A stretch of 64,000 nt of DNA from Asticcacaulis machinosus (GTDB lineage Bacteria; Pseudomonadota; Alphaproteobacteria; Caulobacterales; Caulobacteraceae): assembly GCF_028550435.1 (NCBI RefSeq), contig NZ_JAQQKV010000002.1, positions 930,001 through 994,000 of the forward strand. Direction: 5' to 3'. Shown in pieces: positions 1 through 64,000 of the stretch. How positions within the stretch are numbered: position 1 is the stretch's first letter; each line of letters opens with the position of its first letter. Below the pieces are notes generated by a model that saw only the letters and a list, made by a program, of their open reading frames with translations, was not told where the DNA came from and did no database searches. A program made the position numbers and the translations under genes.

Positions 1-578
1 AGTTTGCGCCAAAGAATCGTTGGACGGCCCTGATCGAGGTCAATATCAACAACCTGGCCGCGGTGCCTTCGATCGTTTATGGTTTGCTGGGGCTTGCGGT
101 ATTCATCAACTGGCTGGGTATGCCGCGCTCATCGCCGCTGGTTGGCGGTGTGGTGCTGGCCCTGATGGCCCTGCCGACCGTGATTATTGCCACCCGCTCA
201 TCGCTGCGGGCCGTGCCGCCATCGATCCGCGAAGCCGCCCTTGGTATCGGCGCCTCAAAGACTCAGGCGGTGTTTCACCATGTGCTGCCGCTGGCCATGC
301 CGGGTATTATGACCGGCACCATCATATCTCTGGCCCACGCTCTGGGTGAGACGGCACCGCTGTTGATGATCGGCATGATCTCCTTCGTACCGGGTCTGCC
401 GGAAAGCGTCACCTCGGCCGCCTCGGTTCTGCCGGTTCAGATCTTCATCTGGGAAAACGCCTCTGAGCGCGCTTTCCATGAACGTACCGCCGCCGCCATT
501 ATCGTGCTTCTGGTCTTCATGATCGTCATGAACCTGGCGGCGATTCTGCTGCGTCGTCGCTTTGAAAGACGGTGGTAA
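1..578 (+). CDS. pstA: Phosphate ABC transporter permease PstA (5' end missing)
   Basis: Inner-membrane permease of the high-affinity phosphate importer PstSCAB. The reading frame is open from position 3, so the N-terminal part lies outside the window. The visible part has several hydrophobic segments and the cytoplasmic-loop EAA motif ([13 protein letters not shown]) that docks on the ATPase PstB, followed by [12 protein letters not shown], typical of PstA/PstC. It ends two bases before the likely pstB start, so the two are co-transcribed. The whole-gene length and the promoter (Pho box) cannot be seen here. Confidence 0.93.
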
Positions 579-580
579 TT

Positions 581-1420
581 ATGAAACTCTATACGCGCCC
601 GCTCTACGCCCCTGATACGTCCATCGGTAAACCCAGAGACCCGTCCATGACCACGACCGCCACAACCCCGAAGTTCGTCGCCCGTGACGTCAAGGTCCAC
701 TACGGTGACAAGCAAGCTCTGCACGGCATTGATATCGACATTCTCGATAAGTCGGTAACCGCTTTCATCGGCCCGTCGGGCTGCGGTAAGTCGACTTTCC
801 TGCGCTGCCTGAACCGCATGAACGATACCATCCCAAGCGCCCGCGTTGACGGCACCATCCTGCTCGACGGCGAAGACCTGAACGACCGTAAGGTTGATCC
901 GGTCGTCCTGCGGGCCCGCGTCGGTATGGTGTTCCAAAAGCCGAACCCGTTCCCCAAGACCATCTATGAGAACGTTGCCTATGGCCCGAAGATTCATGGC
1001 CTGGCGACCTCGAAAGAAGAGATGGATCACATTGTCGAAAGCTCGCTCAAAAAAGCGTCGCTGTGGAACGAAGTCTCTGATCGCCTGCACCAGCAGGGCA
1101 CCGGCCTGTCCGGCGGCCAGCAGCAGCGTCTGGTCATTGCCCGCGCCATTGCGGTTGGCCCCGAAGTCATCCTGATGGATGAGCCCTGTTCGGCGCTTGA
1201 CCCGATCGCGACCGCTAAGATCGAAGAACTGATCGATGAACTGCGTCAGCAGTTCTGCATCGTTATCGTTACGCACTCGATGGCGCAGGCCGCGCGGGTG
1301 TCACAAAAAACCGCCTTCTTCCACCTCGGCAATCTGGTCGAAGTCGGCAACACCGAAGATATCTTCACCAATCCTAAAGACCAGCGCACTCAGGATTATA
1401 TTACTGGGCGCTTTGGATAA
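581..1420 (+). CDS. pstB: Phosphate ABC transporter ATP-binding protein PstB
   Basis: ATPase that drives phosphate import through PstC/PstA at the cytoplasmic face. With the ATG at 581 the protein has 279 residues: Walker [10 protein letters not shown] (64-72), Q-loop near 119, ABC signature LSGGQ (176-180), Walker B VILMDEP (196-202) and switch His 232. Length and motifs are standard for PstB. The start is uncertain: the GTG at 572 would overlap pstA, and the ATG at 647 would give a protein nearer the usual N-terminus. It lies in the order pstA-pstB-phoU-phoB and is expected to be induced by phosphate starvation through PhoB. Confidence 0.96.
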
Positions 1421-1430
1421 GGACTGACAC

Positions 1431-2123
1431 ATGAACCCGCATACCGTTAAGACCTACGGCGAAGAACTGGATCAATTGTCGGCTGAGGTCATCCTGATGG
1501 GTGGGCTGGCTGAGGCTCAGGTCGCTGATGCCGTCGAAGCCGTGGCCCGCCGCGATGTCGCTCTGGCCCAAAGCGTCATCCAGCGCGATCAGCGTCTGGA
1601 TGAACTGGAAAAAGACATTGAGCGCAAGGCCATTCGCCTGATCGCCCTGCGCCAGCCGATGGCGTCTGACTTACGCAAAACCGTGTCGGCCATGAAGATC
1701 GCCACCTCGCTGGAGCGTACCGGCGATCTGGCCAAGAACATTGCCAAACGCTCACTGGTCATTTCCGAGTCCGAGCCGATGTCGGGCCTGACCCGCTCGA
1801 TCGAGCGCATGGGCAAGCTGGTGTCGTCGCGCCTGCGCGATGTGCTGGATGCCTACAAGGGCTCAAAGCTCGATATCGCCCAAGCCGTTTGGTCGTCGGA
1901 TACCGAAGTCGATGAACACTATAACGCCATGTTCCGCGAACTTCTGACCTACATGATGGGCGATCCGCGCACCATTTCGGCCTGCACCCACGTCCTGTTC
2001 ATGGCCAAAAACCTGGAGCGGATCGGCGACCACGCCACCAATATGGCTGAGCACATCCACTACGAAGTGACCGGCGAAGACTATATGAACGAACGCCCCA
2101 AGCTGACCACGATGGAACCGTAA
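1431..2123 (+). CDS. phoU: Phosphate signalling protein PhoU
   Basis: Cytoplasmic regulator that links the Pst transporter to the PhoR/PhoB two-component system and represses the Pho response when phosphate is plentiful. The 230 residues form two PhoU helical repeats, each with the conserved metal-binding signature: ERTGD at 95-99 and ERIGDHATNMAE at 196-207. The ATG at 1431 has an AAGGA ribosome-binding site and follows pstB by 10 bases. phoB starts 9 bases after its stop. Family length and context are fully typical. Confidence 0.97.
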   Translation: MNPHTVKTYGEELDQLSAEVILMGGLAEAQVADAVEAVARRDVALAQSVIQRDQRLDELEKDIERKAIRLIALRQPMASDLRKTVSAMKIATSLERTGDLAKNIAKRSLVISESEPMSGLTRSIERMGKLVSSRLRDVLDAYKGSKLDIAQAVWSSDTEVDEHYNAMFRELLTYMMGDPRTISACTHVLFMAKNLERIGDHATNMAEHIHYEVTGEDYMNERPKLTTMEP

Positions 2124-2132
2124 GAGCATACC

Positions 2133-2822
2133 ATGAAGCCGTACATCATTATTGCCGAAGACGAAGACGCTTTATCGACGCTTTTGCAATATAATCTTGA
2201 AAAAGAAGGTTATGAGGTCGCGCAGGCTGTCGACGGCGACGAAGCCCTGATGATGATCGAAGAGCGCATGCCCGATCTTCTGGTGTGTGACTGGATGATG
2301 CCCAAGGTGTCAGGCATCGAAGTCTGCCGCCGACTGCGTGCCCAGACTGAAACGCGCAACCTGCCCATCGTCATGCTGACCGCCCGCTCCGAAGAAAGCG
2401 ACCGCATCCGCGGTCTCGATACCGGCGCCGATGACTATGTGGTCAAGCCGTTTTCGATGGTGGAACTGATCGCGCGTATCCGGGCGGTGCTGCGCCGCAT
2501 CCGTCCGGGCCTCAGTGAAGATCGTGTTCAGTTCGGTGAGATTTCGGTCGACCGTCTGTCGCACCGTGTCCAGCGCGGCGGTCGTGATGTCCATCTGGGC
2601 CCGACCGAATACCGCCTGCTGGATTACCTGATGCAGCATCCCAAGCGCGTCTTTTCGCGGGAGCAACTTCTGGACGCCGTCTGGGGCAATGATGTCTATG
2701 TCGAAGCCCGCACGGTTGACGTTCATATCGGCCGCCTGCGTAAGGCCCTGAACGATGGCGCGGAAAAAGATCTGATCCGCACGGTTCGCTCTGCCGGCTA
2801 TTCGCTGGATTTGCAGGCCTGA
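2133..2822 (+). CDS. phoB: Phosphate regulon response regulator PhoB
   Basis: OmpR/PhoB-family DNA-binding response regulator, activated by phosphorylation from the PhoR kinase under phosphate limitation. The 229 residues hold a receiver domain (acidic cluster at 9-11, phosphoacceptor Asp 53 in CDWMMP, conserved Lys in VVKPFS near 106) and a C-terminal winged helix (about 128-227) with the usual TVDVHIGRLRKAL recognition region. It is the last gene of the visible pst-pho operon. No phoR is seen downstream; it would be expected upstream of the window. Confidence 0.96.
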   Translation: MKPYIIIAEDEDALSTLLQYNLEKEGYEVAQAVDGDEALMMIEERMPDLLVCDWMMPKVSGIEVCRRLRAQTETRNLPIVMLTARSEESDRIRGLDTGADDYVVKPFSMVELIARIRAVLRRIRPGLSEDRVQFGEISVDRLSHRVQRGGRDVHLGPTEYRLLDYLMQHPKRVFSREQLLDAVWGNDVYVEARTVDVHIGRLRKALNDGAEKDLIRTVRSAGYSLDLQA

Positions 2823-2831
2823 TTAGAAAAT

Positions 2832-3824
2832 TCAGGCTTTTTCAATCTGCACTTCGGGTCGGGGATGGGGCGGCGCGTCGGCCAGTTCAAACCGGATTTC
2901 CTGTGCGCGATAATCGATAGAGACAACCGCGAACTGCCGCAAAAAATCCATCCCGACCAGCAGGGCGGGCTTATTCTGTAATCGCCAGCTATCGAACACG
3001 GGCACATCGGCAATGGCTATGGCCGCATTGCTGAAGGTCAGCTCCTGCATACGCAGTCTGTTTATCCGGACTGTAGGCGCGATTAATTCGCCGCCGGTAA
3101 CCCCGCTTAAGCTGATAGGGCCCATCTCGGATAGTTTGCCGTTCTTTTTCAGCAACGCGTCCCTTAGCGCCGTATTGCCGATGGAAACCTCGGCACCCGT
3201 ATCGATAATGGCCGACGCCAGCACACCATCCATCCGGCAGTCGCTGATGCGTAAGTGCCCGGCTGAGCCATAGGCTTTGACGCGGGTGATATCGGGCGCG
3301 TAAATCCGTTGCGTCGCATAGCGTGGGGCTTCGACCCGCAGTGTGCGCTTCTTGAAATCAAAGGTCACGCGTGTGCCATTGATGACATCCAGCCCCAGAA
3401 ACCCATCGGCTTTCAGCAGAGCGCGCGGCAATACGGGTACCGTCAGATCACGATGGACGAATGGCCCAAGCGTCAGTTTGCTAATACGCGCGGTGGAGGC
3501 GGGGACAAGGCCATTTATGCCCTTGACCACCACTTCGCGGCCACCCGGCAAAGCCAGAAGGCTGGCCAGTTCTGTGGATATGACCGATTGTTCGGCGGCG
3601 GTGTCGACCACAAACTGGTAAGGGCCCTGACCGTTTATAAACACGCCCACGGTCATCTGATTAGCCGCGGTATTACGCGCGGCAAGCTTTGCGTCTTCGC
3701 TGTCTTTATCGGTTTTGGGCGGGGCGACGGCACTCCATGCCGGATTAAGGCCGCTAAGGCAGGTGGCGGCACCGGCGCGAATGAGCGTGCGCCGGCACAG
3801 ATAGTGCCGGTTTATATCTGACAT
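2832..3824 (-). CDS. Tandem retropepsin-like aspartic protease family protein, exported
   Basis: A 330-residue protein that begins with an RR-containing export signal (CRRTLIRAGA, 10-19, followed by a short hydrophobic stretch), compatible with Tat or Sec export. It contains two retropepsin-like halves. The first active-site loop is VVDTAAEQS (Asp 74, DTA) and the second is IIDTGAEVS (Asp 208, DTG), each followed by a hydrophobic-hydrophobic-Gly region (FLGLDV, LVGMDF). Viral retropepsins dimerise to bring two such loops together; here both are on one chain. Substrate is unknown. It is convergent with phoB (9-base gap) and shows no link to the Pho genes. Confidence 0.75.
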   Translation of the reverse strand: MSDINRHYLCRRTLIRAGAATCLSGLNPAWSAVAPPKTDKDSEDAKLAARNTAANQMTVGVFINGQGPYQFVVDTAAEQSVISTELASLLALPGGREVVVKGINGLVPASTARISKLTLGPFVHRDLTVPVLPRALLKADGFLGLDVINGTRVTFDFKKRTLRVEAPRYATQRIYAPDITRVKAYGSAGHLRISDCRMDGVLASAIIDTGAEVSIGNTALRDALLKKNGKLSEMGPISLSGVTGGELIAPTVRINRLRMQELTFSNAAIAIADVPVFDSWRLQNKPALLVGMDFLRQFAVVSIDYRAQEIRFELADAPPHPRPEVQIEKA

Positions 3825-3917
3825 GCGTTTCCCCCGGCCGTGTGATTATGAGCTTATGGCCTTGGCTATAAAACTAGCGCAAATGGCCAAAAGCTGCAAT
3901 CGGGCAGGGTGATCAGA

Positions 3918-4820
3918 TCAGAGACTGATAAAATAGGTCTTTGAGCAGTATTCGCAGGTGATGTGTACCTTGCCGTCCGGCTCGATCATATCGTTCTGCT
4001 CTTCGGGGGAGAAGGACTGCACCAGACTTTCCACCCGTTCCTGCGAGCAGCGGCATTGCTGGTAAACGTCCTTAAAGGTCGACAAACGCACGCCGTCCTC
4101 ATGGAACAGGCGGTACAGCAGACGCTCGGTCTCCAGCGAAAAATCGGTCAGTTCATCTTCGCCCAGGGTCGCAAACAGGGCGCGGATATGATCAAAAGCC
4201 TCGCGGGTTTCGCCGCGGCTAAGGTCACCGGCAATGGCCTGAATCATAGCGCCACCGGCCCGCCACACCGGGCCATCGCCTGAGTCTTCACGTGAAACCG
4301 CCAGCTTGATCTGGGTCGGTATTTGTTCGGACTGGGCGAAATAATGCTCCGCGCACAAAGACAGGCTGTCGCCTTCTATCGGCGTGACCCCCTGATAGCG
4401 ATCCATCTGACCGTCAGGATCAAGCGTCATGATAAAGGTGCCCTTGCCGATCAGGGCGCGGGCGCCCAGACTGGTGAATTCCGAGGCATTGGCGGCAATC
4501 AGGTCTTTTAATTCGGTTTCGTCATAGCGGCAGAAGGCGCGCAATCCGCCGCGGGTATCGTAATCCGCCACGACATAGCGCACGCAGCCTTCGCCCTGCG
4601 CCTGCATGATCAGGCGACCCTCGAATTTCAGAGCGGAGCCGACCAGCACCGCCAGCGCGCAGGCTTCGGACACCAGATGGGCGATCTCATCCGGATAGCT
4701 ATGGGCGGCAAGAATGGCGTTCAGACTGTCGCCCAAGCGCACCACGCGGCCATGAACCGGCAAGGTGTCGATCACAAAGCGAGCGGAAAAGTCCTGATAG
4801 GGCGGGGTGTCGTTACTCAT
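3918..4820 (-). CDS. hslO: Hsp33 redox-regulated chaperone
   Basis: Cytoplasmic holdase activated by oxidation and unfolding, which protects proteins during oxidative stress. The 300-residue protein carries the zinc-binding redox switch at the C-terminus: C256-R-C258, then C289-E-Y-C292, matching the Hsp33 CxC...CxxC signature, with the linker between. The ATG at 4820 is preferred over an upstream TTG at 4850 because Hsp33 proteins start close to this point. It stands alone on the minus strand and is divergent from the serine biosynthesis fusion gene. Confidence 0.94.
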   Translation of the reverse strand: MSNDTPPYQDFSARFVIDTLPVHGRVVRLGDSLNAILAAHSYPDEIAHLVSEACALAVLVGSALKFEGRLIMQAQGEGCVRYVVADYDTRGGLRAFCRYDETELKDLIAANASEFTSLGARALIGKGTFIMTLDPDGQMDRYQGVTPIEGDSLSLCAEHYFAQSEQIPTQIKLAVSREDSGDGPVWRAGGAMIQAIAGDLSRGETREAFDHIRALFATLGEDELTDFSLETERLLYRLFHEDGVRLSTFKDVYQQCRCSQERVESLVQSFSPEEQNDMIEPDGKVHITCEYCSKTYFISL

Positions 4821-5075
4821 GAAACCTGATCTTATGGAGCCACTGCGCAAACGCAGCGTCGAATTTAAGGAATTTGGCTAAGTCTTGAAACGGAACGGCA
4901 TAGATAATCAAGGGTTTTGCCAAAAAAAGAGGGGGCGGCGCTTTTTAATCACGTATGGCCAGTTGTTTTACGGGGGGTTTTGCCCTATTTGCGCAGGCGA
5001 AAATCAACATGATATTGCCATGCTGATGTCTGTTTTACGCTGCGACGTAACACCCCCTTTGTGAGTGCAACTGCG

Positions 5076-7025
5076 ATGACCACAACCCTTGAAAATCCTG
5101 TAGCTGACAAAATTCAGGCGGCGGTTCTGCCGACCATAGTTCTGGATTTCGACTCGACCTTCACTCAGGTTGAGGCGCTGGATATATTGGCCGAGCAGTT
5201 GTTTTCTTCCGATCCGGCCCGTCTGACCGATATTACGGCCATCAAAGATCTGACCGATCTGGCCATGTCGGGGGAGATTTCCTTTGCAGAAGCGCTGCAA
5301 CGCCGGGTTCAGATTTTGAAGCCGACCAAGGCCGATCTGGAAGGGCTGGTGGAGACGCTCAAAGGACTGGTCAGCGCGTCGGTCGCCCGTAACAAAGAAG
5401 CCTTCCTGCGCCATCCGGGCAAGTTTCGCATTATCTCCGGCGGCTTTCATGACTTCATAGCCCCCGTGGTGGCCGAGTATGGCATCCGGCCTGAGCATAT
5501 CCTCGCCAACCGGCTGGTGTTCGGCGATGACGGTATCGCCGTAAGCGTTGATCAGGGTAATCCTTTGTCAAAAGACGGCGGTAAGGTGGTGGCCCTGCAA
5601 GGCTGGGACATTACCGGGCCAGTGGTCATGGTCGGCGATGGCTGGACCGATTTTGAAGTCTACAAGGGCGGGGCCGCTGACCGGTTTTATGCCTTTGTTG
5701 AAAATGTGAAGCGCGAAAAGGTCGTTCAGGCCACCCACGGTATTGAGGCCGCGCAGGTCGTCGTGTCGTTCGATGAGGTGCTGCACAACGAAGGTTTCGA
5801 GGGGCGTTATTCCTTCCCGCGTTCGCGCCTCAAGGTGCTGCTGCTCGAAAACGTCCACCCGACCGCGATTCAGGCCTTTCGCGAAGAGGGCTATGACGTC
5901 ACGACCGTTAAAGGCGCGCTGGATGAAGATGACCTGATCGACGCCATTCAGGGTGTGCATATCTTAGGTATCCGCTCCAAGACCACAGTGACACAAAAGG
6001 TGCTTGATGCGGCCGATAAGCTGCTGGCGGTAGGCGCCTTCTGTATCGGGACCAATCAGATCGATCTTAAGGGCTGCTCGAAAAAGGGTATTGCGGTCTT
6101 TAATGCCCCCTATTCCAATACCCGATCAGTCGTTGAAATGGTCATGGGGCTGACGGTCATCCTGACGCGCAATATCTACGATAAGTCGATCCAGATGCAC
6201 ACCGGCAAGTGGGATAAGTCCGCGACCGGCGCCCACGAAGTGCGCAATAAAACGATCGGTATCATCGGCTATGGTGCCATCGGCTCGCAGTTGTCGATCC
6301 TGGCCGAGGCGTTCGGGATGCGGGTCATCTATTATGATGTGGCCGAAAAGCTGACGCTTGGTAATGCGCGCCGCTATCGCTCACTGGATGCGCTGCTGGC
6401 CGAGGTCGATGTTTTGAGCATCCATGTCGATGGCCGGGCCGAAAACAAGAACCTGATGGGGGCTGCGCAATTTGCCAAGATGAAAGACGGCGCGTTGTTT
6501 ATCAACCTGTCGCGCGGCCATGTCGTTGATATTGATGCCCTGGCGCAAGCGCTGAAATCAGGCAAGATTTACGGGGCGGCGGTCGATGTCTTCCCGGAAG
6601 AGCCGCGCACCAATGACGATCCGTTTGTAAGCCCGCTGACCGGTATCAAGAACCTGATCCTGACCCCGCATATCGGTGGCTCTACCGAAGAGGCCCAGGA
6701 AGCGATCGGGGAGTTTGCTTCGGAACGTCTGCTGAATTTCCTGAACCGGGGCGATACGACGTTTTCGGTCAATATGCCGAACGTGCAGTTGTCCGAAGTC
6801 GAAGGGCGTCACCGCTTTCTGCATATTCACCAGAACGTGCCAGGGGTCATGGCGGCGATCAACAACATCATCGCCAAATATAATCTCAATATTCTGGCCC
6901 AGCACCTCAAGACCAATGAGTCTCTGGGCTATGTGATCGTCGATGTTGACCGTGGTTATTCGAAAGAAGCGCTGGAAGAACTTAAGGCCGTCACCGGGAC
7001 GTTGAAATTCAGATCTCTGACCTAA
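5076..7025 (+). CDS. serA: Fused phosphoserine phosphatase / D-3-phosphoglycerate dehydrogenase
   Basis: One 649-residue chain carries two enzymes of serine biosynthesis. Residues 20-235 are a HAD phosphatase like SerB: DFDST (24-28), SGG (121-123), Lys near 166/170 and GDGWTD (187-192). Residues 252-565 are a D-3-phosphoglycerate dehydrogenase: Rossmann GYGAIGS (398-404), Arg 480 in NLSRG, a Glu near 509 and His 532 in TPHIGG. A C-terminal ACT-like domain (about 575-649) would bind serine for feedback. These are the first and last steps of the pathway; the middle enzyme SerC is not in the window. The start is uncertain: GTG at 5061 adds five residues but lacks a visible ribosome-binding site. 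Confidence 0.93.
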   Translation: MTTTLENPVADKIQAAVLPTIVLDFDSTFTQVEALDILAEQLFSSDPARLTDITAIKDLTDLAMSGEISFAEALQRRVQILKPTKADLEGLVETLKGLVSASVARNKEAFLRHPGKFRIISGGFHDFIAPVVAEYGIRPEHILANRLVFGDDGIAVSVDQGNPLSKDGGKVVALQGWDITGPVVMVGDGWTDFEVYKGGAADRFYAFVENVKREKVVQATHGIEAAQVVVSFDEVLHNEGFEGRYSFPRSRLKVLLLENVHPTAIQAFREEGYDVTTVKGALDEDDLIDAIQGVHILGIRSKTTVTQKVLDAADKLLAVGAFCIGTNQIDLKGCSKKGIAVFNAPYSNTRSVVEMVMGLTVILTRNIYDKSIQMHTGKWDKSATGAHEVRNKTIGIIGYGAIGSQLSILAEAFGMRVIYYDVAEKLTLGNARRYRSLDALLAEVDVLSIHVDGRAENKNLMGAAQFAKMKDGALFINLSRGHVVDIDALAQALKSGKIYGAAVDVFPEEPRTNDDPFVSPLTGIKNLILTPHIGGSTEEAQEAIGEFASERLLNFLNRGDTTFSVNMPNVQLSEVEGRHRFLHIHQNVPGVMAAINNIIAKYNLNILAQHLKTNESLGYVIVDVDRGYSKEALEELKAVTGTLKFRSLT

Positions 7026-7054
7026 AAAAAGGCCCCGAAACCGGGGCCTTTTTT
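7024..7054. terminator. Rho-independent terminator after serine fusion gene
   Basis: A perfect 7-bp stem (GGCCCCG at 7031-7037 with CGGGGCC at 7042-7048) is flanked by a run of A on the left and of T on the right. It sits directly after the stop codon of the fusion gene and could also act on the convergent PilZ gene. Confidence 0.92.
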
Positions 7055-7078
7055 CACTTTTAGCATCGTGCATCTTGT

Positions 7079-7130
7079 CCAAAAACCGCGCAACACTTTT
7101 TGGCTTCGCCGAACTCCGTTTGGGATGCGC
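7079..7130. repeat. Dispersed palindromic element, copy with internal insert
   Basis: Between the convergent serine and PilZ genes. It contains CCAAAAACCGCGCAACACTT followed by TTTGGCTTCGCCGAACT and ends TTTGGGATGCGC. On the minus strand it reads GCGCATCCCAAA...CCAAAAAGTGT...GCGGTTTTTGG, the same layout as the copies at 13897-13939, 46196-46242 and 46393-46435. Confidence 0.6.
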
Positions 7131-7131
7131 T

Positions 7132-7605
7132 TTAATCTAAGAAAAAGGTATCTTCGTCTTTGGGGGGGGGCGGTTGGTTCAGTGTCTGCCACGCGTCATA
7201 AACGGCACGTGGTACTTTAGGAGAAGACATCTTGCCTGGTGTCAGTTTTTCGATGAAATCGAATTTCAGACCCATCTTGTGGGCCATGGTCCAGACGGAG
7301 CGCCCGCGTCGCACGACATGAGCATCCAGATCGATCAGCCAAACCTCAGACGGAATCTCACCGATAGAGTCGAACAGAACCTGTGCGCCGGAGGCTGATT
7401 GATCAAGTATGGTACAGTGAATAGTTTGCTGGCTATTCAGAAATAGCAGGCAGCCACGGTCGTTACACTCAAATCGCGGTTCGTTCCGGCGATTGGCGAA
7501 CATTTCATAGGGCTGAATGATTTCGACCTTAGATGACGCCGCCGGCGGTGTGGCCAGCGGTGTGGAATGAGGGGGCGAAGAGACGGGAGCAGACGGTGTG
7601 GCCAT
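7132..7605 (-). CDS. PilZ-domain-like protein
   Basis: A 157-residue soluble protein with a Pro/Ser-rich N-terminal tail and a PilZ-like core: RRNEPRFEC, in which the arginines match the RxxxR switch of PilZ, and about 30 residues later DQSASGAQV, matching DxSxxG. PilZ domains bind cyclic di-GMP and control motility, attachment or exopolysaccharide. No output domain is visible. The ATG at 7605 is chosen because the longer frame to 7707 starts with an unlikely sequence and this site has a GAAG element upstream. A run of nine G (7162-7170) encodes the Pro-rich end. Confidence 0.7.
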   Translation of the reverse strand: MATPSAPVSSPPHSTPLATPPAASSKVEIIQPYEMFANRRNEPRFECNDRGCLLFLNSQQTIHCTILDQSASGAQVLFDSIGEIPSEVWLIDLDAHVVRRGRSVWTMAHKMGLKFDFIEKLTPGKMSSPKVPRAVYDAWQTLNQPPPPKDEDTFFLD

Positions 7606-8163
7606 GATAGAGTGCACTTCGTTGAGACGAACAGGGGACTGAACGCAACGCCTTAATAGAACTGAATTTTTTAAGCTTACTGTGCCGCATTCGCGACCCT
7701 GCACCAAGGGTGGGCGGATCGTGTAACCAGCGTTTGGCAGATAACAAATCTGCCATGTTGCGGTGCACGTTAAACCCGGTTTCTTTACAAACCGTGTCCA
7801 AAACGGTCAGTGATCACGTATTTTAGAAAAATGTCTCTCATCACTATCTCTTGACATTTGCAGCCGTATCCATCATGTGACCTTCTTCGCATCCGCGAAA
7901 TCTCTTTGTCAGGCCGCGTGAGGTAAGGCTTTTAAAAATTACACCACATGTTTGTGTGTGCCGTATCGCCTGACAGACTTATAAATTACCGCCATGCCGA
8001 ATGGTGGTCACAATCAAAAAAATACGATGGCTCGTGACACGCGGAGCCTCGCCCATAAACCGCCCGGCCTCACAGATGATGGCGCGGGCAGGGCTGTTTG
8101 CGTGTCTTTCGCGTTTGCGTGAGATGTCTTGAGCGGCCTCACCCCAGAAAGCGAAGTCTCTGC
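7606..8163. other. Gene-free stretch between PilZ and helicase genes
   Basis: About 560 bases with divergent flanking genes. I see no convincing reading frame or RNA gene. It holds a TTGACA hexamer at 7851-7856 and an AT-rich TATAAA at about 7980 upstream of the helicase, but no pair with good spacing. The long distance to the helicase start leaves room for a long 5' leader. Confidence 0.4.
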
Positions 8164-9999
8164 GTGAGCAATAATTCTGTAACCTTCAAAGATTTAGGCC
8201 TGACGTCATCCCTGTTGATGACCCTTGAAAAAGAAGGCTATGTCAACCCGACCCCTATTCAGGCGCAATCGATCCCGATCGTCCTGAAGGGCCATGACCT
8301 TTTGGGGATCGCCCAGACGGGTACGGGTAAGACGGCGGCGTTTGCCCTGCCGATCCTGCACCACATCCTGACCAATCGCATCATTCCGGCACCGAAGACC
8401 GTGCGCGTGCTGGTGCTGTCGCCAACCCGCGAACTGGCGACTCAGATCGCCGACAGCTTCAAGACCTATTCGCGCGGCATGGGTCTGCAGATCGCGACCA
8501 TTTTTGGTGGCGTGAAGTATGGCCCGCAATATAAGGCCCTGCTGAACGGGCTCGATATTCTGGTAGCGACACCGGGTCGTTTGATTGACCATCTGGATCA
8601 AAAGACGGTTGACCTGCGCGGCGTTGAATTCCTGGTGCTCGATGAAGCTGATCAGATGCTGGATCTGGGCTTTGTGAAGCCGATCCGCCAGATCGCCGCC
8701 AAGCTGCCGCATAAGCGTCAGAACCTGTTTTTCTCGGCCACTATGCCGAAGGAAATCGTAGGTCTGGTCAACGAACTGCTGACCGACCCGAAGAAGGTCG
8801 AAATCGCCCCCGAAGCCACCACGGCTGAGCGCGTCACCCAGCAGGTCATCTTCGTTGAACAATTGCGTAAGCGCGCCCTGTTGTCTGAACTTTATGCCGA
8901 AGATGCGCTTACCCGTACTCTGGTGTTTACGCGTACAAAGCGTTCTGCCGACCGGGTCACCGCCTATCTGCAAGCCGGTGGCATCGAAGCCGCCGCCATT
9001 CACGGTGACAAGAACCAGGGCCAGCGCGAGCGCGCCCTTCAGGCCTTCCGCGATGGTCGCGTGCGCGCACTCGTTGCAACTGACATTGCCGCCCGCGGTA
9101 TCGATGTTGACGGCGTGACCCACGTCATCAATTTCGAGCTGCCCTATGTGGCCGAAGCCTATGTTCACCGCATTGGCCGGACTGCGCGTGCTGGCCGTTC
9201 GGGTATCTCGATCACTTTGTGCGCCGATGACGAGCGTAAGTTCCTGAAAGACATCGAACGTGTCACGCGTCAGCGCATCCCGTCGTTCGATCGCCGTAAG
9301 GATCAGGCTTTGAAACTGTTGGACGAGGCCATTCTGGCGTCGGGCAATACCGAAAAGCCGAAGACGCCTGAGCGCATTGCCGTTGCCCGTCACATTGATG
9401 GCGATGCTGAGCGCGTCCATAAGCGTCAGCGCAACCGTCCGGGCCGCAATGAGCGCCGCGAAATGCGTGAAAACGGTCGTCCTGAGCGGGCTGAGCGTGC
9501 TCCGTCGTTCGATCCGATGGCGGCTGAGCGTGAAGCCACGGCCCCTAAGCGCGATTTCACTGAGAAAAAGTCGTTCAGTGAGCGCAAATATGGCGACAAA
9601 AAACCGTTTGGTGCGAAAAAGCCATTCGGCAAGAAACGCTTCGACGCACCGGTTGAGGCCGATCAGTTCTTTGATCGCCCGGCCCGCACTGAGCGTCCTG
9701 CGAAGGATGACCGCCCTGACCGTCGTGGAGACGAAGGCAAGCGTCCGTTTGCAAAGTCGAATGGTGCTAAGCCTGAGGGCGATAAGAAGCCATACGGCGA
9801 CAAAAAATCCTTTGGTGCGAAGAAACCGTTCGACCGTAAACGTTCCGAGGGCGCTGACGGCCACAAGGCCCGCGATGCCCACGGCTATAAAGGTCGTGAT
9901 GGTGGGGCTAAGCGCGGCTCCGGCCAACCTGCTGCTGAGCCCAAGGTCAACCGTGCGGATGGCGCGCAATTCAAGCGCCGCCAAAAACAAGCAGGGTAA
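8164..9999 (+). CDS. DEAD-box ATP-dependent RNA helicase (RhlE-like) with long basic tail
   Basis: Cytoplasmic RNA helicase of 611 residues. Core motifs are in order: Q motif PTPIQ (29-33), Walker A AQTGTGKT (50-57), PTRELA (87-92), TPGR (136-139), DEAD (160-163), SAT (191-193), then the helicase C domain ending in HRIGRTARAG. After about residue 385 comes a 225-residue tail rich in Lys, Arg, Gly, Phe and Asp with repeats such as GDKKPFGAKKPFG, as in helicases acting on ribosomal or cold-shock RNA. The GTG at 8164 is preferred because the domain starts right after it. Strong in the core; the exact subfamily is a guess. Confidence 0.92.
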   Translation: MSNNSVTFKDLGLTSSLLMTLEKEGYVNPTPIQAQSIPIVLKGHDLLGIAQTGTGKTAAFALPILHHILTNRIIPAPKTVRVLVLSPTRELATQIADSFKTYSRGMGLQIATIFGGVKYGPQYKALLNGLDILVATPGRLIDHLDQKTVDLRGVEFLVLDEADQMLDLGFVKPIRQIAAKLPHKRQNLFFSATMPKEIVGLVNELLTDPKKVEIAPEATTAERVTQQVIFVEQLRKRALLSELYAEDALTRTLVFTRTKRSADRVTAYLQAGGIEAAAIHGDKNQGQRERALQAFRDGRVRALVATDIAARGIDVDGVTHVINFELPYVAEAYVHRIGRTARAGRSGISITLCADDERKFLKDIERVTRQRIPSFDRRKDQALKLLDEAILASGNTEKPKTPERIAVARHIDGDAERVHKRQRNRPGRNERREMRENGRPERAERAPSFDPMAAEREATAPKRDFTEKKSFSERKYGDKKPFGAKKPFGKKRFDAPVEADQFFDRPARTERPAKDDRPDRRGDEGKRPFAKSNGAKPEGDKKPYGDKKSFGAKKPFDRKRSEGADGHKARDAHGYKGRDGGAKRGSGQPAAEPKVNRADGAQFKRRQKQAG

Positions 10000-10033
10000 T
10001 TTAGCTTGCCCCTACGTTAAAAACGCTAAGAAA

Positions 10034-10065
10034 AGCCCGTGGCATATCATGTCGCGGGCTTTTTC
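10034..10065 (+). terminator. Likely terminator after helicase gene
   Basis: AGCCCG (10034-10039) pairs with CGGGCT (10055-10060), with a partly paired inner CAT/ATG, and is followed by TTTTTCC. It lies 35 bases after the helicase stop codon. Confidence 0.8.
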
Positions 10066-10133
10066 CTTATTTTCACAGTTGTGTGATGAGCTTATTTTTC
10101 GTTTAATGCGGTCTTGATGGGGTTTTGATTTTT

Positions 10134-12080
10134 ATGCAGGTCACAGGACGAATGAACGCCGGTAGTTGCTATGCGCGAATCCTTGCGGGCGTTGGAATGG
10201 CGTTTGCCGTGCTTTTCACGGTTTCGGCCTGTTCACCCAAACCTGACGAAGGCAGCGCGGCCCCGCTGGCCATTGCTGCCAAGGCCGTTGATCATCATTC
10301 CTATGCCAAACCGCTGGAAGCGCGGGTGCGCCACGTTGATCTGGATCTGACGGCGGATTTTGACCGCAAGATTTTGTCTGGCACGGCGGCCCTGTCGCTG
10401 GAGACTGAGCCTGATGCCCGTCAGGTCATCCTCGATACCAAGGCTCTGAATATTCTGGGCGTGACCGATGCTGCGGGCGCACCGTTGAAGTATGCGCTCG
10501 GCAAGTCTGACCCCATTCTGGGCGCGCCTCTGACCATCGAACTGCCGCAGGGCGCGCAAAAGGTCATTGTGCGTTATGAAACGACCAATAAGACCGAAGC
10601 CCTGCAATGGTTGTCCCCCTCACAGACCGCGGGCAAACAGCATCCGTTCCTGTTTTCGCAAGGGCAGGCCATCCTGACCCGGTCGTGGCTGCCGACGCAG
10701 GACAGCCCGGCCATCCGCCAGACCTATAGTGCCCGCATAGTGACTCCGCGCGCGCTTAAGGCCGTGATGAGCGCCGATATGCTGACGCCCGACGGCGAAG
10801 ACGTGATCGATGCGCCCGGTAAAAAAGCTTACCGTTTCAAGATGGACGAAGCGATCCCTCCCTATCTGATTGCGATCGCTGTGGGAGAAATTGACTTCCG
10901 GCCCTTGGGTAAGCGCACCGGTGTATATGCCGAAAAAGTCACCGTCGAAGCCGCCGCCGATGAGTTTGTCGATGTCGAAAAAATGGTCGGGGCCGCCGAA
11001 AAGCTTTACGGGCCCTATCGCTGGGGCCGCTATGACATTTTGGTTCTGCCGCCATCGTTTCCTTATGGCGGAATGGAGAACCCGCGCCTGACCTTTGCCA
11101 CGCCGACGATTCTGGCCGGGGATCGCTCACTGGTGTCGCTGGTCGCCCACGAACTGGCGCACTCATGGTCCGGTAATCTGGTCACCAACGCCACCTGGAA
11201 TGATTTCTGGCTCAATGAAGGCTTCACGGTCTATTTTGAGAACCGCATCATGGAGGAACTTTATGGCAAGGACCGCGCCGCTATGTTGCGCACTCTGGGC
11301 TATCAGGATCTTCAGGACACGGTTAAGGGCTATATGGATGACAAGCATCCGGAACTGACGGCGCTTTATATTGATCTTAAGGGCAAACATCCCGATGATG
11401 GTTTCTCGGAGATCCCTTATGAAAAAGGCGCATCCTTCCTGCGGGTGATCGAAGATACGGTTGGCCGCCGCCGGTTTGATGCCTATCTTAAGGGCTATTT
11501 CAATCGCTATGCTTTCAAGAGCATGACCACAGATGCCTTTATCGAAGACCTGAGTGAAAACCTGCTCAAGGGTGATAAGGCGCTGGAGGATAAGATCAAT
11601 GTCCGGGCATGGATTTACGATCCGGGCCTGCCGACCAATATTATTGTCCCGAAATCCGATGCGTTCGATAAGGTGGATGCGCAGGTCGCGGCCTTTATCG
11701 GGGGGGCAGCGCCGGCCGAATTGCAGACGACGGACTGGACGACGCAGGAATGGCAAAGGTTCCTGAACCAGATGCCGGAAACCCTGACGGTGGACCAGAT
11801 GGTTAGCCTTGATGACAGGTTTAAATTTTCAGCCAGCCATAATTCCGAAATTCTGTTTCTGTGGTTGAAGCTGGCGATTGCGCATCATTACGAGCCTGCC
11901 ATGCCGGCACTGGAAACCTTCTTAACCTCGCAGGGACGACGCAAATTCATCACGCCGCTGTACCGCGATCTGATGGAGCGGCCGGGCTGGGGGCAGGCTA
12001 TGGCACGCCGGGTCTATGCCGAAGCCCGGTCAGGTTATCACGAAGTTACCCGTGCCAGTGTCGATAAGGTCGTAAACTAA
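10134..12080 (+). CDS. M1-family aminopeptidase, leukotriene-A4-hydrolase type, lipoprotein
   Basis: Zinc aminopeptidase of 648 residues. An N-terminal signal peptide ends in the lipobox VSAC (Cys 33), so the protein is probably lipid-anchored outside the cytoplasm. The catalytic domain has GGMEN near 312 (substrate N-terminus binding) and the zinc site HELAH (339-343) with Glu 362, the correct HExxH-18-E spacing. The C-terminal third resembles the helical domain of leukotriene A4 hydrolase-like peptidases. Probable role: peptide breakdown in the periplasm. The start may also be at TTG 10125 or ATG 10152. Confidence 0.9.
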   Translation: MQVTGRMNAGSCYARILAGVGMAFAVLFTVSACSPKPDEGSAAPLAIAAKAVDHHSYAKPLEARVRHVDLDLTADFDRKILSGTAALSLETEPDARQVILDTKALNILGVTDAAGAPLKYALGKSDPILGAPLTIELPQGAQKVIVRYETTNKTEALQWLSPSQTAGKQHPFLFSQGQAILTRSWLPTQDSPAIRQTYSARIVTPRALKAVMSADMLTPDGEDVIDAPGKKAYRFKMDEAIPPYLIAIAVGEIDFRPLGKRTGVYAEKVTVEAAADEFVDVEKMVGAAEKLYGPYRWGRYDILVLPPSFPYGGMENPRLTFATPTILAGDRSLVSLVAHELAHSWSGNLVTNATWNDFWLNEGFTVYFENRIMEELYGKDRAAMLRTLGYQDLQDTVKGYMDDKHPELTALYIDLKGKHPDDGFSEIPYEKGASFLRVIEDTVGRRRFDAYLKGYFNRYAFKSMTTDAFIEDLSENLLKGDKALEDKINVRAWIYDPGLPTNIIVPKSDAFDKVDAQVAAFIGGAAPAELQTTDWTTQEWQRFLNQMPETLTVDQMVSLDDRFKFSASHNSEILFLWLKLAIAHHYEPAMPALETFLTSQGRRKFITPLYRDLMERPGWGQAMARRVYAEARSGYHEVTRASVDKVVN

Positions 12081-12137
12081 AACTCTTTTAAAGGTTTTGG
12101 GCTAAGTTCGCGTTTTAAGCCACGGACTAAGCCGCCC

Positions 12138-13895
12138 ATGCGCGATGCCATTTTTATCGGAATTGCCGAATCCCGCGTCAAGGGATTTAAGACCCGCCTG
12201 GGTCTGGCGGCGTTTCTGGGCGGTACGGCCATGTTGCTCCATCCGTCAATCTGGCCGCTGGTTTGGTATAGCGTTTACGTATTTTCACAGATTATCGACA
12301 ATAATCTGTTCAAGGCGGCGCTGAAAAATCCCAAAAAGCAAGGCGATGAAGCGAAGTTTATTTTCGCCATCGCGCTGTCCACGCTCATTTTCTCTGGTAT
12401 GGCCGCCTATACGTGGATTTTCGGCGGCGAAGAGGGGCGGATTTTTGCCGTCATTTCGATCTGTGGTGCGTTGCTGCATGTGACCTTGCAGCTTTATAAC
12501 CGACGGGCCTATCTGTTTGCGGGGCTGGTGCCTCATACCCTTTATCTGCTGTTCCTGCCGTCAGTTACAGCTTTGATCGAGCCGGGCCATAATTCGTTCA
12601 CCCTGTTTATCGTCAATGTCGGCACCTTTGTGTTTCTGGGCAATCTGGCCTGGGCGGTGAAGCAGAACAACCAAAGCCTGTATGACCTGAAGCTGGCTAA
12701 GGATGAAGCGCAAGCGGCGCGTAAGCTGGCCGAAAATGAGAGTGCCGCCAAGACCAATTTTCTGGCGGTTATTACCCACGAAATCCGCACGCCTATGAAT
12801 GCGGTACTGTCGGCGGCCAACCTTCTGAAGCGTACCCCGCTTAATGACGAACAAACAGATCACGTCAAAATGCTCAGCAATGCCTCTGAAGTTTTAATGG
12901 GGCTGTTGAATGACGTTCTCGATATCTCCAAGATCGAAGCGGGTAAGATGACGATTGAGCGCGCGCCGGTCGAATTGAAGGAACTGGTGTCGGGCATCGG
13001 CCAATTATGGTCACCGCAGGCCCAGATCAAGAATGTCCGGCTGATACTTGAGATAGAAGATGGCCTGCCGTCACAGATTATGATCGATCCCTTACGCCTG
13101 CGGCAGATTTTGTTTAATCTGCTGTCGAATGCGGTCAAGTTCACCTCCAAGGGTCTGATTATTATGCGGGTATACCGCACACGCAATGAGGCCGGGGGTG
13201 CGGAGTTGCGTTTTGATGTTGAAGATCAGGGCATTGGTATTGCGGACGATCAGCTAGAGCGTATTTTCTCCAGCTTTGAACAGGCTGACGCCGGCACGAC
13301 CCGCCGTTACGGAGGGACAGGGCTGGGTCTGGCCATTTCACGTAAGCTGGCGCAACTGATGCACGGTGATATTTCGGTGCGCTCAAGTCTTGGGCATGGG
13401 TCATGCTTCTCGCTCAGCCTGCCTTATGACAGCCTGCTGCTGACCGCTGTGGATGTGCCGCAGGGGCTGTCTGCAACCGAAGCGGATGTAGCGCCCGCAG
13501 ACGGGCCGCGCACCATCCTGATCGTCGATGACCATGAGGTTAATCGCCGCATTGTGTCTCTGTTTGTGCAGCCACTGGGCTGGCGATGGGTCATGGCCGA
13601 AAACGGCCAGCAGGCGGTTGACCTGTGCCGTTCCGAGGCCTTTGACATCATCCTGATGGATATGCAGATGCCGGTTATGGGCGGCATCGAGGCGACCAAA
13701 TGGATCCGCACTCAGGACGGCCCTAATCAGGATACGCCAATCGTCGCCCTGACCGCCAATGCGATGGAGCATCACCAGAAGGCGTGGGCTGAGGCCGGTG
13801 TTGAGGACTTCCTCGCCAAACCGATCGATCCGGATTTGCTGATCAATACTCTGATCGCCAAATCACGGATCAATCCACTGCGGGCGGCGGCATAA
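12138..13895 (+). CDS. Hybrid histidine kinase, membrane-bound
   Basis: Sensor kinase of 585 residues. About five or six hydrophobic segments (20-175) with no recognisable sensor domain are followed by a coiled linker, a HisKA domain with His 214 (THEIRTPMN), a HATPase domain with N, G1 (VEDQGIGI) and G2 (YGGTGLGLAI) boxes, and a C-terminal receiver domain with phosphoacceptor Asp 508 (LMDMQMP). The architecture suggests a phosphorelay that needs a separate phosphotransfer protein or response regulator; neither is next to it. The signal is unknown. The start ATG at 12138 has only a weak ribosome-binding site. Confidence 0.9.
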   Translation: MRDAIFIGIAESRVKGFKTRLGLAAFLGGTAMLLHPSIWPLVWYSVYVFSQIIDNNLFKAALKNPKKQGDEAKFIFAIALSTLIFSGMAAYTWIFGGEEGRIFAVISICGALLHVTLQLYNRRAYLFAGLVPHTLYLLFLPSVTALIEPGHNSFTLFIVNVGTFVFLGNLAWAVKQNNQSLYDLKLAKDEAQAARKLAENESAAKTNFLAVITHEIRTPMNAVLSAANLLKRTPLNDEQTDHVKMLSNASEVLMGLLNDVLDISKIEAGKMTIERAPVELKELVSGIGQLWSPQAQIKNVRLILEIEDGLPSQIMIDPLRLRQILFNLLSNAVKFTSKGLIIMRVYRTRNEAGGAELRFDVEDQGIGIADDQLERIFSSFEQADAGTTRRYGGTGLGLAISRKLAQLMHGDISVRSSLGHGSCFSLSLPYDSLLLTAVDVPQGLSATEADVAPADGPRTILIVDDHEVNRRIVSLFVQPLGWRWVMAENGQQAVDLCRSEAFDIILMDMQMPVMGGIEATKWIRTQDGPNQDTPIVALTANAMEHHQKAWAEAGVEDFLAKPIDPDLLINTLIAKSRINPLRAAA

Positions 13896-13896
13896 A

Positions 13897-13939
13897 GCGC
13901 ATACCCAAAAGTGTGCAGCGGTTTTGGGAAAAGATGCGC
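13897..13939. repeat. Dispersed palindromic element, compact copy
   Basis: Nested inverted repeat: GCGCAT (13897-13902) with ATGCGC (13934-13939) outside, and CCCAAAA (13904-13910) with TTTTGGG (13922-13928) inside. It lies between the convergent kinase and kdgK genes. It shares AAAAGTGT...GCGGTTTT with the copies at 7079, 46196 and 46393. Confidence 0.65.
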
Positions 13940-13958
13940 GTCTTAAAATAAGCAGGTA

Positions 13959-14975
13959 TCAGCGCTTAACGTCGAAGCCCTCATCACTGAGGAAAGCGCT
14001 CAGATCAGCCGCGTTCGCCAGGCTGAAATCGCCCGGAATCGCGTGCTTCAGGCAACCGCAAGCGATACCGAGATCAAGCGCGTCCTGATCGGTCTTGCCG
14101 CTTAAAATGCCATGCAGAACACCGGCTGCAAACGCATCGCCACCGCCGATGCGGTCAACGATCCCTGCTATGTCGTAGGTCGTGGTCTCAAGGCTCTCAG
14201 ACCGCGTAAACATCAACCCCGCCAGACGGTTATGATCGACATTGACCTGGGTGCGGCGCGTGGAGATCAGGCGCATCAGATCGGGGAAGGTCGCAAAGGC
14301 ATGGTCGGCGGCGGCCCGGTTGCGGGCCAATGAGCCGTCTTCGCCGTCGAATTTCGTTTTAAACACCAGTTCAATGTCGCGGTAACCACCGAAAATCAGG
14401 TCAGCATGGGACATCAACTGCTTGATCAGAGTCGGGGCATCGCCGCCCCACGCTTCCCACAGCTTTGGGCGGTAGTTGCAGTCGAACGAGACCTTGACCC
14501 CTAAAGCCTTGGCCGCATTCATACCGGCCAGAGCGGCATCAACACAGTTCTGACCCAGAGCGGCGGTCACGCCGGAGACATGCAGCCATGAGGCGTCCGC
14601 CAGCAGCACCGGCCAGTCCAGCTTTGAAAAATCCGCCGTGGCAAAGGCTGAGCCCGCCCGATCATAAAGAATATCCGACGGGCGGTGAATGGCGCCGGTG
14701 GTCAGGAAATAGAGCCCCATCCGGCCGGGGGCTGTGGTGACATCAGAGGTATCAACACCCCATTTGCGCACTTCCTGAACGGCAGCCAGACCCAGATCGT
14801 TGTCAGGGATGACGCTGATCATCTTGGCTTTGTGGCCAAGGCGTTGCAGGCCCACAGCGACATTGGCTTCAGCGCCACCGATGAAGGGCACCAGTTGCGG
14901 CAAGCCATAAAGCGGATCAACCCCCGTCGTCGTCAGCCGAACCAGCAATTCCCCAAAGCACGCAAAGGCCTTCAT
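13959..14975 (-). CDS. kdgK: 2-keto-3-deoxygluconate kinase (PfkB family)
   Basis: Cytoplasmic sugar kinase that phosphorylates 2-keto-3-deoxygluconate (KDG) to KDPG, the point where both uronate routes of this island meet. The 338 residues show PfkB features: GELLVRLT at the N-terminus, the substrate glycine motif FIGGAEANVAVGLQRLG (31-47) and the C-terminal IGGGDAFAAG with catalytic base Asp 280. The substrate is inferred from similarity to KdgK and from the pectin/uronate genes upstream on the same strand. The aldolase that would follow (Eda/KdgA) is not in the window. Confidence 0.9.
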   Translation of the reverse strand: MKAFACFGELLVRLTTTGVDPLYGLPQLVPFIGGAEANVAVGLQRLGHKAKMISVIPDNDLGLAAVQEVRKWGVDTSDVTTAPGRMGLYFLTTGAIHRPSDILYDRAGSAFATADFSKLDWPVLLADASWLHVSGVTAALGQNCVDAALAGMNAAKALGVKVSFDCNYRPKLWEAWGGDAPTLIKQLMSHADLIFGGYRDIELVFKTKFDGEDGSLARNRAAADHAFATFPDLMRLISTRRTQVNVDHNRLAGLMFTRSESLETTTYDIAGIVDRIGGGDAFAAGVLHGILSGKTDQDALDLGIACGCLKHAIPGDFSLANAADLSAFLSDEGFDVKR

Positions 14976-15163
14976 AATGTTCAGTTTCCCTCTTTCCGTA
15001 TGGGTTTGTGTGTAGTGCGCAAAACCGTGCCTGTGAAGCGGTTTTGGCCGTTCTCATAAAAAAAGAACTTCGGGCCGGGAAGGCGCGAAGCTCTGGGTCA
15101 GATGCACCGTGAAGGTATCCGGCACAAGGGACAGTTTCAGGCAGATCAGGCGTACTCTACTTA

Positions 15164-15202
15164 CGGTGCGCCGCCCCCCTGCCCCCCGGCTTCGGCGCAC
15201 CG
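15164..15202. other. Inverted repeat after TonB receptor gene
   Basis: Perfect 10-bp arms CGGTGCGCCG (15164-15173) and CGGCGCACCG (15193-15202) with a C-rich loop, 11 bases beyond the receptor stop codon. It is placed like a terminator or 3' stabilising hairpin, but no T-run follows. Confidence 0.6.
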
Positions 15203-15212
15203 ATCTCATGAA

Positions 15213-18074
15213 TTAATATTTGTAACGGATGCCAAACAGGAAAGACCGTCCTGACCTGGTGTATTCCAGAAGCGCGTCCTGATTGGTGTTACCGGTCAAG
15301 GCTTGATTATAGGCATTGTAGCGGTCATCGGCTTCGTCACTCAGGTTAATGCCTTCGAACGATAAGGTAACATTGTCCGTTAACTGATAGGTGGCCGACA
15401 TGTCGTAGTTCAGGGTCTCATTCTTGCCCTGGAAGTCCGCGCCGCTGCCGGGCAACAGGTTGGTCAGATACCGCGAACGGTAGGCTGCCGACACACGCGC
15501 TGAGAACTTCTCGGTTTCATAATAGAGCGTGGCGTTCCAGGATTCCGGTGACATGCCCAGAAGGTCTTCGGTACGGGTGGTGGTCGAAGTCGTCGATGTC
15601 CGGTAGGCAATCTGCGATTCAACGTGGGTATAGTTCACAATGCCGCCAAAGTTTTTCAGCAGGCCGGGTAAGAAAGTGAACGGCTTTTGCAGGCTAATCT
15701 CATAGCCTCTGAGTGTGCCGCCCGGTGTTGAAATCGGGTTGGTCACAACATAGTTCGTGCTGCCTGTCTGGCCATTCGGCAGAAGATCAAGCGGCAGGCC
15801 CAGATCACTGTAAGGTGCTGTGTAGTTAAAGTTCTGAATATAGCTGCTGATATCCTTTTGGAAAAAACCGATTGAGAACAGCGTGTCCTTATCGGCGTAC
15901 CATTCAAAATTCAGATCGTAATTGGTCGAGCGGAACGGATCCAGCATCGGGTTGCCGCCGGTATAGGTCAGGGTTGAGGTATTCAGCGTCCCCCCCGGCG
16001 TCAGGTTGGTGAGTAAGGGCCGTGCCATCGTTTTAGCCGCGGCAAATCGGATAAAGACGTTGTCCAGCGGCTCAATAGAGACGTTCAGGGCCGGCAAGGT
16101 GTCATTATAAGTCCGGTCAACCGACACGTAGGTGGTCGCTGTCAAATAGCCTTCGGTGTGCTGATTGGTTTCGACATATCGGACGCCAAGATTGCCTTTG
16201 ACCGGCATATTGCCAAGCTGGGTTCTGAAATCGATTTGCGCATAGAGGCTGTTATCGACTTCGCTGGCCGCCCGGTTGAGGCCGCGGGCCCCGCCGACGC
16301 TGGACGTACCGGTGGTGAAATCCCCATAAGAATTGACGCAGTTACATTCAAAATTAATCGCAGCGACGATCTTATCGACATCCGGCACCAGCCATGAACT
16401 GCCAAAGCCCTCAACGGTTCGGGAGATGTTGGCAATATTGGCATTGAGGAAGGTGGCGGCGGCTGCGGGCACATTTTCATTAGCGCGGCGGGCCTGACGG
16501 GTCAAAAAGTCGTATTCTTTACGCGCGACACCAAACTTTAGTTTGTAATCAGACGTCAGATCATATTCGAGATCCAGCTTGGCGGTTTTGAATTCATTAT
16601 CCGTTTTGTTCGGACGAATACGCACCAATGAGGCATCGCCTGCCGTTGTGGCTGACGAATAGGCCCAGTAACAGGCCTGATTGACTGTACAGCCATTTTT
16701 GGTGGCGTAGTTGAATGTCGGGTTACGAGAATCGGTAAAATCATAGGAATAACCGTCGACATCGTAAGCATCGAACGACAGGGTCGTCTGACGCGGATTA
16801 TCCTGAACCGATTTTGAAGATCCCAATATTACCTTGGCTTTCAGGCGGTCGGTAAACTGATGATCGACAATCAGATTCAACTGGCCAAAGGTAGATGACT
16901 GATCGTCGAAGCGCATTTCGGAGCGAATATCGACATCATTGAAACTAGCCTTGGTGATCGTACCGGTGCCGTCGATGGTGTAGTTATAAATATCCGATTG
17001 CGGATTACCCTGACCGCCGCGGCTGAAGGACAGAGCTTCCAGATAATGCTCTGTGCGGTCAGCCCGGAACTTTGAGTACATGGCCTCTAAGGTGACTAAG
17101 GTGCTGTCGCTCGGGCGCATCTGGAATGCACCGGTCACGCCCAGACGTTTTTGATCATAGCTTAGGCGGCCATAGCGCGGAATGCGTGGGTGCAGGGCGT
17201 TTGAGATGGCCAGTGCCTCTCCGGTCAAAGTGCCCGTGGTCGGTATAGCGGTAAAGCTCGACCCGCCATTGGTGGAATAGCTTTGGAAACGTGCGCCGGA
17301 GGTTTGGTTGAACGCATTTTCCCAACGTACAGTCGAGGGGCCTTCTTCAAACAGATTGCGTTCCGAATAGGCGACCGACAACAGTGCGCCCAGCTTGCCG
17401 TCAGCCCAGCGGTTGGAGATCAGCATGGTCAGGCGCGGGCTGGTATCTTCTGAGCGGTCATTGTAAGCCGCTTGTGCGCCGGCGGCGAAGGTGAAGCCTT
17501 TATAATCAAACGGTCGGGACGCCTGAAGATCGACCGTAGCCCCCAGCGAGCCCTCATCGATTTCGGCTGATTGCGATTTACGCACGGTCAGCGATTTAAA
17601 CAGCTCGGACGCAAAAACGTTGAAATCGAAGCCGCGATCAAGGTTGGCGCCGGTTGAATCCTTACCGCCTGTGGTCGCCAAAGCTTCAAGGCCATTGATG
17701 CGAACGCGCGTAAAGGTCGGGCCCAGGCCGCGAACCGTAATCGTACGGCCTTCGCCGCCATCACGATCAATGGCAATGCCCGGAATACGTTGCAGGGACT
17801 CAGCCAGATTATTGTCCGGAAAATCAGCAATATCTTCGGCGCTGATGACATCGACAATCCCCAGATCCTGCTTTTTGGTGCTGATTGAACTTTGCAGCGA
17901 ACCGCGGAAGCCGGTAACGACTACGGTTTCGACATCTTCGGCGGGTGCTGCATCCTGAGCAAAGGCGGCGGTGCCGAGCGATGCGGCCATCAGGACGGCC
18001 AGCGATGCTCCGAAGCGGATGCGGGCACGATAAATTTTAGGCGCACCTGTAGCGTGCGTGATTTTGGCAGGCAT
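15213..18074 (-). CDS. TonB-dependent receptor, Caulobacter type, for pectic oligosaccharides
   Basis: Outer-membrane active transporter of 953 residues. It has a signal peptide (cleavage likely after AFA, residue 39), a TonB box ETVVVTGFR (49-57), a plug domain (about 60-170 with NLAESLQRIPG and TVRGLGP) and a 22-strand barrel ending in the aromatic GIRYKY. This is the large receptor type used by Caulobacterales for plant-derived carbohydrates. The substrate is inferred: the gene sits beside the ABC/glycosidase operon and has two LacI-type operators upstream (18179 and 18209), so it probably takes up oligogalacturonides or rhamnogalacturonan fragments. Confidence 0.9.
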   Translation of the reverse strand: MPAKITHATGAPKIYRARIRFGASLAVLMAASLGTAAFAQDAAPAEDVETVVVTGFRGSLQSSISTKKQDLGIVDVISAEDIADFPDNNLAESLQRIPGIAIDRDGGEGRTITVRGLGPTFTRVRINGLEALATTGGKDSTGANLDRGFDFNVFASELFKSLTVRKSQSAEIDEGSLGATVDLQASRPFDYKGFTFAAGAQAAYNDRSEDTSPRLTMLISNRWADGKLGALLSVAYSERNLFEEGPSTVRWENAFNQTSGARFQSYSTNGGSSFTAIPTTGTLTGEALAISNALHPRIPRYGRLSYDQKRLGVTGAFQMRPSDSTLVTLEAMYSKFRADRTEHYLEALSFSRGGQGNPQSDIYNYTIDGTGTITKASFNDVDIRSEMRFDDQSSTFGQLNLIVDHQFTDRLKAKVILGSSKSVQDNPRQTTLSFDAYDVDGYSYDFTDSRNPTFNYATKNGCTVNQACYWAYSSATTAGDASLVRIRPNKTDNEFKTAKLDLEYDLTSDYKLKFGVARKEYDFLTRQARRANENVPAAAATFLNANIANISRTVEGFGSSWLVPDVDKIVAAINFECNCVNSYGDFTTGTSSVGGARGLNRAASEVDNSLYAQIDFRTQLGNMPVKGNLGVRYVETNQHTEGYLTATTYVSVDRTYNDTLPALNVSIEPLDNVFIRFAAAKTMARPLLTNLTPGGTLNTSTLTYTGGNPMLDPFRSTNYDLNFEWYADKDTLFSIGFFQKDISSYIQNFNYTAPYSDLGLPLDLLPNGQTGSTNYVVTNPISTPGGTLRGYEISLQKPFTFLPGLLKNFGGIVNYTHVESQIAYRTSTTSTTTRTEDLLGMSPESWNATLYYETEKFSARVSAAYRSRYLTNLLPGSGADFQGKNETLNYDMSATYQLTDNVTLSFEGINLSDEADDRYNAYNQALTGNTNQDALLEYTRSGRSFLFGIRYKY

Positions 18075-18178
18075 AGATCAACTCCCCGTTTTTGCCATTG
18101 ATCATACCCCTCACGATGAGGTGGTTGATCAGTCATTGTTTTAAGAGCCCTGATAGGGCGCCCGTTCTGGCTAAAATC

Positions 18179-18192
18179 TGACACCGGTGTCA
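18179..18192. promoter_or_regulatory. ACCGGT-centred operator, perfect palindrome
   Basis: TGACACCGGTGTCA, a perfect 14-bp palindrome 105 bases upstream of the TonB receptor start. It is the best copy of the motif found across the island and is probably bound by the LacI-family protein encoded at 30514-31617. Confidence 0.75.
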
Positions 18193-18208
18193 TTTGAGTT
18201 TGATGTTA

Positions 18209-18222
18209 TGACACCGGTGGCA
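18209..18222. promoter_or_regulatory. ACCGGT-centred operator, second copy
   Basis: TGACACCGGTGGCA, 13 of 14 bases equal to the site at 18179. Centres of the two sites are exactly 30 bp apart, close to three turns of DNA, so two dimers could bind on nearly the same face. Confidence 0.7.
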
Positions 18223-18311
18223 TATGGTACGCATAGATGATTTAATAAAACAAGTATGGAAATGACGTTGTTGTCAAAAGTGGCAATTCTGCCATATTTT
18301 TGGGTGTCCAG

Positions 18312-18348
18312 ATGCCGCAAAAGCGGCATTTTCAGCCGCTTTTGGCAT
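18312..18348. terminator. Hairpin at the end of the ABC/glycosidase operon
   Basis: ATGCCGCAAAAGCGGC (18312-18327) pairs with GCCGCTTTTGGCAT (18335-18348), with a two-base bulge. It lies 23 bases after the stop of the hydratase gene, the last gene of the operon. A T-run is lacking, so it may be a processing hairpin instead of a classical terminator. Confidence 0.55.
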
Positions 18349-18370
18349 AGGTTTCGCTTTTATGGGTAAA

Positions 18371-19216
18371 TCAAGTCAGCTCTGAGTTGCCAGATTCAAG
18401 GCGGTAGGTTTGCAATTTTAACTCAATCTGAGACAGATTTGGGCTGTCGAACTTGACCGTCGAAGATTGTCCGATCAGGATATCATGAATACCAGTGGTC
18501 GCCCCCGATGAGATGAGCTGACCTTTGCGCAATGGTTTTCCACGACGGGCCAGATGCCCGGCCAGCCAGCCGATGGCTTTGAGCGGGCCGCCCGGCATGG
18601 TGAACAGGCCGCCCTGACCCACCACGTGTCCGTCAATCTCAGTGGTGGCGCGAAACGCCTTCACGGCATTTTCATCCAGATCGCCGACCGTAGACGTCTC
18701 GTCAAAGGCCATCAGTTGCGGTCCCAAAATCAGGCCGAAATTATTGCCGAAGTCCGAGGCCACGACGGTAGGGCCCAACTTGTTTATGGTCGGTAAGGGC
18801 GATCCGGCCATCTCAATGCCTGCGAACATGGCGTCGATTAAATTGAGCGCTTCCGCCTCAGTGTAATCGGTCTTGGCCACCGGCGCGTCCTTACCGATAC
18901 GGAAGATGTATTCGGCTTCAACGGCGGCAAAGCCATGCTCAAACACCGGCACATGAACGGGTTCGCCACTATAGAGCTTGAACATCGGTTGAAAGATCGG
19001 GCCGGCCAGACGCTCGGTGCCGTGTTCGGCCTGTTTTTCCGGCGCCAGACGGCCGATTTTCCAGCCAATAACCGGCTTGTCCCACAGGGCAATGGCCTGA
19101 TCCTGAATGAAGTAGGATTCATCCAGAACCGAAGGGATCGTGCCGGGATAGTCGTTGAGCGCCGTGGCGGCACGGCGCGCACTTACGAAGTTTTTGGCAA
19201 TATCTTTTAACGGCAT
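18371..19216 (-). CDS. 2-keto-4-pentenoate hydratase family protein
   Basis: A 281-residue member of the fumarylacetoacetase-fold hydratase/decarboxylase family (MhpD-like). Seen: VEAEYIF (about 99-105) with the acidic residues that bind the metal, a conserved VASDFGNN-like segment, the GGPLKAIGWLAGHL region and the C-terminal ISSGATTGIHD. Family members hydrate or cleave 2-keto acids from ring-cleavage or sugar-acid pathways. Here it is the last gene of a pectin operon and its ATG overlaps the GH105 stop by one base (TGATG), so its substrate is probably a keto acid derived from pectin, such as a rhamnose-derived diketo acid, or an aromatic substituent. The exact reaction is unknown. Confidence 0.75.
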   Translation of the reverse strand: MPLKDIAKNFVSARRAATALNDYPGTIPSVLDESYFIQDQAIALWDKPVIGWKIGRLAPEKQAEHGTERLAGPIFQPMFKLYSGEPVHVPVFEHGFAAVEAEYIFRIGKDAPVAKTDYTEAEALNLIDAMFAGIEMAGSPLPTINKLGPTVVASDFGNNFGLILGPQLMAFDETSTVGDLDENAVKAFRATTEIDGHVVGQGGLFTMPGGPLKAIGWLAGHLARRGKPLRKGQLISSGATTGIHDILIGQSSTVKFDSPNLSQIELKLQTYRLESGNSELT

Positions 19217-20391
19217 CAGACTTTTCCTTCATTCAGGCCTTCACTCAGGCTCCACATCAGCGCCCCGACACCCTTGGGGTCATTAGGGGTGATTTTTTCA
19301 GACATATAATACTCAAACGTACCGTCGCGATAGGGCACATTGCCAAGTCCCGCCACGCCGCAAATGCCATTCAGCGTTGACGGCGTTAGGAAGCGGTCAA
19401 TGGCGGCCTGAAGGCTGTCGCGTCCGGCTTTTTGTTCAGTTTCGCCCACAATACCCAGCCGTGCCGCCTTCATCAAACCATAAGCGATCATCAGGGAGGC
19501 CGAGGCTTCTTCGTAATTGCCCGCACGATCACCCTGATCTACCACCTGATACCACAGGCCATTATCAGAGCGAAACTTCAGCAGACCGTTTAGGGTGTTG
19601 CGGGTAATGCGGGCCAATTCGGCGCGTAAAGCGTCATCAAAGCCGTTTGAATGTTCATAGGATTCAACCAGAGCCCCGATCCACCAGCCCATAGATCGTC
19701 CCCAGACATTGGGCGACAGACCCGTCTCCGGATTCGACCAGCGCTCCGCGCGGCTTTCGTCCCAGCCGTGGAAATAAAGGCCGTTATCTTTTTTCAGCAG
19801 GCGATCGACACTGGAAAACTGCTGCACGCTGTCGGCAAACAAAGCTTCATTGCCGGTGATACGGGCATAGGCGACCTGAAACGGCTGGGCCATGAACAGG
19901 CCGTCGAGCCATACTTGATGCGGGTAAATCTGCTTATGCCAGTAGTTGCCGGACTGGGTGCGTGGATGGTTTTTCAACTGGGCGAACTGGATATCCATCG
20001 CCTTACGGAAACGATCCTCACCGGTGATTTCATAGAGCGGAAACAGAATCTTGCCGCCATTAATGTGGTCGATATTATACTCGGTCGGCAAGAAGGTCGG
20101 CATGGAACCATCAGGCAAGACACGGGTTTCCATCTCCTTCAGGATATAGTCCAGAAAGGCTTCATCACCGGTCGTCTGATAAAGGTCGAGCGCGCCTTTC
20201 CAGACGATGCCGTCTTCATAGTTCCAGAACGGACGGTACGGTTCCCAGCTTTTGAAGTAGTTGCCGATAAACACGGGCACCTGTGCGCCGAATGCCGACA
20301 GGGTGCGGATAGTGGCGTTGCTGATCGTGAAGGCCCGACGCATAGGTGCGTCAATGACATCAACGGGGATGTTGTGGGATAGATTCATCAT
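19216..20391 (-). CDS. GH105 unsaturated rhamnogalacturonyl/glucuronyl hydrolase
   Basis: Glycoside hydrolase of 391 residues related to YteR. It would remove the 4,5-unsaturated galacturonate left at the non-reducing end of pectic fragments by lyases. The alpha/alpha toroid repeats are visible and QVWLDGLFMAQPF (159-171) provides the likely catalytic Asp 163. There is no signal peptide, so it should act in the cytoplasm after ABC import. Its ATG overlaps the GH28 stop (ATGA). The product rearranges to 5-keto-4-deoxyuronate, the substrate of KduI at 28019. GH88 is the close alternative family. Confidence 0.85.
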   Translation of the reverse strand: MMNLSHNIPVDVIDAPMRRAFTISNATIRTLSAFGAQVPVFIGNYFKSWEPYRPFWNYEDGIVWKGALDLYQTTGDEAFLDYILKEMETRVLPDGSMPTFLPTEYNIDHINGGKILFPLYEITGEDRFRKAMDIQFAQLKNHPRTQSGNYWHKQIYPHQVWLDGLFMAQPFQVAYARITGNEALFADSVQQFSSVDRLLKKDNGLYFHGWDESRAERWSNPETGLSPNVWGRSMGWWIGALVESYEHSNGFDDALRAELARITRNTLNGLLKFRSDNGLWYQVVDQGDRAGNYEEASASLMIAYGLMKAARLGIVGETEQKAGRDSLQAAIDRFLTPSTLNGICGVAGLGNVPYRDGTFEYYMSEKITPNDPKGVGALMWSLSEGLNEGKV

Positions 20392-21947
20392 AGGACGTTT
20401 TCCAGTTCGATGTCCTGCCCCAGATAGCCTTTGAGGGACAGGTTACTGAGGCGGACATTGCGGGCATTGCAGATGTAGAGCCCTTTGCGGGCGACGGCGG
20501 GAATCGAGGCGGCCATGTCGGGGAAGCCGGCATCAGCGGTCTCGGCAAAACTAACCCTGAAATCGTCGATATGGATGCCGTCGATCGGCTGTTCCGGTAG
20601 GCCGAGCAGATAGGCGGCCGCGTGGCGGGTCTGGTCGCAATGGATGTGCGTCAGAGTGATCTCACCGATAAAGGGCGTGCGGTCATCAACAGGCAATGGA
20701 CTGCGGTTACCGACATAATCGGTCTTGCCGTCCGGATCGCACCAGTAAAAGCTGTTGATCACAAAGGCTGTGCCGACATTTTTCATGCGGATATTGTCAA
20801 AGCGGATATGGGCTGCCACGGCATCCTTACCGCGCCCGCGCCGGGTTTTGATCCGCAGGCCGCGATCCGTACCGGTAAACAGGCAATCGCGCACCGTGAC
20901 ATCATAAATGCCTGAGGCCATTTCAGATCCAACCACGACCGCGCCGTGACCATCCTGCATCCAGCAGTTGGAAATCGTCACCCGCCGCGTCGGGCGAAGC
21001 GCTTTGCGGGTCATGCTGATCTTGCCGGATTTCAGCGCGATGCAGTCGTCCCCAACCGTGAAATGCACGCCGCATATTTTAACGTCGGTGCAGCTTTCGG
21101 GGTTGAGGCCATCGGTATTGGGACTGTCGGACGGGGCCTTGATCTTAAGGTTGGTGAAGGTCAGCCAGCGACTGTTCAGGGGGTGGATCGTCCATGACGG
21201 ACTGTTGGCGACCGTGAGGCCCTCACAGGTGATTTTCTCACTGTCGATGATCGAGATCAGCCGCGGCCGCCAGGCGGTGTGATCACCGTCGCCAAACGGC
21301 ACCTTGGGGCGCGACCACCAGGTGTCGAAACCGGCGCGGCCATCGATTTCACCCTCGCCATAGACCATGACATTGCGGGCGGCGATGATATTGATCAAAG
21401 CGGCATGACAATTGAGCGCCTCACCTTCCCATGACCCCAGCCAGACCTTTTCCCGCCCTTCGTCGTCATAGAGTATGCCGGGCAGGATCGGCCATCCCGT
21501 GAGGTCGCGCCGCCCCAACAGGCGGGCGTCTTTAGCGATCTCAAGCGCCATATCACTTTTCAGAAACAGCGGTCCGCTGACATAATTACCATCTGACAGC
21601 CGCACCCGGCCATCACTGGGGCAGGCGGAAATGGCAGCCTGCAAGGCGGCGGTGTCGTCAGCGATACCATCGCCTCTGGCCCCAAAGGCGCGTGGATCAA
21701 GCACGGCCTTGCACCGGACGGTTCGGGCGACCAGTTCTTCGCCGTTCACCGTCACCTTATAGAGCGTATCCGGCGTGAGGCCCGTCAGTGTAAACACATT
21801 CAGATCGGTGGTGAGTTTAAGCACGCCATCGACGTAGACCTTACGCGCCGCGTCCGCCCGGTAGATGCTGCCATCGCTGATTTCAAAGCTAAGCGACGTC
21901 GGCAAATCAGCAATCAGGTTCAGGCGCGGTATCTCATCTCGTGGCAT
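20388..21947 (-). CDS. GH28 polygalacturonase, no signal peptide
   Basis: Glycoside hydrolase of 519 residues. Residues 1-80 look like a fibronectin-III-like N-terminal module; the rest is a right-handed beta-helix with all GH28 signatures: NTDG (277-280), GDD (299-301), GHG (333-335) and RIK (365-367). The catalytic aspartates are 279, 300 and 301. It cleaves alpha-1,4-galacturonan. No export signal is seen at the chosen start, and none can be found upstream because the solute-binding gene ends two bases before. It therefore most likely trims imported oligogalacturonides in the cytoplasm to free galacturonate. Confidence 0.9.
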   Translation of the reverse strand: MPRDEIPRLNLIADLPTSLSFEISDGSIYRADAARKVYVDGVLKLTTDLNVFTLTGLTPDTLYKVTVNGEELVARTVRCKAVLDPRAFGARGDGIADDTAALQAAISACPSDGRVRLSDGNYVSGPLFLKSDMALEIAKDARLLGRRDLTGWPILPGILYDDEGREKVWLGSWEGEALNCHAALINIIAARNVMVYGEGEIDGRAGFDTWWSRPKVPFGDGDHTAWRPRLISIIDSEKITCEGLTVANSPSWTIHPLNSRWLTFTNLKIKAPSDSPNTDGLNPESCTDVKICGVHFTVGDDCIALKSGKISMTRKALRPTRRVTISNCWMQDGHGAVVVGSEMASGIYDVTVRDCLFTGTDRGLRIKTRRGRGKDAVAAHIRFDNIRMKNVGTAFVINSFYWCDPDGKTDYVGNRSPLPVDDRTPFIGEITLTHIHCDQTRHAAAYLLGLPEQPIDGIHIDDFRVSFAETADAGFPDMAASIPAVARKGLYICNARNVRLSNLSLKGYLGQDIELENVL

Positions 21948-21949
21948 GG

Positions 21950-23278
21950 TTAGCGGATGACCCGGTGCAGTATGGCGTTGATGTCATCGTAAAGCGCATC
22001 GCCCGCCTGTTCGAGTGTGATCTTGCCGTATCCAAACGATTCCAGAATATCCTGAAAACCGTCACGGACGCGCGGATGCTCGAAATAGGGGCTTTCCAGC
22101 ACATTTATGGGCAGACGGGCCAGCATGTCTTCGCTGTCTTGCTGAAGCTTGCCGATCAGACCATCCTCACGCAGGATAGCTTGCGCGGCTTTGGAGACCG
22201 GCACGCCGCGCTTGGTTTCCATCGCCCGCACCCCTTCCGGGTCGTTGAGCAGGAAGTTGATCAGCATGGCCGATTCCCTCGGGTGCTGGGATTTGGCGTT
22301 GACAGCGAACATCATCGACGGCCGGTACAGTAACCCGGCATCGGTCGCCCCTGGCCGCATGGGATAGGGCGCCAGCGCCACTTCCTGCTTTCCGGCCAGA
22401 GTGTCGGTGTATTTCTCAATGGCACTGTTCCATTGATAGGTGCCGGCAAATTCGCCGTTGATCCACGGTCGCATTTCCTGCTGCGGCAGATAGCCGTAAG
22501 AGGCCCGCACCTGCGCGCTGGGCCAGACATGATCGCGGATCATCTTCGCATAAAACCCGGCATATTCGTGCATATCGGCGCGGGTGCAGTTAAGTGATTT
22601 GGTCTCAGAATTGACCAGCGCCTTACCCGTCTTTTGCACAATGTATGACCGCGCCAGAGCAATAAAGTCCTGAAACAGGCCATCGAGCGGATAATAGGCA
22701 TCGCCGAGCTTTGCCTTGAACTGCGGCCCGCGCGCGAAGAGCGCGTCCCAGGTATCGGGCAGGCTTAAGCCCGCCTTATCATAGGTGGTTTTGTTGAGGT
22801 ACATCAGGCGGGCAGCATTGGAAATGGCCACCGCATTGAGCTTGCCCTTCGTTGTCCCCATCGACAGGGTGCGGGCATCAAACTGGCTGAAATCGATCTC
22901 GTTCTTATACTGATTGAGGTCTGTGAAACCTTCGCCATCGCGCGAAAACAGGGTCTGCCAGTACCAGTTGATCTGCATGACATCCGGGGCGGTCTCGCCG
23001 GCGATCTGGGTCGTCAGGCGCTCCAGATGGCCGGTAAAGCCGGTATATTCGCCGCGCACCCGAATGTGAGGGTGGCGTTTTTCAAACCGTTGCAGGGCAT
23101 TGAGCGTGGCTTTGTGCGCCGATGTGCCGCCCCACCAACTCATCCGCAGGGTGATAGCCCCGCCGTCTGACGATGACGTTGTGCTCTGTGAGCAGGCTGA
23201 CAGGCCGGTGAGTGCGGCGGCCCCCAGTAACACCTTGCGGCGGTGGAGCCTTAGGGCGTCAAGAGTTGTATGCGACAT
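21950..23278 (-). CDS. Sugar ABC transporter solute-binding lipoprotein
   Basis: Periplasmic binding protein of 442 residues, family 1 extracellular solute-binding (MalE/UgpB-like). The N-terminus has twin arginines (RRKVLLG, 13-19) and a lipobox LSAC (Cys 29), so it is probably a Tat- or Sec-exported lipoprotein. Mature-domain features typical of the family are LRMSWWGG and the APDVMQINWY segment. It lies directly before the GH28 gene and three bases after its permease gene. The ligand is inferred to be a pectic oligosaccharide from the operon content. Confidence 0.9.
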   Translation of the reverse strand: MSHTTLDALRLHRRKVLLGAAALTGLSACSQSTTSSSDGGAITLRMSWWGGTSAHKATLNALQRFEKRHPHIRVRGEYTGFTGHLERLTTQIAGETAPDVMQINWYWQTLFSRDGEGFTDLNQYKNEIDFSQFDARTLSMGTTKGKLNAVAISNAARLMYLNKTTYDKAGLSLPDTWDALFARGPQFKAKLGDAYYPLDGLFQDFIALARSYIVQKTGKALVNSETKSLNCTRADMHEYAGFYAKMIRDHVWPSAQVRASYGYLPQQEMRPWINGEFAGTYQWNSAIEKYTDTLAGKQEVALAPYPMRPGATDAGLLYRPSMMFAVNAKSQHPRESAMLINFLLNDPEGVRAMETKRGVPVSKAAQAILREDGLIGKLQQDSEDMLARLPINVLESPYFEHPRVRDGFQDILESFGYGKITLEQAGDALYDDINAILHRVIR

Positions 23279-23281
23279 AGC

Positions 23282-24157
23282 TTACCCCTTCACCGCGCCG
23301 GAGGTGATGCCCTCAACAAAGTATTTCTGGGCGAGGAAGAACAGGATTAGGGACGGTGCCAGGGCAATGGTCGACATGGCCAGAATCTCGTTCCATGAGG
23401 TCGCTTCGGTCACGTCGATCGACATTTTGAGCGCCAGCGCCACCGGATATTTCTCGACTGACGACAGATAGATCAGGGGCTGGAGAAAATCATTCATCGA
23501 CCACATGAACTGGAACAGGGCGACTGAGATAATGGCGGGCAGGATCACCGGTGCGACCACCAGCGTCAGCACCTGAAAACTGTTACAGCCATCCATGACG
23601 GCGGCCTCTTCCATTTCCATAGGCAGGGAGCGCATGAACTGGATGATCATGAAGACGAAGAAGCCTTCAACCGCAAAGGCCTGCGGGGCGATCAGCGGCA
23701 GATAGGTATCAAGCCAGCCAAATTCACGGAACATCAGATATTGCGGGATCAGCAGCACCGATTTTGGCAAAAGCACGGTCGCCATAAGCAGCGCAAACAA
23801 CAGATTGCGACCCGGAATGGCAAAACGGGCAAACCCATAGGCGACGATGACCGAAGAGATGACCGTTACGATCACCTTGGGCACCACGATCTTCATGGTG
23901 TTGATCAGATAGGTCGCAAAGGTATATTCGGTCGAGGTCTCCCAACCCTTTTTAAAGCCATTCAGCGTCGGCTCTTTCGGGATAAAACCGATTGAGGAAA
24001 AAATTTCCTGATTGTTCTTGAACGATCCGCCGATCATCCAGAACAACGGATAAAGCATCATAAAACCGATAGCGATCAGAATGCCATAACGCAGGAAGGC
24101 ATTGATGACTGGCAGGTGTTTACGCCATCCGGCGTCAGCGGGTGCGGACACGCTCAT
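23282..24157 (-). CDS. Carbohydrate ABC transporter permease (MalG type)
   Basis: Inner-membrane permease of 291 residues with six hydrophobic segments and the EAA loop EEAAVMDGCNSF (near 190) that contacts the ATPase. It ends in the ITSGAVKG-like tail common to MalG/LacG homologues. Its ATG overlaps the stop of the partner permease gene by four bases. It forms the channel with the MalF-type protein at 24154-25059. Confidence 0.93.
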   Translation of the reverse strand: MSVSAPADAGWRKHLPVINAFLRYGILIAIGFMMLYPLFWMIGGSFKNNQEIFSSIGFIPKEPTLNGFKKGWETSTEYTFATYLINTMKIVVPKVIVTVISSVIVAYGFARFAIPGRNLLFALLMATVLLPKSVLLIPQYLMFREFGWLDTYLPLIAPQAFAVEGFFVFMIIQFMRSLPMEMEEAAVMDGCNSFQVLTLVVAPVILPAIISVALFQFMWSMNDFLQPLIYLSSVEKYPVALALKMSIDVTEATSWNEILAMSTIALAPSLILFFLAQKYFVEGITSGAVKG

Positions 24158-25059
24158 TTCTTGTCTCCCCGATTCTTATCACTCTCTTGGGCATAGAAGA
24201 CCCAGTGCTTCTGCGACCAGAAGGCAATGGCGGTGAAGATGGCGATGATGACGAACAGCACCCACGACAGGGCCGAGGAATAGCCGAGATTGAAGTATTT
24301 GAACCCTTCCTCATAGATCATCAGCGGCAGCAGATAGCTGGATTTGAGCGGGCCGCCGCCGGTAATAATGTAGGGGCCGTTAAACTCCTGAAACGCCTGC
24401 ACGATCTGCATGATGAAGTTGAAGAACAGCACCGGGGTCAAAAGCGGTAGGGTGATCATCCAGAACTGACGCATCCGTGAGGCGCCGTCGAGGTCTGCGG
24501 CTTCATAAAGGTCTTCGGGGATGGCCTTGAGGCCCGCCAGAAACACCACCATCGCTGAGCCGAACTGCCACAGGCGCAAAAGGATGATCGAGAACATGGC
24601 GGTGTTGGGTTCCCCCAGCCAGTTGACGCCGGTAATGCCGATCATCTCCAAGGCTTGATTAATCAGGCCGTCGCCCGCGAACACAAAGCGCCAGACAATG
24701 GCGATGGCGACCGAACCGCCAAGGATCGACGGCAGGTAATAGGCCGTGCGGAAAAAGCCGATGGCGCGCAGTTTGAAGTTCAGCACCACCGCAATAAACA
24801 GCGCAAAAGCCAGCTTCAGCGGCACGGTGATGAACACGTAGAAAAACGTGACACCGAGCGATTTCTGAAACGTCGCGTCGCGGCCCATTTCGGTATAGTT
24901 CTGAAGGCCGGTAAAATTGGCGCTACCCAACTGATCCTGCAATTGCGCGTCGGTCAGGCTGAGGACGAATGAGGCCACAAACGGAAAGGCTGTAAACAGC
25001 AAAAAGCCGATGACGAACGGAGCGACATAGAGGGCACCGATTTTCTTGTCATTGAACAT
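24154..25059 (-). CDS. Carbohydrate ABC transporter permease (MalF type)
   Basis: Inner-membrane permease of 301 residues with six hydrophobic segments and the EAA motif YEAADLDGASRMRQF. The ATG at 25059 is chosen because it has a GAGG ribosome-binding site and follows the ATPase stop by seven bases; the longer open frame to 25125 would run into the ATPase gene. It pairs with the MalG-type permease. Confidence 0.93.
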   Translation of the reverse strand: MFNDKKIGALYVAPFVIGFLLFTAFPFVASFVLSLTDAQLQDQLGSANFTGLQNYTEMGRDATFQKSLGVTFFYVFITVPLKLAFALFIAVVLNFKLRAIGFFRTAYYLPSILGGSVAIAIVWRFVFAGDGLINQALEMIGITGVNWLGEPNTAMFSIILLRLWQFGSAMVVFLAGLKAIPEDLYEAADLDGASRMRQFWMITLPLLTPVLFFNFIMQIVQAFQEFNGPYIITGGGPLKSSYLLPLMIYEEGFKYFNLGYSSALSWVLFVIIAIFTAIAFWSQKHWVFYAQESDKNRGDKK

Positions 25060-25066
25060 GGCGGCC

Positions 25067-26191
25067 TCACACCACGTCGGGGTTGAAATCGAGCGCATGT
25101 CCAAGCGCCAGACCATCCGCGTCAAAGATATGAGCGCGCTTAAGGTCGATGGTCAGTGCCACTTCCTGATGGTTATGAACGGCCGTTTCGCCGTCCAGCT
25201 TGATGATGATCGGCTCGCACTCAAATTCTTTCAGGGCGACATAGGCGAAGGTCTCACCGCCCAAACGCTCAATCAGGGTGACATAGCCGGTCAGGTGCGC
25301 CTCTGCGCCTGGGGCGGCGAGGCTCAAAGATTCCGGGCGCAGGCCCAATTGGATTTTATCGGATGTGGGTTTCGAGACATCCTTGCGCGGAATGATCAGC
25401 GAGCCTTGTGCCGTCTGGATACGCACACTGTCGGAGGTCGCCCCGGCGTAGGTTGCTGGCAGGATATTCATCCGCGGCGAGCCGATAAATCCGGCCACAA
25501 ACAAATTGGCCGGATGGCGATACAGCGTCATCGGTGATCCGACCTGCTCAACCAGACCGGCGCGCAGCACAACAATCTTGTCGGCCAAGGTCATGGCCTC
25601 AACCTGATCGTGGGTCACATAGACCGAGGTCGCACCCAGCTTGCGGTGCAGACGGGCGATCTCAACGCGCATCTGACCGCGCAAAGAGGCATCGAGATTG
25701 GACAGCGGTTCATCGAACAAAAACACATCCGGTTCACGCACAATGGCGCGACCGATGGCGACGCGTTGTCTTTGCCCGCCGGATAGCGCCTTGGGGCGGC
25801 GTTGCAGCAGATGGTCCAGTTGCAGAATCTCAGCAACCTCATGAACCTTGGCGCGGATTTCGGCCTTGGGGCGGCCCTGAATTTTGAGGGCAAAGGCAAT
25901 GTTGTCTTCGACCGTCATGTGCGGATAAAGGGCGTAGGACTGGAACACCATCGCCACGCCGCGCTTGGACGGATGAGCATAGGTCACGTCCTTATCGGCG
26001 ATAACAATTTCACCCGAAGTTGGCGTCTCTAACCCTGCGATCAGGCGCAGCAATGTGGATTTGCCGCACCCTGATGGCCCGACAAAGACGACCAGTTCGC
26101 CCTTTTTGACATCAAGGCTTACGCCCTTGATGACATCGGTGCCGTTAAACGATTTGGTGACGGCGCTAAGCCTTACGCTGCTTGAAGTCAC
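25067..26191 (-). CDS. ABC transporter ATP-binding protein (UgpC/MsmX type)
   Basis: ATPase of 374 residues that powers the pectic-oligosaccharide importer. Seen: Walker [10 protein letters not shown] (38-46), Q-loop Gln 84, signature LSGGQ (136-140), Walker B FLFDEP (157-162), a His switch in VTHDQ, and a C-terminal TOBE-type regulatory region (about 240-374). It is the first gene of a seven-gene operon: ATPase, two permeases, binding protein, GH28, GH105 and hydratase. An ACCGGT operator lies 51 bases upstream of its start. Confidence 0.93.
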   Translation of the reverse strand: MTSSSVRLSAVTKSFNGTDVIKGVSLDVKKGELVVFVGPSGCGKSTLLRLIAGLETPTSGEIVIADKDVTYAHPSKRGVAMVFQSYALYPHMTVEDNIAFALKIQGRPKAEIRAKVHEVAEILQLDHLLQRRPKALSGGQRQRVAIGRAIVREPDVFLFDEPLSNLDASLRGQMRVEIARLHRKLGATSVYVTHDQVEAMTLADKIVVLRAGLVEQVGSPMTLYRHPANLFVAGFIGSPRMNILPATYAGATSDSVRIQTAQGSLIIPRKDVSKPTSDKIQLGLRPESLSLAAPGAEAHLTGYVTLIERLGGETFAYVALKEFECEPIIIKLDGETAVHNHQEVALTIDLKRAHIFDADGLALGHALDFNPDVV

Positions 26192-26241
26192 ATTTCCCCG
26201 CTGTACATTTTGTTATTTTTGCTGTTGAGAACCTTAGTATA

Positions 26242-26255
26242 GGAAACCGGTGTCA
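26242..26255. promoter_or_regulatory. ACCGGT-centred operator upstream of ABC operon
   Basis: GGAAACCGGTGTCA shares the ACCGGTGTCA half with the perfect site at 18179. It is 51 bases from the ATPase start and 115 bases from the divergent isomerase gene, so it could control one or both. Confidence 0.65.
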
Positions 26256-26370
26256 TTTTCAACGCCGATTATGAATTAAGCTGACATTTGGGCTTATGCG
26301 GGCTTGCTGAGACGGCCTTCGGCGGCTATTTGAGGCTGCAACTCATCACAACTATGAAAAAGGATATGCC

Positions 26371-27009
26371 ATGAAGATTGCTTTGATCAACGAGAACAGC
26401 CAGGCCGCCAAGAACGGCATCATTTTCGACGCGCTTAAGACGGTTGCCGAACCGCTTGGTCACACGGTTTTTAACTATGGCATGTACGGCGCCGAAGATA
26501 AGGCCTCACTGACCTACGTCATGAACGGCCTGCTGGCGGGTATCCTGCTGAACTCAAAGGCGGCTGATTTCGTCGTCACCGGTTGCGGCACCGGCATGGG
26601 CGCCATGCTGGCCTGTAACTCGATGCCGGGCGTTTTCTGCGGTCTGGTGATCGACCCGACCGACGCCTTCCTGTTTGGCCAGATCAATGACGGCAACGCC
26701 ATTTCCATGCCTTACGCCAAGGGCTTTGGCTGGGCGGCCGAACTGAACCTGCAGGACGTGTACCGTAAGCTGTTCGACGGTGAGCGCGGTCTGGGCTACC
26801 CGAAAGAGCGCGCCGAAATCATGGCCAAGAACCGTGGCATCCTGAAAGACCTCAAGGCCGCGTCGTGTAAGGACATGCTGACCGTCCTCAAGACCGTTGA
26901 TCAGGATCTGCTGAAGGCCGCGGTCGCCGGTGAGAAGTTCTCGGAATACTTCTTTGCCAATGCGCAGGACGAAGAGATCAAGGCTTACATCAAAGGTCTT
27001 GTCGGTTAA
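26371..27009 (+). CDS. RpiB/LacA/LacB-family isomerase, probable uronate isomerase
   Basis: Cytoplasmic isomerase of 212 residues. The family loop VVTGCGTGMGAMLACN (68-83) carries the nucleophilic Cys 72 that matches the catalytic Cys of RpiB. It is longer than RpiB (about 150) because of a C-terminal extension. It is divergent from the pectin ABC operon, so ribose 5-phosphate is an unlikely substrate. Streptococcal DhuI, an RpiB-type enzyme, isomerises 4-deoxy-L-threo-5-hexosulose uronate; by analogy this could be a second enzyme beside KduI. That is inference. A good AAGGA ribosome-binding site precedes the ATG. Confidence 0.75.
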   Translation: MKIALINENSQAAKNGIIFDALKTVAEPLGHTVFNYGMYGAEDKASLTYVMNGLLAGILLNSKAADFVVTGCGTGMGAMLACNSMPGVFCGLVIDPTDAFLFGQINDGNAISMPYAKGFGWAAELNLQDVYRKLFDGERGLGYPKERAEIMAKNRGILKDLKAASCKDMLTVLKTVDQDLLKAAVAGEKFSEYFFANAQDEEIKAYIKGLVG

Positions 27010-27035
27010 GCGATTATCGCCTTAGCGCACAAAAA

Positions 27036-27065
27036 ACCCCTTCCGTGTAAACGGAAGGGGTTTTC
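27036..27065. terminator. Bidirectional Rho-independent terminator
   Basis: A perfect 11-bp stem, ACCCCTTCCGT (27036-27046) and ACGGAAGGGGT (27051-27061), has loop GTAA, with A-run on the left and T-run on the right. It lies between the convergent isomerase and kduD genes and can end both. Confidence 0.93.
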
Positions 27066-27088
27066 TTTTGAGCTAAATTCAGGCTGGG

Positions 27089-27844
27089 TTAGCGGGCCAA
27101 CCAACCTCCGTCTACCGGGATGACCGAGCCGTTGACGTAATCCGAGGCGCGTGAGGCCAGGAACACAGCGGTGCCGCCGAGGTCGGCCGGATCACCCCAG
27201 CGGGCGGCCGGAATACGGTCGAGGATCGACTTGTTGCGGGCTTCGTCGGCGCGGATCTGAGCCGTGTTGTCAGTTGACATATAACCCGGTGCGATGGCGT
27301 TGATATTGACGCCCTTGGCGGCCCATTCGTTGGCCAGCAAGCGGGTGATGCCGGCAATGCCCGACTTTGACGCCGTATAGGACGGGACGCGGATGCCGCC
27401 CTGGAACGACAGCATCGAAGCGATGTTGATGATCTTGCCGTAGCCGTTGGCGATGAAGTGCTTGCCCGCGGCCTGCGACATGAAGAAGGCCGACTTGATG
27501 TTGACGTTCATGACGTCGTCCCAGTCTTTTTCCGAGAAATCAACCGCGTCAGCGCGGCGGATCAGGCCGGCATTGTTGACGAGGATATCGAGACCGCCGA
27601 GGCCTTCGAGGGTTTCCTTGATGATGCGGTCAACGGGCTCAATTGAGATCAGGTTGGCGTCGATATTGATGAATTTACGGCCTAGTGCCTTGATCTTTTC
27701 ACCGGTTTCATCGGCGGGCACGATGCCGGCGGCGGCGATGTCGGCACCGGCTTCAGCCAGTGCAATGGCGATGCCTTGGCCCAGGCCCGTATTGGCACCG
27801 GTGACCAGAGCAACCTTGCCGGTCAGATCGAATGGATGTGTCAT
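27089..27844 (-). CDS. kduD: 2-keto-3-deoxygluconate 5-dehydrogenase (SDR) KduD
   Basis: Short-chain dehydrogenase of 251 residues that reduces 2,5-diketo-3-deoxygluconate to KDG in the cytoplasm. Seen: nucleotide-binding TGANTGLG (15-22), NNAG (90-93) and the catalytic Ser 143, Tyr 156 and Lys 160 (YTASK), ending in VDGGWLAR, typical of KduD. An AAGGA site precedes the ATG. kduI lies upstream on the same strand, giving the usual pair of steps after GH105. Confidence 0.92.
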   Translation of the reverse strand: MTHPFDLTGKVALVTGANTGLGQGIAIALAEAGADIAAAGIVPADETGEKIKALGRKFINIDANLISIEPVDRIIKETLEGLGGLDILVNNAGLIRRADAVDFSEKDWDDVMNVNIKSAFFMSQAAGKHFIANGYGKIINIASMLSFQGGIRVPSYTASKSGIAGITRLLANEWAAKGVNINAIAPGYMSTDNTAQIRADEARNKSILDRIPAARWGDPADLGGTAVFLASRASDYVNGSVIPVDGGWLAR

Positions 27845-27970
27845 GATAGAGTCCTTTTTGCTTTCGGCCCTGATGTTAAAAGCGAGTTATATCGATCCCG
27901 CTCACTTAATGAATTATGTCAAAAATTTCTGAAGGGCCGCCCCGATGAAATTTTTGTCCTCACTGATTGC

Positions 27971-28014
27971 GAGGATAAGTACACTGAGGCCGTAAGGCCG
28001 AGGGACTTCTCCTC
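27971..28014. repeat. 3' hairpin element after kduI
   Basis: Arms GAGGATAAGT (27971-27980) and ACTTCTCCTC (28005-28014) enclose an inner GGCC/GGCC pair. It contains AAGTACACTGAG and GGGACTT, as does the hairpin at 51010-51045 after polA. It begins four bases after the kduI stop on the coding strand. Confidence 0.55.
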
Positions 28015-28018
28015 GATG

Positions 28019-28885
28019 TTATTTAAGTTGACAGATATCGAGTACGTTCATGTCGGTGTAGTCGAGATTTTCCCCGCCCATCGCCCAGATGAAGGTGTAG
28101 TTCGACGTGCCCGCGCCCATGTGGATCGACCACGGTGGTGACACGACGGCTTCGTCATTTTGCATGATGATGTGACGGCAGTTATCCGGCTCACCCATGA
28201 AGTGGAAGACGCGGTCATTGTCGCCAAGGTTATAGTAGAAATAAACCTCTGAGCGGCGGTCATGCAGGTGCGGCGGCATGGTATTCCACACCGAACCGGG
28301 GGCCAGTTCGGTCAGGCCGAGCAGAAGCTGGCACGACTTGGCGGTGGTGGGCACGATATACTGATAGATGACGCGCTGGTTCGATTGCTCCAGCGAACCG
28401 CGCTCCAGCGGAACCGCCTTATCGATCGAAATCTTGACGGTCTCATAGCGCTGATGGGCAGGCGTCGAGGTCAGATAATATTTAGCCGGGTTTGCCGCAT
28501 TATCCGATTTAAACAGAACCTCAGCCGTGCCCATCGGCACATAAAGACCGTCCTTTTGGGCCAGCGTATAGTCAACGCCGTCGATAGTGACGACCCCAGC
28601 GCCGGAGCCGACATTGATGATGCCCAGTTCGCGCCGCTCCAGAAACGGATGACCGGCGGCCGACGCCGGTTCGGTCTGATCCGGCAGTTTGACAACCTCA
28701 TTCACCGGGGCCGCGCCACCAATGACGAAGCGTTCAAAATGCGTGTAATTCAGGACGATCTCATCGGCTTTGAACAGGCCGCCCATGTGGTACTTATCGC
28801 GCAAATCCTGATTGCCGACATTGGTCATCATGTCAGGGTGAGTGGCGTACAAGGTCTTGGAATAGATCGAATGTTTATCGCACAT
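28019..28885 (-). CDS. kduI: 5-keto-4-deoxyuronate isomerase KduI
   Basis: Cytoplasmic cupin isomerase of 288 residues. It converts 5-keto-4-deoxyuronate (from unsaturated galacturonate) to 2,5-diketo-3-deoxygluconate. The zinc ligands of the family are all present: His 206 and His 208 in PPHLHDRR, Glu 213, and His 255 in SIHMG. Length is normal for KduI. It lies between uxaC and kduD on the same strand and is probably co-transcribed with uxaC (75-base gap). Confidence 0.95.
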
Positions 28886-28960
28886 GGCAAGCCCTCAAAG
28901 CGGGGAACAGATGCTTCGATCAATCAAATCGAAGCATCTTAAATCACGTTTGATCCACCC

Positions 28961-30373
28961 TTAAAGCTTATAGGCCGCTTTGGGAAGATTATATGTGAGA
29001 TCTTTAATCGTCTGCGCCGCCTCATCAAGTTCCAGCCGGTGCTCGGCCACCAGTCGCGCCAGGAAATTGGCATCGATACGGCGGGCGACATCGTGACGGG
29101 CCGGGATCGACAGGAAGGCGCGGGTGTCATCATTGAAGCCGACGGTGTTGTAGAAGCCCGCGGTCTCCGTCACCTGCTCGCGGAAGCGGGTCATGCCTTC
29201 GGGCGAGTCGTGGAACCACCAGGAGGGGCCGAGCTTAAGGATCGGATAGTGACCGGCCAGAGGCGCCAGTTCGCGCGAATAACTGGTTTCATCAAGCGTA
29301 AACAGAATGACCGTCAGGTCTTTTTCATTGCCAAACGCGTCCAGCAAGGGTTTCAGATCGTTGACATAGTTGGTCGGCAGCGGGATATCGCAGCCCTTAT
29401 CGCGGCCATAGGTCTCAAACACTTTGAGGTTATGGTTGCGGAAGGCGCCGGGGTGAATCTGCATGGTCAGGCCGTCATCCAGCGACATGCGCGCCATTTC
29501 GGTCAGCATCTGAGCCCGGAACAACTCGGCATCATCAAGGCTGAACCCGCCACGAATGATGCGGTTAAACAGGGCCTCTGCGTCAACAGGCGACAGATTG
29601 GCGGTCTTTGCTGTCGGGTGACCGTGGTCGGTCGAGGTCGCACCCATAGTCATGAAAAAGTCGCGGCGGTTGCGGTGGGCGCGCAGATAGCCTTTCCAGC
29701 TATAGACATCCTCACCGGACAGCTCACCAAAAATTTTCAGCTTGGCCTTGAAGTCTTCATGCTCAGCATCGATCACCGGGTCGGGGCGATAGGCGGTGAC
29801 GACGCGGCCGTTCCAGCCGGTGTCCTTGATTTTCTGGTGATGCTCCAGTGTATCGGTCGGTGATTCCGTTGTCGCCAGCAGTTCGATGTTGAAGCGCTCA
29901 AACAGGGCGCGCGGAAGGTAAGCGTCGGACGCCAGTAACTCACCGATACGGTCGAAATAGAAATCCGCCGTCTCTTCGCTCAGCTTGACCTCAAAGCCCA
30001 TGATCTGGTCGAACACATAGCCCATCCACATCGAGGTTGGCGTACCACGAAACAGGTGCTGGTTTTTGGCAAAAATTTTCCAGGCTTCACGCGCATCGGC
30101 AGGGCTGGGGCCGGCCTTGGAGCCGACGCCGACATCGTCCATAGCAATGCCCTGCGAATAGAGCATGCGATAGATATAATGATCAGGTGCCAGAAATAGC
30201 TGGGTAGCATTGCCGAAAGACTCGTTATCTGCAAACCACTGCGGATCAGTATGGCCGTGAGGGCTGAGGATCGGGAAATCTTTGACGAGTGCGTACAGTT
30301 CGCGGGCAATGGCGCGTTGGGACGGATCGCTGGAAAAGAGGCGATCTTCATTCAGTTTCAAGGCTTCGGGCAT
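28961..30373 (-). CDS. uxaC: Uronate isomerase UxaC
   Basis: Amidohydrolase-fold isomerase of 470 residues that converts galacturonate to tagaturonate (and glucuronate to fructuronate). The metal site HGH appears in SPHGHTDP (His 39, His 41), and the family segments NIELLATTE and TLDETSYSREL are present. Length is standard. It opens the galacturonate branch fed by the GH28 enzyme. An ACCGGT operator lies 76 bases upstream of its start, in the gap after the LacI gene. Confidence 0.95.
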   Translation of the reverse strand: MPEALKLNEDRLFSSDPSQRAIARELYALVKDFPILSPHGHTDPQWFADNESFGNATQLFLAPDHYIYRMLYSQGIAMDDVGVGSKAGPSPADAREAWKIFAKNQHLFRGTPTSMWMGYVFDQIMGFEVKLSEETADFYFDRIGELLASDAYLPRALFERFNIELLATTESPTDTLEHHQKIKDTGWNGRVVTAYRPDPVIDAEHEDFKAKLKIFGELSGEDVYSWKGYLRAHRNRRDFFMTMGATSTDHGHPTAKTANLSPVDAEALFNRIIRGGFSLDDAELFRAQMLTEMARMSLDDGLTMQIHPGAFRNHNLKVFETYGRDKGCDIPLPTNYVNDLKPLLDAFGNEKDLTVILFTLDETSYSRELAPLAGHYPILKLGPSWWFHDSPEGMTRFREQVTETAGFYNTVGFNDDTRAFLSIPARHDVARRIDANFLARLVAEHRLELDEAAQTIKDLTYNLPKAAYKL

Positions 30374-30448
30374 GTATTCGTTACCAATAATTATGAAGCG
30401 CCGCGCCTTTTCGTGGGGCGGTCAATTCAGCTACTCCCTGCCTCCATA

Positions 30449-30462
30449 GGTAACCGGTGTCA
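30449..30462. promoter_or_regulatory. ACCGGT-centred operator upstream of uxaC
   Basis: GGTAACCGGTGTCA. It is the exact reverse complement of the site at 31778-31791 and shares ACCGGTGTCA with the others. It lies 76 bases before the uxaC ATG. Confidence 0.72.
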
Positions 30463-30513
30463 TCGCATTTGTCCAGAGACTATTTGCGACGGTATCTCAG
30501 GCAATGGCCGGAA

Positions 30514-31617
30514 TTAGGGTTTAAAGTTTTTTGGAACGGGGGCGGTGGAATCGCGCACTACCAAAGCCGCATCAAAAACCGTGGTGTGTTTGCGGTGATC
30601 TTCCTGATCGATAAGAGTTTCTGCCGCCATGCGGCCCATATCACGGATCGGCAGGCGCACGGTCGTCAGTGCCGGATAGACGCGCGCGGCCAGCGGACTG
30701 TCATCAAAGCCGATAATGCTGAGATCGCCGGGTACTGACAGGCCCATTTGCAAGGCGACCTTATAGACGCCGATGGCCATTTCATCGTTGGAGGCAAAAA
30801 TAGCGGTGGGCCGGTCAGGATGGCTTAGGATTTTCTGACCCGCCTCGAAACCGGACTCAAAGGAGTAGGCCCCTTCGGCGGTAATTTCAGGGTCAATATC
30901 GAGTCCGTGGGCCTTAAGGCCTTCGGCAAAGCCCTGACGGCGCTCCTTGGCGGAAGCATAGGTGTGCGGGCCTTCGATAAAGCCGATGCGGCGATGGCCG
31001 AGGGAGACCAGATGGTCGGCGGCCTGCTGGCAGCCCATGCGGTCGCGCGACACGACCTGAGAGGTCTTGATCGGCGGGGAATTATCGTCACCATGTCGGG
31101 CGGTGATGCGCACGAACGGCACCGCCAGTTCTTCTAACACCTGGATCAGTTGCCGGTTTTCCGCGATCGGCGGCAGCAGGATCACACCTGACAGGCGTTG
31201 CAGTTCCACAAAGTCGCGGATTTCTTCAAGGAAGCTGTCTGAGGTTTTATCGCAGGGGTGGACCACCAGTTCGATGCCGGAGCCGCGCACCTTATCCAGA
31301 ATACCCATCTGCATGTTGACGATATACTGGGCATTAGGGTTGTCGTAGATCAGCCCCAGCAGAAACGACCGGCGAAACGCCAGTCCGCGCGCCTGCGGAT
31401 CGGGCCGGAAGCCAATGCGGGCGATGATAGCGTTGACGGCTTCGCGGGTTTCCTCACGCACTGACGGTGAGTTATTGATGATCCGGGAGACGGTTTTTTT
31501 GGATACCCGCGCCAGAGCCGCGACATCATTGATGGTCGCTTTTTTGCGCCGCTTCAGGAACTCTTCGACAGGGTCTGCGGCGGATTTAACAGGCTGAGTT
31601 TGGGGGGGTAAAGTCAT
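30514..31617 (-). CDS. LacI-family transcriptional regulator of the uronate island
   Basis: DNA-binding repressor of 367 residues. After a 26-residue leader comes the LacI helix-turn-helix ATINDVAALARVSKKTVSR (27-45) and the hinge region with ARGLAFRR (76-83), then a periplasmic-binding-protein-like effector domain. LacI members bind palindromes with a central CG; the island carries such motifs centred on ACCGGT. Its position between uxaC and uxaA and the operator 161 bases upstream of its own start suggest autoregulation and control of the whole island. The inducer is probably a uronate or KDG-type intermediate. A run of seven C lies in codons 4-6. Confidence 0.9.
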   Translation of the reverse strand: MTLPPQTQPVKSAADPVEEFLKRRKKATINDVAALARVSKKTVSRIINNSPSVREETREAVNAIIARIGFRPDPQARGLAFRRSFLLGLIYDNPNAQYIVNMQMGILDKVRGSGIELVVHPCDKTSDSFLEEIRDFVELQRLSGVILLPPIAENRQLIQVLEELAVPFVRITARHGDDNSPPIKTSQVVSRDRMGCQQAADHLVSLGHRRIGFIEGPHTYASAKERRQGFAEGLKAHGLDIDPEITAEGAYSFESGFEAGQKILSHPDRPTAIFASNDEMAIGVYKVALQMGLSVPGDLSIIGFDDSPLAARVYPALTTVRLPIRDMGRMAAETLIDQEDHRKHTTVFDAALVVRDSTAPVPKNFKP

Positions 31618-31777
31618 GGGCTCCCGGTCGTTCGTTTAAGTTATGTGTAAAGTGCGTCGGTTATGATGACAAGATGCACGAAAGCCGTGGGAGGGGTGGC
31701 CAGATCGGCATGTATATGTTTTAGCGGACGGAGTTCGGGTGTAAGATGGGCTTGCTATCGGGTCATAAACAGATTAA

Positions 31778-31791
31778 TGACACCGGTTACC
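31778..31791. promoter_or_regulatory. ACCGGT-centred operator in the lacI-uxaA divergent region
   Basis: TGACACCGGTTACC. It is 86 bases upstream of uxaA and 161 bases upstream of the regulator gene, so it may control both directions. It is identical, inverted, to the site before uxaC. Confidence 0.72.
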
Positions 31792-31876
31792 ATAACGCGA
31801 AAATATGCGGCTGTCCAAACTAAAAATCAGCGTGTTACCGGCCCTGCGGGAGAGAGGGCCTTAAGGTTTGAAAACT

Positions 31877-33418
31877 ATGCCAGATGATATTAAAACCGGA
31901 TGCGGCCAACTGGGCGAGGGGGATCACGCCCTGATCCGTTATGTGCGCGTCCACGACAGCGACCACGTGGTGATCGCGGTCGAGGAACTGCCGGCGGGGA
32001 CGGTGGTTGAGATCGACGGCCAGCCGCCGCTTGTGCTTGAGGCCGATATCCCCAAGGGCCATAAGTTGGCGCTCTATGATATTCCGGCGGGGCAGGAGGT
32101 GCGCAAGTTCGGCTTTGTCATCGGCCGTGCCTCTGTCGATATCAAACGCGGGGAACACATCCATGGCCATAATCTGGTGACGGCTTTAAGCGGGGTTGAG
32201 GATTATGATTATCAGCCGCGGCCCGCGCCGAAACCGGGTGATGCGCCGGACGCCCACACTTTTATGGGCTATCGCCGTGCCGATGGCCGGGTCGGTATCC
32301 GCAATGAAATCTGGATATTATGCACCGTGGGCTGCGTGGCGCGCACATCCGAGCGGCTGGCTAAGATCGCCGGTGAACGCTTCAAAGGTCGTGTTGACGG
32401 GGTTTATGCCCTGACCCATCCGCTGGGCTGTTCGCAACTGGGTGATGACCTTGATCACACGCGCAAACTTCTGGCAGCGCTGGCGTCTCATCCCAATGCG
32501 GGCGGTGTGCTGATTGTGGGGTTGGGCTGTGAGAACAACCAACTCAGCGCCCTGATCAAGGAAGTGTCGCGCGAACCCGATCGTCTGAAATACTTCGCTG
32601 CCCAGATGGTCGAGGATGAGCATGAGGCGGGTCTTGAGGCGCTGGAGGAACTGGTGGCCGTGGTTGAAAAAGACCAACGCGAAGAATGCCATGTTTCCGA
32701 TCTGGTGATCGGTGTCAAATGCGGTGGCTCGGACGGATTTTCTGGCCTGACCGCCAATCCGCTGGTGGGCCGGATTGCTGACCGTGTAGCGCTGGCGGGG
32801 GGGAAGTCGATCATGACCGAGATCCCTGAAATCTTCGGCGCTGAGCGCATCCTGATGGCGCGCGCCAGGGATGAAGCCGTCTTTCACGGCGTCGTGGATG
32901 TGGTCAATGACTTCAAACAATATTTCCTTGATCACAAACAGCCGGTGTTTGAAAATCCGTCACCGGGCAATAAGGCCGGTGGTATTACCACGCTGGAAGA
33001 AAAATCCCTCGGCGCGGTGCAAAAAGGCGGTTTGAGCCAGCTTAATGAGGTTCTGCGCTATGGCGAACGGGCGACGGTGCCGGGCCTGTCTTTGCTTGAG
33101 GCGCCCGGCAATGATGCGGTCTCTTCAACCGCGCTAACGGCCGCAGGGGCGGTGATTGTCTTGTTTACTACGGGCCGCGGCACGCCTCTGGGCTTTCCGG
33201 CACCGACGCTCAAGATCGCGTCTAATACGGCTTTGGCGAATAAAAAGCCGCACTGGATTGATTTTAATGCTGGTCAGGCCTTAGAAGGAAAGACACTTGA
33301 CCAGACGGCGGATGATCTGATGGATCTGATACTGAAAACCGCGTCTGGTCAGCCGAGTTGCAATGAGAAAAACGAGGAACGCGAGATCGCGATCTGGAAG
33401 AACGGGGTGACCTTATAG
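31877..33418 (+). CDS. uxaA: Altronate dehydratase UxaA
   Basis: Cytoplasmic dehydratase of 513 residues that converts altronate to KDG. It has an N-terminal SAF-like domain (about 1-100), then the large catalytic domain with GYRRADGRVGIRN, the cysteine-bearing LTHPLGCSQ and GLGCENNQ, and VGVKCGGSDGFSG, typical of UxaA/GarD. The ATG at 31877 is preferred over TTG at 31868. It is the first gene of a plus-strand operon with the reductase and a hydrolase. Confidence 0.94.
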   Translation: MPDDIKTGCGQLGEGDHALIRYVRVHDSDHVVIAVEELPAGTVVEIDGQPPLVLEADIPKGHKLALYDIPAGQEVRKFGFVIGRASVDIKRGEHIHGHNLVTALSGVEDYDYQPRPAPKPGDAPDAHTFMGYRRADGRVGIRNEIWILCTVGCVARTSERLAKIAGERFKGRVDGVYALTHPLGCSQLGDDLDHTRKLLAALASHPNAGGVLIVGLGCENNQLSALIKEVSREPDRLKYFAAQMVEDEHEAGLEALEELVAVVEKDQREECHVSDLVIGVKCGGSDGFSGLTANPLVGRIADRVALAGGKSIMTEIPEIFGAERILMARARDEAVFHGVVDVVNDFKQYFLDHKQPVFENPSPGNKAGGITTLEEKSLGAVQKGGLSQLNEVLRYGERATVPGLSLLEAPGNDAVSSTALTAAGAVIVLFTTGRGTPLGFPAPTLKIASNTALANKKPHWIDFNAGQALEGKTLDQTADDLMDLILKTASGQPSCNEKNEEREIAIWKNGVTL

Positions 33419-33446
33419 CGTGGGGGAAAACTGTTTTTCCCCCACG
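33419..33446. other. Perfect intercistronic hairpin between uxaA and reductase gene
   Basis: Twelve-base arms CGTGGGGGAAAA (33419-33430) and TTTTCCCCCACG (33435-33446) with a four-base loop start on the base after the uxaA stop. No T-run follows, and the next gene starts 35 bases later. It could stabilise the upstream mRNA or reduce read-through. Confidence 0.7.
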
Positions 33447-33481
33447 AACCCTCTTACAAGATATATTATAGGAAATGCCTG

Positions 33482-34921
33482 ATGTCCCGACTGTCGCTTG
33501 CCACGCTTGATGCACTGAAAACCGATGTGATTAGACCGGCCTATGATCCGGCAGGCCTTGCGATTGGGGTGGTGCATTTTGGGCCGGGGGCGTTTCATCG
33601 CGCCCATCAGGCGGCGTATCTCGATGCGATTGCGGCCTTTGATCCGCGCTGGGGCATTTGCGGCGTGTCGCTACATTCCACCGGCGTCCGCGATGCGCTG
33701 GTGCCTCAGGATGGGCTCTATACTCTCGCCATACTTGATGAAGAGATCAAATACCAGATCATCGGCTCCATGCGCGAAGTACTGGTCGGCCCCGAAGATA
33801 TCGAAGCCGTGCTGGAGCGCCTGACGCGCGACAGCGTCGGCATAGTTTCCTCGACCGTCACCGAAAAAGGCTATTGCCTGATGCCGGACGGAGCGCTTGA
33901 TTTCGCCCATGCCGATATCGTCCACGATGTTGCCCATCCGCAAACACCTAAGTCGTTTGTCGGCTATGTGGTCGAAGGCCTGCGCCGTCGCCATGCCAAG
34001 GGGCAAAAACCGTTTGTGCTGATCCCGTGCGATAACCTGCCGAAAAACGGCCACCGCCTGAAAGCGGCGGTGGTTGCGCTGGCGGCCAAACATGATCAGG
34101 CTTTGGCGGACTGGATCGAAGCCAATCTGCAATGCCCGTGCACCATGGTCGATTCCATTACTCCGGCCACGGACGATGCCTTGCGGGCGCGCGTTGAGGC
34201 GGCAACCGGTGTGGCGGATGCCTGGCCAATCCAGCGCGAAGCCTTTACCCAATGGGTGATCGAAGAGCATATTCATGACGGCGGGCCGGACTGGGCTCGG
34301 GCGGGTGTAACGCTTACCGATAATGTGCCGGCCTATGAACGCGCCAAGCTGCGCCTGCTCAACGGGCCGCATTCGACTCTGGCCTATGTGGGGCTGCACA
34401 AGGGCTATGAGAGCGTGTCCGAAGCCATGACCGATGCGGAGTTGGCAGGCTTTGTCCGTGATCTGATGATCGAAGATGTGGTGCCCTTGCTGGAGGCCCC
34501 TAAGGGTCTTGATCTGGTGGCATATTCAGAGGCCATTCTGAAACGCTTCCGTAATCCGGCCATCCGTCACCTGCTGTCGCAGATCGCGTGGGACGGCTCG
34601 CAAAAGCTGCCGATCCGACTGTTAGGTTCCCTGTCCGAGGCGCTGGCTCGCGGTGCGGACATCCGCCGTTTTGGCGTGCCGCTGGCGGCGTGGATTCGGT
34701 TTGTGCGCCACAAAGCTGTCACCGGTGAAGCCATTACCGATCCGCTGGCGGCAGAGCTGATTGCCTTGGGTAAGATGCTGAAAGACGATGTGTCGGATGT
34801 TCAGACCGTGCTGGCTTTGCGCGCTGTGTTCCCCGAAGCCTTGGCTAGTGATGCAAAAGTTAGCGCCGCCTTAGAGGTCGCCTATGCTGATTTACTGGCG
34901 GCGGAAAAGGTTGCGGCGTAG
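33482..34921 (+). CDS. uxuB: Mannitol dehydrogenase family reductase (UxuB type), fructuronate/tagaturonate reductase
   Basis: NAD-dependent polyol/uronate oxidoreductase of 479 residues. GVVHFGPGAFHRAHQAAYLD (about 29-48) is the nucleotide-binding signature of UxuB and mannitol dehydrogenase. Catalytic residues appear with the family spacing: Lys 289, Asn 294 and His 297 in KLRLLNGPH. By sequence it is nearer to UxuB (fructuronate reductase) than to UxaB, but it sits in an operon with altronate dehydratase, whose substrate comes from tagaturonate reduction. The true substrate may therefore be tagaturonate, fructuronate or both. AGGA ribosome-binding site upstream. Confidence 0.87.
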   Translation: MSRLSLATLDALKTDVIRPAYDPAGLAIGVVHFGPGAFHRAHQAAYLDAIAAFDPRWGICGVSLHSTGVRDALVPQDGLYTLAILDEEIKYQIIGSMREVLVGPEDIEAVLERLTRDSVGIVSSTVTEKGYCLMPDGALDFAHADIVHDVAHPQTPKSFVGYVVEGLRRRHAKGQKPFVLIPCDNLPKNGHRLKAAVVALAAKHDQALADWIEANLQCPCTMVDSITPATDDALRARVEAATGVADAWPIQREAFTQWVIEEHIHDGGPDWARAGVTLTDNVPAYERAKLRLLNGPHSTLAYVGLHKGYESVSEAMTDAELAGFVRDLMIEDVVPLLEAPKGLDLVAYSEAILKRFRNPAIRHLLSQIAWDGSQKLPIRLLGSLSEALARGADIRRFGVPLAAWIRFVRHKAVTGEAITDPLAAELIALGKMLKDDVSDVQTVLALRAVFPEALASDAKVSAALEVAYADLLAAEKVAA

Positions 34922-34982
34922 ACTTGCCACCATAGGGCGGTATCGGTTAGGTCAGGATAAACCTGAAAAAGAGACCGTCCCC

Positions 34983-35795
34983 ATGCCAAATCCTGCCTTT
35001 AGCGTACCCGCTGAACCTGTACCTGCTGATGTGATTGCCCTGTCGGAAGGGGCGGCCAATGTGCTGTCGGGTCAATGGCCGAACCGTCAGATCGAAGCCG
35101 TGACGCGGCTGGAACTGCATGGCTATTACACAAAAGCGGCACGGGCGCGGGCGCTGGTCTATGCTGGGGGCGGCTATCACCGCCTGATGCACGACAAGGA
35201 AGGGGTTGAGGTCGCGTTATGGCTTAACAGCCTTGGGATCGATGCCTATATCATGGCCCACCGCCTGCCCGGTCAAGGCAATCACGATAAGGATATGGCG
35301 CTGAAAGACGGCCTGACCTGTCTTGATTATTTGGCGCAGTTCAAGGATTTGCCGCTGCTGCATGTGGGCCTGTCGTCGGGCGGGCATCTGGCCGGTGTTA
35401 TGGCCTGTCAGGATCATGCGCTGAAAGCCGCCGGCGCGTTGATTGCCTATGCGCCGATCAATGCCAACCACAAAGATTATAAATTCCCGGCGGGAAAGCC
35501 TGATTATCCGCCGGTCGAAAAGCAGGCTTTCTATAATGACTGGCCGATCGGGATTGCGACTGAGCCCCACGGCGTGCCGGACTGTCCGGTCTTTCTGGCT
35601 TACGGCCTTTATGATGAGATCGTGCCGGTCGATCATGCGCTCAACATGATCAAGGCCGGTCAGGTCTTAAAACGCGATGTCGAAGCCCATATTTTCGATC
35701 AGGCCCCGCACGGCTTTGCGCTTCGTGAAACAATCGGCACACATGCCTACTGGCCGGAACTGGCGGCCCGCTGGTTCGACCGGGTTTTGGCTTAG
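34983..35795 (+). CDS. Alpha/beta hydrolase, probable carbohydrate esterase
   Basis: A 270-residue alpha/beta hydrolase without signal peptide. Seen: oxyanion-hole region YAGGGYHR (about 58-65), nucleophile elbow GLSSGGH (GxSxG), an Asp in YDEIVPVDH and the catalytic His in QAPHGF. This fits acetylesterase-like enzymes. As the third gene of the uxaA operon it may remove acetyl groups from imported pectic fragments; this is inference. The ATG at 34983 is chosen because the longer frame from 34884 overlaps the reductase gene in another frame. Its stop overlaps the stop of the convergent carboxylesterase by four bases. Confidence 0.8.
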   Translation: MPNPAFSVPAEPVPADVIALSEGAANVLSGQWPNRQIEAVTRLELHGYYTKAARARALVYAGGGYHRLMHDKEGVEVALWLNSLGIDAYIMAHRLPGQGNHDKDMALKDGLTCLDYLAQFKDLPLLHVGLSSGGHLAGVMACQDHALKAAGALIAYAPINANHKDYKFPAGKPDYPPVEKQAFYNDWPIGIATEPHGVPDCPVFLAYGLYDEIVPVDHALNMIKAGQVLKRDVEAHIFDQAPHGFALRETIGTHAYWPELAARWFDRVLA

Positions 35796-37399
35796 GTTCC
35801 CTGCTGAATAAACGGTACCTTTTCAAACAGCTTACGCTCTTCACTCCGGGGATCATTGGCCATTTCGGGTTTCAAATCCATTAGCATCGTCTCACGGTTA
35901 GGTAAGGAGTAGGGTTTCCATTCGGGCAGGGCGGTGGTCTGCGGCGATCCGGTGCGGGCAAAGGCAATAAAGGTATCGCTGAACAGATCAGCCATGTGTT
36001 GCGCTTCCGGGGTGTTGGTAGTGATGGCGCCTTCGACACCCGTATTTCGGAACACCAGCGGGATTTCGATGGTATGCAGTGCGCCCAGCCGGCCACCGTC
36101 CTTAGGTGTTGGCCAGTTCTCCTGATAGACAAAGGTTTTAGCCCCCGCCTTGGCCCGTTCTTCGGCTTCTATAATCGCGCCGCGCCATGATCTCCCGGCG
36201 GTCGTCGCGGCGAAAAACACATCGGATGGCGACATAGTAGGGTAGAGTTTGCGATAGGTATCGACCACCAGATAGGGGTCGATATCGACACGATATTCCG
36301 GCGGCAGTTTGTTGGGCAGGTCATCCCAGCTCAGTTCGAAATTCTTTGGATTGCCCCCCAGAAAGCCGCGGGTCTCACCCTTTGTATTGCCGATAATCAT
36401 CGGGATATGATGGGACTGCGCGGGCGCATCAGGATAGAAGGGGTGGCGGAACAGGATAGTCTCATCCAGCACCGGCCCCATATAGACATTGCCTTTACCT
36501 ATTACCGGATCGGGGGTTTTCAGGGCATCAACCAGGGCCTGCATCGGCAGGTTCTGTACCGCGGCCAAACCGTCCGCGTCGGGTTTCAGACCGAGGGTTT
36601 TGAGGAATGCTTCGGCCCGCAGGCAGGCATTGCCGGGGCCAGACGCCGTGACCTGCTGACCGCTCATGGTCGCTGCCCTATGGAACAGACCTTTCGCCGC
36701 CGGGGTGGCCATCATGGTCGCGATCTTGGCCCCGCCGCCGGACTGACCAAAGACCATGACATTATCCGGATCGCCGCCGAAGCCTGAGATGTTATCGCGC
36801 ACCCATGACAGCGCCAGATGCAGATCCATCTGCCCGCAATTTCCTGAAAATCTCAGGGGCGTGTGCTCAAGGAGCGAAGCGTTAGCACCGCCCCTCAACA
36901 GCCTCTCAAAGCGCGCCAGATAGAGATAACCAAACACATTGAGGCGGTGATTGACGGTGACGACCACCACATCACCGTGGGCCGCCAGATTGGTTCCGTC
37001 ATAGAGCGGATCGGAGCCTGAGCCGCCATTATAGGCCCCGCCATGAATATAGAACATGACCGGGCGCTTCTTGCGGGGCGACGCGTCAGGCGTCCAAATA
37101 TTCAGAAATAAGCAGTCCTCGCTGATGCCGATATCGGCCCGTCCACTTTGCGGCGATGACAGGCCATAATGATCGGCTTTATAGACCTGCTTTGATACGG
37201 GCAGTGGTATGGGCGGCTGAAAGCGGGGGGCGATGCCGTAGCGGATGCCTAAAAAAGTGCTGATGCCGCCTTTGACAAAGCCCTCGACCGGACCGGCGCG
37301 GGTTGCGACGCGCGGGTAGCGGTCTTTGGCGGACACCGGTGTCACAATGGCTGCGGCAGAAAGGGCAGAAACACCCGTGAGGATTTGGCGGCGGTGCAT
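35792..37399 (-). CDS. Type B carboxylesterase, exported, with an inserted palindromic segment
   Basis: Esterase of 535 residues with an N-terminal export signal (MHRRQILTGV to VSA, about 1-24). It has EDCLFLNIWTP (95-105), the oxyanion HGGAY (119-123) and nucleophile Ser 220 in FGQSGGG. Such enzymes cleave carboxylic esters; here perhaps methyl, acetyl or feruloyl groups on pectin. Residues about 165-186 (RLLRGGANASLLEHTPLR) look foreign to the family, where a short loop is usual, and are encoded by a palindromic DNA element at 36855-36895. The ATG at 37399 has a GGAT site. A near-perfect ACCGGT operator match falls in codons 19-23. Confidence 0.88.
   Translation of the reverse strand: MHRRQILTGVSALSAAAIVTPVSAKDRYPRVATRAGPVEGFVKGGISTFLGIRYGIAPRFQPPIPLPVSKQVYKADHYGLSSPQSGRADIGISEDCLFLNIWTPDASPRKKRPVMFYIHGGAYNGGSGSDPLYDGTNLAAHGDVVVVTVNHRLNVFGYLYLARFERLLRGGANASLLEHTPLRFSGNCGQMDLHLALSWVRDNISGFGGDPDNVMVFGQSGGGAKIATMMATPAAKGLFHRAATMSGQQVTASGPGNACLRAEAFLKTLGLKPDADGLAAVQNLPMQALVDALKTPDPVIGKGNVYMGPVLDETILFRHPFYPDAPAQSHHIPMIIGNTKGETRGFLGGNPKNFELSWDDLPNKLPPEYRVDIDPYLVVDTYRKLYPTMSPSDVFFAATTAGRSWRGAIIEAEERAKAGAKTFVYQENWPTPKDGGRLGALHTIEIPLVFRNTGVEGAITTNTPEAQHMADLFSDTFIAFARTGSPQTTALPEWKPYSLPNRETMLMDLKPEMANDPRSEERKLFEKVPFIQQGT
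36855..36895. repeat. Palindromic element inserted in frame in the carboxylesterase gene
   Basis: AGGGGCGTGTGCT (36855-36867) pairs with AGCACCGCCCCT (36884-36895) apart from one unmatched position, with a 16-base loop. It is read through in the esterase frame and adds about 20 residues. I see no second copy in the window. Confidence 0.6.
37331..37344. promoter_or_regulatory. ACCGGT operator match inside the carboxylesterase signal peptide
   Basis: On the minus strand TGACACCGGTGTCC, 13 of 14 bases equal to the perfect palindrome at 18179. It lies 55-68 bases downstream of the ATG, within codons 19-23. It could act as a roadblock operator or be coding coincidence. Confidence 0.4.
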
Positions 37400-37454
37400 G
37401 GAACATCCCTGTAGGTTTTTGTCTACAGTGCCGCTTAGCGCTTCATATGTAAAG

Positions 37455-38297
37455 TCAGCCGAACTGATAGCCGCTGATGGCGGCATTGATGTGGGGCAGG
37501 GTCTGGCTATAGGTGACCGCGCCCGCATCGTCACTGGCGGCACCGGCCACGACCATCAGCGGGATCAGATGTTCTTCGCGCGGATGGGCATCACGGGCGG
37601 CGGGGGCATGGCTCCAGTGGATCAGACGATCTACACGTTCCGCAGACGAAACTTCCGTAGCTGTGGCTTTCAGCCAGTCATCGAAATCGTGGGAGAAATT
37701 ATGCGCCTGACCGGCCAGATTAACGCCCCGCCCCATCAGGGCCTTCATATTGTGAAAGCTCATGCCGGAGCCGATGATCAGCACACCTTCGTCACGCAAG
37801 GGGGCTAAGGCCTGCCCCAGCCGGATGTGCTCGGCCGGATCGAGACCTTTTTTCAGCGACAACTGCGCCACCGGAATATCGGCATCGGGGTAAATCAGCT
37901 TGAGTGGAATGAAGACGCCGTGGTCATAGCCACGTGTCTCATCATGGTTGAGCGTAATCCCGGCCTGCGCCGTCAACTGCCCGATACGGGCAATTAGCCC
38001 GGAAGCATTATGAGTGGGATAGGTGATCTGGTAGGTATGGGGCGGAAAGCCGTAATAATCAAACAGCAAATCCGGCTGAGGCGCAGTTTGCAGCGTAAAT
38101 TCGGCCTCTTCCCAATGAGCGGAAATGACCAAAATGGCCGCAGGCTTTTGGCCGACCTGACTTGCGATCTCCCGCAGATAATCCCCCATGCCGGTCCAGA
38201 CATCGGCGGGATTCCAGTCCATGAAAAAGCACGGGCCGCCGCCGTGGGGGATGTAGAGGGCGGGCAGGCGCGAACCTGAAGACATTAATTCACTCAT
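37455..38297 (-). CDS. Extradiol ring-cleavage dioxygenase, DODA/LigB type
   Basis: A 280-residue member of the class III extradiol dioxygenases related to 4,5-DOPA dioxygenase (YgiD). Metal-site regions are visible: PHGGGP (17-22, His 18), SAHWEE (about 58-63) and YDHGVF (about 119-124), plus GSGMSFHN (about 177-184). It opens catechol-type rings. The carboxylesterase gene starts 55 bases downstream, so the two may share a transcript. The natural substrate is unknown; YgiD-type proteins are often of uncertain role. Confidence 0.88.
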   Translation of the reverse strand: MSELMSSGSRLPALYIPHGGGPCFFMDWNPADVWTGMGDYLREIASQVGQKPAAILVISAHWEEAEFTLQTAPQPDLLFDYYGFPPHTYQITYPTHNASGLIARIGQLTAQAGITLNHDETRGYDHGVFIPLKLIYPDADIPVAQLSLKKGLDPAEHIRLGQALAPLRDEGVLIIGSGMSFHNMKALMGRGVNLAGQAHNFSHDFDDWLKATATEVSSAERVDRLIHWSHAPAARDAHPREEHLIPLMVVAGAASDDAGAVTYSQTLPHINAAISGYQFG

Positions 38298-38318
38298 ATC
38301 GAACCTGCCCGGTAAAAT

Positions 38319-38891
38319 TTAGTCTTTGTTGGCTTCGGCGGTGATTACGAGATTGACCTCATCACTAACGAAGGGGACGGCCTTGGCCATATTGAAGTCA
38401 GAGCGCTTAATGGTGGCTGTGGCGGAAAAGCCTGCGGTCTTTTTCTTAGCCATGCCGATCTTGTTGAGCTTGACATCCAGGGTTACCGGCTTGGTGACGC
38501 CCTTGATGGTCAGGTCGCCGGTCACCTTGGCGGTATTGGCGCCGGTGACATCAACCTTGGTTGACTTGAAGGTCGCGGTCGGGTGATTGGCAACATCAAA
38601 GAAATCTGCGGCCTTAAGGTGATCGTTGAACACGGCCACGCCGCTGTTGATACCGTCGGTAGCAAATGAGACTTCAACCGAAGAGGCGGCCGGATTGGCT
38701 TCGTCCAAGGTCACGGTGCCAACCGCATTCATAAACTTTGCGGTCGGGTTGGAAAAGCCCATATGGTTCCAGCTAAAGGCGACTTCAGTGTGGTTTTGGT
38801 CGAGCTTATAGGTTTCCGGGGCGGCAAAAGCACCCGCAGCACTCAGGCTCAGGACGGCGGTAGCCAGCAGGGCGGATTTGACAAATTTCAT
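38319..38891 (-). CDS. YceI-family periplasmic protein
   Basis: A 190-residue lipocalin-like protein with a clear signal peptide (cleavage near AFA-APE, residue 22-23). YceI proteins have a beta-barrel that binds isoprenoid or other long hydrophobic ligands. Family segments seen are YKLDQNHTEVAFSWNHMGFS and the C-terminal DEVNLVITAEA. The ATG at 38891 is chosen because it begins the signal peptide and has an AGAGA site. It may be co-transcribed with the dioxygenase gene (21-base gap). Confidence 0.92.
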   Translation of the reverse strand: MKFVKSALLATAVLSLSAAGAFAAPETYKLDQNHTEVAFSWNHMGFSNPTAKFMNAVGTVTLDEANPAASSVEVSFATDGINSGVAVFNDHLKAADFFDVANHPTATFKSTKVDVTGANTAKVTGDLTIKGVTKPVTLDVKLNKIGMAKKKTAGFSATATIKRSDFNMAKAVPFVSDEVNLVITAEANKD

Positions 38892-39167
38892 AATGATCTC
38901 TCTTAATTTGGTGTGAGGAACGCAAATCTGAAACGTAACTATAATGGTTACGAATTGCCATTTCAAGACAGGCTGAAATTTTTTTGAGAGTTTACGCGTA
39001 AGGTAGAGGACTTGGTACGAACAGTTTCGTGATCCGGTTCAGGTGTTTTTGGGTAACACTGCCCGCGCAAATAAGGCGCTTTGACGGACTGACACAATTT
39101 ATAAACCATACTGTCATTAGGCCTGTGTAGGTGAGGCATATTTAAGGCCAACAGAGCGGGTGTAATT

Positions 39168-41672
39168 ATGACGGAATTCGGCAGATTGAAATCGTTTGGC
39201 TTGGGTGTAAGTCTGGTCGCCTTGATGGCAGGTGCCGCCCATGCGCAAACACCTGTGGCCCAACCCCCTGTGAATGAGCCTATCACCGAAGTCGTAGTCA
39301 CCGTGCAAAAGCGTGAGCAGACCCTGCTTAGCGTTCCCGCTGCGGTGACGGCCTTCAACTCATCCTTTATGAATGACTTAGGCATTACCGATTTTCAGGA
39401 ACTGGCGCAGTTTGTGCCGGGTTTCGAAGTTCAGGATCAATCGCCTAACAATCCGGGCTTTATCATGCGCGGGATCACGTCGGATTCCGGCACGGCGACC
39501 GGTGAGGCCCGTGTCTCGGTTTTTCAGGATGGCCTGAGCATTTCGCGTTCACGCGGGGCCTATATCGAACTGTTTGACCTGAACCGCGTCGAAATCGCCA
39601 AGGGGCCGCAATCGACCCTGTTCGGGCGCGGCGCGTTGATTGGGGCGGTCAATGTCATCCAGAACAAGGCTGATCCGACCGATTTCAATGCGGCAGCGCA
39701 GGTCGGTTTTGGCAATTATGACTATCGTCTGACCGAACTGATGCTGAACCTGCCGGTCAATGATAAATTGGCGGTACGTCTGGCCACGCGCTTTAAGTCG
39801 CGTGATGGCTATACGGAAAATCTGCTGGGGGGGGAGGATTTCAACAGCCTCGATACCCGCGCCGCACGGGCGGTCATCAGCTATGCCCCGGCCGAGAAGC
39901 TGAATTTCGATCTGATCGTCAACTATCAGGAAGACACACCTGCGGGCACGGGCTTTAAATCCGGAACCTTTACACCGACCAATCCACAAACCGGCGCAGT
40001 GATCGGCGACCTGAGCCCCCATAGTGGCGCGGCCTTGTCGGCGGTGGGTGGTTTTAAGGGCGGGCGTGATCTGGGCCTGGAGCGCTATGTGTGGGGCACG
40101 ACCCTGCTGGGGCGCTATGAGATCAGTGATAGCCTCACCCTGTCGTCCTTAAGCGCCTATCGCCGCTTTACGGCTTCGGAAGTGTTTGATGCCGACGGCA
40201 TGTCCTTGCCACTGACCGTGTTTGGCGAAGATGCCTATGGTAAGGTTTGGACCCAGGAACTGCGCCTCAACTATGACGGCAATGATAAGCTGTCGTGGTT
40301 TGCCGGCGTCAGCTATTTCGACGAAGAGGCCCGCACGGCCGTGCCGCTTCAGATCGATGAACGGGTCGCCTCGGTATTCCTGACCAATCAGTTGCCGCGC
40401 CCGACGCCGCTGGCCTATCCGTTCATTCAGGCGGGCCTGCAATCGACGCCGTCGCTGGCCGCGCTCTATCCGTTGCTCGATCCGGCGCACCGCGAAACCT
40501 CGACCAGCTATGGCGAGACGCGCTCATTTGATGTCTTTGGCGATATCACCTATCGCCTGACGCCGAAATTTGAGATCAGCGCCGGGGTGCGTTACACAAG
40601 TGACGACAAGACCTCTGGCTATTCAGCAAGCGTCGTTGGTAATTCCGGTCTGGCCTCGATCAGCTTTGCTCAGTCGACCGTGACCAGCTATGTCACTCAA
40701 TACGTGCAGGCGACCGGCATGATGCCGTCATCGGCACAGCAGACGGCGGTGTTTAATCAGGCCCTGACAGGGGCGCTGAGTTTGCCGCTGGGGATTTTCA
40801 AGCAGCCGACAGCCGGTAACGGCAATCGCATTGACCGCGATTTTGATGATGATGGTTTCACCTATCGTCTGGTCGGGCGCTATCTGTTCAGCGATACGCT
40901 CAATGCCTATGCCTCCCTCTCGCGCGGGCGTCAGCCCAAAACCTTAAGCGGCGATTCCGGCAGCACCCCCTTAAGTGCGGCGGTCTTTACTGAGGCCGAT
41001 TCTGAGACGGTGGACAGTCTTGAAGCCGGGATTAAGGCGCGTCTGTTTGACGGTCGCATGAGCTGGGATTCGGCGGTCTATTATTATCAGTATGATAATT
41101 TCCAGACGTCGGTCGCGACCAGCACCGGCAATGTCATCACGGTCAGCGCGGGTGAGGCCAAGGCCTATGGTTTGGAAACGCAGGCCTATTACCGCGCCAA
41201 GCCGGGGATCGATCTGTTTGCCACCTATGCCTATAATCACGCCCGTTTCGGCAACGGCCTTTATGACGGCAATCACTTCCGCCTGAGCCCGGACCATACG
41301 GTGTCATTAGGCGCGCGGCTGAAAAAAGAATTTGGCCTGGGTACCGTGTCGTTCACCCCAAGCTATGTCTGGCAGTCGGAAGTCTATTTCGATGACAATA
41401 ATGACCTGCCCCAGTTCCAGCCCGCGGTGGCGGGCCTTCGTCCGGTCGCCGACACCAAGCAGGACGAAAAGCAGGATGCTTACGGCCTGCTCAATTTGCG
41501 CCTGGGCTTCAAACCAGCCAATGGGCCGTGGGAGGTTGAGCTGTTCGGCACCAATGTCACGGACGAAGACTACATCAAGGATGCGGGCAATGTCGGTGAT
41601 AATCTGGGGATCGCGACCTTCATTCAGGGGGAGCCCAGCATGTATGGCGTGACCCTGAAGCTTAAATACTAA
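39168..41672 (+). CDS. TonB-dependent receptor
   Basis: Outer-membrane receptor of 834 residues. Signal peptide cleavage is likely after AHA (about 26), then a TonB box ITEVVVT (39-45), a plug (about 50-165 with MRGITSD and VEIAKGPQSTLFGRGALIGAVNV) and a barrel ending in the aromatic GVTLKLKY. It resembles iron-complex or small-molecule receptors of sphingomonads and Caulobacterales more than the sugar-type receptor at 15213. No ACCGGT operator is seen upstream, so it is probably not in the pectin regulon. Ligand unknown. Its stop lies two bases from the stop of the next, convergent gene. Confidence 0.9.
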   Translation: MTEFGRLKSFGLGVSLVALMAGAAHAQTPVAQPPVNEPITEVVVTVQKREQTLLSVPAAVTAFNSSFMNDLGITDFQELAQFVPGFEVQDQSPNNPGFIMRGITSDSGTATGEARVSVFQDGLSISRSRGAYIELFDLNRVEIAKGPQSTLFGRGALIGAVNVIQNKADPTDFNAAAQVGFGNYDYRLTELMLNLPVNDKLAVRLATRFKSRDGYTENLLGGEDFNSLDTRAARAVISYAPAEKLNFDLIVNYQEDTPAGTGFKSGTFTPTNPQTGAVIGDLSPHSGAALSAVGGFKGGRDLGLERYVWGTTLLGRYEISDSLTLSSLSAYRRFTASEVFDADGMSLPLTVFGEDAYGKVWTQELRLNYDGNDKLSWFAGVSYFDEEARTAVPLQIDERVASVFLTNQLPRPTPLAYPFIQAGLQSTPSLAALYPLLDPAHRETSTSYGETRSFDVFGDITYRLTPKFEISAGVRYTSDDKTSGYSASVVGNSGLASISFAQSTVTSYVTQYVQATGMMPSSAQQTAVFNQALTGALSLPLGIFKQPTAGNGNRIDRDFDDDGFTYRLVGRYLFSDTLNAYASLSRGRQPKTLSGDSGSTPLSAAVFTEADSETVDSLEAGIKARLFDGRMSWDSAVYYYQYDNFQTSVATSTGNVITVSAGEAKAYGLETQAYYRAKPGIDLFATYAYNHARFGNGLYDGNHFRLSPDHTVSLGARLKKEFGLGTVSFTPSYVWQSEVYFDDNNDLPQFQPAVAGLRPVADTKQDEKQDAYGLLNLRLGFKPANGPWEVELFGTNVTDEDYIKDAGNVGDNLGIATFIQGEPSMYGVTLKLKY

Positions 41673-41674
41673 CC

Positions 41675-42460
41675 TTAAAACAGTATTGGGCCGCCTGCGG
41701 ATTGCGGGCGGCAGGTGCCGGTTTCCGACAGGGCTTCGGTGGAATCGCGGCCAAAGCGCTTGTCCTCGGTCCAGTGTTTCTGGCCGTAGAATGCGCCGGT
41801 CGTGCGATTAAGCGACACCTTAAGATAGCCGCCCTTTTTCTGGGTCTGATCGACCAGTTCGTAATAGGTTGGGCTTACGGCCGCATTGCAGCGGAAGCTG
41901 AAACAGAGCGTATCGCGGATGATCGAGCTATGGTCGGGATCGATCGACATGACCTTGAAATCCGCTGCCGTGTCCGGAAAGGTCTCGGATGGGATCAGAC
42001 TGAGATAAAAGGTACCGCGGGTGGTCTGATCCTTGCCCATCGTCGTCACTGTATCGCATTTCAGCGTAATTTCGCGCCCGCTGGGCTTAGTTGCCGGTGG
42101 TGTTTTCAGGTTGACGATAACCGTGGGCGGCGCGGCCGGTGGTGGCGGTTCAGGTATTGCCACATCCGTCACGTTTGGCGCGGCAATGGCCGCTACCGGT
42201 TGCGATGAGGTGATCGGCTTAAGCGGCGCCGCCTGAACAGTGGGGGGGCTGGGTTTCAGGCTGGTATAAGGCACTGGGGCTGACGGCAAGGTAGGTGCCG
42301 GCTCAGTTTTTTTCTTCACGACCGTTTTTTTGGGCACCCGCTTGACCACAGGCTTGGGCGTATCGGCCGCCGCGGCATCCCATTCTTCGGCCACGGCCAA
42401 AGATGGGGCCAAAGCGGGCAAGGCTAGCACAAGGGCAAAGGTGGCGATGGCGATCCGCAT
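41675..42460 (-). CDS. Exported proline-rich protein of unknown function
   Basis: A 261-residue protein with a signal peptide (cleavage near VAE, about 24-25), a Lys/Pro/Ala-rich low-complexity region (about 35-130) and a C-terminal globular part (about 135-261) with a few cysteines (KCDT, LCFSFRCN, GTCRP). The low-complexity stretch would fit a periplasm-spanning linker. I do not recognise the C-terminal domain. The ATG overlaps the ptsH stop (TGATG), so it is probably the last gene of the chvI-ptsH operon. Confidence 0.7.
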   Translation of the reverse strand: MRIAIATFALVLALPALAPSLAVAEEWDAAAADTPKPVVKRVPKKTVVKKKTEPAPTLPSAPVPYTSLKPSPPTVQAAPLKPITSSQPVAAIAAPNVTDVAIPEPPPPAAPPTVIVNLKTPPATKPSGREITLKCDTVTTMGKDQTTRGTFYLSLIPSETFPDTAADFKVMSIDPDHSSIIRDTLCFSFRCNAAVSPTYYELVDQTQKKGGYLKVSLNRTTGAFYGQKHWTEDKRFGRDSTEALSETGTCRPQSAGGPILF

Positions 42461-42735
42461 CACACCTCTTCCCCGAAACGATCAGAGACCAGATCGACTA
42501 GGGCCTGAACGGCATCGGCGGCCTGCGGGCCTTCGGCTTCGATGCCGATATGGCTGCCCTTACCGGCGCCCAGCATCAAAAGGCCCATGATCGACTGGGC
42601 ATCGACGCGGTGGTCGTCACGCAGGACATAGATCTGGGCATTGAAGGTAGCGGCCAGCTTGACGAATTTGGCTGAAGCGCGCGCGTGCAGCCCTTTTTCG
42701 TTGCAGATTTCGACTTCGGCGTGTGCGACGCTCAT
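42460..42735 (-). CDS. ptsH: HPr phosphocarrier protein
   Basis: Cytoplasmic PTS phosphocarrier of 91 residues. The phosphorylated His 17 lies in KGLHARAS and the regulatory Ser 48 in QSIMGLLML, the target of HPr kinase, whose gene is nearby. The ATG at 42735 gives normal HPr length; the longer frame to 42804 adds residues not seen in HPr. In Alphaproteobacteria this HPr belongs to a regulatory PTS without sugar permease, together with the EIIA and HprK encoded upstream. Confidence 0.93.
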   Translation of the reverse strand: MSVAHAEVEICNEKGLHARASAKFVKLAATFNAQIYVLRDDHRVDAQSIMGLLMLGAGKGSHIGIEAEGPQAADAVQALVDLVSDRFGEEV

Positions 42736-42850
42736 GACTTTGGGCAACCCTGAAAATAATGAGCTGCCATCATCCGTAATGGCCGCTCGGTCTTCAAGTC
42801 TCATAAAAAGCTTATTTAAGTTAATATTTGGGTAAGCATAACCTTAAGGG

Positions 42851-43255
42851 TCAGCTTTCACCTGACAGGACATAAGACGCTACGGTAATATATTTGCGAC
42901 CGGCTTCCTGGGCATGCAGAACGCAGGTCGACAGGGGCTCATTCTTACGTAGCGATGCCAGCTTGATCAGCATAGGCAGGTTGATGCCGGCAATGACCTC
43001 AGCCTTAGTTTGCTCCATGACGGAGATGGCCAGATTGGACGGGGTGCCGCCAAACATATCGGTCAGCAGAATAACGCCGTCACCCAGATCATTGGCAAAG
43101 GTGGCCTCTAAAATATCCTGACGCCGGCGGGCCATATCGTCTTCAGGGCCGATACAGATCGCCGTGACGGCGCTTTGCGGGCCCACCACATGTTCCATAG
43201 CGGAAATGAACTCTTCCGCCAGCCTGCCGTGGGTTACGATCACAAGCCCGATCAT
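42851..43255 (-). CDS. PTS EIIA component, mannose family
   Basis: A 134-residue EIIA-Man-type protein that accepts phosphate from HPr on His 9 (VTHG). The segment LLTDMFGGTPSNLA is typical of the family. No EIIB or EIIC gene is near, so it is likely regulatory, as known for alphaproteobacterial PTS. A GAGGAAG ribosome-binding site precedes the ATG at 43255. It lies between hprK and ptsH, in the usual order. Confidence 0.92.
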   Translation of the reverse strand: MIGLVIVTHGRLAEEFISAMEHVVGPQSAVTAICIGPEDDMARRRQDILEATFANDLGDGVILLTDMFGGTPSNLAISVMEQTKAEVIAGINLPMLIKLASLRKNEPLSTCVLHAQEAGRKYITVASYVLSGES

Positions 43256-43394
43256 AAAGACAACTTCCTCAAACCGATCCGTAAAATCCGGAACCGCCGT
43301 CACAGCCCGTTTAGTCTCTGGGCCAAGACCGCTGATCTTAGCGGATTGTATGCACTGCAAAAAGTCCTTTTACCTGTTTAGGCGTAAATTCGTC

Positions 43395-43847
43395 CTAATC
43401 CAAGCGAATTGAGGGTGCGCGGACGGTTTGTGTCAGGGATATAAGCAGTTTGGCCACACTTGACGCTTCCCTTGGGTTAAGTCTCAATGCCGGAATTTTC
43501 AGGCCAAGTATGTCGGTAAATTCCGGTTCTGGCAGGCGCTCAACGGCTGAATTTTGGCAGTGCACCGTAAGGCTGATGCGGCTAAAATGGCGGGTTCGTA
43601 AGGTGGTGATGCCGATGCCGCGGACTTCGATCTGACCTTTGATGGTGTCAGGCGCACTGGCGTAAATCTGATCGCCTGAGCGCCACAGCACCGAATAGTC
43701 ATCGCTGATAAGGGCGCAACCCTGTGACATAGTGCGTAAGGCCAGATCGCTCTTGCCCACCCCGGACGGGCCGCTGATCAGCACGCCATGCCAGGTGCCG
43801 CCGATCAGGCAGCTTATGGATGTGGCATGAACAATGAGCTTACTCAC
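43395..43847 (-). CDS. hprK: HPr kinase/phosphorylase, short alphaproteobacterial form
   Basis: A 150-residue protein covering only the catalytic domain of HprK, as usual in Alphaproteobacteria. It contains the P-loop GPSGVGKS (26-33), DDYSV (about 49-53) and the signature IEVRGIG (about 73-79). It phosphorylates and dephosphorylates Ser 48 of HPr. Its ATG overlaps the chvG stop by four bases, so its expression is tied to the ChvG/ChvI system. Confidence 0.92.
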   Translation of the reverse strand: MSKLIVHATSISCLIGGTWHGVLISGPSGVGKSDLALRTMSQGCALISDDYSVLWRSGDQIYASAPDTIKGQIEVRGIGITTLRTRHFSRISLTVHCQNSAVERLPEPEFTDILGLKIPALRLNPREASSVAKLLISLTQTVRAPSIRLD

Positions 43848-45397
43848 AGGGCACCATAGGTGTTCGGCAAGGCGACGGTAAAGCGGGCTCCGATGAGGTT
43901 GCCTTGCTCATCCTTGCGGTTTTCGGCCCAGATGCGCCCGTGATGAGCCTCAATGATCTGGCGCGAAATCGACAGGCCAAGGCCCGAATTGCGGCCAAAG
44001 CGGGTGCCCTTGGGACGGGAGGTGTAAAATCGCTCAAAAATAGTTTCCAGATTGTCTTCAGGTATGCCGGGGCCATTATCATCAATGGTGATTTGTAGCG
44101 GCAGAGCCTGATCGCGGTCGGAATGGCCCAATTGGATGTGAACCGTACCGCTTTCGGGGCTGAAGGAACGGGCATTGTCGATCAGGTTGCGAAACACCTG
44201 CCCCAACGGGCCTTCGCGGCCAATGACGCGGGACGATGACGGTGTGATGGAGCGGGTGAAAACCACGCGAACGGATTCATTGTCTTCGGGCGTATAGAGC
44301 GAGACGATATCTTCCATCAGAGCACCGATGTCGACGGGCTTAGGCGTATCGCGCGACAGCTCGGCATCTAGGCGTGAGGCGTTGGAGATATCAGTGATCA
44401 GCCGGTCGAGGCGATGAACATCCTGATTAATAACATTCATCAACCGCATCTTGGCGCTGTCATCTTTAACCAGATTAAGGGTCTCAAGGGCCGATCGGAT
44501 TGAGGTTAGCGGGTTCTTGATTTCATGGGATACATCAGCGGCAAAACGGTCAATCGCATCCATGCGTTTGGATAAGGTGTCGGTCATGGATTCCAGAGAT
44601 CGCGCCAGTGTGCCGATTTCGTCCTTACGGTCTTCGAGATCGGGCAGGGAAATAGCGCGGATCTTTTCCATGCGCACACTGTCGGCGGCGGCGGACAGGC
44701 GCTGGATCGGGCGGCTGACCCACCAGTTGATCAGCATGGCTGAAAACAAACTGACCCCCACCGCGACCAGAATGAACGGCATCATGGCGAGGCGCTGGGC
44801 GGCGACGATGGCATCAACGTCGCCCGCTTCCAGCGTGAGTACGCCCAAAACCATCTTAACCCGCCGGATCGGTATTGATACCGACACAACCTTTTTGCCG
44901 CTTTCGTTGAGGCGCACCGAGGTGACCTGCGTGCCGCCAAGCGCCAACGCGACCTCATCGCTCAGTGCAGCCTGCGCTTTTTCAAGACTTGCGGTCTGGG
45001 CAGAGCGGTCGGGCACCGCCTCCCCAGGATCGCGGGCCGGGGGCAATGGCCGGACATCGACGCTTTCTGAAACGACGTAGCTGTCGGACAGGAGTTCGCC
45101 TTCGGCATCAAACAGGCGTGCGCGCTGTCCCTTGGGGATAAAGCGGCTCAGGGCCAAATGAGCGCTGGAGGCCTCAAGATAGGGCTGCGGGTCGCCGACC
45201 GTCGCCACCACGGCGATGATTTCAGCCATAGTGTCGGCTTGCGCCGTCAATGATTCTTTGCGGTTTTCTACCAACCCCTGCCGGAATTCGTTCAGCGCCA
45301 GCGCGCCCACCACCAGAACCAGCAACCCAAGCAAATTCAGCCCCAGAACCAGCCGGCTGAGGCGTGAATTTCCAAAGGTCAGTCTGAACCGCTGCAT
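43844..45397 (-). CDS. chvG: Sensor histidine kinase ChvG
   Basis: Membrane kinase of 517 residues: a transmembrane segment near 15-40, a periplasmic stimulus-sensing region (about 45-200), a second transmembrane segment (about 205-230), a HAMP domain, HisKA with His 291 (VSHEIKNPLTS) and a HATPase domain with DNGPGIP and the SGLGLSI box. ChvG/ChvI responds to acid and envelope stress and controls exopolysaccharide and host interaction in related bacteria. Identification rests on the HK architecture plus the conserved order chvI-chvG-hprK-EIIA-ptsH. Confidence 0.93.
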   Translation of the reverse strand: MQRFRLTFGNSRLSRLVLGLNLLGLLVLVVGALALNEFRQGLVENRKESLTAQADTMAEIIAVVATVGDPQPYLEASSAHLALSRFIPKGQRARLFDAEGELLSDSYVVSESVDVRPLPPARDPGEAVPDRSAQTASLEKAQAALSDEVALALGGTQVTSVRLNESGKKVVSVSIPIRRVKMVLGVLTLEAGDVDAIVAAQRLAMMPFILVAVGVSLFSAMLINWWVSRPIQRLSAAADSVRMEKIRAISLPDLEDRKDEIGTLARSLESMTDTLSKRMDAIDRFAADVSHEIKNPLTSIRSALETLNLVKDDSAKMRLMNVINQDVHRLDRLITDISNASRLDAELSRDTPKPVDIGALMEDIVSLYTPEDNESVRVVFTRSITPSSSRVIGREGPLGQVFRNLIDNARSFSPESGTVHIQLGHSDRDQALPLQITIDDNGPGIPEDNLETIFERFYTSRPKGTRFGRNSGLGLSISRQIIEAHHGRIWAENRKDEQGNLIGARFTVALPNTYGAL

Positions 45398-45412
45398 GAT
45401 AGCAATCGGCCC

Positions 45413-46123
45413 TTAGGCCTCTTTGTAGCGATAACCGACGCCGTACAGAGTCTCAATGGAATCAAACTCATCATCGACCTGACGGAATTTTTTGCGCATC
45501 CGCTTCACGTGGCTGTCGATGGTGCGGTCATCGACATAGACTTGGTCGTCGTAGGCGGCATCCATCAGATTGTCGCGGCTTTTGACAAAACCCGGACGCT
45601 GAGCCAGCGCGTGCAGCAGCAGGAACTCGGTCACGGTCAGGCGCACGGGCTTGCCGTCCCAGGTACATTCGTGACGGGCGGCGTCCATAACCAGCTTACC
45701 GCGCTTAAGCGATTTGGCATTGAGGGCTTCGGTGATTTCCGGGGCCTCGCCCTGTTCAACTATGCCCGCGCGGCGCAGGACGGCCTTGACCCGCTCCAGC
45801 AGCAAACGCTGTGAGAAGGGCTTGTGCATATAATCGTCGGCGCCGAGGTTAAAGCCCAACAGTTCATCGATTTCATCGTCCTTGGAGGTCAGGATAATGA
45901 CCGGCAGGTTGGAGGTGGCACGCAGGCGGCGCAGGACTTCCATGCCGTCCATGCGCGGCATTTTCACATCGAGAATAGCCAGGTCGGGCGCATCTTTTTC
46001 AAGCGCGGCCAGACCTGAGGCTCCGTCATAATAGGCGGTGACCGTATGGCCGCCGCTTTCCAGCGCCAAAGATACGGACGTTACGATGTTTTCGTCATCA
46101 TCCACCAAAGTGATCTTCGCCAT
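45413..46123 (-). CDS. chvI: Response regulator ChvI
   Basis: OmpR-family regulator of 236 residues: a receiver domain with acidic residues at 8-11, phosphoacceptor Asp 52 (ILDVKMP) and Lys in HKPFS, then a winged helix with the region [17 protein letters not shown]. It is first in the chvI-chvG-hprK-EIIA-ptsH operon; chvG starts 15 bases after its stop. The upstream region holds repeated GCGTCAA boxes and a long palindrome, so autoregulation is likely. Confidence 0.94.
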
Positions 46124-46195
46124 GTCGGGTCTGTCTCCGCAAATTATCTTAGTCGTTAGTATGTGACTGATAAGGCTTTAATTCTATAGCAATAT

Positions 46196-46242
46196 GCGAA
46201 AAAGTGTCAGCGGTTTTTGGCTTCGCCGAACTTCGTTTCGCG
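46196..46242. repeat. Dispersed palindromic element, copy with internal insert
   Basis: Starts GCGAAAAAGTGTCAGCGG, continues TTTTTGGCTTCGCCGAACTT and ends CGTTTCGCG. It shares the GGCTTCGCCGAACT insert with the copy at 7079-7130. It lies 73 bases upstream of chvI. Confidence 0.55.
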
Positions 46243-46257
46243 TCAATATTGCGTCAA
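46240..46257. promoter_or_regulatory. Direct repeat GCGTCAA upstream of chvI, candidate ChvI box
   Basis: GCGTCAA occurs at 46240-46246 and 46251-46257, 11 bp apart, and once inverted (TTGACGC) at 46307-46313. Direct repeats one helical turn apart are the usual targets of OmpR-family regulators. They lie 117-190 bases upstream of the chvI start. Confidence 0.45.
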
Positions 46258-46267
46258 AACAATAATT

Positions 46268-46297
46268 TAGATCGTTATGATCTATCATAATGATCTA
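46268..46297. promoter_or_regulatory. 30-bp AT-rich palindrome in the divergent region
   Basis: Arms TAGATCGTTATGAT (46268-46281) and ATCATAATGATCTA (46284-46297) match at 13 of 14 positions around a CT centre. It lies between chvI and the divergent unknown gene, and looks like a binding site for a dimeric regulator. Confidence 0.5.
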
Positions 46298-46392
46298 GTC
46301 TTTAAGTTGACGCCTTAAAGGTCTTAATCGGGCCGGAATGCGGCTTCAACCTTAATTTAACGCCGTTTGTGTATGGTTTGTCATAAGTTCTA

Positions 46393-46435
46393 GCGCTTTC
46401 CAAAAAGTGTCTGCGGTTTTTGGGCTAAAAAGCGC
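46393..46435. repeat. Dispersed palindromic element, compact copy
   Basis: GCGCTT (46393-46398) pairs with AAGCGC (46430-46435) and CCAAAAA with TTTTTGG inside. Same layout and length (43 bases) as the copy at 13897-13939. It lies 70 bases upstream of the unknown gene at 46506. Confidence 0.6.
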
Positions 46436-46505
46436 GTGAGTAAACAAAGCGCTTTCCAGAAATTCGGCCCTGTCAGAATGACGTGGTCACATTAAGGTCA
46501 AGAAT

Positions 46506-48221
46506 ATGTCCGGCCCGATCCATTACGAAGTGTTCGCGCGTAAAACGCCTGCCTCCGGCTGGGCGCTTCAGAGCGCAGTTGAAAACCGCGAGGCGGCGGT
46601 GGCTATGGCCGAAGACATGCTGGCGCAGAATCGTGCGGCCGCGGTCATGGTTACCAAAGAAGTCTTTTCTGAGGGCACGGGTGAGTTCAAAAGCTTTACT
46701 GTGCTCAACAAGGGCGCGGCGGAACAAAAGAAAAAAGACCGGCCCACCCAACCCGCTGAGAACATCTGCGGTAGCCCGCAGGAATTATATACGGCGCAGG
46801 CCCGCGAAAAAGTGGCCCGCCTGCTTGAGGACTGGCTGCGCCGTTACCGTGTGACGGCCTTTGAAATGATGCACCGGCCTGATCTGGTGGAGCGCTTCGA
46901 AGCTTCAAACAATGACGTGCAGCATGTTGCGCAAAAACTGGCCGTGCCGGAAGCACAGGAAACTGGTGCCTCGATCCATGAGATCATGCGTCGCTGGACC
47001 GCCCTGATCGATAAGGCGTGTACGCGTGTCATCAGTGATGGGCGCAAGAATCTGTTTCCCGATTTGACGCTTGAGGGGCTGACCGCTCAGATTGATAAGA
47101 TCAGCGGCCATCCGGAAAAGACCTATGTGCTGGGTGGCGGTGTGGCCAAGCTGATGAAGTCCGCCACGGCCCCTGCGGGCAAGCTGTCTATCCTGTTGCC
47201 GTTTGTGCAGCGCCTGGCCGAAAGCGGTGAGGGGCGAGGCTGGGCGGTTCAGGTATTTGAAGCGCCGATCATGGAAATCTTTGCGGGCAAGACCGCGCTG
47301 ACCGACATTGTGGGGCAAGAGCTTGACCTTGGGTCGGGCCTTGCCATTCTGACGCGGCTGGTGGCCGGGCCGGAAGCGCAGATGGTGGCTAAAATCGATC
47401 CGGTGGTGTCGCGGACCCTGCCGGAACTGACCGGGGTTCTGGCCGACATTCTGAAACTGATCGAAGCCGGTCATTTCAAGGCGCTTACGGCCAGTGTTTC
47501 CAAACGGCTGCTGGTAGAGCTGAAAAGTGTGCGCCGGTTGCGCCCGTCAAGCCCGGTTCTTGAGATCGAAACCCTGCGTGCTCTGGCCCTGGTTATGACC
47601 GCGGCGGGCAAGGAACAGACCCAGCGTGAGGATATCGCCGAAGCCTTTGCTGAGCGCTCCAAAACGCTAGTGTCGAGCGATTTTGTTGACAGTCTGATCA
47701 AGGACACCGTTAGCGCCTTTGAAGAGATCGAGCGCCTGATCTGGTTGTGCGAGAATGTCGTCGGTTCCGCCAATAAGCGTCAGGCGGTACGCTGGGTATC
47801 TTCATCCCTGACCGGCCATCGCTTTGAGCGTGAAATCCGGGATGCGTCTAAATCCGCGCCCACACGCCTGAGCTTTTTGGCGGGCTTGCAAAAGCGTCTG
47901 ATCCGAGCCGAGCTGCCGGAAAAGGAAGCGCAGGAGTTGCGGGATAAGCTAGGGGCGCTGGGGGCGTCGATTGCGTCCGAAGTCAATCTGATGATGCACC
48001 TGACGCGGGTCGGCGGATCATCGATGCAGAAACTGACCCTTTTACTTGGCTTTGCGGCCGGACAATCGGCACCGCTGGGGCCGGTCAGCGATATGGCCAA
48101 GGCCGAGGTGATGAAGCTGTTGAAAAGCCCAGAGGCGCGTAACCACCTGATGAGTGACCCCGCCGCATTTATGCAACTCAAGCCGCTGATGCAGGCCGCT
48201 GGTATTGGGGCGGCGGCGTAA
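46506..48221 (+). CDS. Conserved-looking protein of unknown function, 571 residues
   Basis: I do not recognise this protein. It is 571 residues long, soluble by sequence, with no signal peptide or membrane segment. The first 75 residues (GPIHYEVFARK to FTVLNKG) look like a small alpha/beta module with an AVENREAAVAMAEDMLAQNRAAAVMVTKE stretch; about 95-150 is helical and charged; the rest is mostly long alpha-helices. An AAGG element precedes the ATG and coding quality is good along the whole frame. It is divergent from chvI, a place often held by pckA in related genomes. Confidence 0.8.
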   Translation: MSGPIHYEVFARKTPASGWALQSAVENREAAVAMAEDMLAQNRAAAVMVTKEVFSEGTGEFKSFTVLNKGAAEQKKKDRPTQPAENICGSPQELYTAQAREKVARLLEDWLRRYRVTAFEMMHRPDLVERFEASNNDVQHVAQKLAVPEAQETGASIHEIMRRWTALIDKACTRVISDGRKNLFPDLTLEGLTAQIDKISGHPEKTYVLGGGVAKLMKSATAPAGKLSILLPFVQRLAESGEGRGWAVQVFEAPIMEIFAGKTALTDIVGQELDLGSGLAILTRLVAGPEAQMVAKIDPVVSRTLPELTGVLADILKLIEAGHFKALTASVSKRLLVELKSVRRLRPSSPVLEIETLRALALVMTAAGKEQTQREDIAEAFAERSKTLVSSDFVDSLIKDTVSAFEEIERLIWLCENVVGSANKRQAVRWVSSSLTGHRFEREIRDASKSAPTRLSFLAGLQKRLIRAELPEKEAQELRDKLGALGASIASEVNLMMHLTRVGGSSMQKLTLLLGFAAGQSAPLGPVSDMAKAEVMKLLKSPEARNHLMSDPAAFMQLKPLMQAAGIGAAA

Positions 48222-48242
48222 GCTTCTCCCCATAAAGACAAT

Positions 48243-48272
48243 AAAAAAGCCCGCCGAATAGGCGGGCTTTTT
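48243..48272. terminator. Bidirectional Rho-independent terminator
   Basis: AGCCCGCC (48248-48255) pairs with GGCGGGCT (48261-48268), with A-run before and T-run after. It lies between the convergent unknown gene and the chemoreceptor gene. Confidence 0.92.
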
Positions 48273-48290
48273 CATGGGGTTTTGTGTACT

Positions 48291-49973
48291 TTAAGCTGCT
48301 CGCACTCTGGCGAGGAACGCGCTGACCTGATGGCGAAGCTGCTCGGCCTGTTCCGCCAGTTCCGATGAGGCGCTCAACACCTGAGACGCACCGGCACCGG
48401 TTTCTTCGGCCATACGGGCCACGCCGGTGATGTTGACGGTCACTTCGGTGGTGCCCATCGACGCCTGATTGACGGCTTGAACAATCTCATTGGTGGCCGC
48501 CCCTTGTTGCTCGACGGCGGCTGAGATGGTGGTTGAGGAGTCATTGACTTCACGGATGGTGGCGGCAATGCTCTCGATAGCCGTCACCGCCTGCTTGGTC
48601 GTGCCCTGAATGGCGGCGATCTGTTGGTTAATTTCCTCAGTCGCCTTGGCGGTTTGCTGCGCCAGGGTCTTGACTTCCGAGGCCACAACCGCAAAGCCGC
48701 GACCCGCTTCACCGGCGCGGGCCGATTCAATGGTGGCATTCAGCGCCAGCAGGTTGGTCTGCTGGGCAATGGCCGAAATGATGTCGACAATGCCGGTGAT
48801 GCGAGACGCCGCTTCCGACAGTTCATAGACAATGGCAGTGGTGGTATCGGCCTCGGTCACGGCTTCACGTGCCTTGGTGAGCGAGTGATCGACCTGACGG
48901 CTGATTTCTGCGACGCTGGCGCCCAGTTCTTCGGCAGAGCCTGCCACTGACGTGACGTTGGTACCGGCTTCTTCGGCGGCGGCAGACACTGAGGTCGCCT
49001 GAGCCGCAGATTCCTGCGCCGATGAGGTCAGTTGCTGAGCGGTGGCCTGCATTTCAGTCGCGGCGGCGGAGACCATTTCGACAATGCCGCCAACGGCGCC
49101 TTCAAACTGATCGGCCAGTTCAAACATAGCCTGCTTGCGTTGATATTCAGAGTCTTCGCGGGCCTTGATGGCTTCGGCTTCTAACGCGCGGGTGCGGATC
49201 ATGCCATCCTTAAAGACTTCGACGGCGGCGGCCATATTACCGATTTCATTGGGTTCACCCAGGTTCGGGATCTTAACTTCGGTATTGCCGCCGGAGAGGG
49301 TGCGCATGGTATCGGCCATCTTGCCGATTGGGGCGGAAATGGTGCGGATCATCACAAAGCCGATGGCTACCGACACGGCGGCGGTGATGCCGAGCGCAAT
49401 TAAAATCAACGTCGAGGCTTGTTTCCCCGCCGCGATGCCAGCAGCAGCGGCCTTGCCGCCTGCTTCGACCTGATAGGTGCGGTCATTGCGGATGGCTTCA
49501 CGGAAGGTGCGGCCTTGATCCTGCATTTCACCGAGGAAGAAGGTCTGTGCGCCCATCAGATCGCCGGATTTGACCAGAGCAACATATTTGTCGCCATTAG
49601 CCTGATAGGTTTTCAGTTCGGCTTCGATCTTATCGGCGTGGGCTTTTTCGTCCGCATTGGCGATCATAGGCACGTAGTCGGCGTAAGTTTTATCCAGATC
49701 CCGGGCGGTCTTATCGACATTGCCGAAAATTTCCTGTTGCTGCTCACCGGTGGTGGTCAGGAGTTGGGATTGACGAAGCCGCAACAGTTCAAATGTTTGG
49801 GACAGATCGCCAAGCTGATTGGCGGTCGGCAGCCAGTTTGAGCCCAGATCATCAACGGTCTTATTGACCGTATCCAGGCGGTTAATCGAGAAAATCCCCA
49901 AGGCAGCGGTGCTTAAAAGGACGATGGCGAACGCGGCGATGACGCGCGCGCGAATGGTAAGACGGCTAAGCAT
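48291..49973 (-). CDS. Methyl-accepting chemotaxis protein
   Basis: Inner-membrane chemoreceptor of 560 residues. It has a transmembrane segment near 10-30, a periplasmic four-helix-bundle ligand domain (about 32-185), a second transmembrane segment (about 188-210), HAMP (about 212-265) and a long coiled-coil signalling domain with the conserved tip [20 protein letters not shown]. It signals to CheA/CheW. The ligand is unknown. It ends without the NWETF-type CheR tether. Confidence 0.93.
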
Positions 49974-50126
49974 GGAAAACCCCTAAGCTTAAAAACACAA
50001 ACACTACTGACTAAAAACTTATGCCCCGACGCAACGCGCACATGACTTAAGCCTTCCTCGCTCCCGTCAGTAGGGTTAACCGCTTATGCTAAATAAAGTA
50101 TGAATTGTTCCGCGCTGGCCGAAGCG

Positions 50127-50531
50127 TCAGGTGCTGCGGAAATTCAGTTCCAGCAGGACATTGTTGGGGTCAGCGACAAATATCTGACGCAGATTAATCG
50201 GCTTAACTTCGTTGGTGGCGTAGGTGAGGCCGCGCGCGGTTAGCCTGTCGATCATGTCCTCATAGCCTTCGCATTCAAAGGCGACATGGTGGATAGCGCC
50301 GGTCGGATCGCCGGGCACAACCTCACGCGGGATGGTGTTGTCGGTGCCAAACAGGTTGAGGTGAATAATGGCGCGGTCGCCCGTGTCATACAGCCATTGC
50401 CGCAGGGACGGATCACGCTCCGGCGCCACCCGCGCTTCAAGCCCCAAAAGGTCATGATAAAACGCAATCGTGCCCGCCATGTCGCGGGTTTGGATATTGA
50501 TATGATCAAGGCGTTTGACGGTGACGGGCAT
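50127..50531 (-). CDS. VOC-family (glyoxalase/dioxygenase fold) protein
   Basis: A 134-residue vicinal-oxygen-chelate protein with two beta-alpha-beta-beta-beta repeats: RLDHINIQTRDMAGTIAFYHDLLGL at the start and AIHHVAFECEGYEDMIDRLTARG in the second half, ending in NNVLLELNF. Putative metal ligands are His 10, His near 57 and a Glu near 130. The reaction is unknown (lyase, dioxygenase or resistance protein). It starts one base after the stop of the small XRE gene, so the two are translated together. Confidence 0.85.
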   Translation of the reverse strand: MPVTVKRLDHINIQTRDMAGTIAFYHDLLGLEARVAPERDPSLRQWLYDTGDRAIIHLNLFGTDNTIPREVVPGDPTGAIHHVAFECEGYEDMIDRLTARGLTYATNEVKPINLRQIFVADPNNVLLELNFRST

Positions 50532-50532
50532 T

Positions 50533-50766
50533 TTAATCGATATCCTTGGACAATTTCATGGTTTTTCGCCCGCCAATTTTTTGCAATGCCGGATTCTGTT
50601 CTAACGCCATAAGCGCGAGATGGGCTACTCTATCAATAGTATTAGATTGTTCCCATTTGATAATTGATTGACGAGTGATCTCTAACTCCGCAGCCAGTTC
50701 ACTTTGAGTATAGCTGTTTTTTATGCGCCATTGTCGCACCCAATTGCCTTCAGGATTGAGTGTCAT
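50533..50766 (-). CDS. Small XRE-family helix-turn-helix regulator
   Basis: A 77-residue DNA-binding protein. The helix-turn-helix is YTQSELAAELEITRQSIIKWEQ (about 19-40), followed by a short helix and a basic tail. The ATG at 50766 has a GAGGTGG ribosome-binding site. Codon use and base content are more AT-rich than the neighbours, and the upstream 280 bases are also AT-rich, so the gene pair with the VOC protein may have been acquired. It may regulate its own promoter and the VOC gene. Confidence 0.78.
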   Translation of the reverse strand: MTLNPEGNWVRQWRIKNSYTQSELAAELEITRQSIIKWEQSNTIDRVAHLALMALEQNPALQKIGGRKTMKLSKDID

Positions 50767-51053
50767 GGTTACGTTCCACCTCAATTTTAAAGCCGCAAAA
50801 TGAAAGTGTGATGCGATAATATCGCTTGATCATCGTTGGCCAACCAACACGACTATTTTTTGTGGCTAGGATCAAATTAGTGTCAGTATTTTTTATGTCA
50901 CTATTTTTTACATTTTGCATTTTTACGACTGCCCATAGCTGCTAATATAAGCAATTATCAATGAGTCTGGTTACTTAAAGGTTAATTTAGTACTAATTTT
51001 GAAATCCGGCCCAAAGTACACTGAGCGATAGCGAAGGACTTTGGGGCGAGGCC
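50767..51053. other. AT-rich gene-free stretch between polA and the XRE gene
   Basis: About 290 bases, clearly richer in A and T than the surroundings (several runs of T such as ATTTTTTATG and ATTTTTTAC). It should hold the promoter of the XRE-VOC pair. Near its polA end is the hairpin at 51010-51045. I see no gene. Confidence 0.5.
51010..51045. repeat. 3' hairpin element after polA
   Basis: CCCAAAGT (51010-51017) pairs with ACTTTGGG (51038-51045) around TACACTGAGC...GCGAAGG. It begins eight bases after the polA stop on the coding strand. It shares AAGTACACTGAG and GGACTT with the element after kduI at 27971-28014. No T-run follows. Confidence 0.55.
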
Positions 51054-53879
51054 CTAATGCGCCTCATCCCAATTCAATGCTGCTTTCGCTTCGACGACCA
51101 GCGGCACGCTGATTTCAGTCGCGGGCAGGGGCGCTTTTTCCATCACCGACACAATCAGCGGCATGACGGCCTCGACCTCTTCGTCGGGGGCCTCAAAGAT
51201 CAGTTCGTCGTGGACCTGAAGTAGCATTTTGGTTTTGAAACCCGCCTCAAGTAAAGCGCCCGGCATACGGATCATGGCGCGGCGGATAATGTCGGCGGCG
51301 GTGCCCTGAATCGGCGCGTTAATCGCCGCCCGCTCCGCAAACTGACGCTGACCGCCCGCCTTGGCGTGGATGTCAGGGATGTGGATTTTGCGGCCCATAA
51401 TGGTGGTCACATAGGCATGGTCTTTCACGAACGCCTTGGTGGCATCCATATAGGCCTTGATGCCGGGGAAGCGCTCGAAATAGGTCTTGATGTAGCGTCC
51501 GGCCTCATCGTTCGGGATCGCCAACTGGTTAGCCAGACCAAAGGCTGAAATGCCGTAGATAATGCCGAAATTGATCGCTTTGGCGCGCCTGCGGATTTCT
51601 GAGGTCATCTCACTGAGCGGTACACCGAACATTTCCGACGCGGTCAGTGCGTGAATATCGATACCGTCCGAAAACGCCTTTTTAAGCTGTCCGATATCGC
51701 CAATGTGCGCCAGCAGGCGTAGCTCAATTTGGCTGTAGTCGGCGCTGATCAGGCGGTGGCCGGGTTTGGCGATAAAGGCGGTTCTGATCTTGCGGCCCTC
51801 ACCGGTGCGGATCGGAATATTTTGCAGGTTCGGCTCATTGGACGACAACCGCCCGGTGGTGGTCGAGGCCAGATGGAATGAGGTATGGACGCGATCGGTT
51901 TTCGGATCGGCGACCTGATGCAGGGTGTCGGTATAGGTGCCTTTGAGCTTGGCCAACTGGCGGTAATCCATCAGGATCTTCGCCAGAGGAATACCCTGTT
52001 CGGCCAGATCCTCCAGCACCTTAACATCGGTCGCCCAGGTGCCGGACGCGGTGCGCTTACCGCCCGGCAGTTTTAACTCATCAAAGAAAATCTCACCCAG
52101 TTGTTTGGGGGAATTGAGGTTGAACGGACGCCCGACGACACCGTGGGCTTCCTGCTCCAGCGCCCCCATACGTACGCCGAAATCCTGCGACAGACCGCGT
52201 AAGACCTGCGGATCAATACGAATGCCGGTCAATTCCATGTCCGACAGCACGGTCGGCATCTTGCGCTCTAAGGTCTCGTAAACCGTCAGCAGACCGTTTT
52301 CCTGAAGGCGTGGTTTCAGCAAACGCCATAGCCGCAAAGTCACATCGGCATCTTCGGCGGCATACTTCGTGGCCTCAACCAGCCCGACATATTTAAAGCT
52401 TTTGGCCGCTTTGCCGGTGCCCGCCACCTGCTTAAAGGTAATCGGTGTATGGCCCAGATGCAGTTCCGACAGGGTGTCCATGCCGTGACCATGCAGCCCG
52501 CCCTCCAGCACATAGGAAATCAGCATGGTGTCGTCATAGGGGGTCACATCAATGCCGTGGCGTTTCAGAACGCTCAGGTCATATTTGATGTTCTGGCCGA
52601 TTTTCAGCACCGACGGGTCTTCCAGCAGCGGTTTCAGAACCGCAATGGCATCACTCATCGGGATCTGCTGGAGCGCATCGCCAAAGGCCAGTCCGTCATC
52701 GCTTTCGTGGGCCAGCGGAATATAGCAGGCATCATTGGCACCCAGGCTCAATGATACGCCAACAAGACCCGAATGGGTGGCCGACAGATCATCGGTTTCG
52801 GTATCGACTGCGACATAGCCAAGTTTAAGTGCGCGGGCCACATAGGTTTTGAGGATGTCGATATCCTGCACACAAGCATAACCGTCGTGATTGAACGGCT
52901 CAATGACGCTGGTGACCGGCTTTTCACCGATATTGCCATAGAGCGGGCGCGATATCGGCGCGGACGGCGTTTTGGCGGCATCCAGACGGGCCTCTTCCAG
53001 CGCCGTGATCGCCCCGCCCATGCGGCGGGCCAGAGAGGCAAACTCCATCCGGTTCAGGAACGGTATCAAATCGTCGGCATTGGGATCTTTGAGCGCGAAC
53101 GAATCGATATCAAATGGCGGCGGCACGTCATCGCGCAGCTTAACCAGTTCGCGCGACAGCAAAATCTGATCACGAAAATCGGTAAGGGCTTCGCGGCGCT
53201 TGGGCTGCTTGATCTCATGGGCGCGGGCGAGCAGGGCGTCAAGGCTGCCGTATTCGGCCAGCAATTGCGCGGCGGTTTTCACGCCGATCCCCGGTGCGCC
53301 CGGTACATTGTCGGCCGTATCTCCAATCAGGGCCTGAGCATCAACGACCAGTTCCGGTGGCACACCAAATTTCTCATAGACCTGTTCGCGGCCGATGGAG
53401 ACGGCCTTGACCGGTTCCAGCATGGTGACGCGGTCATTCACCAGTTGCATCAGGTCCTTGTCGGAGGAGACGATGGTGACATCGAAATCCTGCTCCACGG
53501 CCATGCGGGCATAGGTGGCAATCAGGTCATCGGCTTCAAACCCTGATAATTCGACACTGGGCAGGCCGAACGCGATGGTGGCCTCACGGATCAGCGGAAA
53601 CTGCGGGATCAGGTCTTCGGGCGCCGGCGGGCGATGGGCCTTATAGGCCTCATAAAGATCGTTGCGGAATGTCTTTGAGCCGGCGTCGAAAATAACCGCC
53701 AGATGGGACGGGCCGCCGTCGCCGCGGTTTTCCTTGATCAGCTTATAAAGCATGTTGCAAAAGCCGGAGACAGCGCCGACCGGCAATCCGTCGGATTTAC
53801 GCGTCAGGGGCGGCAGGCCATGATAGGCGCGGAAAATGTAACCGGAGCCATCCACCAGAACCAGACATTTCCTGCTCAT
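51054..53879 (-). CDS. polA: DNA polymerase I
   Basis: Replication and repair polymerase of 941 residues. Three domains are visible: 5'-3' exonuclease (1-290, starting RKCLVLVDGSGYIFRAYHGL, with the helix-hairpin-helix VPGAPGIGVKTA), 3'-5' exonuclease with intact motif VAVDTETDDL (Asp near 357), and polymerase with motif A SADYSQIELR, the O-helix RRRAKAINFGIIYG and motif C LQVHDE. All catalytic positions seem intact. Length is normal for Alphaproteobacteria. Confidence 0.96.
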   Translation of the reverse strand: MSRKCLVLVDGSGYIFRAYHGLPPLTRKSDGLPVGAVSGFCNMLYKLIKENRGDGGPSHLAVIFDAGSKTFRNDLYEAYKAHRPPAPEDLIPQFPLIREATIAFGLPSVELSGFEADDLIATYARMAVEQDFDVTIVSSDKDLMQLVNDRVTMLEPVKAVSIGREQVYEKFGVPPELVVDAQALIGDTADNVPGAPGIGVKTAAQLLAEYGSLDALLARAHEIKQPKRREALTDFRDQILLSRELVKLRDDVPPPFDIDSFALKDPNADDLIPFLNRMEFASLARRMGGAITALEEARLDAAKTPSAPISRPLYGNIGEKPVTSVIEPFNHDGYACVQDIDILKTYVARALKLGYVAVDTETDDLSATHSGLVGVSLSLGANDACYIPLAHESDDGLAFGDALQQIPMSDAIAVLKPLLEDPSVLKIGQNIKYDLSVLKRHGIDVTPYDDTMLISYVLEGGLHGHGMDTLSELHLGHTPITFKQVAGTGKAAKSFKYVGLVEATKYAAEDADVTLRLWRLLKPRLQENGLLTVYETLERKMPTVLSDMELTGIRIDPQVLRGLSQDFGVRMGALEQEAHGVVGRPFNLNSPKQLGEIFFDELKLPGGKRTASGTWATDVKVLEDLAEQGIPLAKILMDYRQLAKLKGTYTDTLHQVADPKTDRVHTSFHLASTTTGRLSSNEPNLQNIPIRTGEGRKIRTAFIAKPGHRLISADYSQIELRLLAHIGDIGQLKKAFSDGIDIHALTASEMFGVPLSEMTSEIRRRAKAINFGIIYGISAFGLANQLAIPNDEAGRYIKTYFERFPGIKAYMDATKAFVKDHAYVTTIMGRKIHIPDIHAKAGGQRQFAERAAINAPIQGTAADIIRRAMIRMPGALLEAGFKTKMLLQVHDELIFEAPDEEVEAVMPLIVSVMEKAPLPATEISVPLVVEAKAALNWDEAH

Positions 53880-53957
53880 CTATCCTGCCCTCAATACGAA
53901 TATATGGGGCTATACCTAAACCTATATACTGTCAGATCAAGTCAGGATTACCTAGCT

Positions 53958-54425
53958 TTACCAACTTCCGACATTCGGCATGGAGACCCACGGCTCGATA
54001 GGGGCTTTGGGTGGCCCCTTTTGCAGCAGTTCAATGCTGATATTATCGGGCGAGCGCACGAAGGCCATATTGCCGTCGCGCGGTGGGCGGTTGATGACCA
54101 CGCCCATATCCATCAGGTGCTGACAGGTCGCGTAGATGTCGTCGACCTCATAGGCGAGGTGGCCGAAGTTGCGTCCGCCAGTATAGTCCTCGACCTTACC
54201 GTTTTCATCCGGCCAGTTATAGGTCAGTTCGACATGGGGTGCGGCGCGGTCGCCGCCATTGACCTCAGCCGTGGCCTTGTCAGCAGGGGCTGCCAGAAAC
54301 ACCAGGGTAAAGCGGCCCTGCGCACTCTCATGGCGGCGGACTTCGTACAGCCCAAGGCCCTTGCAATAAAATTCCAGAGACGCGTCAAGATCTTTAACGC
54401 GCACCATAGTATGAAGATAGCGCAT
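53958..54425 (-). CDS. Lactoylglutathione lyase-like VOC protein
   Basis: A 155-residue glyoxalase I-like protein. The start [20 protein letters not shown] and the segments [11 protein letters not shown] and [18 protein letters not shown] fit glyoxalase I (GloA), which removes methylglyoxal with glutathione. His 5 and His near 88 with the Glu in SIELL are likely metal ligands. The ATG at 54425 is the family start; it follows the zinc-finger gene by five bases. Substrate assignment is by family only. Confidence 0.85.
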
Positions 54426-54430
54426 CAAGA

Positions 54431-54640
54431 TCAATGATCTTCGGGACGCGGTGACGGATCAGCATATTCGTGCGCGTGGTCCTTATGGACGAATTTGCGG
54501 TCGCAGTAACCGCATTCGACTTCGCCGTCCTGCCCCAGTTCCAGATAAACCATCGGATGCCCCAGCGCGCCGCCACCGCCATTACAACCGACTTTGTGGC
54601 TGTCCACATAGATGACTTCGGGGGGCTGGGTCGTGCTCAT
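54431..54640 (-). CDS. Zinc-finger CHCC protein (NDUFS6-like)
   Basis: A 69-residue protein with the pattern Cys 19, His 28, Cys 43 and Cys 46 ([12 protein letters not shown], then VECGYC), matching the CHCC zinc finger of the mitochondrial complex I subunit NDUFS6 and its alphaproteobacterial relatives. It probably binds zinc and may serve complex I assembly; this is inferred from the family. It is five bases upstream of the glyoxalase gene. Confidence 0.88.
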
Positions 54641-54832
54641 GTCTTGAAATACCTTTGGGCAGGGTGGGGGCCTTAATCAAGGTCATTAAAGCAATTGCGG
54701 CACCTTCGTCAATTTGGCGTTTGTAACTGGGCTGCGGAAATCGTGTGGGTGAGCCAAATTTTAAGTTGAGCGGGGCGCGGGTTTAGCATAGGTTCCGCCC
54801 GCGCAGGCCCCAAAGGGTTGCCCTGATCGTGC

Positions 54833-54909
54833 GCACCCGTAGCTCAGCTGGATAGAGTGTTGCCCTCCGAAGGCAAAGGTCACAGGTTCGAATCCTGTCG
54901 GGTGCGCCA
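54833..54909 (+). tRNA. tRNA-Arg (CCG)
   Basis: A full cloverleaf of 77 bases with encoded CCA. The acceptor stem is GCACCCG (54833-54839) with CGGGTGC (54899-54905). The anticodon stem TTGCC/GGCAA holds loop CTCCGAA with anticodon CCG at 54867-54869. The T-arm contains GGTTCGAATCC. It reads CGG arginine codons. Confidence 0.95.
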
Positions 54910-55148
54910 TAATCCATTAGAATGAATGTGTTGGTAGCTAAAATCTTGGCAGAAGTGCTCTTGATCTTCCTTATCTGATCCAAGATTATCACCTTCGCTT
55001 AAAAGGTGGTGCGTGTCGTCTCGTCGGACGCGGCATCTTGGACCCGGATGAGGGCGGACAAGCGCGTGCCACGGCGAACATTTCACCGTGTAAAGTACAA
55101 ATTATAAGGGATTTTTCAAATTTTCCCGGACATATCCGGAAGACCTAT
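54910..55148. other. Spacer between two opposite tRNA genes
   Basis: About 240 bases without convincing gene. tRNA genes are common integration targets, but I find no repeat of either tRNA 3' end and no integrase here. Confidence 0.4.
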
Positions 55149-55237
<89 letters not shown>

Positions 55238-55435
55238 TTTATCATAGGTGCGGCTCTCAACCTTGTCGGCTGAGGAGGCGGACGTTTAACGACAAACTTT
55301 TATGGCGTCAATGGCTTATGTGACGAATATTCAAAACAATTTGTGCATGTTTTGGTAAGTGGCTTTCATCAGCCGTTGCGTAAGCGAAAACCTTACGCTA
55401 ATTGGGGGAATGTAGCGATTATCCAGGGGTTTCCT

Positions 55436-56392
55436 ATGGCGGAATTGGTCACGATCTTCGGTGGTTCGGGCTTTGTGGGCAAGCAGGTGGTGCGGGCTCT
55501 GGCCAAGCAAGGGTGGCGCATTCGTGTGGCGGTGCGTAAGCCAACGGTCGCCTATGACCTTAAGCCTGCTGGTGATGTCGGCCAGATCCAGGTCGTGCGC
55601 TGCGATGTGCGCAAAGAGGCCGATATCGACCGCGCGCTGGAGGGGGCCTCCGCGGTCATCAATCTGGTCGGTATTCTTTATCAATCCGGCGGTCAGAGCT
55701 TTGATGCCCTGCACCGTCAAGCGTCAACGACGATTGCTCAAAAGGCCGCGGCTCTGGGTATCAAGCGCTTTGTGCAGATGTCGGCCATTGGCGCTGATGC
55801 AAATTCTTCGTCGAAATATGCCGCCTCCAAGGGGCAGGCTGAAGCCGCTGTGCTTAAGGCTATTCCGACCGCCACCATTGCCCGCCCTAGCGTGATCTTT
55901 GGCCCGCAGGACGGTTTTTTCACCTCTCTGGCCTATCAGACCAAGATGTTCCCGTTCATGCCGTCAATTGGCGGTGGCAAGACGAAGTTCCAGCCGGTGT
56001 TTGTTGGTGACGTGGCGCAGGCCTTTGCGGCAATCATGTCGTCAGATGCGCATTTCGGTAAGACCTATGAACTGGGTGGCCCCAAGGTCTATAGCTTTAA
56101 CGACGTCGTGAAATATGTCGGTCAGGAAGTGATGGCGCCCAAGCCGCTCATTTACATGCCGTTCTTTGTGGCCAGCGCCATTGGCATTGGCGGGGATTTG
56201 ATGGCCGCGTTTGGTCTGCCGCCGCTGGTGACGACCGATCAGGTGCTGCTGTTGCAAAAGGACAATGTTGTGGGCGCGCAGGCAACGGGCCTCAAGGCTC
56301 TGGGTGTGGCGCCTACGGCGGTGGAATCGGTGGTGCCGGGCTATCTGTGGCGCTTCCGCAAGAACGGACAATTTGCTGTGGCCGTCGGTTAA
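55436..56392 (+). CDS. NDUFA9-like NAD(P)-binding protein (complex I accessory type)
   Basis: A 318-residue atypical short-chain dehydrogenase/NmrA-like protein. The nucleotide-binding motif FGGSGFVG lies at 8-15. Segments such as KRFVQMSAIGAD and ARPSVIFGPQDGFF match the alphaproteobacterial relatives of the 39-kDa complex I subunit NDUFA9. It may assist complex I assembly or quinone metabolism. The ATG at 55436 is chosen because the upstream part of the longer frame does not resemble the family. Confidence 0.88.
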   Translation: MAELVTIFGGSGFVGKQVVRALAKQGWRIRVAVRKPTVAYDLKPAGDVGQIQVVRCDVRKEADIDRALEGASAVINLVGILYQSGGQSFDALHRQASTTIAQKAAALGIKRFVQMSAIGADANSSSKYAASKGQAEAAVLKAIPTATIARPSVIFGPQDGFFTSLAYQTKMFPFMPSIGGGKTKFQPVFVGDVAQAFAAIMSSDAHFGKTYELGGPKVYSFNDVVKYVGQEVMAPKPLIYMPFFVASAIGIGGDLMAAFGLPPLVTTDQVLLLQKDNVVGAQATGLKALGVAPTAVESVVPGYLWRFRKNGQFAVAVG

Positions 56393-56411
56393 GAGCGCTG
56401 AAGTCTTATTT

Positions 56412-56444
56412 AAAAAGCCCGCTGATGGTTCAGCGGGCTTTTTG
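56412..56444. terminator. Bidirectional Rho-independent terminator
   Basis: A perfect 11-bp stem, AAGCCCGCTGA (56415-56425) and TCAGCGGGCTT (56430-56440), with A-run and T-run on the two sides. It lies between the convergent NDUFA9-like and uppP genes. Confidence 0.93.
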
Positions 56445-57251
56445 TTATCTGAACACCACCCCGTAATGCAGCAGGATCAGGCCGGTAATGCCGACCGCCA
56501 GCCGCCATAGGGCAAAGACGCCATAGCCATGTTTGCTGACGAAATCGAGCACCGCACGCACCACAAACAGGGCCGTGACAAAGGCGGCGATAAAGCCGGT
56601 GGCGATCAGGCCGACATCGCTGAAATCCATCTGGTCGTAGGTTTTATAGATGTCATAGGCAAAGGCACCGGCCATAGTTGGCATGGCCAGAAAGAACGAA
56701 AATTCGGCGGCGGCCTTTTTCTCGACCTTCATCAGCATGGCCCCGATCAGGGTCGAACCTGAGCGCGACATGCCGGGGATCATAGCCAGACATTGAAACA
56801 GACCGATGGCCAGTGCCGTTTTAACGTCAATGCGCATGGCGTCATTGTGGGTGGGTGTCGGCGCAAACCGGTCAACCAGCCACAACAATATACCGCCGAT
56901 GATCAGGGCGTAACAAATGGTCTGCGGCGATTCAAACAACACACCCTTAATAAAGTCGTGCAGCAAAACCCCCAACACTAACGCTGGCAGAAAGGCGACC
57001 AATATGCTGATCACAAAACCGCGGGATTGCGGATTGGACGGCAAGGTGATGACGACGTTCCACAGTCGGTTAAAATAAAGGCTGAGCAGGGCCAGCACGG
57101 CCCCCAGCTGGATCAGCACTTCAAACGTCTTGCCGGTCGTGCTGAAATTCAGGAAATGGCTGAGGAGCAGCAGGTGGCCGGTCGAGGACACAGGGATATA
57201 TTCTGTCAGACCTTCGACAAAGCCCAGCAGCAACGCGATCAGATAATCCAT
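56445..57251 (-). CDS. uppP: Undecaprenyl-diphosphatase UppP (BacA)
   Basis: Polytopic inner-membrane phosphatase of 268 residues that recycles undecaprenyl pyrophosphate to the monophosphate carrier used for peptidoglycan and other envelope polymers. The first active-site motif is VEGLTEYIPVSSTGHL (12-27, Glu 13 and Glu 17, His 26), and the second is PGMSRSGST (about 158-166, with Arg and Ser). Eight hydrophobic segments and normal length. Overproduction of such proteins gives bacitracin resistance in other species. Confidence 0.95.
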   Translation of the reverse strand: MDYLIALLLGFVEGLTEYIPVSSTGHLLLLSHFLNFSTTGKTFEVLIQLGAVLALLSLYFNRLWNVVITLPSNPQSRGFVISILVAFLPALVLGVLLHDFIKGVLFESPQTICYALIIGGILLWLVDRFAPTPTHNDAMRIDVKTALAIGLFQCLAMIPGMSRSGSTLIGAMLMKVEKKAAAEFSFFLAMPTMAGAFAYDIYKTYDQMDFSDVGLIATGFIAAFVTALFVVRAVLDFVSKHGYGVFALWRLAVGITGLILLHYGVVFR

Positions 57252-57374
57252 GAATTTCCTCTTGAAGCGCAGCCTGACGGCTCACAAACACATAAGTCTA
57301 TGCGACCCTAATGTACTGTGCGGGTATGACAAGAGGGTTAAGCTGCGCCTGCGAAAATGTTTATATTACGCTTT

Positions 57375-58565
57375 TCAGGGGTTTAAGGGGTGCTTGCCGA
57401 TGTAGCGCAGGCGGGCCTTGGGGGCAGATTTGGAGGCGATCTGCTCAATGGCGTGGGCCAGCCAGCCCGCACTGCGACCTAAGCCGTAAAGGGTGAACGG
57501 CGCTTCCTTGGGCAGATCGAGATGGCGACCCAGCAAAGCAACGGCGAGCGAGAACCCGGCAGGGCGGCCGGTGAGGTCTTCGCCAACCTGAAGGATGGTT
57601 TTTAGGTCGTCGCCCATGTGAGGGGCGGCGGCCATCAGGCTTTCGGCGCGCTGCTTTTCGGAAGACGCGGTGCCGGCCTCAAAGCCGGGCAGCTCCAGCC
57701 CCTGATTGAGGTAGGTTCTGGCCACCAGTTCCGGATTGCCGTGGCGGCGCACCTGAGTGACATAGGCTTCGGCGCGGGAAATGCGGCCACCGAGCTTAGG
57801 TCCCATCAGGGCGGCAAAACCAGCCATGATCGAATTGGCCAGTGGTCCTTGCGTAGCGGCACTGACGCGCACGGCCAGAGTCGATTCATCCAGTTCGGTA
57901 TCAGCCGACAGTACCAGAATACGGCGGATCAGGTCGATATCGCGCGGGTCATTGACCTTCCATCCACGCGCAAGGCGCTGGTGGAAAAAAAGACGCGGGC
58001 CGCCGTTGGTAACCGAATCGATCAGTTCGTTGAGCAGGCCCGCGGCCTCTAATTCAAGATCGCGTTCCGGCAGGATTTCCTGCATCGCCTCTTCTTCGAG
58101 GCGGCGGCTGAGCATGGCCATAACCCGTGCGCGCGGGCCGCCAGGAAAATTGACATCGGGGCGGGGCTTTAGGGGGCCGAACAGGTTGGAATTGTCGCTC
58201 TGCCACAAAAGCGTCGCCACTTGCTCGAAGTTTTCGCTCTCAGCAAGGGCAAGGCTGTCCTGGCCGCGATAATAGTGGCGCCCCTGAAAAGTAATCGAAA
58301 TCTCGGAATCGATGGAGGCTTCGCCACGCGCCGGATTACCTGAGCTTATGATGTTGGGTGCGGGACGTGATGCGGGGGCTGCATGGGTATGGTCGCTGCG
58401 ACCGGACAGGCGCTCAACATCGTCGAGGGAATAGAGACTTTTGCGCGGATGATCGGGATCGCTTTTGGCGGCGATACGCTGACGACTGACGTAGGCGTAG
58501 AGGGTTTGGGGCTTAACATCCAGACGCTCCAGCGCTTCGGCGCGGCTAATCCATTGACGTGTCAT
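57375..58565 (-). CDS. Citrate-synthase-like protein with N-terminal helix-turn-helix, catalytic residues missing
   Basis: A 396-residue protein. Residues 1-60 are a MerR-like DNA-binding segment (ISRAEALERLDVKPQTLYAY, with SLYSLDDVERL). Residues 85-396 align by eye with citrate synthase: ADTELDESTLAVR (221-233), GPKLGG (255-260), PGFEAG (293-298) and GLGRSAGWLAHAIEQ (361-375). At all three catalytic places the expected residue is absent: Thr 223 replaces His in ADHEL, Ala 297 replaces His in PGFGH, and GRPAGFS (333-339) lacks the catalytic Asp. GPLHGG is also altered. It is probably not an active citrate synthase and may be a metabolite-sensing regulator. Domain assignment is firm; function is inference. 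Confidence 0.85.
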   Translation of the reverse strand: MTRQWISRAEALERLDVKPQTLYAYVSRQRIAAKSDPDHPRKSLYSLDDVERLSGRSDHTHAAPASRPAPNIISSGNPARGEASIDSEISITFQGRHYYRGQDSLALAESENFEQVATLLWQSDNSNLFGPLKPRPDVNFPGGPRARVMAMLSRRLEEEAMQEILPERDLELEAAGLLNELIDSVTNGGPRLFFHQRLARGWKVNDPRDIDLIRRILVLSADTELDESTLAVRVSAATQGPLANSIMAGFAALMGPKLGGRISRAEAYVTQVRRHGNPELVARTYLNQGLELPGFEAGTASSEKQRAESLMAAAPHMGDDLKTILQVGEDLTGRPAGFSLAVALLGRHLDLPKEAPFTLYGLGRSAGWLAHAIEQIASKSAPKARLRYIGKHPLNP

Positions 58566-59037
58566 ATGTTTTCCCTGTGTATGCGAACGCGAACTGACAA
58601 TGCGATAATCAAGATTGACGACTTGCGGTAATTAGACACATTTTATATAAAAAATCCATTATTGATTCTGGTGCGAGTCAAGATGGATTTCGATAAAGAT
58701 GTGCGTAAGACGCGTTTAGCTGCCGCTTAACTTAAAAACCGTCTATCCCTTGTCACACTTGAGTTTTTAGTCAGGCGTGAGCATGAGACAAATACTATCT
58801 GCTTAGGGAATAAGACGATAATGTGGCGGTGGTCTGCGTGGTCGATCACAGTGTTTTGAAACTAATAAATGTAAGAAAATCATAAGCATGGTGGGTATGG
58901 GAATGATTTCAAAGCTTTTCAGGCCTTATTTGCATCTCCTGCGGTAAAAGGCTTGCCGTGACCGTGCGCAATATGGTTTTACTCGTCCTCTTGGCTTGCG
59001 TCGCTGCGCGCGCGGCTTTTCAATTACGGTTTCGTTT
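58566..59037. other. Gene-free divergent region with two GANTC sites
   Basis: About 470 bases between the divergent citrate-synthase-like and fzlA genes. GATTC (58664-58668) and GAGTC (58675-58679) lie 11 bases apart in an AT-rich part; GANTC is methylated by CcrM in Caulobacterales and affects cell-cycle promoters. No other gene or RNA is apparent. Confidence 0.4.
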
Positions 59038-59730
59038 ATGAGCGCCATTGAGCGGCAGTTTTATCATTTTGCCTTTGACCCGGCTTCGCGCGTGGTGCGC
59101 ATGGCGCTGGGCGAAAAGAAGCTTGATGTCACCGAAATCGCCGTCAAATACTGGGCGCCACCGGATGAATTGCTAAAGCTCAACCCGTCAGGTCTTTTGC
59201 CGGTGCTGGTTGAGAATTATGAAGACGGCCAAACCGTGGTGGTGTGTGAAAACCGCGCCATCTTAGAGCACCTCGAAGAACTGCCGCTGTCGCCGCGTCT
59301 GTGGCCGGTGCCGATGCAGGAGCGGGCCGAGGCGCGCCGTCTGGTCGGCTGGTTCGAGCGTAAGTTCGATTATGAGGTCAATGCCCTGCTGCTCTATGAG
59401 AAAATGGAAAAGCGATTGATGGGGCACGGTGCGCCGGATATTAACAATCTGCGCGCCGGGCGTGAGTCGCTGCGGGATCATTTAAGCTATTTTGAGGGGC
59501 TGCTGGAAACGCGCAACTGGCTGGCCGGACGGTCGATGTCCTATGCCGATTTCGTTTGCGCCGCCCACCTCAGCGTCATCGACTATTTCGATGAGATGAA
59601 CTGGCAGAAATACCCACATCTTAAAACCTGGTACATGGTCATCAAGTCGCGGCCCTGTTTCCGGCCTTTGCTCAATGATATCCTGCCGGGAGTAACCGCG
59701 GCGGCGCATTATAAAGAACTTGATTTTTAG
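59038..59730 (+). CDS. fzlA: FzlA-like protein, glutathione transferase fold
   Basis: A 230-residue protein with GST N-terminal thioredoxin-like (1-90) and C-terminal helical domains. In Caulobacter, FzlA binds FtsZ, bends its filaments and is needed for division. Features that fit FzlA are the conserved Trp 39 in KYWAPPDE, NPSGLLPVLVE, CENRAILEHLEE and the extreme C-terminus HYKELDF; the family places functional residues at the matching Trp (38) and near the C-terminal Asp. The ATG at 59038 is chosen since it starts the domain. A general GST is the alternative, but length and C-terminus favour FzlA. Confidence 0.78.
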   Translation: MSAIERQFYHFAFDPASRVVRMALGEKKLDVTEIAVKYWAPPDELLKLNPSGLLPVLVENYEDGQTVVVCENRAILEHLEELPLSPRLWPVPMQERAEARRLVGWFERKFDYEVNALLLYEKMEKRLMGHGAPDINNLRAGRESLRDHLSYFEGLLETRNWLAGRSMSYADFVCAAHLSVIDYFDEMNWQKYPHLKTWYMVIKSRPCFRPLLNDILPGVTAAAHYKELDF

Positions 59731-59753
59731 GTCAGGGTACGCCCAATGATCCC

Positions 59754-60917
59754 ATGAAGGCGAAACCTAAAAAGCTGCCACCGGAGGCGTTTAAGGCTGC
59801 GGTCAGGACAGAGGCTCTGGCGCTTGGGTTTGCTGATCTGAGGTATCTCGATATCCCACCGTTATGGGCGGCGTCAGATCGCTTGAAAGCCTTTGTCGAT
59901 GCCGGTCTGCATGGGCAGATGCAGTGGATGGAAGATACCTTGGAGCGCCGCGCTCATCCCACGGCCATGTGGCCAGATGCCAAAAGCGCAATTGTGCTGG
60001 GGTTTAACTATGGCCCCGACACCGACCCTTTGGAACAATTACAGAATCCCGATACGGCAAATATCAGCGTCTATGCCCGTGGCGATGACTACCACGACCT
60101 GATCAAGAAAAAGCTGAAAGCTTTAGGGGGCTATATCGCCCAAAACTTCGATTGCCAGCTTAAGGTCTTTGTTGATACCGCCCCCCTGATGGAAAAGCCG
60201 CTGGCCCATCTGTCGGGGTTGGGCTGGCAGGGCAAGCACACCAATCTGGTGTCGCGTCAGTTCGGCTCATGGCTGTTTTTAGGGGTGATCCTGACTGACC
60301 ATGTGCTTGAGAGCGACACTTTTGAGCCTGATCATTGCGGGTCGTGTCAGGCCTGTCTGGAGGCCTGCCCGACTGATGCTTTTATCGGGCCCTATCAACT
60401 GGATGCCCGCAAATGCCTGTCGTACCTCACTATCGAATATAAGGGCGCGTGGCCGGAAGTGTTTCGCCATCAGATGGGCAACCGCATCTATGGCTGCGAT
60501 GACTGTCTGGCAGCCTGTCCGTGGAACAAGTTTGCGCAAACAACACAGGAAATAAAGCTGGCTCAACGCGACGGGTTCGATCAGTTACGTCTGATCGATC
60601 TGGCGCAACTGGATGATGACGCCTTTCGCGCCCTGTTTGCCAAATCACCGATCAAGCGCATCGGGTTGGCGTCTTTTTTAAGGAATGTTCACTACGCCAT
60701 TGCAAACTCATTCAAGGGCAATGCGTTGGCGGGAACTGAAAACGACGAGATGATCGCGGTGCTAAACGATAATCTGACACGCGAACATCCGGTGGTGCGG
60801 GCATCTGCCGTTTGGGCGCTGAAACAGGGTCTGAGTACGGACGTGTTTTCGGCTCTACGGGCGCTGCATATGTCCGAGACCGATCCCGATGTGCGGGCGG
60901 AATGGGACGGCGTATGA
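59754..60917 (+). CDS. queG: Epoxyqueuosine reductase QueG
   Basis: Cobalamin-dependent iron-sulfur enzyme of 387 residues that makes the last step of queuosine biosynthesis in tRNA. Two 4Fe-4S clusters are indicated by CGSCQACLEACP (about 195-206) and CDDCLAACPWN (about 248-258). The N-terminal domain has KSAIVLGFNY and the central GWQGKHTNLVSRQFGSW, typical of QueG. A HEAT-like C-terminus (REHPVVRASAVWALKQ) is present. The downstream glycosyltransferase gene overlaps its stop by four bases. Confidence 0.95.
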   Translation: MKAKPKKLPPEAFKAAVRTEALALGFADLRYLDIPPLWAASDRLKAFVDAGLHGQMQWMEDTLERRAHPTAMWPDAKSAIVLGFNYGPDTDPLEQLQNPDTANISVYARGDDYHDLIKKKLKALGGYIAQNFDCQLKVFVDTAPLMEKPLAHLSGLGWQGKHTNLVSRQFGSWLFLGVILTDHVLESDTFEPDHCGSCQACLEACPTDAFIGPYQLDARKCLSYLTIEYKGAWPEVFRHQMGNRIYGCDDCLAACPWNKFAQTTQEIKLAQRDGFDQLRLIDLAQLDDDAFRALFAKSPIKRIGLASFLRNVHYAIANSFKGNALAGTENDEMIAVLNDNLTREHPVVRASAVWALKQGLSTDVFSALRALHMSETDPDVRAEWDGV

Positions 60918-61930
60918 CGGAAAGCCTCACATTTTCCATCCTTGTGGTCAGTTACAACAGCGCGAAGTATTTGCCGCGATGCCTTGATGCCTTGCAGACA
61001 CAGGCCCTGCCACGTGAAACCTATGAGGTTATCGTGGTCGACAATGCCTCGGCCGATTTTGAGCTGGATGCGTGGCGGGCCCGCTATCCCGCTATCCGTT
61101 TTGAGCAGTTTGACGATAATCTGGGCTTTGCCGTGGCTAACAACCGCGCCGCCAAAATGGCCCATGCGCCCTGGCTGGTGCTGATCAATCCGGATGCCTT
61201 TGCGCACGACGATATGTTGCAGGCCTTGCAAGGGGCGATTAGCGATCACCCGGATGTGTCCCTGTTCAGCGCCCTGCAACTCAGCGCCAATCATGCCGGT
61301 AAGCTGGATGGTGCCGGTGACGGCATGATCGGGTTTGGGTTCAACTACCGCATGGGCTATGGCCACGATATTCCGGAGTCTCTGCCGGTGGGTGAGGTCT
61401 TCTCGGCCTGCGGTGCCGCCATGATGATGCGGCGTGATCTGTTTGAGCGGTTGGGCGGCTTTGATGAGGATTTCTATATCTATTGTGAAGATGCTGATCT
61501 GGGCTATCGCGCGCGTTTGCTGAATGAGCGGTGCCTGCTGATACCGCAGGCCAGAGTCGACCATATTGGCTCCGCCACCCTTGGGGCGCGTTCAGATTTC
61601 GCTCTGAGGTACGGTTATCGCAACCGGCTGTGGATGTATCTGAAAAATACGCCATTGCCGGTGATGGCTCTGACCCTGATTCCCCATGTGCTGATGACCA
61701 TCGCGGTGATGATCAAAGATGCGCTATCGGGTAAAGGCATGATTGCAGGCGCTGCCGTTTGGGAAGCTTTGACCAACTTGGATCAGGTCTGGCGCAAACG
61801 CCGTGACATTCAGCGGTCGCGGCGCTTAAGCTCTTTACGCCTGCTAAAACTTTTGACATGGAACCCCTGTAAGATTGCCCGACGTGGTGTAGATATTCGC
61901 GGTATTGATGTGAAGGAGATGAGACAATGA
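60914..61930 (+). CDS. Glycosyltransferase family 2, rhamnosyltransferase-like
   Basis: A 338-residue GT-A-fold transferase. Seen: FSILVVSYNSAKYLPRCL at the start, EVIVVDNAS (about 38-46), DNLGFAVANNRAAK, a metal-site-like LINPDAF (about 94-100) and YIYCEDADLGYRARL (about 190-204), as in WbbL-type rhamnosyltransferases that build surface polysaccharides. The C-terminal part has a hydrophobic stretch (about 255-285) that may attach it to the membrane. ATG overlaps the queG stop (ATGA). Acceptor and donor are unknown. Confidence 0.9.
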   Translation: MTESLTFSILVVSYNSAKYLPRCLDALQTQALPRETYEVIVVDNASADFELDAWRARYPAIRFEQFDDNLGFAVANNRAAKMAHAPWLVLINPDAFAHDDMLQALQGAISDHPDVSLFSALQLSANHAGKLDGAGDGMIGFGFNYRMGYGHDIPESLPVGEVFSACGAAMMMRRDLFERLGGFDEDFYIYCEDADLGYRARLLNERCLLIPQARVDHIGSATLGARSDFALRYGYRNRLWMYLKNTPLPVMALTLIPHVLMTIAVMIKDALSGKGMIAGAAVWEALTNLDQVWRKRRDIQRSRRLSSLRLLKLLTWNPCKIARRGVDIRGIDVKEMRQ

Positions 61931-63534
61931 GTGCGTTTGATGCGTTGAAGTCCCAGGCCAAGGCCGATGCCAAGGCCGCCATTGTCGATCATTTTGCGGC
62001 TGATCCGGCGCGGCTGGAGACCATGAGTCTTGAGGTCGCGGGGCTTTATGTCGATGTGTCCAAACAAAGCTGGTCTGACGCTGGTTTCAAATCAGCCCTT
62101 AAACTGTTTGAAACGGCGAACCTCAAGGGCGCGCAGGAGCGCATGTGGTCGGGCAAGGCGATTAATGTCTCTGAAAACCGTGCCGTTTTGCATGTGGCCC
62201 TGCGCGATTCCGACGCCAACAATCTGGGCCTGCGCGGGCCTGAGATCACTGAGGATGTCGCCTCGGCCCGCAAGGCGATGCAGGCCTATGCCGGGGCGAT
62301 CCGGTCAGGCACCATCACCGGTGCCACCGGTAAAAAATTCAAAACTATAGTCCATATTGGGATTGGCGGGTCGGATCTGGGGCCACGTCTGGTCTATCAG
62401 GGGCTGGCGGGCCTCAATCCGGACATCGACATCCGGTTTGTGGCCAATGTTGATGGCTCAGAGCTGGCTTTGGCTCTGGCCGGTCTTGATGCGGAAGAGA
62501 CCTTGGTGATCGCCGTTTCCAAGACCTTCACCACGCAGGAGACACTGGCGAATTTTCTGGCTGCCCGCGACTGGCTGATCAAACATCTGGGTGAGGATAA
62601 GGCCAAGGCCCATATGGCCGCCGTCTCCGCAGCGCCCGATAAGACGGGCGCCTACGGCATTGCCCCCGACCGCGTGTTTGGTTTCAAAGACTGGGTCGGC
62701 GGTCGCTATTCGCTGTGGTCGGCGGTGTCGTTGAGTGTCATTATTGCGCTCGGCTATGATGTTTACGAGCGGTTGCTGGCGGGTGCCTATGAGATGGATC
62801 AGCATTTCTACCATGCGCCGCTGAATAAGAACGCGCCGGTACTGCTGGCGGCGGCGCAAATCTTCAACCGCATTGGGCTGGATCGTCCGTCGCGCGCGGT
62901 GATCCCCTATGTCCATCGTCTGCGCCGTCTGGCGGCCTTCCTGCAACAGCTTGAGATGGAATCGAACGGCAAGCGGACCTCGCCGACCGGTGAGGTTCTG
63001 GCTTCCGCGACCTGTCCGGTGGTGTTTGGCGACGAAGGCACCAATGCCCAGCACGCCTTTTTCCAGATGCTGCACCAGAGCGAGGATGTCGTCCCGCTGG
63101 AACTGATCGCGGTTCAGAAAAATGCCGAGGCGTCCGTTGATATGCAGCAAAAACTGCTGTCGAACGTCATCGCTCAGGGCGAAGCTTTTATGGTCGGTAA
63201 ATCCTACGCGACCGCCGAAGTCGAATGTAAGGCGATGGGGCTGGATGAAGCCCAGACCAAAATCATCGCCCCACAAAAGGTCTGCCCCGGCAACAAGCCG
63301 TCGACCACGGTGCTGCTGAACGAACTGACGCCGGAAAGCTTAGGCGCGCTGCTGGCGCTTTACGAGCACAAGACCTTTGCCGAAGGCATTGTTATGGGGC
63401 TGAACAGCTTTGATCAATGGGGTGTGGAACTGGGTAAGACGCTGGCGACCTCGGTGCTGAAAGACATCACGGGCGACACCATTGCCGCCCATGACACCTC
63501 GACCACGGCCTTGATCCAGCGCGTCAAGGGGTAG
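61927..63534 (+). CDS. pgi: Glucose-6-phosphate isomerase
   Basis: Cytoplasmic enzyme of 535 residues linking glucose 6-phosphate and fructose 6-phosphate. Signatures seen are WVGGRYSLWSAV (about 256-267), QQLEMESNGK with the catalytic Glu, GTNAQHAFFQ with the catalytic His, and SFDQWGVELGK with the catalytic Lys. ATG overlaps the glycosyltransferase stop by four bases, so queG, the transferase and pgi form one overlapping unit, perhaps with fzlA. Confidence 0.96.
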   Translation: MSAFDALKSQAKADAKAAIVDHFAADPARLETMSLEVAGLYVDVSKQSWSDAGFKSALKLFETANLKGAQERMWSGKAINVSENRAVLHVALRDSDANNLGLRGPEITEDVASARKAMQAYAGAIRSGTITGATGKKFKTIVHIGIGGSDLGPRLVYQGLAGLNPDIDIRFVANVDGSELALALAGLDAEETLVIAVSKTFTTQETLANFLAARDWLIKHLGEDKAKAHMAAVSAAPDKTGAYGIAPDRVFGFKDWVGGRYSLWSAVSLSVIIALGYDVYERLLAGAYEMDQHFYHAPLNKNAPVLLAAAQIFNRIGLDRPSRAVIPYVHRLRRLAAFLQQLEMESNGKRTSPTGEVLASATCPVVFGDEGTNAQHAFFQMLHQSEDVVPLELIAVQKNAEASVDMQQKLLSNVIAQGEAFMVGKSYATAEVECKAMGLDEAQTKIIAPQKVCPGNKPSTTVLLNELTPESLGALLALYEHKTFAEGIVMGLNSFDQWGVELGKTLATSVLKDITGDTIAAHDTSTTALIQRVKG

Positions 63535-63564
63535 CGAACCTAACAGGAAATTCACTTGATTGTA

Positions 63565-63592
63565 GTGGCCGGTTGTCTGATCCTCCGGCCAC
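63565..63592. other. Hairpin after pgi
   Basis: Arms GTGGCCGG (63565-63572) and CCGGCCAC (63585-63592) with a 12-base loop, 30 bases after the pgi stop. No T-run follows; it could separate pgi from the next gene. Confidence 0.5.
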
Positions 63593-63609
63593 ACTTCAGG
63601 GGGATATCT

Positions 63610-64000
63610 ATGTCTGTGTCGCGCCGTTTTCACATCAAATCTCTGCTGGCCTCTATCGGTCTGATCAGTTGTTCGGGCGTGTCGAAAGCCGCGGACTCTG
63701 ACCTGATCGGCATATGGTCGGGGACTCTTACGGTGGGCGCTACATCCTTGCGTCTCCGGTTTGTCATAACTGACGCCAAAACGGCGAAGGTCATCAGCCT
63801 TGATCAGGGCAATGCCGAAATTCCGGCCAGTGAGGTCAAACTGGACGGCAACAAGGTGGTGCTCGGCTTTAAGTCGATCAAGGCCCGCTTTGAGGGCGAA
63901 CTGACCGATAAGGACACACTGACGGGCACGTTCACGCAAGGGGCGGCTATTCCGCTGACCTTAAAGCGCGGTGAGACGATTGCCGAAACACCAGCCGCTG
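63610..64000 (+). CDS. Exported protein, N-terminal part only (probable hydrolase leader domain)
   Basis: The frame is open from the ATG at 63610 to the window end (130 codons). A GGGGGATA ribosome-binding site precedes it. The N-terminus has SRRF and a hydrophobic stretch ending in LISC, a possible lipobox at Cys 20, or alternatively a signal-peptidase I site near SKA. The following beta-rich segment (GIWSGTLTVGATSLRLRFVI, then FEGELTDKDTLTGTFTQG) resembles the small domain found in front of serine hydrolases or beta-lactamase-like proteins in exported enzymes. The catalytic part, if any, lies outside the window. Confidence 0.7.
   Translation, partial: MSVSRRFHIKSLLASIGLISCSGVSKAADSDLIGIWSGTLTVGATSLRLRFVITDAKTAKVISLDQGNAEIPASEVKLDGNKVVLGFKSIKARFEGELTDKDTLTGTFTQGAAIPLTLKRGETIAETPAA

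Follow-up and report, generated by a model that had tools for sequence, protein, structure and literature searches.

In the pectin and hexuronate region of Asticcacaulis machinosus, a gene for a LacI-family regulator lies among catabolic and uptake genes that are preceded by a recurrent ACCGGT-centred palindrome, and this raises the question of whether the protein reads these sites and whether the genes behind them make up its regulon. An earlier note, made from the letters alone, had proposed a local LacI-type regulon on the basis of five such sites. We re-examined the proposal in the window (64,000 nucleotides of contig NZ_JAQQKV010000002.1, positions 930,001 to 994,000), in the remainder of the genome and in relatives of the regulator. 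The answer, judging by sequence comparison, is that the LacI-type repressor whose gene lies among the pectin-sugar genes is very probably the protein that reads their operators.

Operator sites and genes of the window

A scan of the window recovered all five sites at the positions given in the earlier note (Table 1). They are intergenic as claimed, since none falls inside any open reading frame of at least 150 amino acids; the site at 18179 is the perfect palindrome TGACACCGGTGTCA, and those at 30449 and 31778 are the same 14-mer inverted, GGTAACCGGTGTCA being the exact reverse complement of TGACACCGGTTACC. Their placement upstream of the TonB receptor, the ABC/glycosidase operon, uxaC and in the lacI-uxaA intergenic region was likewise borne out, with gaps to the listed starts of 50-134 bp, namely 104 and 134 bp to the start codon of the TonB receptor, 50 bp to that of the ABC ATPase, 75 bp to that of uxaC and 76 bp to that of uxaA (listed as TTG). 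These are even palindromic operators with a central CG upstream of catabolic genes, and an even palindrome with a central CG is a stated feature of LacI-family operators (Ravcheev et al. 2014, PMC4052901).

Table 1. Putative operators and genes in the analysed part of the window (positions are those of the whole window)
Feature	Position	Strand	Remarks
Operator 1	18179..18192	.	perfect palindrome TGACACCGGTGTCA, upstream of TonB-dependent receptor
Operator 2	18209..18222	.	TGACACCGGTGGCA; 30 bp from operator 1, start to start
Operator 3	26242..26255	-	forward letters GGAAACCGGTGTCA; reads TGACACCGGTTTCC towards ABC/glycosidase operon; also before divergent rpiB-like gene
Operator 4	30449..30462	-	forward letters GGTAACCGGTGTCA; reads TGACACCGGTTACC towards uxaC, with kduI and kduD downstream
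Operator 5	31778..31791	+	TGACACCGGTTACC towards uxaA, in lacI-uxaA divergent region
PfkB-family sugar kinase	13959..14975	-	family match
TonB-dependent receptor	15213..18074	-	953 aa, TIGR01782
Probable operon	18371..26191	-	operon status inferred from strand and spacing
Hydratase-like g281	18371-19216	-	in probable operon
GH88 family	19216-20391	-	in probable operon
GH28	20388-21947	-	in probable operon
Solute-binding protein	21950-23278	-	in probable operon
Two permeases	23282-25125	-	in probable operon
MalK-type ATPase	25067-26191	-	in probable operon
RpiB/LacAB-like gene with DUF3666	26371..27009	+	NF006753
kduD	27089-27844	-	family match
kduI	28019-28885	-	family match
uxaC	28961-30373	-	family match
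LacI-family regulator	30514..31617	-	367 aa, recognition helix VS-KK-TVSR
uxaA	31868-33418	+	family match
Fructuronate/tagaturonate reductase-like dehydrogenase	33482-34921	+	family match
Esterase-like	34884-35795	+	family match

Twenty selected open reading frames from 13959 to 38966 were scanned for families; they also include a second esterase-like protein, LigB and YceI. Going by family names, from which the pathway roles are taken, the genes are a pectin and hexuronate gene set, and the sites stand before a hexuronate isomerase, an altronate dehydratase and uptake genes, as in a hexuronate/pectin LacI regulon. The regulator is a LacI-family protein by its domains (N-terminal LacI HTH, PF00356, E 1.9e-16; periplasmic-binding-like effector domain, PF13377, E 3e-43), and its nearest named relatives, an Asticcacaulis MAG and A. 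endophyticus, share 95-96% identity with it. From its context, the PfkB-family kinase is probably a KDG kinase; the motif scan of the window gave no operator match near it, and it adjoins the regulated genes in many relatives.

The motif is enriched. The window holds 11 matches to TGACACCGGTGTCA with up to three mismatches (mean 2.14 and largest value 6 in 100 shuffles) and 19 matches to the 10-mer with up to one mismatch, compared with 3.16 in shuffles. Six of the 11 lie beyond the five sites already mentioned: those at 26131, 27697, 27793, 38537 and 62076 were rejected as operators, each being inside an open reading frame and carrying three mismatches, and the one at 37331 (GGACACCGGTGTCA, one mismatch) falls within apparent signal-peptide codons of a carboxylesterase and is probably a coding effect. 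A genome-wide motif scan, which the earlier note had suggested as a check, found exact GGWAACCGGTGTCA five times in 3.77 Mb, three of them in the window, and the backwards pattern not once. When TGACACCGGTGTCA was scanned with up to two mismatches, 42 places were found, as against 16 for the backwards control, so that loose matches alone are no evidence.

Sites elsewhere in the genome indicate that the notion of a local LacI-type regulon holds for the regulon and not for its confinement to this region: the pectin-sugar regulon is dispersed. Two GH2 genes have such a site in front of them: TGACACCGGTTACC lies 42 bp from the likely ATG of the first (C3:330761), and TGACACCGGTTGCC, with one mismatch, 44 bp from the listed start of the other (C1:1151090); both sites (L143, L144) face away from their gene. 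About 70 bp before a TonB receptor gene that adjoins GH95, pectate lyase, GH43 and pectinesterase genes (C1:1473492) lies TGATACCGGTGTCA, again with one mismatch. Two other genomes, G010 and G006, have a site in front of genes for a pectate lyase and an MFS transporter (Pfam was run on the G010 copy). Near-matches before genes for an ECF sigma factor, alanine dehydrogenase and PhoX may be chance, and the one-mismatch match at C3:38832, in a TonB receptor gene where the codons resemble those of a signal peptide, is probably a coding effect. In another TonB receptor gene, the stretch that encodes the STN domain contains an exact site (C1:1547745), present at the same place in four genomes; because the protein is conserved there, the site was left undecided as an operator.

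Conservation of the sites beside relatives of the regulator

Named genomes were searched for relatives of the LacI protein; 395 were confirmed, and the best of them were kept as 79 distinct loci. Exact operators, defined as GGWAACCGGTGTCA in either direction or TGACACCGGTGTCA, are present in 203 copies at 70 of these loci, while 300 column-permuted motifs gave a mean of 0.04 and a maximum of 3. Among the nine loci without an exact operator, six (L039-L041, L043, L045, L046) represent a paralogue near which none of the window's other genes was recognised, one (L020) has one-mismatch sites only, and two (L068, L090) encode another recognition helix. The operators stand before the same kinds of gene (uxaC, uxaA, kduI, rpiB-like, ABC ATPase, hydratase-like and TonB receptor) in Asticcacaulis, Hyphomonadaceae, Sphingomonadales, Nitrospirillum and a Steroidobacteraceae MAG.

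In the 79 loci, the asymmetric TGACACCGGTTWCC is commoner than any other operator, the perfect palindrome included. With genes assigned within 500 bp by similarity to the window's proteins only, 174 of its 188 copies read towards the assigned gene, which is g281 for 45, rpiB for 34, uxaA for 29, the TonB receptor for 23, uxaC for 22, kduI for 11, and the ATPase and lacI for five each; in the 79 loci, 29 sites lie in a lacI-uxaA divergent region. The other 14 comprise seven that face away from a TonB receptor, one that faces away from lacI and six without a recognised gene. The placement of operator 3 before the ATPase gene recurs at five loci (L015, L016, L017, L018, L025). A copy of the perfect palindrome is present in 22 of 25 genomes of the genus, including that of A. 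machinosus (adjoining genes were checked for part of the copies), and double sites precede TonB receptors in several relatives at spacings unlike that in the window. A fixed double-site spacing was rejected: values below 200 bp vary between 22 and 153 bp in the 79 loci, and that of the window is 30 bp, which does not conform to a single helical phase.

The co-occurrence of motif and regulator was followed in 61 genomes, the organism's own and 60 relatives, with a close LacI defined by an E value below about 1e-90. Of the 36 genomes with a close LacI, 34 contain GGWAACCGGTGTCA, as do two of the 25 that lack one (Fisher p 2e-12, for genomes that kinship makes non-independent), and 36 of 41 lacI copies have GGWAACCGGTGTCA within -400 to +1500 bp. 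The two genomes with exact sites and no close LacI are G041 and G043. In G042 (L147) a close LacI and the gene order are kept, and three one-mismatch sites and one perfect palindrome are found in place of GGWAACCGGTGTCA; G053 (L148) encodes a KK protein without any site within about 10 kb.

Recognition helix and operator type

In an alignment of 50 regulators (that of the window and 49 relatives), the helix VS-KK-TVSR is found in all except L068 (VR) and L090 (IR), both from Xanthomonadales-type MAGs, which carry TGCCAGCGCTGGCA upstream of lacI instead. A wider comparison gave the following correspondence: KK goes with TGACA-CCGG, IK and MK with TGACA-GCGC, KR with TGCCA-CCGG, and VR and IR with TGCCA-GCGC. 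When the IR protein was used as query across a phylum, 37 of 398 genomes gave a match; six of the 30 loci examined encode a KR helix and five an IK helix. After a single KR locus, TGCCACCGGTGGCA was noted as the predicted KR operator; short flanks of the other five gave no TGCCACCGGTGGCA, and their 20-kb flanks, scanned afterwards, carry it in four of five cases, with operator classes defined after looking at part of the data. These sites lie near the same uxa, kdu and GH28 genes.

Across 158 distinct DNA-binding segments, for which whole loci of about 4 to 21 kb were scanned and the same proviso on class definition applies, an exact KK-type operator accompanies 79 of 95 KK segments and a one-mismatch form two more, a GCGC-type operator accompanies 18 of 27 IK and two of three MK segments, TGCCACCGGTGGCA five of six KR segments, and TGCCAGCGCTGGCA the single VR and the single IR segment. 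An exact operator of another class was met only at the single IR locus, which also holds one TGCCACCGGTGGCA; the IK locus L239 has a hybrid site one mismatch from the KK type. The scanned locus DNA contained no operator in nine IK, one MK and one KR segment, and none of any class in 14 KK segments, namely the Nitrospirillum/Azospirillum paralogue (L039, L043, L045, L046) and L148, all with some 10 kb of flanking DNA per side, L206, with some 5 kb, and L120, L123, L165, L217-L220 and L223, the loci of which span only 4-4.6 kb; the misses are thus partly due to locus length.

Among the 62 columns compared, AA-15 separates the two operator centres and AA-16 the two NT-5 types; columns 14 and 34 (analysis numbering) also separate the classes, two of which have one member each there. 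In a tree of 60 proteins, KK forms one group (100/99), KR falls with VR/IR (94/87, not starred), and IK lies outside KK, KR and VR/IR (100/99) and is not itself one group. If the grouping of KR with VR/IR holds, AA-15 must have changed at least twice and AA-16 once, so that independent contrasts are few. Relatives either retain this operator or have it altered along with two repressor amino acids. On balance, we lean towards AA-15 (K versus I/M/V) setting NT-2 (CCGG to GCGC) and AA-16 (K versus R) setting NT-5 (A or C) as nearly independent switches, by which whole pectin regulons would have moved between types and single-residue differences would separate the hexuronate and GluR-like Entner-Doudoroff regulons in one cell.

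The second of these regulons seems to have its own regulator in the same genome. GluR of Caulobacteraceae is a LacI-family protein that controls Entner-Doudoroff genes and is encoded immediately downstream of zwf-pgl-edd-glk (Ravcheev et al. 2014, PMC4052901); the same paper gives a 20-bp motif for it. An IK paralogue (L194) is encoded downstream of zwf-pgl-edd-glk in A. machinosus, some 900 bp past glk, and is likely the counterpart of GluR. TGACARCGYTGTCA occurs at five places in the genome, two of them at this locus, where the operators read TGACAGCGCTGTCA, with another base at NT-2 of each half than in the perfect palindrome of the window. The regulator of the window is also a LacI-family protein but differs from the GluR counterpart in its helix (KK instead of IK), and it adjoins uxaC and uxaA, not zwf-pgl-edd-glk. 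Nine other LacI-type matches in the genome have other residues at AA-15 and AA-16. Because this IK paralogue resembles GluR, a single residue together with a single base pair in each half-site may be what insulates the two sugar regulons from each other; both feed the Entner-Doudoroff route, and these are the differences that they appear to show.

Regulator, mode of action and known systems

The link between protein and motif, offered in the earlier note as an inference, gains support from the conservation of the motif beside LacI relatives, from genome co-occurrence and from the covariation of helix and operator. We put the probability at roughly 0.87 that the LacI protein is a dedicated pectin/hexuronate regulator acting as follows. 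A dimer would bind the 14-bp operators, i.e., the asymmetric TGACACCGGTTWCC, usually facing the regulated gene, and the perfect TGACACCGGTGTCA at the TonB receptor, where binding might, as a guess, be tighter than at asymmetric sites. In this branch, the operator centre tracks the first helix residue, AA-15 (CCGG for K, GCGC for I, M or V), and base 5 tracks the second, AA-16 (A for K, C for R). Without inducer, LacI would repress by covering promoters; the inducer that frees it from the DNA would be a compound formed in the pathway, 2-keto-3-deoxygluconate or a hexuronate being the likeliest. Observed in this best explanation are the sites, their conservation, their gene context and the helix-operator covariation; binding, dimer formation, repression and inducer we infer.

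Chance or coding constraint is a hardly conceivable source of the repeated motif. Single matches within signal-peptide-like codons do occur (at 37331 and in L127), but shuffles, reversed patterns and permuted motifs all gave far fewer matches and the five sites are intergenic; for these five, the backwards-pattern and permuted-motif controls effectively refute such an origin. It is also very improbable that another regulator, encoded elsewhere, reads the sites and that the LacI gene is merely its target. Exact sites in G041 and G043, which lack a close LacI relative, and KK proteins without a site within about 10 kb (L039, L043, L045, L046, L148) would fit such a regulator, but the motif tracks the LacI gene across genera and changes with the recognition helix, and, of the proteins from the 20 open reading frames selected for scanning, no other is a DNA-binding regulator.

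If the LacI protein is the reader, its mode of action has to be considered. That it activates, or activates and represses depending on the site, is unlikely, even though the asymmetric operator keeps mostly one orientation, which would accord with a contact to RNA polymerase, and dual action has been predicted for the LacI-family protein PckR (Ravcheev et al. 2014, PMC4052901). Against activation, a T before the operator's TGACA creates a -35-like TTGACA in 44 of 174 sites of relatives, and in others TTG stands 13 bases (37 sites) or seven bases (34 sites) upstream, which indicates that the sites overlap likely promoter elements; moreover, PtxS, with a sister operator, is described as a repressor. 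In the window, a weak promoter-like match (ATGACA) starts at 31777, and the promoter scan was barely above chance (11 versus 7.9). A single promoter geometry for all sites was rejected: TTG is over-represented at several offsets (-1, -13, -7, -33), none of which fits all.

Among the closest known systems is PtxS, the 2-ketogluconate repressor of Pseudomonas, the operator of which is reported as TGAAACCGGTTTCA (PMC11678583, PMC5902321, PMC3402500). Common to both systems are the LacI family, a 14-bp ACCGGT-centred operator, sugar-acid catabolism and a site at or near the promoter. The operators described here are TGACACCGGTTWCC and TGACACCGGTGTCA instead of TGAAACCGGTTTCA, the outer bases being TGAAA in PtxS and TGACA or GGWAA here (a comparison by operator), and PtxS is described as regulating kgu and gad genes, whereas the targets in the window are uxa, kdu and pectin genes. 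Bacteroides UxaR, UxuR and KdgR, a described branch of Bacteroides proteins (PMC4052901), provide a further parallel, by description only, in LacI-type control of galacturonate, glucuronate and KDG genes. LacI-type hexuronate regulons and an ACCGGT-centred 14-bp LacI operator (that of PtxS) are thus already known from the cited descriptions. Judged by title, none of the literature matches listed deals with the present regulon, and a prior entry in RegPrecise or in paper supplements is possible; searches with the motif 14-mers and shorter forms gave no title on a LacI regulon.

The two-residue pattern sharpens, and does not found, the code of Camas, Alm and Poyatos (2010, PMC2978694), in which AA-15 and AA-16 go with NT-5 and NT-4, and NT-2 is linked to AA-55, AA-15 and AA-5 by mutual information. 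The map relating NT-5, NT-4 and NT-2 is left open in that paper, and the KK/IK/KR/VR series bears on it. For Asticcacaulis-like bacteria, the result is a well-supported set of regulator, operator and targets for pectin use, by which further pectin genes can be found via their operators, with related regulons in Sphingomonadales, Azospirillaceae and some gammaproteobacteria. For the LacI family, the natural KK, IK, KR and VR/IR series makes the coupling of NT-2 to NT-5 and NT-4 through AA-15 testable.

LacI paralogues and the GluR-like locus

At loci from Nitrospirillum and Azospirillum (L039, L043, L045, L046), a LacI paralogue carries the same KK recognition helix as the LacI regulator of the window, and neither the 14-bp operator predicted for that regulator, sought within about 10 kb of the paralogue, nor any recognisable counterpart of the window's other genes, sought in its vicinity, was found. 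A second, diverged KK-helix paralogue is encoded in other genomes of the window's own genus (L217-L220, L223), and no operator was detected within about 2 kb of it. In the own genome, L194 resembles the loci of GluR, the regulator of Entner-Doudoroff genes in Caulobacteraceae; here, one copy of TGACAGCGCTGTCA lies 66 bp upstream of zwf and another roughly 400 bp upstream of the GH3 gene.

Operators at promoters and operator matches within codons

TonB-receptor promoters in Sphingomonadales (L042, L048, L052, L055-L057, L061) contain a pair of operators that face each other at a distance of 67-69 or 91-92 bp, and the first operator of the pair has a TTGACAGA box on its upstream side.

Operator matches also occur inside genes (see table). 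The match in the window's carboxylesterase gene recurs at the same position in L017, L018, L022, L023 and L025, the copies in L022 and L023 being perfect, and may reflect either a coding effect or an intragenic operator. The exact match in the TonB-receptor gene of L142 has identical letters in four genomes of the genus.

Coordinates of the features discussed
Feature	Position	Strand	Description
Near-perfect operator GGACACCGGTGTCA	window 37331-37344		within signal-peptide-like codons of carboxylesterase
Exact operator	L142 4046-4059 (own genome C1:1547745)		within STN-domain codons of TonB receptor
g281 (P0002)	window 18371-19216	-	ORF, 281 aa
L194, GluR-like	own genome C2:15000-34900		zwf-pgl-edd-glk, LacI, GH3

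The hydratase-like protein g281

Although a Pfam scan of g281 at E 0.001 gave no match, 2-keto-4-pentenoate hydratase and 4-oxalocrotonate decarboxylase are weak relatives. The asymmetric operator stands 45 times before g281 relatives among the 79 loci with relatives of the regulator, and g281 may therefore serve uronate breakdown, possibly in an uncharacterised step.
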